Part shown: positions 1 to 19,097 of the stretch, piece after piece | Numbering within the stretch: position 1 is the stretch's first letter | Layout of the letters: every line of letters begins with the position of its first letter | NCBI GenBank assembly: GCA_002286715.1 | Contig: NSJX01000148.1 | Coordinates: 1,155-20,251, forward strand | Direction of reading: 5' to 3' | From: Dentipellis sp. KUC8613 | Lineage: Eukaryota; Basidiomycota; Agaricomycetes; Russulales; Hericiaceae | Length of the DNA stretch: 19,097 bases | Position numbers and translations under genes: made by a program | Notes under the pieces: model-generated | The model's database searches: none | Told to the model about the DNA's origin: nothing | Seen by the model: the letters and a program-made list of their open reading frames with translations, nothing else

Positions 1-2
1 AA

Positions 3-410
3 TTCTTTGTGGCTGATATTGGAGACTTTGACATCATCCTGGGCACGGATTGGCTAGAGGAACATAACCCTGAAATTGACTGGCTTGCCCGTCGTGTGGA
101 CATGACTCGCTGCCCACCTTCGTGTCAACTTCACCAACCACCAGTCAAGAACCTTGATACCCATACTGAACGCCGCCAAACTGTCCCTGTCCCAGAATCC
201 TTAACCCAGTGCTTCATAGGCCCCTGTGCTCCGAAAACTTTGCAAGTCCCTAAGTACGTGGTTCCTGCCCGCCGAATCCAGTCAGTGCGCATCCGCACCT
301 TCAGACCCTCGCTCCCAGATGAGGGCCTCTTCACCGAGGATGATGATGAATGCCCGGAGATTGATCCTGCTTGGGAACAGGAGGGGCTTTGTCTTGCTGG
401 TATGCTTTGT
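3..410 (+). pseudogene. Ty3/gypsy pol fragment: C-terminal end of retropepsin-like protease plus linker
   Basis: An open frame enters from the left window edge with no start codon (it reads FFVADIGDFDIILGTDWL), so this is the 3' part of a longer gag-pol. The DIILGTDWL..HNPEIDW stretch matches the conserved C-terminal segment of fungal gypsy retropepsins, which process the retroelement polyprotein. The catalytic DSG/DTG motif would lie upstream, outside the window. An acidic, proline-rich linker follows, with an ECPEIDPAWEQEG segment. The frame runs intact to codon 408-410 (Cys) and then enters the 5' end of a Helitron, where it stops at 437 after nine foreign codons. The next part of the same pol resumes at 6128. 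Family assignment is firm. The element is broken and cannot make a full polyprotein. Confidence 0.8.
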
Positions 411-510
411 TCTGATTCAGCCATGAATCACTTTTAATTAGAGACAGCTCGCAGACGCGTCGAAACTTTTAATCGCAGAAACAGGCAATGAATTCCCACG
501 GCCTTTTTGA
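411..510 (+). other. Helitron A 5' terminus
   Basis: About 100 bp resemble the 5' ends at 7791 and 11549. The terminal palindrome is followed by a TTTTAAT block, then a spaced ...TTTTAATCGC...CAGG..GGAAT.. region with TCCCACGG at 494-501. Bases 511-650 are AT-rich, with no gene or repeat that I recognise. Confidence 0.7.
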
Positions 511-649
511 CGTGTCAAACACTGGGCTGTGACTTCAAACTCATAGCCGAGCAGACTTCTATAATGATTCTTCAATGAATCTTTTTGACTCAGGTGAACA
601 TTTAGTTGTGTAAAAAAACAAATTTAAATTTCTATGAATGTATGTAGTC

Positions 650-2060
650 TACATGGTGAAAACTGGGACCTTCGAAGCCTTCGTGACATTACACAGGAAT
701 CAGTTGTTGCTAGGGCACACGGCACAACAACGAGGTGCACTGACAGCAACTTAGAGGGTGGGGCAGTAAGAGAATGTGATGCCCACGCCGTTGCTAGGGC
801 CCGCACGGCATGAAACAGCGGGTGCAGATGGGTAGAGGGCAGGTGGCGTGCCGCCTGCGCCATTGCTAGGGCATGTGCAGCAGCGACACACCCAGTGGGG
901 CCGCCAGACCGCAGGTCTGCAGCCAGTGAGAGGGCGCGTGGGGTGGCAAGCTGGAACGCAGCTAGCGCCGTTTCTACAACGCACGGTGCAGTGACATAGC
1001 ACGCGGGTGCCGACGTGGCAGGTGGAGCTGCCAGACGGCGGGAGGCGGCTGCGCGTGGGTCCAAAGGGCGTGGTGTGGCGCAAGAGCGCGGCGCGGCGAC
1101 GTGGTGAGGTGCGAGAGGGTTGCGAGGGCATGTCAGGGAGCAATACAATGCCATGACGCGCCAGAGCACGACGCGGGCGCGCCATGGGGCGCAAGAGGGC
1201 GCGACGGGGAGCGACGAGGAGCGAGGCGGCAGTCTAGACGGCGCGGCGCGGTGCAACACGGCGCCACGGCGCGCCACATGGCGCAATGGGGCGCGACAAG
1301 GCGGCACGCGGCACGGCGGGGGCCAGACGACGTAGTGTGGCACACGAGCGCAGCGAGGCAACATTGCGCGGCACGAGGGGGTCGCCAGGGGGCCTAGAGG
1401 GCGTGGCGGGGCGTAATAGAACGCCACGGGGCGCCAGACCGCGGCGACGGCACGCCACGGCGCGCGAGAGGGGTCCAGACAGCGCGCGACAGCCGCCCGG
1501 GGCTCGTGACGGCAGAGTGACGGCGTGTAGTGGCGGAGCGAGGGAGTGTGGTGACGAGTGAGCGGGTGGGAGGTGAGACAGCCCGGGCAGCACAACACAA
1601 GGCAGCGCAGACCGCGCAAAACGGCATGGACGGTGCAAAAGGGAAAGAGAGGCGCGCAAGAGGGACGGCGCGCAGACGGTGAGCACACGCAAAAGGGGAG
1701 GCGGAGGGGCAGGAACGAGGGCGCACAAGAGGTACATACGGATGCAATACGGCGCGCGAGATAAGATTAAACGGCAAGGGGAGCACAGGCGGCGAGCGCG
1801 CGCGAGACTGAGGGCAGAGCATACAACGTACGAGACGGCGGTGAACGATGGCGGGAGGTGGAGAGCAACAGCGACGAGGAGGGCGATAGAAACAAGGAGA
1901 CGAGCCGTGGGCACGGGCGCAAACGCGAAGGCGAGGACGCTGAGCGACAGCAGGAGGCGGCGTGTGCATACATGAGATAGCGGGTGCAAAAGCGGGCGCG
2001 AGATGGAGACCTCGCACGTGACTGTGGAGGACGAGGGGGGTGACGCGGGTGACGCGTCAC
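650..2060. repeat. Unit 1 G-arm: purine- and GC-rich low-complexity DNA
   Basis: The + strand is dominated by GGCGCG, GACGGCG and GAGGGCG words with few T's, and CpG is abundant. A degenerate minisatellite with TTGCTAGGGC headers occurs at 707, 791 and 863 (spacing 84 and 72 bp). Long open frames exist on both strands (for example 624-1688 and 1234-2127 on the minus strand), but they overlap one another and read as Ala/Arg/Pro/Ser-rich low complexity. That is expected where stop codons are compositionally rare. I assign no coding function. Confidence 0.75.
2049..2060. repeat. 12-bp perfect palindrome containing ACGCGT
   Basis: GTGACGCGTCAC lies at the inner end of the unit 1 G-arm. ACGCGT is the core of the MluI cell-cycle box known from yeast promoters. 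In such CpG-rich DNA it could easily arise by chance. Confidence 0.3.
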
Positions 2061-2105
2061 GCAGGTGGTGCACGGCAGGCCACAGAAGCGAGAGAAAGAA
2101 GGGGC

Positions 2106-2659
2106 GAGCCCGGTATCCCGGGCTCACGCAGTCAGTCTATGGACTCTATGCTGAATTCGAAACAGGTGACATGTACTTGCTATTCCCCTCCCTCTTTCTC
2201 TGGACATGTGTGCCTGCGTGCATCTGACAAGTGTGTGCATAACGTGTTGAAAAAGGTGTTCTGAGGGAGAGAGAGACACGATGTAAGCGAGTTCAAGTTC
2301 TCTGGGCTGCTCGAGCCTCGTCAGACAGCGCTTCGATCCCCGCTTGACATTCCGACATGTCGCCGGATGGTGCCGTATCGAAAGTACCGACGGACATTGA
2401 GTATTTTGGTCTCCGACTCAATCACAAGCCACAAGCGGCAGGCACGACTTGTCTGCTGTGTGCATTGAGGCATTCACGCACCATCCGCCCTCTAGCATCG
2501 CCTCCAACCACTATGCAATATTGGAGTCATGGGATTTGCCTGCGACAGGCAGGAGAGAAGCAGAAAGAGAGACAGCGGTTTCGGGGCAATACAGGCGCGT
2601 CACCGCCGCATCTTTTATTTTACCTTCGACTGACCACGCGAGCCCGGGATACCGGGCTC
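2106..2659. other. Unit 1 spacer bracketed by inverted 20-bp near-palindromes
   Basis: GAGCCCGGTATCCCGGGCTC at 2106-2125 recurs as its exact reverse complement at 2640-2659. Each copy is itself an 8+4+8 near-palindrome. They sit exactly where the G-arm ends and the C-arm begins, enclosing 514 bp of ordinary-complexity sequence. A minus-to-plus flip in base asymmetry happens here. An open frame (2357-3154, +) runs out of the spacer into the C-arm. Its first roughly 80 codons are not low-complexity, but nothing in them is recognisable. The segment could be a bidirectional promoter, a foldback element with palindromic ends, or the core of the composite unit. Confidence 0.6.
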
Positions 2660-5606
2660 GAATTCTTTATGCATCCGCATCCATACCCCCTTCCAACACG
2701 CCCACCGTTCCCTTCTCGCACTCACCGCCGTCCTCACGCACCACCGTGCCGCCCTCACTCGCCCTCACTCGCGCCCCGCAGCCACCCTCGCCGCCATCTC
2801 GCGCCCACCATCGCCCTCATACGTTCCACAGTCGCCCTCAAGCGCACCGTGCCGCCCTCGCTCGCGCCCTGGCGCCCCGCGTACGCGACCTCTTCGCCCT
2901 CCCCGCGCCGTCCATGTGCGCCCTGCACGCGCCGTCCGCCGCCTCCGCGCGCCGTCTGTGCCGTCCCCGCGCCGTCCATGCCGTGTGCGCGCCATCTAGG
3001 CGTGCTCCATGCGATTCAGCCGCCCTCCGGACGCTCCAACCACCTTGAGCCGCCCTCTCCGCCGCCTTTTGGCACCGTGCGCGCCCTCTTCGCGCTGTAC
3101 ACGACCTCTTCGCCCTCCCTGCGCCCTCCCCGTGCCGTCCTCGCCGCCGTCTAGCGCCGCACCGCACCACACACCGAAACTCTCCCGCCATTGCACACCC
3201 ACCCTCTCTTGCTGCCTCGCGCGCTTGTCCCTCACGCGGACCTCTCGCGCTGCCCAGCCGCACTCGCGCGCCTCACAGCCGCCCCCACCCGCCTCAGGTC
3301 TCCTTCACACGCGCCCTCGAGCCCCGCACGGGCTCTCGTGCCGCGCGCGCGCCGTCTCGTGCCCACCGCCGCCCTCGCGCTCCCAAGTGAAGCCCCCTCG
3401 CGCCCCACCGATGCCGCCTCGCGCAGCCGCCAGCCCCAGCCCCGCCGTCGCGCCCCAGGACCTTCGCGCGCCATTGCACGCCCTCATGCAGCCGCCGAGG
3501 TCCGTCGTGGCGCTGCCAGTCGACCTCGCACGCCACCAGGCGTACCGTACTCACATCGCCGTCACGCGCCACCGTTGCACCGCGACCACGTGCCGTCGCC
3601 CCGCCGTCATGCGCAGCAGCGCCGCCGTTCCGTGGCGAGGGACCCCACACCGACGCCATGTCAGCCTCCTCGCCGCTGTTGCGTCTCCCCGCGGCGCCAT
3701 CCTGCACCCAAGCGACGGCCGCGCGTCCTCGCGCTGCTGTCACTCATGGCCATGCCGCCGTCACATGTCCCACCGGCGCCGTTTTGTGGCTCGGGAGCCC
3801 ACACCGCTCTCGTATGCCCATACCGCTCTCGCATGCCCACACCGCCCCTTCGCCGCCGTCATGCTCCCCCTGGCCACCCACACGCGCCCCGCCCCGCCGT
3901 CGTGCGCCGCATTCTCGACCCCTCACAACTCGCGGCACGTCGTGCGCCCTCAGGTCCCATCAGGCCCTGCCATCTCTTACGCCCTCGCACGCCCCCACAC
4001 CGCCCCCACATCACGATAACGAGCGCTGTCTCGTGGCCCTGCGCCGCCGCATCAGGCCTGGCGACCTCGTCTCGCGGCTCGTGGCCTCACACCCTCTCGC
4101 GCTACCGCCACGCGCCCCTGTGCGTCTCACGCGCGCCCTCTCGTGGCCTGCGGCCCCGTGCGTTTCTCGCGCGCCCTCTCGCCGCTGTTGCGTGCTGTCG
4201 CCACGCGCCTCCTCGGCACGCACCCCCGCGTCACTGTCACGCGTGACCACGCTGCCATCACGCGCCCCAGCGGCGTCGTTTTATAGCTCTGGCCGTGTCG
4301 CCCTCCCACGCCCTCCCGCTGCCGCCAGATGCTCACCCCGCGCGTGCTCTCTCGCGACTCGCCGCCCTCTCGCGTCCACCGAGGCCCTGTCGCGCTCCTG
4401 GCCGCTGTCATTGCAGCGCTGTCGCGCCCCACAGCGTCCCTCGCTCGCCATGTCGGGCCGTACGCCACCCTCACGCCCCACCGCCCCTTCATGCGCCCCC
4501 GTCCGCGTCTCCTGCCACAGGCCAGCGTCGATCGCGCCCTGGCGCCCCGCGTGCGCGCCCTATTCGCGCTGTACGTGCCGTCCTGGCCACGTACACACCG
4601 TCCTCGCCACGTACGCGCCGTCCGCGCCGCTCCTGACCCGTTCACGCCGTCCTCGCGGTCCTCGCGCCATCCTCGCGCCCTCCGCCGTCTCCTCACGCCG
4701 TCCGGCGCCTCTGCGCGCCGTCCGCCGTCTCCGCACGCCCTCCGCCGCCTCTGAACGTCGTCCGCCGCCTCTGGACGCCCTCCGCCATCTCTGGACGCCC
4801 TCCACACGCCCTCCCTCCCTCGCCACGTACACGCCATCCTCGCCGTCCTCGCCGTCCTCGCGCCGTCCTCGCGCCCTCCGCCGCCTCTGCACACCGTCCG
4901 CCGCCTCTGCACGCCGTCCGCCGCCTCCTCAGGCCGTCCGCCGCCTCTGCGCGCCCTCCGCCGTCTTCGCACGCTGTTCGCCGCCTCCGTGCGCCGTCCA
5001 CGCCATGTGCGCGCCGTCCGCCGCCTCTGGACGCCCTCCGCCGTCTCCGCACGCCCTGCGCACACCCTCCCTCGCCACGTACACCCCGTCCTCGCCGTCC
5101 TCGCCGTCCTCGCCGTCTTCGCGCCGTCCGCACGCCATCCGCACGCCCTCCGCCGCCTCTGGACGCCCTTCGCCGTCTCCGCACGCCGTCCGCCGTCTCC
5201 TCACGCCGTCCGCCGCCTTTGGACGCCGTCCGCCGTCTCCGCACGCCTTTCCCATGCCCTCCCCTCGCTACGTACACCTTGTACGCGCCGCCCTTGACCC
5301 GTCCGCGCCGTCCGCGCCGTCCTCGCAGTCCTCGCACCGTCCTCGTGCCCTTCGCGCCCTCCTCACGCCCTCCGCCGTTTCCGCATGCCCTCCGCACGCC
5401 CTCCGCCGCCTCCGCACGTTCTCCACCACCTCCGCATGCTGTCCACGCCGTATGCGCGCCATCTGGGCGCGCTCGACGCGCTTCAGCCGCCATCTGGGCC
5501 CAACAACCGCCCTCCGTCTCCTTCTCTGCACTCTCATCCGCGCTCTCCGCCGCCGTCCCGCGCCGTATGTGCCCTCCTCGTGCCCTCTGCCCTCTGGAAC
5601 CTTGTG
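2660..5606. repeat. Unit 1 C-arm: pyrimidine- and GC-rich low-complexity repeat array
   Basis: The + strand is built of CGCCCTC, CGCCGTC and CGCCGCCTC words and is rich in CpG. From about 4690 to 5450 there is a clear ~21-bp minisatellite (ACGCCGTCCGCCGCCTCTG-type units). Block headers CGCCACGTAC or CGCTACGTAC recur at about 4585, 4606, 4821, 5073 and 5266. A diverged pair with a 497-bp offset is visible at 3750 and 4247, with shared GCCGTTTT-containing segments downstream. Open frames up to 650 codons (3658-5610) occur, but alternative frames are equally open. I do not call a protein. Confidence 0.75.
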
Positions 5607-5660
5607 GTAAGTTTCTTTTCTATCTTCCTAGTTTTTTGTCTTCACTTGAACTGCCCCCAG
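5607..5660 (+). other. Predicted short intron in unit 1 tail
   Basis: GTAAGT at 5607-5612 follows the C-arm directly. A pyrimidine-rich stretch and GCCCCCAG ending at 5660 give a 54-nt intron, typical of basidiomycetes. The homologous position in unit 2 also carries a donor (GTGAGT). This suggests a rightward spliced transcript with the C-arm as exon. Confidence 0.5.
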
Positions 5661-5845
5661 GCTGTTAAGTCTTTTCATTGCAATAGTATGTTGTCTTTTC
5701 AATCCCTGAGGCTTTCATTGATATTCAATTTGAACCTTTTGGATTACTCTTCACATAGTATACTAGTTCTTTTGCCTCCTTGTCTAGCTATCAATAAAAT
5801 GACTTTCAATGCTCTCACTATTTAGATTTATACTGGATATAATGC
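5661..5845 (+). promoter_or_regulatory. Conserved transcript 3' tail with AATAAA (unit 1)
   Basis: The block 5790-5819 around ATCAATAAAATG matches 11203-11232 of unit 2 at 27 of 30 positions (AATAAA at 5793-5798). Similarity extends upstream (GATTACTCTT near 5741) and downstream (GGATATAATGCATAG near 5832). It looks like a polyadenylation region for a rightward transcript leaving the C-arm. Confidence 0.5.
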
Positions 5846-5985
5846 ATAGGTCAAATAAAATCCAGCAAAATTCAGCAAAATTCAGTAAAATTAAATAGAG
5901 TCAGACAAAAACATATCACATAAGATAAGACCAAATAAAATTGGGTACCATGCAGACAAATCAAATCAATTCAGATCAAGTCAAA
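5846..5985. repeat. AT-rich segment with short tandem repeat
   Basis: A 10-bp unit close to CAGCAAAATT repeats about three times between 5860 and 5891. Looser AAATCAAAT and TCAGATCAAGTC repeats follow up to the Helitron-like end at 5986. Helitron C has a comparable short tandem repeat near its own 3' end. Confidence 0.5.
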
Positions 5986-6033
5986 CTAGTTGGGAGTGGC
6001 ATGCAGCAGATTCTGGTTCAGCCAGGGGGGGAT
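5986..6033 (-). mobile_element. Minus-strand Helitron 3' terminus (A subfamily)
   Basis: Read on the minus strand, this ends ...CTGAACCAG...CCACTCCCAACTAG, followed by T at 5985. It has the same CTAG end, the same 10-nt spacer and the A-type GCCAGGGGGG flank. The hairpin arm next to the spacer has decayed. It faces the plus-strand end at 6126, forming a 141-bp foldback (5986-6126) with an unpaired centre of about 37 nt. Confidence 0.6.
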
Positions 6034-6079
6034 ATTCCATGTTCATTATTACTTGTTGCTGAGATGAAATAGCCCCCCT

Positions 6080-6126
6080 GGCTGAATCAGATCCTGCCGC
6101 ACATGTGACGGCCCACTCCCAACTAG
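6080..6126 (+). other. Helitron A 3' terminus with hairpin and CTAG
   Basis: In order: an inverted copy of the 5' end (TGGCTGAATCAGA, 6080-6092), the hairpin 6096-6112, the 10-nt spacer CCACTCCCAA and CTAG at 6123-6126. The same order and spacing recur at 18526-18568. Confidence 0.75.
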
Positions 6127-6127
6127 T

Positions 6128-7616
6128 CAGAAGCTGGGAGGATCCAACATTTCAGAATCAGAAACTGATGCACTTGCAATTCGTGCAGCATTCACAAATG
6201 CCCAGAAACTGGCTGAACGCGCATCGGGACCTACTAAAGACAAATCATTTGAAGAGCTGGTACCGGGTCCCTACCAATCGTTCCGGGATGTCTTTGACAA
6301 ATCCACCTCTGAGCGATTGCCTGAGCGCCGCCCTTGGGATCATGCTATTGACCTGAAACCAGATTTTGAACCCAAGTCATGCAAAGTGTATCCCTTGTCC
6401 CCCAATGAACAACTCGAACTGGATGGTTTCCTGGATGACCATCTAAAAAAGGGTTACATACGACCATCTAAGTCTCCCATGGCTAGTCCGTTCTTCTTCG
6501 TCAAAAAGAAGGATGGCAAACTTCGTCCGGTTCAGGATTATCGCCAACTCAACAAAGGAACGGTCAAGAACGAGTATCCCCTACCTCTCATTTCTGAAAT
6601 AGTTGACAAACTCAAGGGTGCTCGCATCTTTACCAAGATGGATGTTCGATGGGGCTACAACAATGTGCGCATCAAGGAAGGCGACGAATGGAAGGCCGCA
6701 TTCAAGACCAATCGTGGATTATTCGAACCCCTAGTCATGTTTTTTGGTCTTATGAACTCCCCTGCAACCTTCCAGGCCATGATGAACGAACTCTTCAAAG
6801 ATCTAATTGACCTTGGCAAAGTTATCATCTACATGGACGATATCCTCATTTTTACTGAAACCCTCGACGAACATCGCCAACTTGTTCAACAGGTTCTCCA
6901 GCGCCTTCGGGATAATGACCTATTCCTCAAACCAGAGAAATGTTCCTTTGAGCAACCATCGGTTGAATACCTTGGACTCATTGTATCTCATGATAAACTT
7001 GCTATGGACCCTGTTAAAGTTGCTGGCATTTCAGAGTGGCCCACACCCCGCACAGTCAAAGATGTTCAGTCGTTTCTTGGCTTCGGCAACTTCTATCGGC
7101 GATTTATCAAAGACTTCTCCAAGATTGCACGCCCCATGTTCGATCTCACCAAGAAGGAACAGCCTTGGGACTGGACACCTGCATGTCAACTTGCCTTCGA
7201 TCAACTCAAGACAGCCTTCACCTCATCCCCTGTCCTCATTATGCCTGATCCAACTAAACCCTACCTAGTTGAAGTTGACGCATCCGACTTCGCTACTGGT
7301 GGCATACTCTCGCAGAAAGCTGATGACGGCCTGTGGCACCCAGTTGCCTATCTTTCTAAGGCTCTCTCAGATGCGGAGCGCAACTATGACATCTATGACA
7401 AGGAACTACTAGCTATCATCCGTGCTCTGGAAACCTGGCGCCATTACCTCGAAGGTTGCCCTCACCAAGTTGAAATCTGGACAGATCACAAGAACCTGGA
7501 GTACTTCAAAACTGCTCAGAAACTCAGTCATCGCCAAGCCCGTTGGGCCTTATTTCTGACCCGTTTTGATTTCACACTGGTGCACAAGCCTGGTGTCCAC
7601 CATCGCCCAGATCCGA
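6128..7616 (+). pseudogene. Ty3/gypsy pol fragment: linker, reverse transcriptase and RNase H
   Basis: This is the continuation of the pol interrupted at 410. A linker ([18 protein letters not shown] and onward) leads into the RT entry motif [14 protein letters not shown] near 6311-6352. RT blocks follow in the usual order: [54 protein letters not shown], and the catalytic YMDD at 6830-6841. The RNase H domain has its first catalytic Asp in VEVDASDF (7277-7279), then [13 protein letters not shown] and [10 protein letters not shown]. The frame is open throughout, with no internal stop. It ends in the motif that normally reads KPG..HRPDALSRR: after HHRPDP it runs into foreign DNA at 7617 and stops at 7661-7663. 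Integrase, chromodomain and LTR are missing. All catalytic residues I can check in RT are present, so the inactivation comes from the insertions rather than from point decay. Confidence 0.9.
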
Positions 7617-7668
7617 CTAGTGAGGAGTGGGCCGGCAAGCGGCAGGTTCTGATTCATCTATGAGGATG
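7617..7668 (-). mobile_element. Minus-strand Helitron 3' terminus interrupting gypsy pol
   Basis: Read on the minus strand, it ends CCACTCCTCACTAG, followed by T (complement of A7616). The hairpin GCCG/CGGC is intact at 7631-7643, exactly 10 nt from CTAG (7617-7620). The inverted 5'-like copy TCTGATTCATCTATGA lies on the plus strand at 7649-7664. I cannot find the matching 5' end to the right. Bases 7669-7790 are AT-rich without recognisable features. Confidence 0.7.
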
Positions 7669-7790
7669 GCAACATCTTCATTTCAATTCAATAAATACTT
7701 TCATGTATACAATTATTACACAATCCCATATATTATCATACATGATCTTCTATCCTTTGCAAAATGTATATCTTCTATTGTATTGATCTT

Positions 7791-8235
7791 TCTGATTCAT
7801 CTATGAATCAGTCTTAAGTATCGACATTCTCACTACGGTTTGCAGAATCGACATCCTCAACTTTTTCACTGCTTCGGGGAATGGTCTCCCACGGCTTCAG
7901 CCACAATTGTTCACTTCAAAGTGTAAACCATTTCTACACAGCTCAAATCTTGTTCAATTCACACAAAATTTGGGGCACATATAGATATACAATGTGAATG
8001 CCTAGCAGAAAATTAGCACAATTTTTGAATGCCTGGATCACTCAGAAATGCAAAGTCGCGCTGTGCTCGTGGCAGGCGGGTGCTGGCGGCCCGGAATCCG
8101 CGTCAACATCCTCTGTGTCGAGGACTTTTTCGCTGCTTCAGGCAACCAGTTCCCACACTTGTGATTTCTGGTGACGGCTAGCAGCGGCCCGAAATCCGCG
8201 TCAATGACTCTCAGTGGCTGAACATGTGCAAGAGC
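7791..8235 (+). mobile_element. Helitron B 5' terminus and subterminal region
   Basis: It starts TCTGATTCATCTATGAATCA, preceded by T (7790). The next ~100 bp resemble the other 5' ends, including CTTTTTCACTGCTTC and TCTCCCACGG. A second partial copy of this 5' region lies near 8100-8160 (CTTTTTCGCTGCTTC..GTTCCCAC). A 21-bp sequence containing GCGGCCC.GAATCCGCGTC-type bases is present at 8086-8106 and 8184-8204 (20 of 21 identical). I do not find a matching 3' end. Either it lies beyond 19097 or the element is truncated. Confidence 0.55.
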
Positions 8236-8271
8236 TTGAAAAGTCGAAATCCATGGATTTCGACTTTTCAA
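8236..8271. repeat. 36-bp perfect palindrome
   Basis: Centred on CCATGG (8251-8256), with 18-bp arms and no loop. Such DNA can extrude a cruciform. No transposon end or binding site that I know matches it. Confidence 0.9.
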
Positions 8272-8341
8272 CATTGTTATCTATTGCCATAAGCTCTTCA
8301 ATATAAAAGCATTTCAACACTGTACTATTGTGGAGCATTGA

Positions 8342-8516
8342 TCATGTGACATGATCACATGACCAGCCATCAAAACCTCCTGCCATCGCAGGAGGTTTTG
8401 ATGGCACTCAATGCCTGCAACAATTCACCTTTCAGGCAAGTTACCTACCGGGGACTGATCACATGATGTGGTCATGTGATGTGGGCGTCAATCACATGCG
8501 CTGCGATCGCAGCGCA
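8342..8516. repeat. Cluster of four further short palindromes
   Basis: TCATGTG/CACATGA arms at 8342-8362; 17-bp perfect arms at 8366-8382 and 8389-8405 with a 6-nt loop; 8-bp arms TCACATGA/TCATGTGA at 8459-8479; and a perfect 20-bp palindrome at 8497-8516 centred on GATC. The CACATGA/TCATGTG words of the first and third also match each other in inverted orientation, which suggests one larger foldback of about 140 bp. Confidence 0.8.
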
Positions 8517-8547
8517 CAGAATTGGCGCCTGGTGCAAAGACAGTTTA

Positions 8548-8640
8548 GTGGCATGAACAAGACTTGAACCGGCAGCCTCAAGCATTGAACTGCAAAAAGC
8601 CCATGGATTGCAAGTTAACCACTGAGCCATATGGCTTCAC
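8548..8640 (-). pseudogene. tRNA-like sequence with Pol III A and B boxes (SINE or tRNA relic)
   Basis: On the minus strand, TGGCTCAGTGG (8629-8619) fits an A box. GGTTCAAGTCT (8570-8560) is one or two bases from a B box, at a spacing compatible with an intron-containing tRNA. The acceptor and T stems pair poorly when I fold them, so I do not assign an anticodon. It could be a tRNA-derived SINE head or a decayed tRNA gene. No oligo-T terminator is visible close downstream. Confidence 0.35.
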
Positions 8641-8767
8641 TTCTAGTCAAATGATTCTACTACACATACCTACCCTCAAAACAACAAAAGTCCGGCTTAT
8701 ACAACAATTGTAATGACACTACATCTGAAAAAATTTCAATTTTCATAGTAAGGGGCCTAATTATCCA

Positions 8768-8946
8768 GACTATGGTAGCTATGGAATGAGATGGTCAACT
8801 ATGGAGGGTTCCATAGCACCCATAGCAGCCATAGATAGCTATGTTATTCCATAGATCCCATAGGTCCTAGTCAAGTATCCATAGTATCCATAGCCATATA
8901 TATTTAGCAGTCTATGCTATGGTGTCTATATGAACACCATAGCCAT
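8768..8946. repeat. CTATGG/CCATAG-rich block, left
   Basis: About a dozen copies of CTATGG or its complement, roughly every 8-20 bp, occur in both orientations. A matching block lies at 11386-11545. Dense short repeats inside both ends of an element are typical of subterminal transposase-binding sites in DNA transposons. Confidence 0.6.
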
Positions 8947-9059
8947 CACTACAAGATTTCATAATTTACTGATCACCATGGATATTGAGGTACAGAACAA
9001 GCAAAAAGAACATTTATATTACTATCATAATATTACATGTATATCATATGCAGGGATCA

Positions 9060-9830
9060 GACAGGTGCAAGAGACCGGCGCGAGGACACGGCACCGGCAC
9101 AACCGCGCGAAGGCACGAGAAGGGTGCGACGAGGACATGTGGAGGCGAGACGGCGGGGGCGCCGGCCGAAACGCGCGACAGCGTGAGGGGCGCGAAGGCG
9201 GCGCATAGGGGTGAGACGCGGGGGCGAGGGCACGACCGACCCGACGGCGCGAGGGGCGCGAAGGTGCGACGGCGAAGGCACAATGCGCGACGGGCTGACC
9301 AAGACGCGCGACGGCGCGACAGGCGCGAAGGCGGCACGTAGGGGCGAGACGCGGGGGCGAGGGCACGACCGGCGCGACGGCGAGACGGCGGCGCGAGGGG
9401 CGAGACGAGGGCGCCGAGGCGCCGACCGAGACACGCGACGGCGCGAGGGGCACGAAGGGCGCAACGGGGGCGTGGCGGGGGCGGGACGGGCGCAAAGGCG
9501 GCGCGAGGGGCGAGACTGGGGCACGTAGGGGCGGGACGAGGGCGCAACGGCAGAGACGGGGGCGAGGGCGCGACGGCGCGAGGGGCATGACGGCGCGAAC
9601 AGCGCGCGAGAAGAGCGCGACGGCGCTAAAGCGCGCGGGAATGACGGCGCGATGACGACGGCGCGAGGCGAGAAGCTGTCGGCGCGACGAGGGCACGACG
9701 GCGCAATGAAGAGGGGGAGGGCGCGCGAGGAGGGGCGTGCCTGACACTGAGGGGGCGCGGGTGCACGAGATGGCGACGTGCGCTGGCGAGCGACGTGTTG
9801 CTGGGGTCGCAGAGGGGCGGGGTCGTCAGT
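9060..9830. repeat. Unit 2 G-arm
   Basis: Purine- and GC-rich + strand made of GGGGCGAGACG, GGCGCGACGGCGC and GAGGGGCGCGAAGG words. GGGGCGAGACGCGGGGGCGA with following GGGCACGACC recurs near 9210 and 9342. Long overlapping minus-strand open frames exist, for the compositional reason given for unit 1. The left neighbour (8947-9059) is AT-rich with nothing recognised. Confidence 0.7.
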
Positions 9831-10500
9831 TATCGGGTACACTACGGCACGCTGAGCGTGCAGCAGATGCGACGTACCTGTCGTCGCTCTGCCCTTGCCG
9901 TCTCCATGGCGATTTCATCGATGGCGGCTGCGTGCGTGCGTATGCGCTAGCGGGGCGGTGGGGTGGCTGCGTGCATGCGCTTTGAGCATGCTGGATGGGA
10001 GGGAGGGAGGAGCCTGAGGGTACTCCGGTGAAGGAGAACAAGAGTTGAAGTCGCGTTTGCAATGGCGACTCGCGCATCGGGAATTGCCGGCCGCCTACGC
10101 ATCCCATTCGAAAGACGCGATTTGCGGACGCTTTAAAGTCGATAAAATACAGATTAAATTATATGTCATAGAAATAAGCTGTAAAGAGCCCCTTGACTAA
10201 TCTAGAAGCATTTGGACTCAAGCATTACCCATAAACTAGCAATATGTCCTTTGATTCCTGTCAAATTTGGACGGCGCGACTTGCGCTCAGTCTGGTGCCT
10301 GCCCGTACTTCATGCACAAAGACGTCGATACTTCACTTAATTACATGAAACTTCGCGCACAAGTAGACGCAAAGCTATACTACATACGGTATTACTTTGG
10401 TGATTTATGGATTAATCTTCTGGCCTTGGTATTCGAATGTGTGTCGTTGCTGATGCGGACTGTGGTCCGTGCGTGGGAAAGCTAGATGCCAGCGCGTTAA
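9831..10500. other. Unit 2 spacer
   Basis: Sequence of ordinary complexity between the arms. An open frame at 10267-10485 (starting at TTG, 72 codons) has mixed composition with a short hydrophobic run. It has no ATG at its start and no family resemblance, so I leave it uncalled. A small inverted repeat (GCGCGTT/AACGCGC) lies at about 10493-10513. Confidence 0.4.
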
Positions 10501-10985
10501 CACCCAACGCGCGTCGCCCCTCCTCCTTCTTTCCCCCATCCCACATCCCCCATCCCGCTCTCCACCTCTCCTCTCCTCTCTTCCCCTTTCACTCACCGCC
10601 CGCCGCGCTCACAGTAAACCTCTTTATTCATACAAAGTGTATAGCTAACGAGTACTTTTTTTGCTACGTCGCGTTTCAGGTACTATCACCCCCTCGCGCC
10701 TTCGCAAACCCGTGGCGCCGTTCTCGTGTCGTCACGCCGTTCCCGCCCTGTTGCACCCTTCTCGTGCCCTCGCCAGCCCCTCTCTCGCGCCCTCGCGCTC
10801 TCGTCACTCCCTTTTCACGCAGTCGCGCCCGCCTTGCGTCATCACACCCTCATCGCGCCGTTCTCGTGCCGTCACGCCGTTTGCGCGCCGTTGCCACCGT
10901 CTGCACTGTCGTGCCGTTGTCGCCGCGTGCCGTCGTCACTCATGTTCATGTGCCCTTCTTCGACATGTTTATGTCTTGCATCTTG
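10501..10985. repeat. Unit 2 C-arm (short)
   Basis: C- and T-rich low complexity, interrupted at 10615-10680 by an AT-rich patch ending GCGTTTCAG (10671-10679), a plausible 3' splice site. The following pyrimidine-rich block, 10680-10985, would be a single exon between this acceptor and the GTGAGT at 10986. Confidence 0.55.
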
Positions 10986-11028
10986 GTGAGTTTCTTCCTT
11001 TGCTTTCTACTTCTTCAACTGACTTCAG
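10986..11028 (+). other. Predicted short intron in unit 2 tail
   Basis: GTGAGT at 10986-10991, branch-like CTGAC near 11019 and CAG at 11026-11028 give 43 nt. A longer version using TTTTAG near 11077 is also possible. The donor context TTGGTGAGTTTCTT aligns with TGTGGTAAGTTTCTT of unit 1. Confidence 0.45.
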
Positions 11029-11300
11029 GTTTGTTACTACTTCTATCACAAAGGGTATGTTCTTTTTATCTTTTAGGGTTCAAGTGATACTCAACATGAA
11101 CTTCATAGATTACTCTTTGTTGTGTAGAGGTATAGTCATCAGTCTATCATCCTTGGGCTTTAGGTAGCTGTAGATTAGCTGTTTTGTATCTCTGGTATAA
11201 CAATCAATAAAATGGATTTCAATGTTCTCACTGTCTGGGATTGAGCTCAAAGAAGCACATGAAATATCCCACTTGGATATACTGCATAGTGGCAGGGGTG
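11029..11300 (+). promoter_or_regulatory. Conserved transcript 3' tail with AATAAA (unit 2)
   Basis: AATAAA is at 11206-11211, inside the 30-bp block shared with unit 1 at 27 of 30 positions. TAGATTACTCTT and GGATATACTGCATAG are also shared. After the common part the two units diverge. Bases 11301-11385 hold AT-rich, TATAG-containing sequence. Confidence 0.5.
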
Positions 11301-11385
11301 GTTGTATTGTATGTATAGATATTGGGGTTGTTATATTGTTTGCATAGTGCTTATAGTCTGTGTAGCTTGTTGAGCACCCAGAGCA

Positions 11386-11545
11386 ATCATAGTATAGTAC
11401 ATTGTTTCATAGCAGCCATAGCAATGTGCCTCATTTTCATAGCAGCCATAGCAATGTACCTAATCCCATAGCACTCCATAGCACTATCATAGCACTGTAT
11501 GGTAGTTCCATAGCCTATCCACAAAACTACATTGCTATGGCCCTA
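11386..11545. repeat. CCATAG-rich block, right
   Basis: Repeated CATAGCAGCCATAGCAATGT words, with a direct 30-bp tandem (copies start at 11408 and 11438), and several CATAGCAC units. It mirrors the left block at 8768-8946, and the two may bound one ~2.8-kb element containing unit 2. Helitron C is inserted just to the right, at 11548/11549. Confidence 0.6.
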
Positions 11546-11845
11546 TATTCTGATTCAGCTATGAATCAGTTTTAATTCCACATTCTACAGCCAAAAAAAC
11601 TGGTGCGCGTCTCCATTTTAATCGCCCCAACAGGAAGGAATCTCTCACGATCAAGTTGCATCGGGCATGTGGATTTTTGTAAGAGGCTTTGGGTTCAATT
11701 CATCTTTGGTGGCAGAATCTCAGCAAGCAAATAGTGTATTGCTCATCTGCATTTCAGTAAGCCAGAATCTTATACATTTTATTTGTTTATTGTTCAAGTT
11801 GCCGTGGTTTGTTGTAGTTATCAAATTTCATCTACTCTACAAGTA

Positions 11846-11893
11846 CTGGTGAGGAGTGGGCCGGCAAGCAGCAGGTCCTGATTCATCCAAGAA
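11846..11893 (-). mobile_element. Degenerate minus-strand Helitron 3' terminus
   Basis: On the minus strand it ends ...CCGGCCCACTCCTCACCAG, with CTAG mutated to CCAG and one hairpin arm altered (CAGC for CGGC). The 10-nt spacer and the inverted copy CTGATTCATCC are kept, and T follows at 11845. It is closest to the 7617 terminus and sits 298 bp inside Helitron C. Confidence 0.55.
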
Positions 11894-12300
11894 TTTGGCT
11901 ATATTGTCCTCTTGAACTCTTGCACAGTTTATATATTCATTGGACAGATGTATTTTTGGCCATTCTTACTGACCATGTTTTTCTAATAGGACTTGCACTG
12001 AACTTTGATTTAGTTGAATGTATTACAATCTATTCAAGTGATATACCTTATACCAACTTCAGATTGGGTAAAAACTATTTCTTGAGAGACATAGCATAAC
12101 ATGACATGTATATACTATACTACATACAGGGCATGCAGCATGGATAAACATTCATCAAAGTACAACTTGATATAATGAGAAACAGGTCAAACAAACTCAC
12201 CAATGAGAGAGGAAAAAGTAGTAGCTAGAGACCAAAAGAGATGACATTCAGTCTATAGGTTGATAAATATCCAAGTGAACTCACAATATGAGTGTAGAAA
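11894..12300. other. AT-rich non-coding segment
   Basis: No gene, RNA or strong repeat seen. On the minus strand, GTGAGTTTGTTTGACC (about 12198-12183) and GTGAGTTCACTTGG (about 12286-12273) are splice-donor-like. They lie just outside the G-arm, where a leftward transcript would exit. Confidence 0.3.
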
Positions 12301-14335
12301 GAGAACATTGACTGGCTGCAAGCAAGGTCGGGAGCACGAGACTACAATGCATGGGCATGTGTGTGGCAGGGGCGACAGACCACGAAACGACAGTGCGAAG
12401 GCGGCACGACGAGCGACGATGGCGCAATGATGGCGCACGGCGAGCGACGATGACGTGATGACACATGGCGGTGACACGAGGGCGCGAGGATGCGAGGACA
12501 CATGACAATGGCGCGACGTGTGGCGGCGGCGAAAGACGGGGGCGGTGGCGGGATGACGAGCGGTGAGAAGGTGCATGGAGCGGCGAGACGGCGCGCGGGG
12601 CAGTGAGGGCGCACAGCGCGCAAGCCGTGCCGTTGCTAGGGTGTGCGGAACGATGGCACATGGGCACAAAGCAGCTGCATGCAGACCCGGAACAGCTGCG
12701 GCGGGCCGGCGAGGGCGAGGGCACGCACGACGGCAAGCGAGATGATGTGGGATGTGGCAGCAGGGGGCGCAAGGCGGCGGCGCGAGAACTTGTGAGGGCA
12801 GCGCAGGGCTACGCGAGAGGGCACCACCAGGCACAATGCAGCGGTGCGGGGGCGTGAGATGGCGGCATTGAGGTGGCGGAGTGGGGGTTGCGTGGCGGCG
12901 ACGTGGCGGAACGAGATGGCACCCTTGAAGGGTGAGACGGCAGTGTGGGCACGTGGCGGCAGCGTGAGCACCTGCGAGGGTGGCGCGGGGCTACAAGCCG
13001 CAAGACAGCGCTGCCAGGCATGACGCGGCGGTGGAGGGGTGCGAGATGGCGCCGTTGGGGTGTGTGACGGAGGCGTGGGTGCTCGTTACGGCGGGGCGGC
13101 GCTGCGCGAGACGGCGGGTGGCGGGGCGCAGACGGCATGAGGCGAGGCGAGGTGTTGGTGGGGCACCAGACGGCGTCGGTGAGGCACCAGACGGCGTCGG
13201 TGGGGCGCAAACGGCGTCGGTGGAGCGTAGACGGCGGGGCATGGGGCGCGGCTGAGACGCCAGATGGTGTCGGTGGGGAGCAGACAGCGTTGGTGGGGAG
13301 CAGACAGCGTCGGTGGGCGCAGATAGCAGGGCGCGGGGCGCAGACGGCGAGGTGCGGGGCGCAGACGGCAGGGGGCGAGGCGCGGCGTCAGTGGGGCGCG
13401 AAGATGGTGGAGCGAGGTGTGCGGACGGTGGAACGGGGCATGCAGACGGAGGGGTGGGGCACGAGACGGCCCACGGTGCACGAGGCGGCCCAATGGTGCG
13501 AAAAGGGCGGGGCGGGGCGCGAAGACGGGGCGGCGTGGCACCAGAGGTCGTCGCTGGGGCGTGGGGAAGCGTCGCTGGGGCGCAGGGTGGCGTTACTGAG
13601 GGCGTTGCTGAGGCTTGACACGGCGTCGGTGGGGTGTGAGGCGGTTGAGAGGGTGTTGGTGGTGCAGGCGGCTCCCGGCGTCGCTACGGCACGAGACGGC
13701 GCCGCTAAGGCGCGAGGCGGCGTCGGTGCGGCACCAGACGGCGCCAGAAGGGCGGGGCCAGCTACGCAGGGGCGCAAGGCGGCCTCGCGGGGCACCAGAG
13801 CGCATTGCTAGGGCACGGATTGGCGTCGGTGGGACGCGGTGTGGCGTCGCTGGGGTGCGGGAGGGTGTTGGGGTGCGAGGCGGCGTCCGAGGGCGCGGCG
13901 CGAAGAGGGCGCGGCGTGGCATTGAGAGAGGGCGGCGCGGGGCGAAGACGACGGGAAGGGGCGAGAGACAGCCCCATGGCGCGTGAAGACGGCGTGATGG
14001 GGAGCGGAGACGGCATGGCACGGAACCGGTGCGGCGGGGCATTGACGACGCGCGGTGCATCGAGTAGACGGCGGGGGAGGCGCGAGACATCGGGACGGGG
14101 CGCGTAGACAGCGTCGGGGCGCGAAACCGATGAGGCGGGGCGCAAAGAGCGCGTGGCGTGATGTGAAGAAGGTGGGGTGGGGCGCGAAGAGCGCACGGCG
14201 GGGCATTGGGAGCACTCAGCGGGTCGTGCAGATGGAGAGGGGGGCGCGAGACGGCCCACGTGGCATGCAGATGGCCGGGGGGGGGGGGCGAGACGGTGCG
14301 ACGAGGGTGCGACGAGGTTGATATGGCGCGGCGCA
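12301..14335. repeat. Unit 3 G-arm
   Basis: Purine- and GC-rich, with TTGCTAGGG words at 12633 and 13805 as in unit 1. A 21-22-bp minisatellite occurs at about 13160-13320 (GGCACCAGACGGCGTCGGTG and GGGGAGCAGACAGCGTCGGTG variants). A run of 12 G lies at 14277-14288. Overlapping open frames on both strands are treated as compositional. Confidence 0.75.
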
Positions 14336-14750
14336 GCACGATACGGCGCGACTCGACGAGGGCAGCAGGAGGATGTCAGTGTCATGAAGAGAATGCGAAA
14401 ACCGATGCGACGCACCTATGAGACCCCTGACCATATCTCTACTTCTCGCCATCCAGCATCCCAGCCATTAATGTTGTAAGGATACTTATGTGCGTCAGCA
14501 TTGAGGATCGCGCGTGGTGAGCGAGGCAGTCGCGGCGGCTGTTACGAATTGCAGCTGACGAGATTTGGGCAAAGTATGACGCACAGAGGGCCGCGCAACC
14601 ATTAGCGCGGCCCTCTGTGCGTCATATTCTGCCCAACTTAGAGTTGGCGTGAATAGGAAGAATGCGTAGTCCGGCTGTCGCCACAGACGGACTGTGCTTC
14701 AGTCTCCGCTTCAACATCCGACGCGTCGCCACGTGGTGCTGTTTCGATGA
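14336..14750. other. Unit 3 spacer
   Basis: Ordinary-complexity DNA between the arms, containing the long hairpin at 14565-14636. No recognisable gene. Confidence 0.5.
14565..14636. repeat. Long perfect hairpin
   Basis: Arms 14576-14596 and 14605-14625 are perfectly complementary over 21 bp, with an 8-nt loop (AACCATTA). After a 4x4 mismatch, TTGGGCA/TGCCCAA adds seven more pairs (14565-14571 and 14630-14636). It is similar in shape to a pre-miRNA, a cruciform or a foldback target, but not assignable to a family. Confidence 0.85.
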
Positions 14751-17700
14751 CCCCTTCGCGTCGCCCTCGCCCTTTCGCACTCTTGCACCCCTCGCCTCCC
14801 CCTCCTGTCGCGTCCTCTTCTCGCCAGTTCGCGCTGCCCTCGTGCCCCTAAGCGCCGCCCTCGCGCCAGGTCGCACAGCCGTCCCGCCCCCTTGCCCCGT
14901 CTCGCCCCTCTGCGCCGCCGTCGCCCCGTCGCGCCGCCCCTCACCCCTTCTCACCCCTCGTGCCCGCGCGCTGTCTCGCGTCGCCCTCGCGTCGCCCTCG
15001 CGTCGCCCTCGCATCGTCTCGCGAGGCCGTCGCGCCCCTTTCGCCCCCCGTCCCCGTCGCCGCCCTCTCGCGCCCTAGCGCGTCCCGCCGTCGTCCGGGC
15101 TCACCCACCGCAACCTTCGCTCGTTCACCGCCGCCCTCGCCGCCCCTGTTCGGCCTCCGCCCGCCGTACACGCTGTCTACGCGCCGCACGTGCCCTCCAC
15201 GCGCCATTCACGGCCTCCAGCCACCCTGCGCGACCCTGTCCGCGCTCTCCACGCGTCCGTGCCCTCCACACACTGCACACGCCGTCCGCCGCCCTCTCTG
15301 CCGCCTCCACGCACCCTCCGCCGCCCTCCACACGCCGTCCGCCGCCGTCCGCCTTCCTCTTCGCCACCCTCTCCGCCCCCTCCGCCGCTCTTGTACGCCC
15401 ACCGCCGCCCTCTCCGCCCCCTCCGCCGCTCCCGTACGCCCATCGCCGCCCTCATATGCCCATCGCCGCCCTCGCCGCCCTTGCCGCCCTCTTCGCCGCC
15501 CTCTCCGCCGCCTCCGCCGCCTCCTCACGCCGTCCACGCGCCCTATGCGCCCTCTCCGCCCTCTCCGCCTCCTCCTCACACCGTCCACGCGCCCTCTCCG
15601 CCTTCTCCGCTCCCTCTTCGTGCCCCCCACGCGCCGTCTGCTCTCTCCACCTCCCTCGTTCGCCCACCGCCGCCCTCGACGCCCTCGACACTGCCTCCAC
15701 ACGCGGCATGCGCCCTCCGCGTGCCGTACACGCTCTCTCCCCGCCACACGCGCCCTCGACACGCCGTCCTCACGCCGCCTGCGGCCTCCTCACGCCGTCT
15801 GCCGCCTCCACGCGCCATCGACTGCAGCCTCCGTGGCCTCCGACCGCCCTGCACCGTCGACACCATGTGCGCGCACTCCGCTGCCTCCGCATGCCGCACA
15901 CCGCCTCCGCACGCCCTCAGCGCCCTCCGCACGCCCTCAGCGCCCTCCGCACGCGGTCGACGTCCTCTGCACGCCGCACACCGCCTCCGCACGCTCCATG
16001 CCGCCCTCGCGCATCCTCTCGCACCCCAACACCGCCCCAACGCCGCCCTCGCGCCCCTCAACGCCGCCCTCACGCACCCCAGCGCTGCCCCAGCGCCGAA
16101 CCATTGCCCTTGCGCGCCGTCGCACTCACCGCCGCCCTCACATGCCCTACTGCCGCCTTCACGCCCACCTTCACGCACCCCGGGCCGCTCTCGTTTGCGC
16201 CCTCCAACCCCACACCCTCCCTGCCACCCTCACAAGCCCCACAGCTGCCCTCGAGCCTCGCGCGCGCGCTCTCGCACCCCACACCCTCCTTCTTCGTCCT
16301 CTCCGCCCTCACACGGCCTACCGCCGCCTTCACGCGCCCCAGGACACCCTCACCCACGCTCTCGAGCCCTGCGCGCTGTCTCTCGCGCCCCACAGCTGCC
16401 CTCGCGCCCCCGCATGACCTCTGCTGCGCTCTGCAGCAGCCGTCTTCACCCTCTCCCACCACAGCTGCCCTCGCCCGCCTCACAGCCGCCCTCGCTCGCG
16501 CACTCGCGCCCACCTCCATCCTCGCACTCCCACCGCCGTTTTCGCGCACCCCACCGCCGCCCTCGCTAATCCACTCCCGCCCTCGCGAGCCCCCAGCCGC
16601 CGTCGGACGCTCCCGCACGCTCACCGCCGCCCTCTCGCGCCCCAACGCCGCCCTCTTGCGCCTGGCTGCCCTTCTCGCGCGCCCTCTCGTGCTGTCTCGC
16701 GCCCCTCGCGCACGCCCCTTTGCGCCGTCGTTTCCCCCCTCGGGCCGTCGCCGCGCCACCCTCACGCCGTCACCGTGCCACCCTCATCGCGTCGCCGTCA
16801 CGCCGGTCTCGCGCCGTCTCGCGCCCCTCGCGCCGCTCAGCTCTCGCGCCCCTTCGCGCCACCGGTGCGCCCCTCTTCGCGTCGCCCTTGCCCCTCGTGC
16901 CCCTTCACGCCGTCTCGTGCCCCCCCTCACGCCATCTCGCACCGGCGTCGCGCCCCTCGTTGCGCCCCTCTCTGCCCGTCTCGCACCCCCGTCGCCCCGT
17001 CGCCGCGCCACCGTCGTCGCGTCGCCGCCGCGCCCCTCGTCGCTTCATCGTCGCCCCGCTCATTGCATCGCCGTCGCCCCGCTCGTCGTGATGCCGCCGC
17101 GCCCCTCTCTCCCTGTGTCGCGCCGTGTCGCGCCGTGTCGCGCCGTCACCGCGCCCCCACCGTCGCGCCGTCTCGCGCCCCTCGCGCACGCCCCTTTGCG
17201 CCGTCGTTTCCCCCCTCGGGCCGTCGCCGCGCCACCCTCACGCCGTCACCGTGCCACCCTCATCGCGTCGCCGTCACGCCGGTCTCGCGCCGTCTCGCGC
17301 CCCGCGCGCCGCTCTGCTCTCGCGCCCCTTCGCGCCACCGGTGCGCCCCTCGTCGCGTCGCCCTCACTCCTCGTGCCCCTTCACGCCGTCTCGTGCCCCC
17401 CCTCACGCCATCTCTCACCGGCGTCACGCCCCTCGTCGCGCCCCTCTGTGCTCGTCTCGCACCCCCGTCGCCCCGTCGCCGCGCCACCATCGTCGCGTCG
17501 CCGCCGTGCCCCTCGTCGCATCATCGTCGCCCCGCTCATTGCATCGCCGTCGCCCCGCTCGTCGTGATGCCGCCGCGCCCCTCTCTCCCTGTGTCGCGCC
17601 GTGTCGCGCCGTGTCGCGCCGTCACCGCGCCCCCACCGTCGCGCCGTCTCGCGCCCCTCGTGTGCGCCCCTTTGCGCTGTCGTCCCCCCACTCGTCGCCG

Positions 17701-18290
17701 TTGTCGCCACGCCACCCTCTTCGCGTCGCCGTCCCCCCACTCGTCGCCGTCACCGTCGCCCCGCTCGTCGCCGCCGGACCCCTCTCGCGCCGTCTTGCGC
17801 CCCCCTCGCGCAGCTGCTGCGGCCCCCTCGCGCAGTTGCTGGCCCCCCCTCGCGCAGTTGCTGGGCCCCCCTCACGTCGTCGCTGCGCCCCGCTCGTCGC
17901 GTTGCCCGCTTGTCACGTCGCGGCACCCCGCTTGTCGCGTTGCCGTCGCACCCCTCTCGCGCACACCCCTTTGCACCGTCGTCGCCCCCCTCGCGCCGTC
18001 GCCGCGCCACCCTCACGCCGTTGCCGCCGTGCCACCCTCGTCGCGTCGCCATCACACCCATCTCGCGCCGTCTTGCTCCCCCCCCCTCGTGCCGTCTTGC
18101 TCCCCCTCGCGCCCCCCGCTTGTCGCGTCGCCGTCGCTCCGCTTGTCGTGACGCCATCACGACCCTCTCGCGCCGTCTCGCGCCCTTCACGCCACTCTGC
18201 TCTCGCGCCCCTTCACGCCGCCGTCGTGCCCCTTCGCCCTGTCTCCCGCCCGTTTGCGCCCTTTGTGCCCTTTCATACTGCTGTCATCCC
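14751..18290. repeat. Unit 3 C-arm: pyrimidine- and GC-rich array with 476-bp tandem repeats
   Basis: CGCCGTC, CGCGCCCCTCG and CGCCGCC words run for 3.5 kb. The longest open frame is 891 codons (14892-17567, +), but other frames overlap it widely. Near-identical 476-bp copies occur at about 16690-17165 and 17166-17641, followed by diverged copies to the end. Because 476 is not a multiple of three, each copy changes reading frame, which argues against a conserved repeat protein. Confidence 0.75.
16690..17641. repeat. Two nearly identical 476-bp tandem repeats
   Basis: Anchors such as CGCCCCTTTGCG recur at 476-bp spacing (about 16713, 17189 and 17665). The first two copies differ at only scattered positions by eye. 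The third is diverged, and a further relative near 17964 is offset by 299 bp. This indicates recent local duplication. Confidence 0.8.
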
Positions 18291-18521
18291 TTAGAAATTC
18301 ATAGAAATTCATAGAAATTCAGACATTCAGATGAAACCAGATAAAAAAATAATCTCTGACTTGCTTTTCATAATCAAAGTCGGACAGCTTCTAGAGATGT
18401 CAACAATAAACATGTACAGGTGTTGTGCATGTTACTATAACATGTAACATGAAAGTCATAGCTCTTGGCATCAAGAACTGACCAATAACATTACAAGTTG
18501 AAGGAAGTGAATGCTTTCCCC
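18291..18521. repeat. AT-rich 3' segment of Helitron C with a 10-bp tandem repeat
   Basis: AGAAATTCAT-type units repeat three times at 18293-18320. The remainder is AT-rich, with no intron or AATAAA tail like those of units 1 and 2. Confidence 0.55.
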
Positions 18522-18572
18522 TAGCTGAATCAGATCTGCCGCACTTGTGACGGCCCACTCCCAACTAGTCAA

Positions 18573-18885
18573 TGTTGGTTGGTGGCTGATGTTGGTGCTT
18601 TATCTTGGGTTTTGGTGCTCAGTATTAGTGCTTGGTGCTCAGTCAGGGTACTCGGTGGCTGGTCTTGGTATTTGTGATTGGTGTTCATCAGAAGAAGTTA
18701 AGGAAGGCAATGAGATAAGGAGTGATCCTTGACAGTCATCATGGTAGTGTCAAGGATCACTCCTTATCTCATCGCTTTCCTCGACTCCTTCCAACAACCA
18801 CCAACCACCAACCACTGAGACCAAGCACCAAACCCATGACCAAGCACCGACACTGATACCAACACCAATACCAACATTTCCGAGG
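18573..18885. repeat. Foldback repeat with 25-bp perfect stem
   Basis: Perfect arms at 18710-18734 and 18748-18772 (25 bp, 13-nt loop) form the centre. Outside them, the left side is rich in TTGGTGCT/TTGGTGG words and the right side in the complementary CCACCAA/AGCACCAA words, so the whole ~310 bp can fold back imperfectly. It begins within a few bases of the Helitron C 3' end. Confidence 0.7.
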
Positions 18886-19097
18886 TTTTGGACTGATGTC
18901 TCAGTCCAATGACTCAGTGATGCAGACCGAGACCTCAGACCTCAGACCAAGATCCCAGCTCCTCAGACCGAGGAGAGACATCCTTGATCTCTCGGTATTG
19001 ACTTAGCATTTGCACATTGTCTCGGAAGTTGTTGGTCCTCCTTCCCTTTATCTGATCTGATCCATTCCTACTTAATCACATGTTTCCCCAAGTACCT
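18886..19097. other. Window end: short repeats only
   Basis: A 9-bp inverted repeat with a 4-nt loop (18888-18909) and repeated CTCAGACC words at 18930-18972. No gene seen. Confidence 0.4.

Follow-up and report, generated by a model that had tools for sequence, protein, structure and literature searches.

Strand-asymmetric C-rich arms as probable exons of outward-facing non-coding units carried by Helitron2-type and TIR transposons in Dentipellis

A stretch of 19,097 nucleotides from the fungus Dentipellis sp. KUC8613 (the window) contains three composites of a G-rich arm, a spacer and a C-rich arm. Judging from their sequence signals, the arms are probably the large C-rich exons of units that face outward, are spliced and code for no protein, and that are cargo of Helitron2-type transposons and, in a related form, of a TIR transposon. 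Transposons carrying transcription units are a known kind of element; what is unusual is the strong skew, the recurring module of intron, hairpin and C-rich exon, and the occurrence of the composites in two transposon classes.

The first-pass annotation of the window had reported the order G-rich, spacer, C-rich three times, with the asymmetry flipping at the spacer. Measurement of the three composites (U1, U2 and U3) bears out both points, with GC skew positive in the G arms, near zero in the spacers and negative in the C arms (the z values assume independent bases and are inflated by repeats):

701-2175, minus strand: U1 G arm, the C-rich arm of a leftward unit; GC skew +0.26, z 8.1
2176-2575, no strand: U1 spacer, putative back-to-back promoters; GC skew 0.00
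2576-5625, plus strand: U1 C arm, putative C-rich exon; GC skew -0.36, z -16.8
9026-10125, minus strand: U2 G arm; GC skew +0.28, z 7.7
10126-10425: U2 spacer; GC skew -0.07
10426-10975, plus strand: U2 C arm; GC skew -0.32, z -5.9
12301-14425, minus strand: U3 G arm; GC skew +0.36, z 13.8
14426-14650: U3 spacer; GC skew +0.02
14565-14636, no strand: long hairpin within the spacer of U3, its 32-nt arms pairing at 94% complementarity
14651-18300, plus strand: U3 C arm, containing a 476-bp tandem duplication; GC skew -0.42, z -21.7

In six of six arms the AT skew has the sign of the GC skew. G exceeds C in 87 of the 93 50-base blocks of the three G arms, and C exceeds G in 142 of the 145 blocks of the three C arms. 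With the permissive segment caller used, run length is uninformative against shuffles, as dinucleotide shuffling gives segments of up to 1700 bases (whole window) or 2875 bases (pooled arms). Since such runs also arise in shuffles, the reality of the composites rests on block consistency, the ordered change of sign and recurrence at other loci. When the two arms of one unit were compared for long inverted repeats, short matches alone came up, and Rfam and tRNA scans of the window returned no matches.

The composites had been thought to fit no standard transposon structure, but they are bounded by Helitron ends and a TIR element. Two had been placed inside Helitrons, and this stands for U1 and U3, with U2 lying in the TIR element:

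411-6126, plus strand: non-autonomous Helitron A with U1; 5' end, 3' CTAG end, T outside both
411-431, plus strand: Helitron A 5' end, hairpin-forming, CAC class
6098-6126, plus strand: Helitron A 3' end, type A; 43 genome copies at ≤2 mismatches
8721-11548, no strand: element with U2; left TIR at 8721-8737, right side cut by the U3 Helitron
10986-10991, plus strand: GTGAGT resembling a donor, behind the C arm of U2; AATAAA at 11206-11211
11549-18568, plus strand: Helitron with U3; 5' end 11549-11569, 3' end 18540-18568

Helitron A sits within a Gypsy-type pol gene, whose ORF gave the sole Pfam match among six window ORFs. The pol sequences on its two sides match adjoining parts of one database protein (P0016), and the pol frame fits around the element given one T that is element-owned or duplicated. 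Non-autonomous Helitron ends in the same genome have the form T/TCTGATTCA…CTAG/T, which agrees with the terminal rule of canonical Helitrons (Helitron1; 5' TC and 3' CTRR). The canonical insertion between A and T was not seen at these ends: the 5' flanking base is T in 49 of 50 cases and C in one, and the 3' flanking base is T in 34 of 34. Such counts match the insertion beside T of Helitron2 and Helentron elements, for which passages of one report give TT (Helentrons) and TTTT/T or C (Helitron2) (PMC5148889). The asymmetric inverted repeat of the latter group is also present, as CTGATTCAG at the 5' end and CTGAATCAG at 6082-6090, 36 bp before the Helitron A 3' end, and both ends fold as hairpins under RNA parameters. 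The genome has 12 Helitron_like_N (RepHel) loci, none tied to these ends among the matches listed. As judged from their termini, the carriers of the U1 and U3 units are rolling-circle transposons that are non-autonomous and belong to the Helitron2 type.

The TIR of the U2 family (ACATCTGAAAAAATTTC) occurs at 22 sites, two of which (C97:11691, plus strand, and C97:14537, minus strand) bound one copy; none at ≤1 mismatch was listed as a second TIR on the window's contig. Pack-MULEs are Mutator-like TIR elements that carry cargo. The U2 family resembles them in its short TIR, its GC-rich cargo and the flanks of one full copy (TGGCGGGTG and TGGCGGTTG), which match at 8/9 bases; however, the TIR is only ~17 bp long and the likeness rests on that one copy. 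Tentatively, the U2 carrier may be classed as a Mutator-like TIR element.

At the inner border of the U1-type arms lies a 31-bp arm-start site, whose 33-base version has 70 genome copies when up to 3 mismatches are allowed. A C-rich arm follows in 48 of the 52 copies that have ≥300 bp downstream and is absent after 4. The corresponding features of U1 are:

2105-2135, minus strand: arm-start site of the leftward unit; upstream AG/GT lost in this copy
2595-2642, plus strand: putative first intron in the rightward unit; donor GC, not GT, read against the family
2630-2660, plus strand: arm-start site with hairpin, rightward unit
5607-5660, plus strand: putative 3' intron, GTAAGT to CAG; acceptor read from sequence
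5793-5798, plus strand: AATAAA

The arm-start site appears to close a putative intron of about 45-51 nt. AG/GT stands at the expected place upstream in 43 of 51 copies, as against 0-7 in non-overlapping control windows, and is found in 11 of the 12 upstream-sequence groups with data; CTGAC and GCGAG are almost invariant among the copies. The implied acceptor, GAG, is an uncommon one, and both intron donors are degenerate in U1 itself. A compensation check of the arm-start hairpin found few stem changes, of both kinds. U3 and U2 have no arm-start site at the tolerance used, and the intron model therefore rests on the U1-type family. At the other end of the arms, the GTAAGT donor context occurs 12 times in the sequence pieces examined: nine terminate a GC-rich, C-skewed stretch and three have no GC-rich stretch before them, with AATAAA within 600 nt of seven and a Helitron 3' end within 600 nt of five. 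In one complete single-arm element (L088) the 5' end is followed by the arm-start site and its arm, then by the donor, AATAAA and the 3' end. Divergent C-rich RNAs running both ways, as the first-pass annotation had supposed, would be the best reading of these signals (arm-start intron, arm-end donor and AATAAA).

The composite itself, taken earlier as the basic unit, does not hold that place. In the sequence examined, 36 of 54 arm-start sites lack a divergent partner within 1.5 kb, and 23 of the 54 have a same-strand Helitron 5' end 577-670 bp upstream. The U1 G arm, when reverse-complemented, is 87% similar to C-type arms at another locus (C60). Parts of the U3 C arm are 87-92% similar to arms at two further loci (C152 and C17), the U1 spacer has relatives at C8 and C168, and spacer halves match separate single-unit promoters. 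Elsewhere in the genome arms are often single, in non-autonomous Helitrons with clear ends. Being cargo of known kinds of transposon and not free-standing, the composites do not amount to the undescribed system that had been suggested. Adjacent arm pairs in the fetched pieces (n=28, at loci chosen by similarity and not randomly) comprise 19 G to C, three C to G, four CC and two GG; two of the 19 (at C10 and C167) are separate elements, because a Helitron 5' end falls inside the pair. Thus, of the alternative that arms occur independently with random relative orientation, the first part stands, as solitary arms exist, but the orientation of close neighbours is not random and is mostly divergent.

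We propose that each unit would start with a promoter and a short first exon, followed by the ~45-51-nt intron. The main exon would open with the hairpin (9-bp stem), and run on through ~0.5-3.6 kb of a degenerate 10/20-bp C+T-rich minisatellite. In some copies it would be followed by a donor and a further short intron, then by a poly(A) signal and finally by the Helitron 3' end. A composite would consist of two units placed head to head; after their presumed capture, one arrangement, in which the 5' end is followed by G arm, spacer, C arm and the 3' end, would have spread within a Helitron subfamily. As for the extreme skew, it most likely grew as a transcribed stretch with C bias underwent repeat expansion. 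The arms as observed are degenerate 10/20-bp minisatellites, with lag peaks at 9, 11, 20, 31, 40, 51 and 60. A bolder version, which we regard as unlikely but worth stating, is that intron (45 nt), hairpin and C-rich minisatellite exon form a portable non-coding cassette, acquired and kept by two transposon classes for their own benefit with the promoter repeatedly exchanged, for instance as a CpG-retaining, silencing-resistant region or as the source of a C-rich RNA bound by a protein of the host.

It is likewise improbable that the arms are a neutral by-product, an untranscribed minisatellite expanded in transposons, where the signals resembling splice and poly(A) sites would be inactive remnants of a captured gene. 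The non-coding, repeat-like nature of the arms fits such an origin, as do the degenerate donors of several copies and the 8 of 51 copies without AG/GT; yet the intron signal persists in the remaining copies and nearly all upstream groups while most surrounding bases vary, and CpG is not depleted in the arms (o/e 1.23 versus 0.71 elsewhere). There is very little chance that the arms are long protein-coding exons rich in Arg, Pro, Ser and Ala, as in database gene models. Long open frames are present, and predicted proteins of this strain (P0121 and P0122) fall in such arms, but open frames are expected because A is rare there. Of 143 indels that distinguish related arms, only 24 have a length divisible by three, showing no frame constraint, a 3-base rhythm is absent from the lag analysis, and four arm ORFs tried gave no Pfam match; coding arms are accordingly disfavoured by indel lengths and rhythm.

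Hardly credible is a role for the G-rich strands as the functional part, through the R-loops or G-quadruplexes proposed earlier: the asymmetry is consistent across the arms and G-quadruplex motifs number 199 on the G strand and 0 on the C strand, but 20 mononucleotide shuffles average 351 (s.d. 12), so that enrichment is rejected in favour of depletion, and R-loops require G-rich RNA whereas RNA running outward would be C-rich. Equally remote is a DNA element of rolling-circle transposition, in which a transferred strand rich in C would stay unfolded while strands are displaced; the shared strand of arm and Helitron at the 23 sites noted above agrees with it, but composite Helitrons bear a G arm on that strand too and the same arrangement occurs in a TIR element.

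Among described elements, excerpts on the FoHeli Helitron2 elements of Fusarium oxysporum and on Helentrons, with their HINE/DINE-1 kin, report a 5' hairpin, a 3' hairpin and T-rich insertion, a 9-bp asymmetric inverted repeat with one copy at the 5' terminus and the other ~36 bp short of the 3' end as here, and tandem repeats in some HINEs (PMC5148889, PMC4067079). The Dentipellis elements differ in ending with CTAG in the canonical fashion, in a cargo made of a long C-rich arm that is strand-asymmetric and bears signals resembling those of introns, and in that a RepHel partner is not linked. HELPO1 of Pleurotus ostreatus, a Helitron whose gene-like cargo is captured and expressed, is likewise a fungal Helitron with transcription units of unknown origin; in the sections cited, however, HELPO cargo consists of predicted genes and insertion is in AT (PMC4289320), whereas the Dentipellis cargo lacks frame constraint and its elements lie between T and T. 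A sense strand that is C-rich past the start recalls the C-biased coding strand at gene 5' ends of unicellular fungi, as summarized in part of McLean and Tirosh 2011 (PMC3315797), but the Dentipellis skew is far stronger and spans kilobases of repeat. Titles and abstract openings of CC-licensed PubMed Central articles gave no description of such units among the matches listed.

If transcribed, the units would amount to ~70 mobile modules of splice acceptor and C-rich exon in the Helitrons of one fungal genome, alongside a comparable composite in a TIR element. They would then allow a test of whether transposons retain non-coding cargo because it benefits them, and of the way in which repeat expansion amplifies transcription-linked skew. 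The above observations also suggest that the gene models annotated within such arms do not represent proteins.

Base skew measured across the window (C43:1155-20251; C and a number denote a contig of this genome, which comprises 34,145,342 bases in 171 contigs) bears out the first-pass annotation in its claim of a repeated composite: the order of G-rich arm, skew-free spacer and C-rich arm is present in all three units (U1, U2 and U3). Contig C113 matches residues 1-439 of P0122, a predicted protein of Dentipellis sp. KUC8613, at 100%. The skew segment caller also returns long segments from shuffled GC-rich sequence, and the run-length control is therefore uninformative. Three similarity searches of the genome with U1-type modules recovered 87 loci, which were merged with the window and a further locus on C97 (L088) into 52 pieces totaling 204,629 bases; as these were selected by similarity to parts of U1 and to the C97 single-arm element, frequencies derived from them are not unbiased.

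Examination of the pieces reveals 28 adjacent arm pairs within 1.2 kb, with 19 being divergent, 3 convergent and 6 tandem. Twelve of the 19 divergent pairs have, on the outer side of the G arm and at most 1.2 kb from it, a 5' end in Helitron orientation, and 11 of these 12 ends belong to a single 5'-end class (CAC); at C153:50739 a further arm intervenes between the 5' end and the pair, so that 11 of the 12 pairings are direct. Two more divergent pairs (C10 and C167) comprise two elements each, and the remaining five have no Helitron 5' end within reach. Thus, 5' end, G arm, spacer and C arm constitute a single order that recurs in a Helitron subfamily. The C128 spacer resembles the C42 promoter in one half (75%, 269 bases) and the C97 promoter in its other half (73%, 183 bases), which suggests, at the level of sequence similarity, that spacers have been put together from different promoters.

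A complete element with a single arm is seen at L088, with the following features:

C97:359298, minus strand, 5' end
C97:358618, minus strand, arm-start site (the 31-bp site at the start of the C-rich arm)
between arm-start site and donor context, minus strand, C-rich arm of ~2.5 kb
C97:356083, minus strand, donor context
between donor context and 3' end, minus strand, AATAAA
C97:355490, minus strand, 3' CTAG end

Genome-wide, there are 207 Helitron 5' ends (at most 2 mismatches), 43 type-A 3' ends (at most 2), 158 type-B 3' ends (at most 3) and 70 arm-start sites (at most 3), while reversed-pattern controls for each of these gave 0 matches across the genome. Immediately outside the element, 49 of the 50 5' ends in the pieces and all 34 of the 3' ends carry a T. 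By the definitions in PMC5148889 the ends resemble Helitron2 more closely than canonical Helitrons, although the 3' CTAG is a canonical Helitron feature.

With up to 6 mismatches allowed, the pieces contain 54 arm-start sites, 23 of which have a Helitron 5' end 577-670 bp upstream on the same strand. A C-rich stretch follows 48 of the 52 sites with at least 300 bp downstream; the exceptions are C60:1505, C20:29414, C76:460729 and C168:11902, of which C168:11902 was probably assigned to the wrong strand, because the genome-wide listing places C168:11911 on the minus strand. Nine divergent pairs of sites within 1.5 kb account for 18 of the 54, although any partners lying past piece ends would be missed; the C153 pair, 1171 bp apart, represents two elements, since a Helitron 5' end sits between them. 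Furthermore, of the 51 usable copies of the arm-start site, 43 have AG|GT at -42 to -30 (0-7 in non-overlapping windows). Grouping of the 400 nt upstream by blastn yielded 13 groups, the largest with 24 copies, and of the 12 groups for which data are usable, 11 include at least one copy with AG|GT. If CTGAC is the branch point and GCGAG the acceptor, the putative intron would be 45-51 nt. The nine hairpin stem pairs are standard (G-T counted) in 31 to 34 of 34 distinct site sequences, and the two loop-closing positions next to the hairpin center match in 14 of the 34. Stem changes among these sequences are few and of both kinds, so conservation of the hairpin may be at the level of sequence. 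The donor context at the far end of the arm occurs 12 times in the pieces: a GC-rich (at least 0.68), C-skewed 500 bases precedes 9, AATAAA lies within 600 nt of 7 and a Helitron 3' end within 600 nt of 5.

The 85 arms over 400 bases in the pieces (105,450 bases) contain 47.8% C, 19.5% T, 22.0% G and 10.7% A on the outward strand, i.e. reading away from the spacer. Their self-match peaks at lags 9, 11, 20, 31, 40, 51 and 60 (0.398 at lag 20 against a baseline of 0.326), giving a rhythm of ~10.2 bases; a 3-base rhythm is absent from the self-match. Between related arms, 24 of 143 gap lengths are multiples of three (33 alignments of 28 pairs, not independent). CpG observed/expected is 1.23 in arms versus 0.71 in the rest, and G4 motifs (199) are fewer than in shuffles (351). 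We read the arms, from their sequence features, as C-rich exons of putative outward, spliced, non-coding units borne by transposons. A bias toward C on the coding strand is described for the 5' ends of fungal genes (PMC3315797), and the arm skew would result if such a stretch grew by repeat expansion. Helitrons of Pleurotus are described in PMC4289320 as bearing gene-like cargo that is expressed and whose origin is unknown.

U2 is a comparable arrangement inside a TIR element. Its spacer and 3' part have 70 matches, itself counted, and there are 22 U2-type TIR sites; the C163 copy (L090) likewise has a G arm, and the flanks of one copy agree at 8 of 9 positions. Between the 3' parts of U1 and U2, similarity is limited to 63 bases at 78% and 66 bases at 73%; the two cargoes may thus have a common origin. 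The U3 spacer is of a different type, with a long hairpin at 14565-14636 that has counterparts at C150:853015, C48:9695 and C150:896407. The U3 C arm contains a 476-bp tandem duplication at 16687-17753, 93% matching.

Elsewhere in the window, a Gypsy-type pol gene (1-410 and 6127-7663), whose best database match is a Dentipellis fragilis protein (88% over 85% of the query), is interrupted by Helitron A, the element holding U1. Two further Helitron ends are present:

7617-7642, minus strand, type-B Helitron 3' end
7791-7811, plus strand, Helitron 5' end

Partner ends for these were not found within the window, and both are probably nested insertions. An inverted repeat at 18671-18811 has 64-nt arms, 81% complementary, spaced by 13 nt. 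Beyond the window, C3:13569-14210 shows a Helitron_like_N match inside an unusually long open frame, given as 5385 aa.
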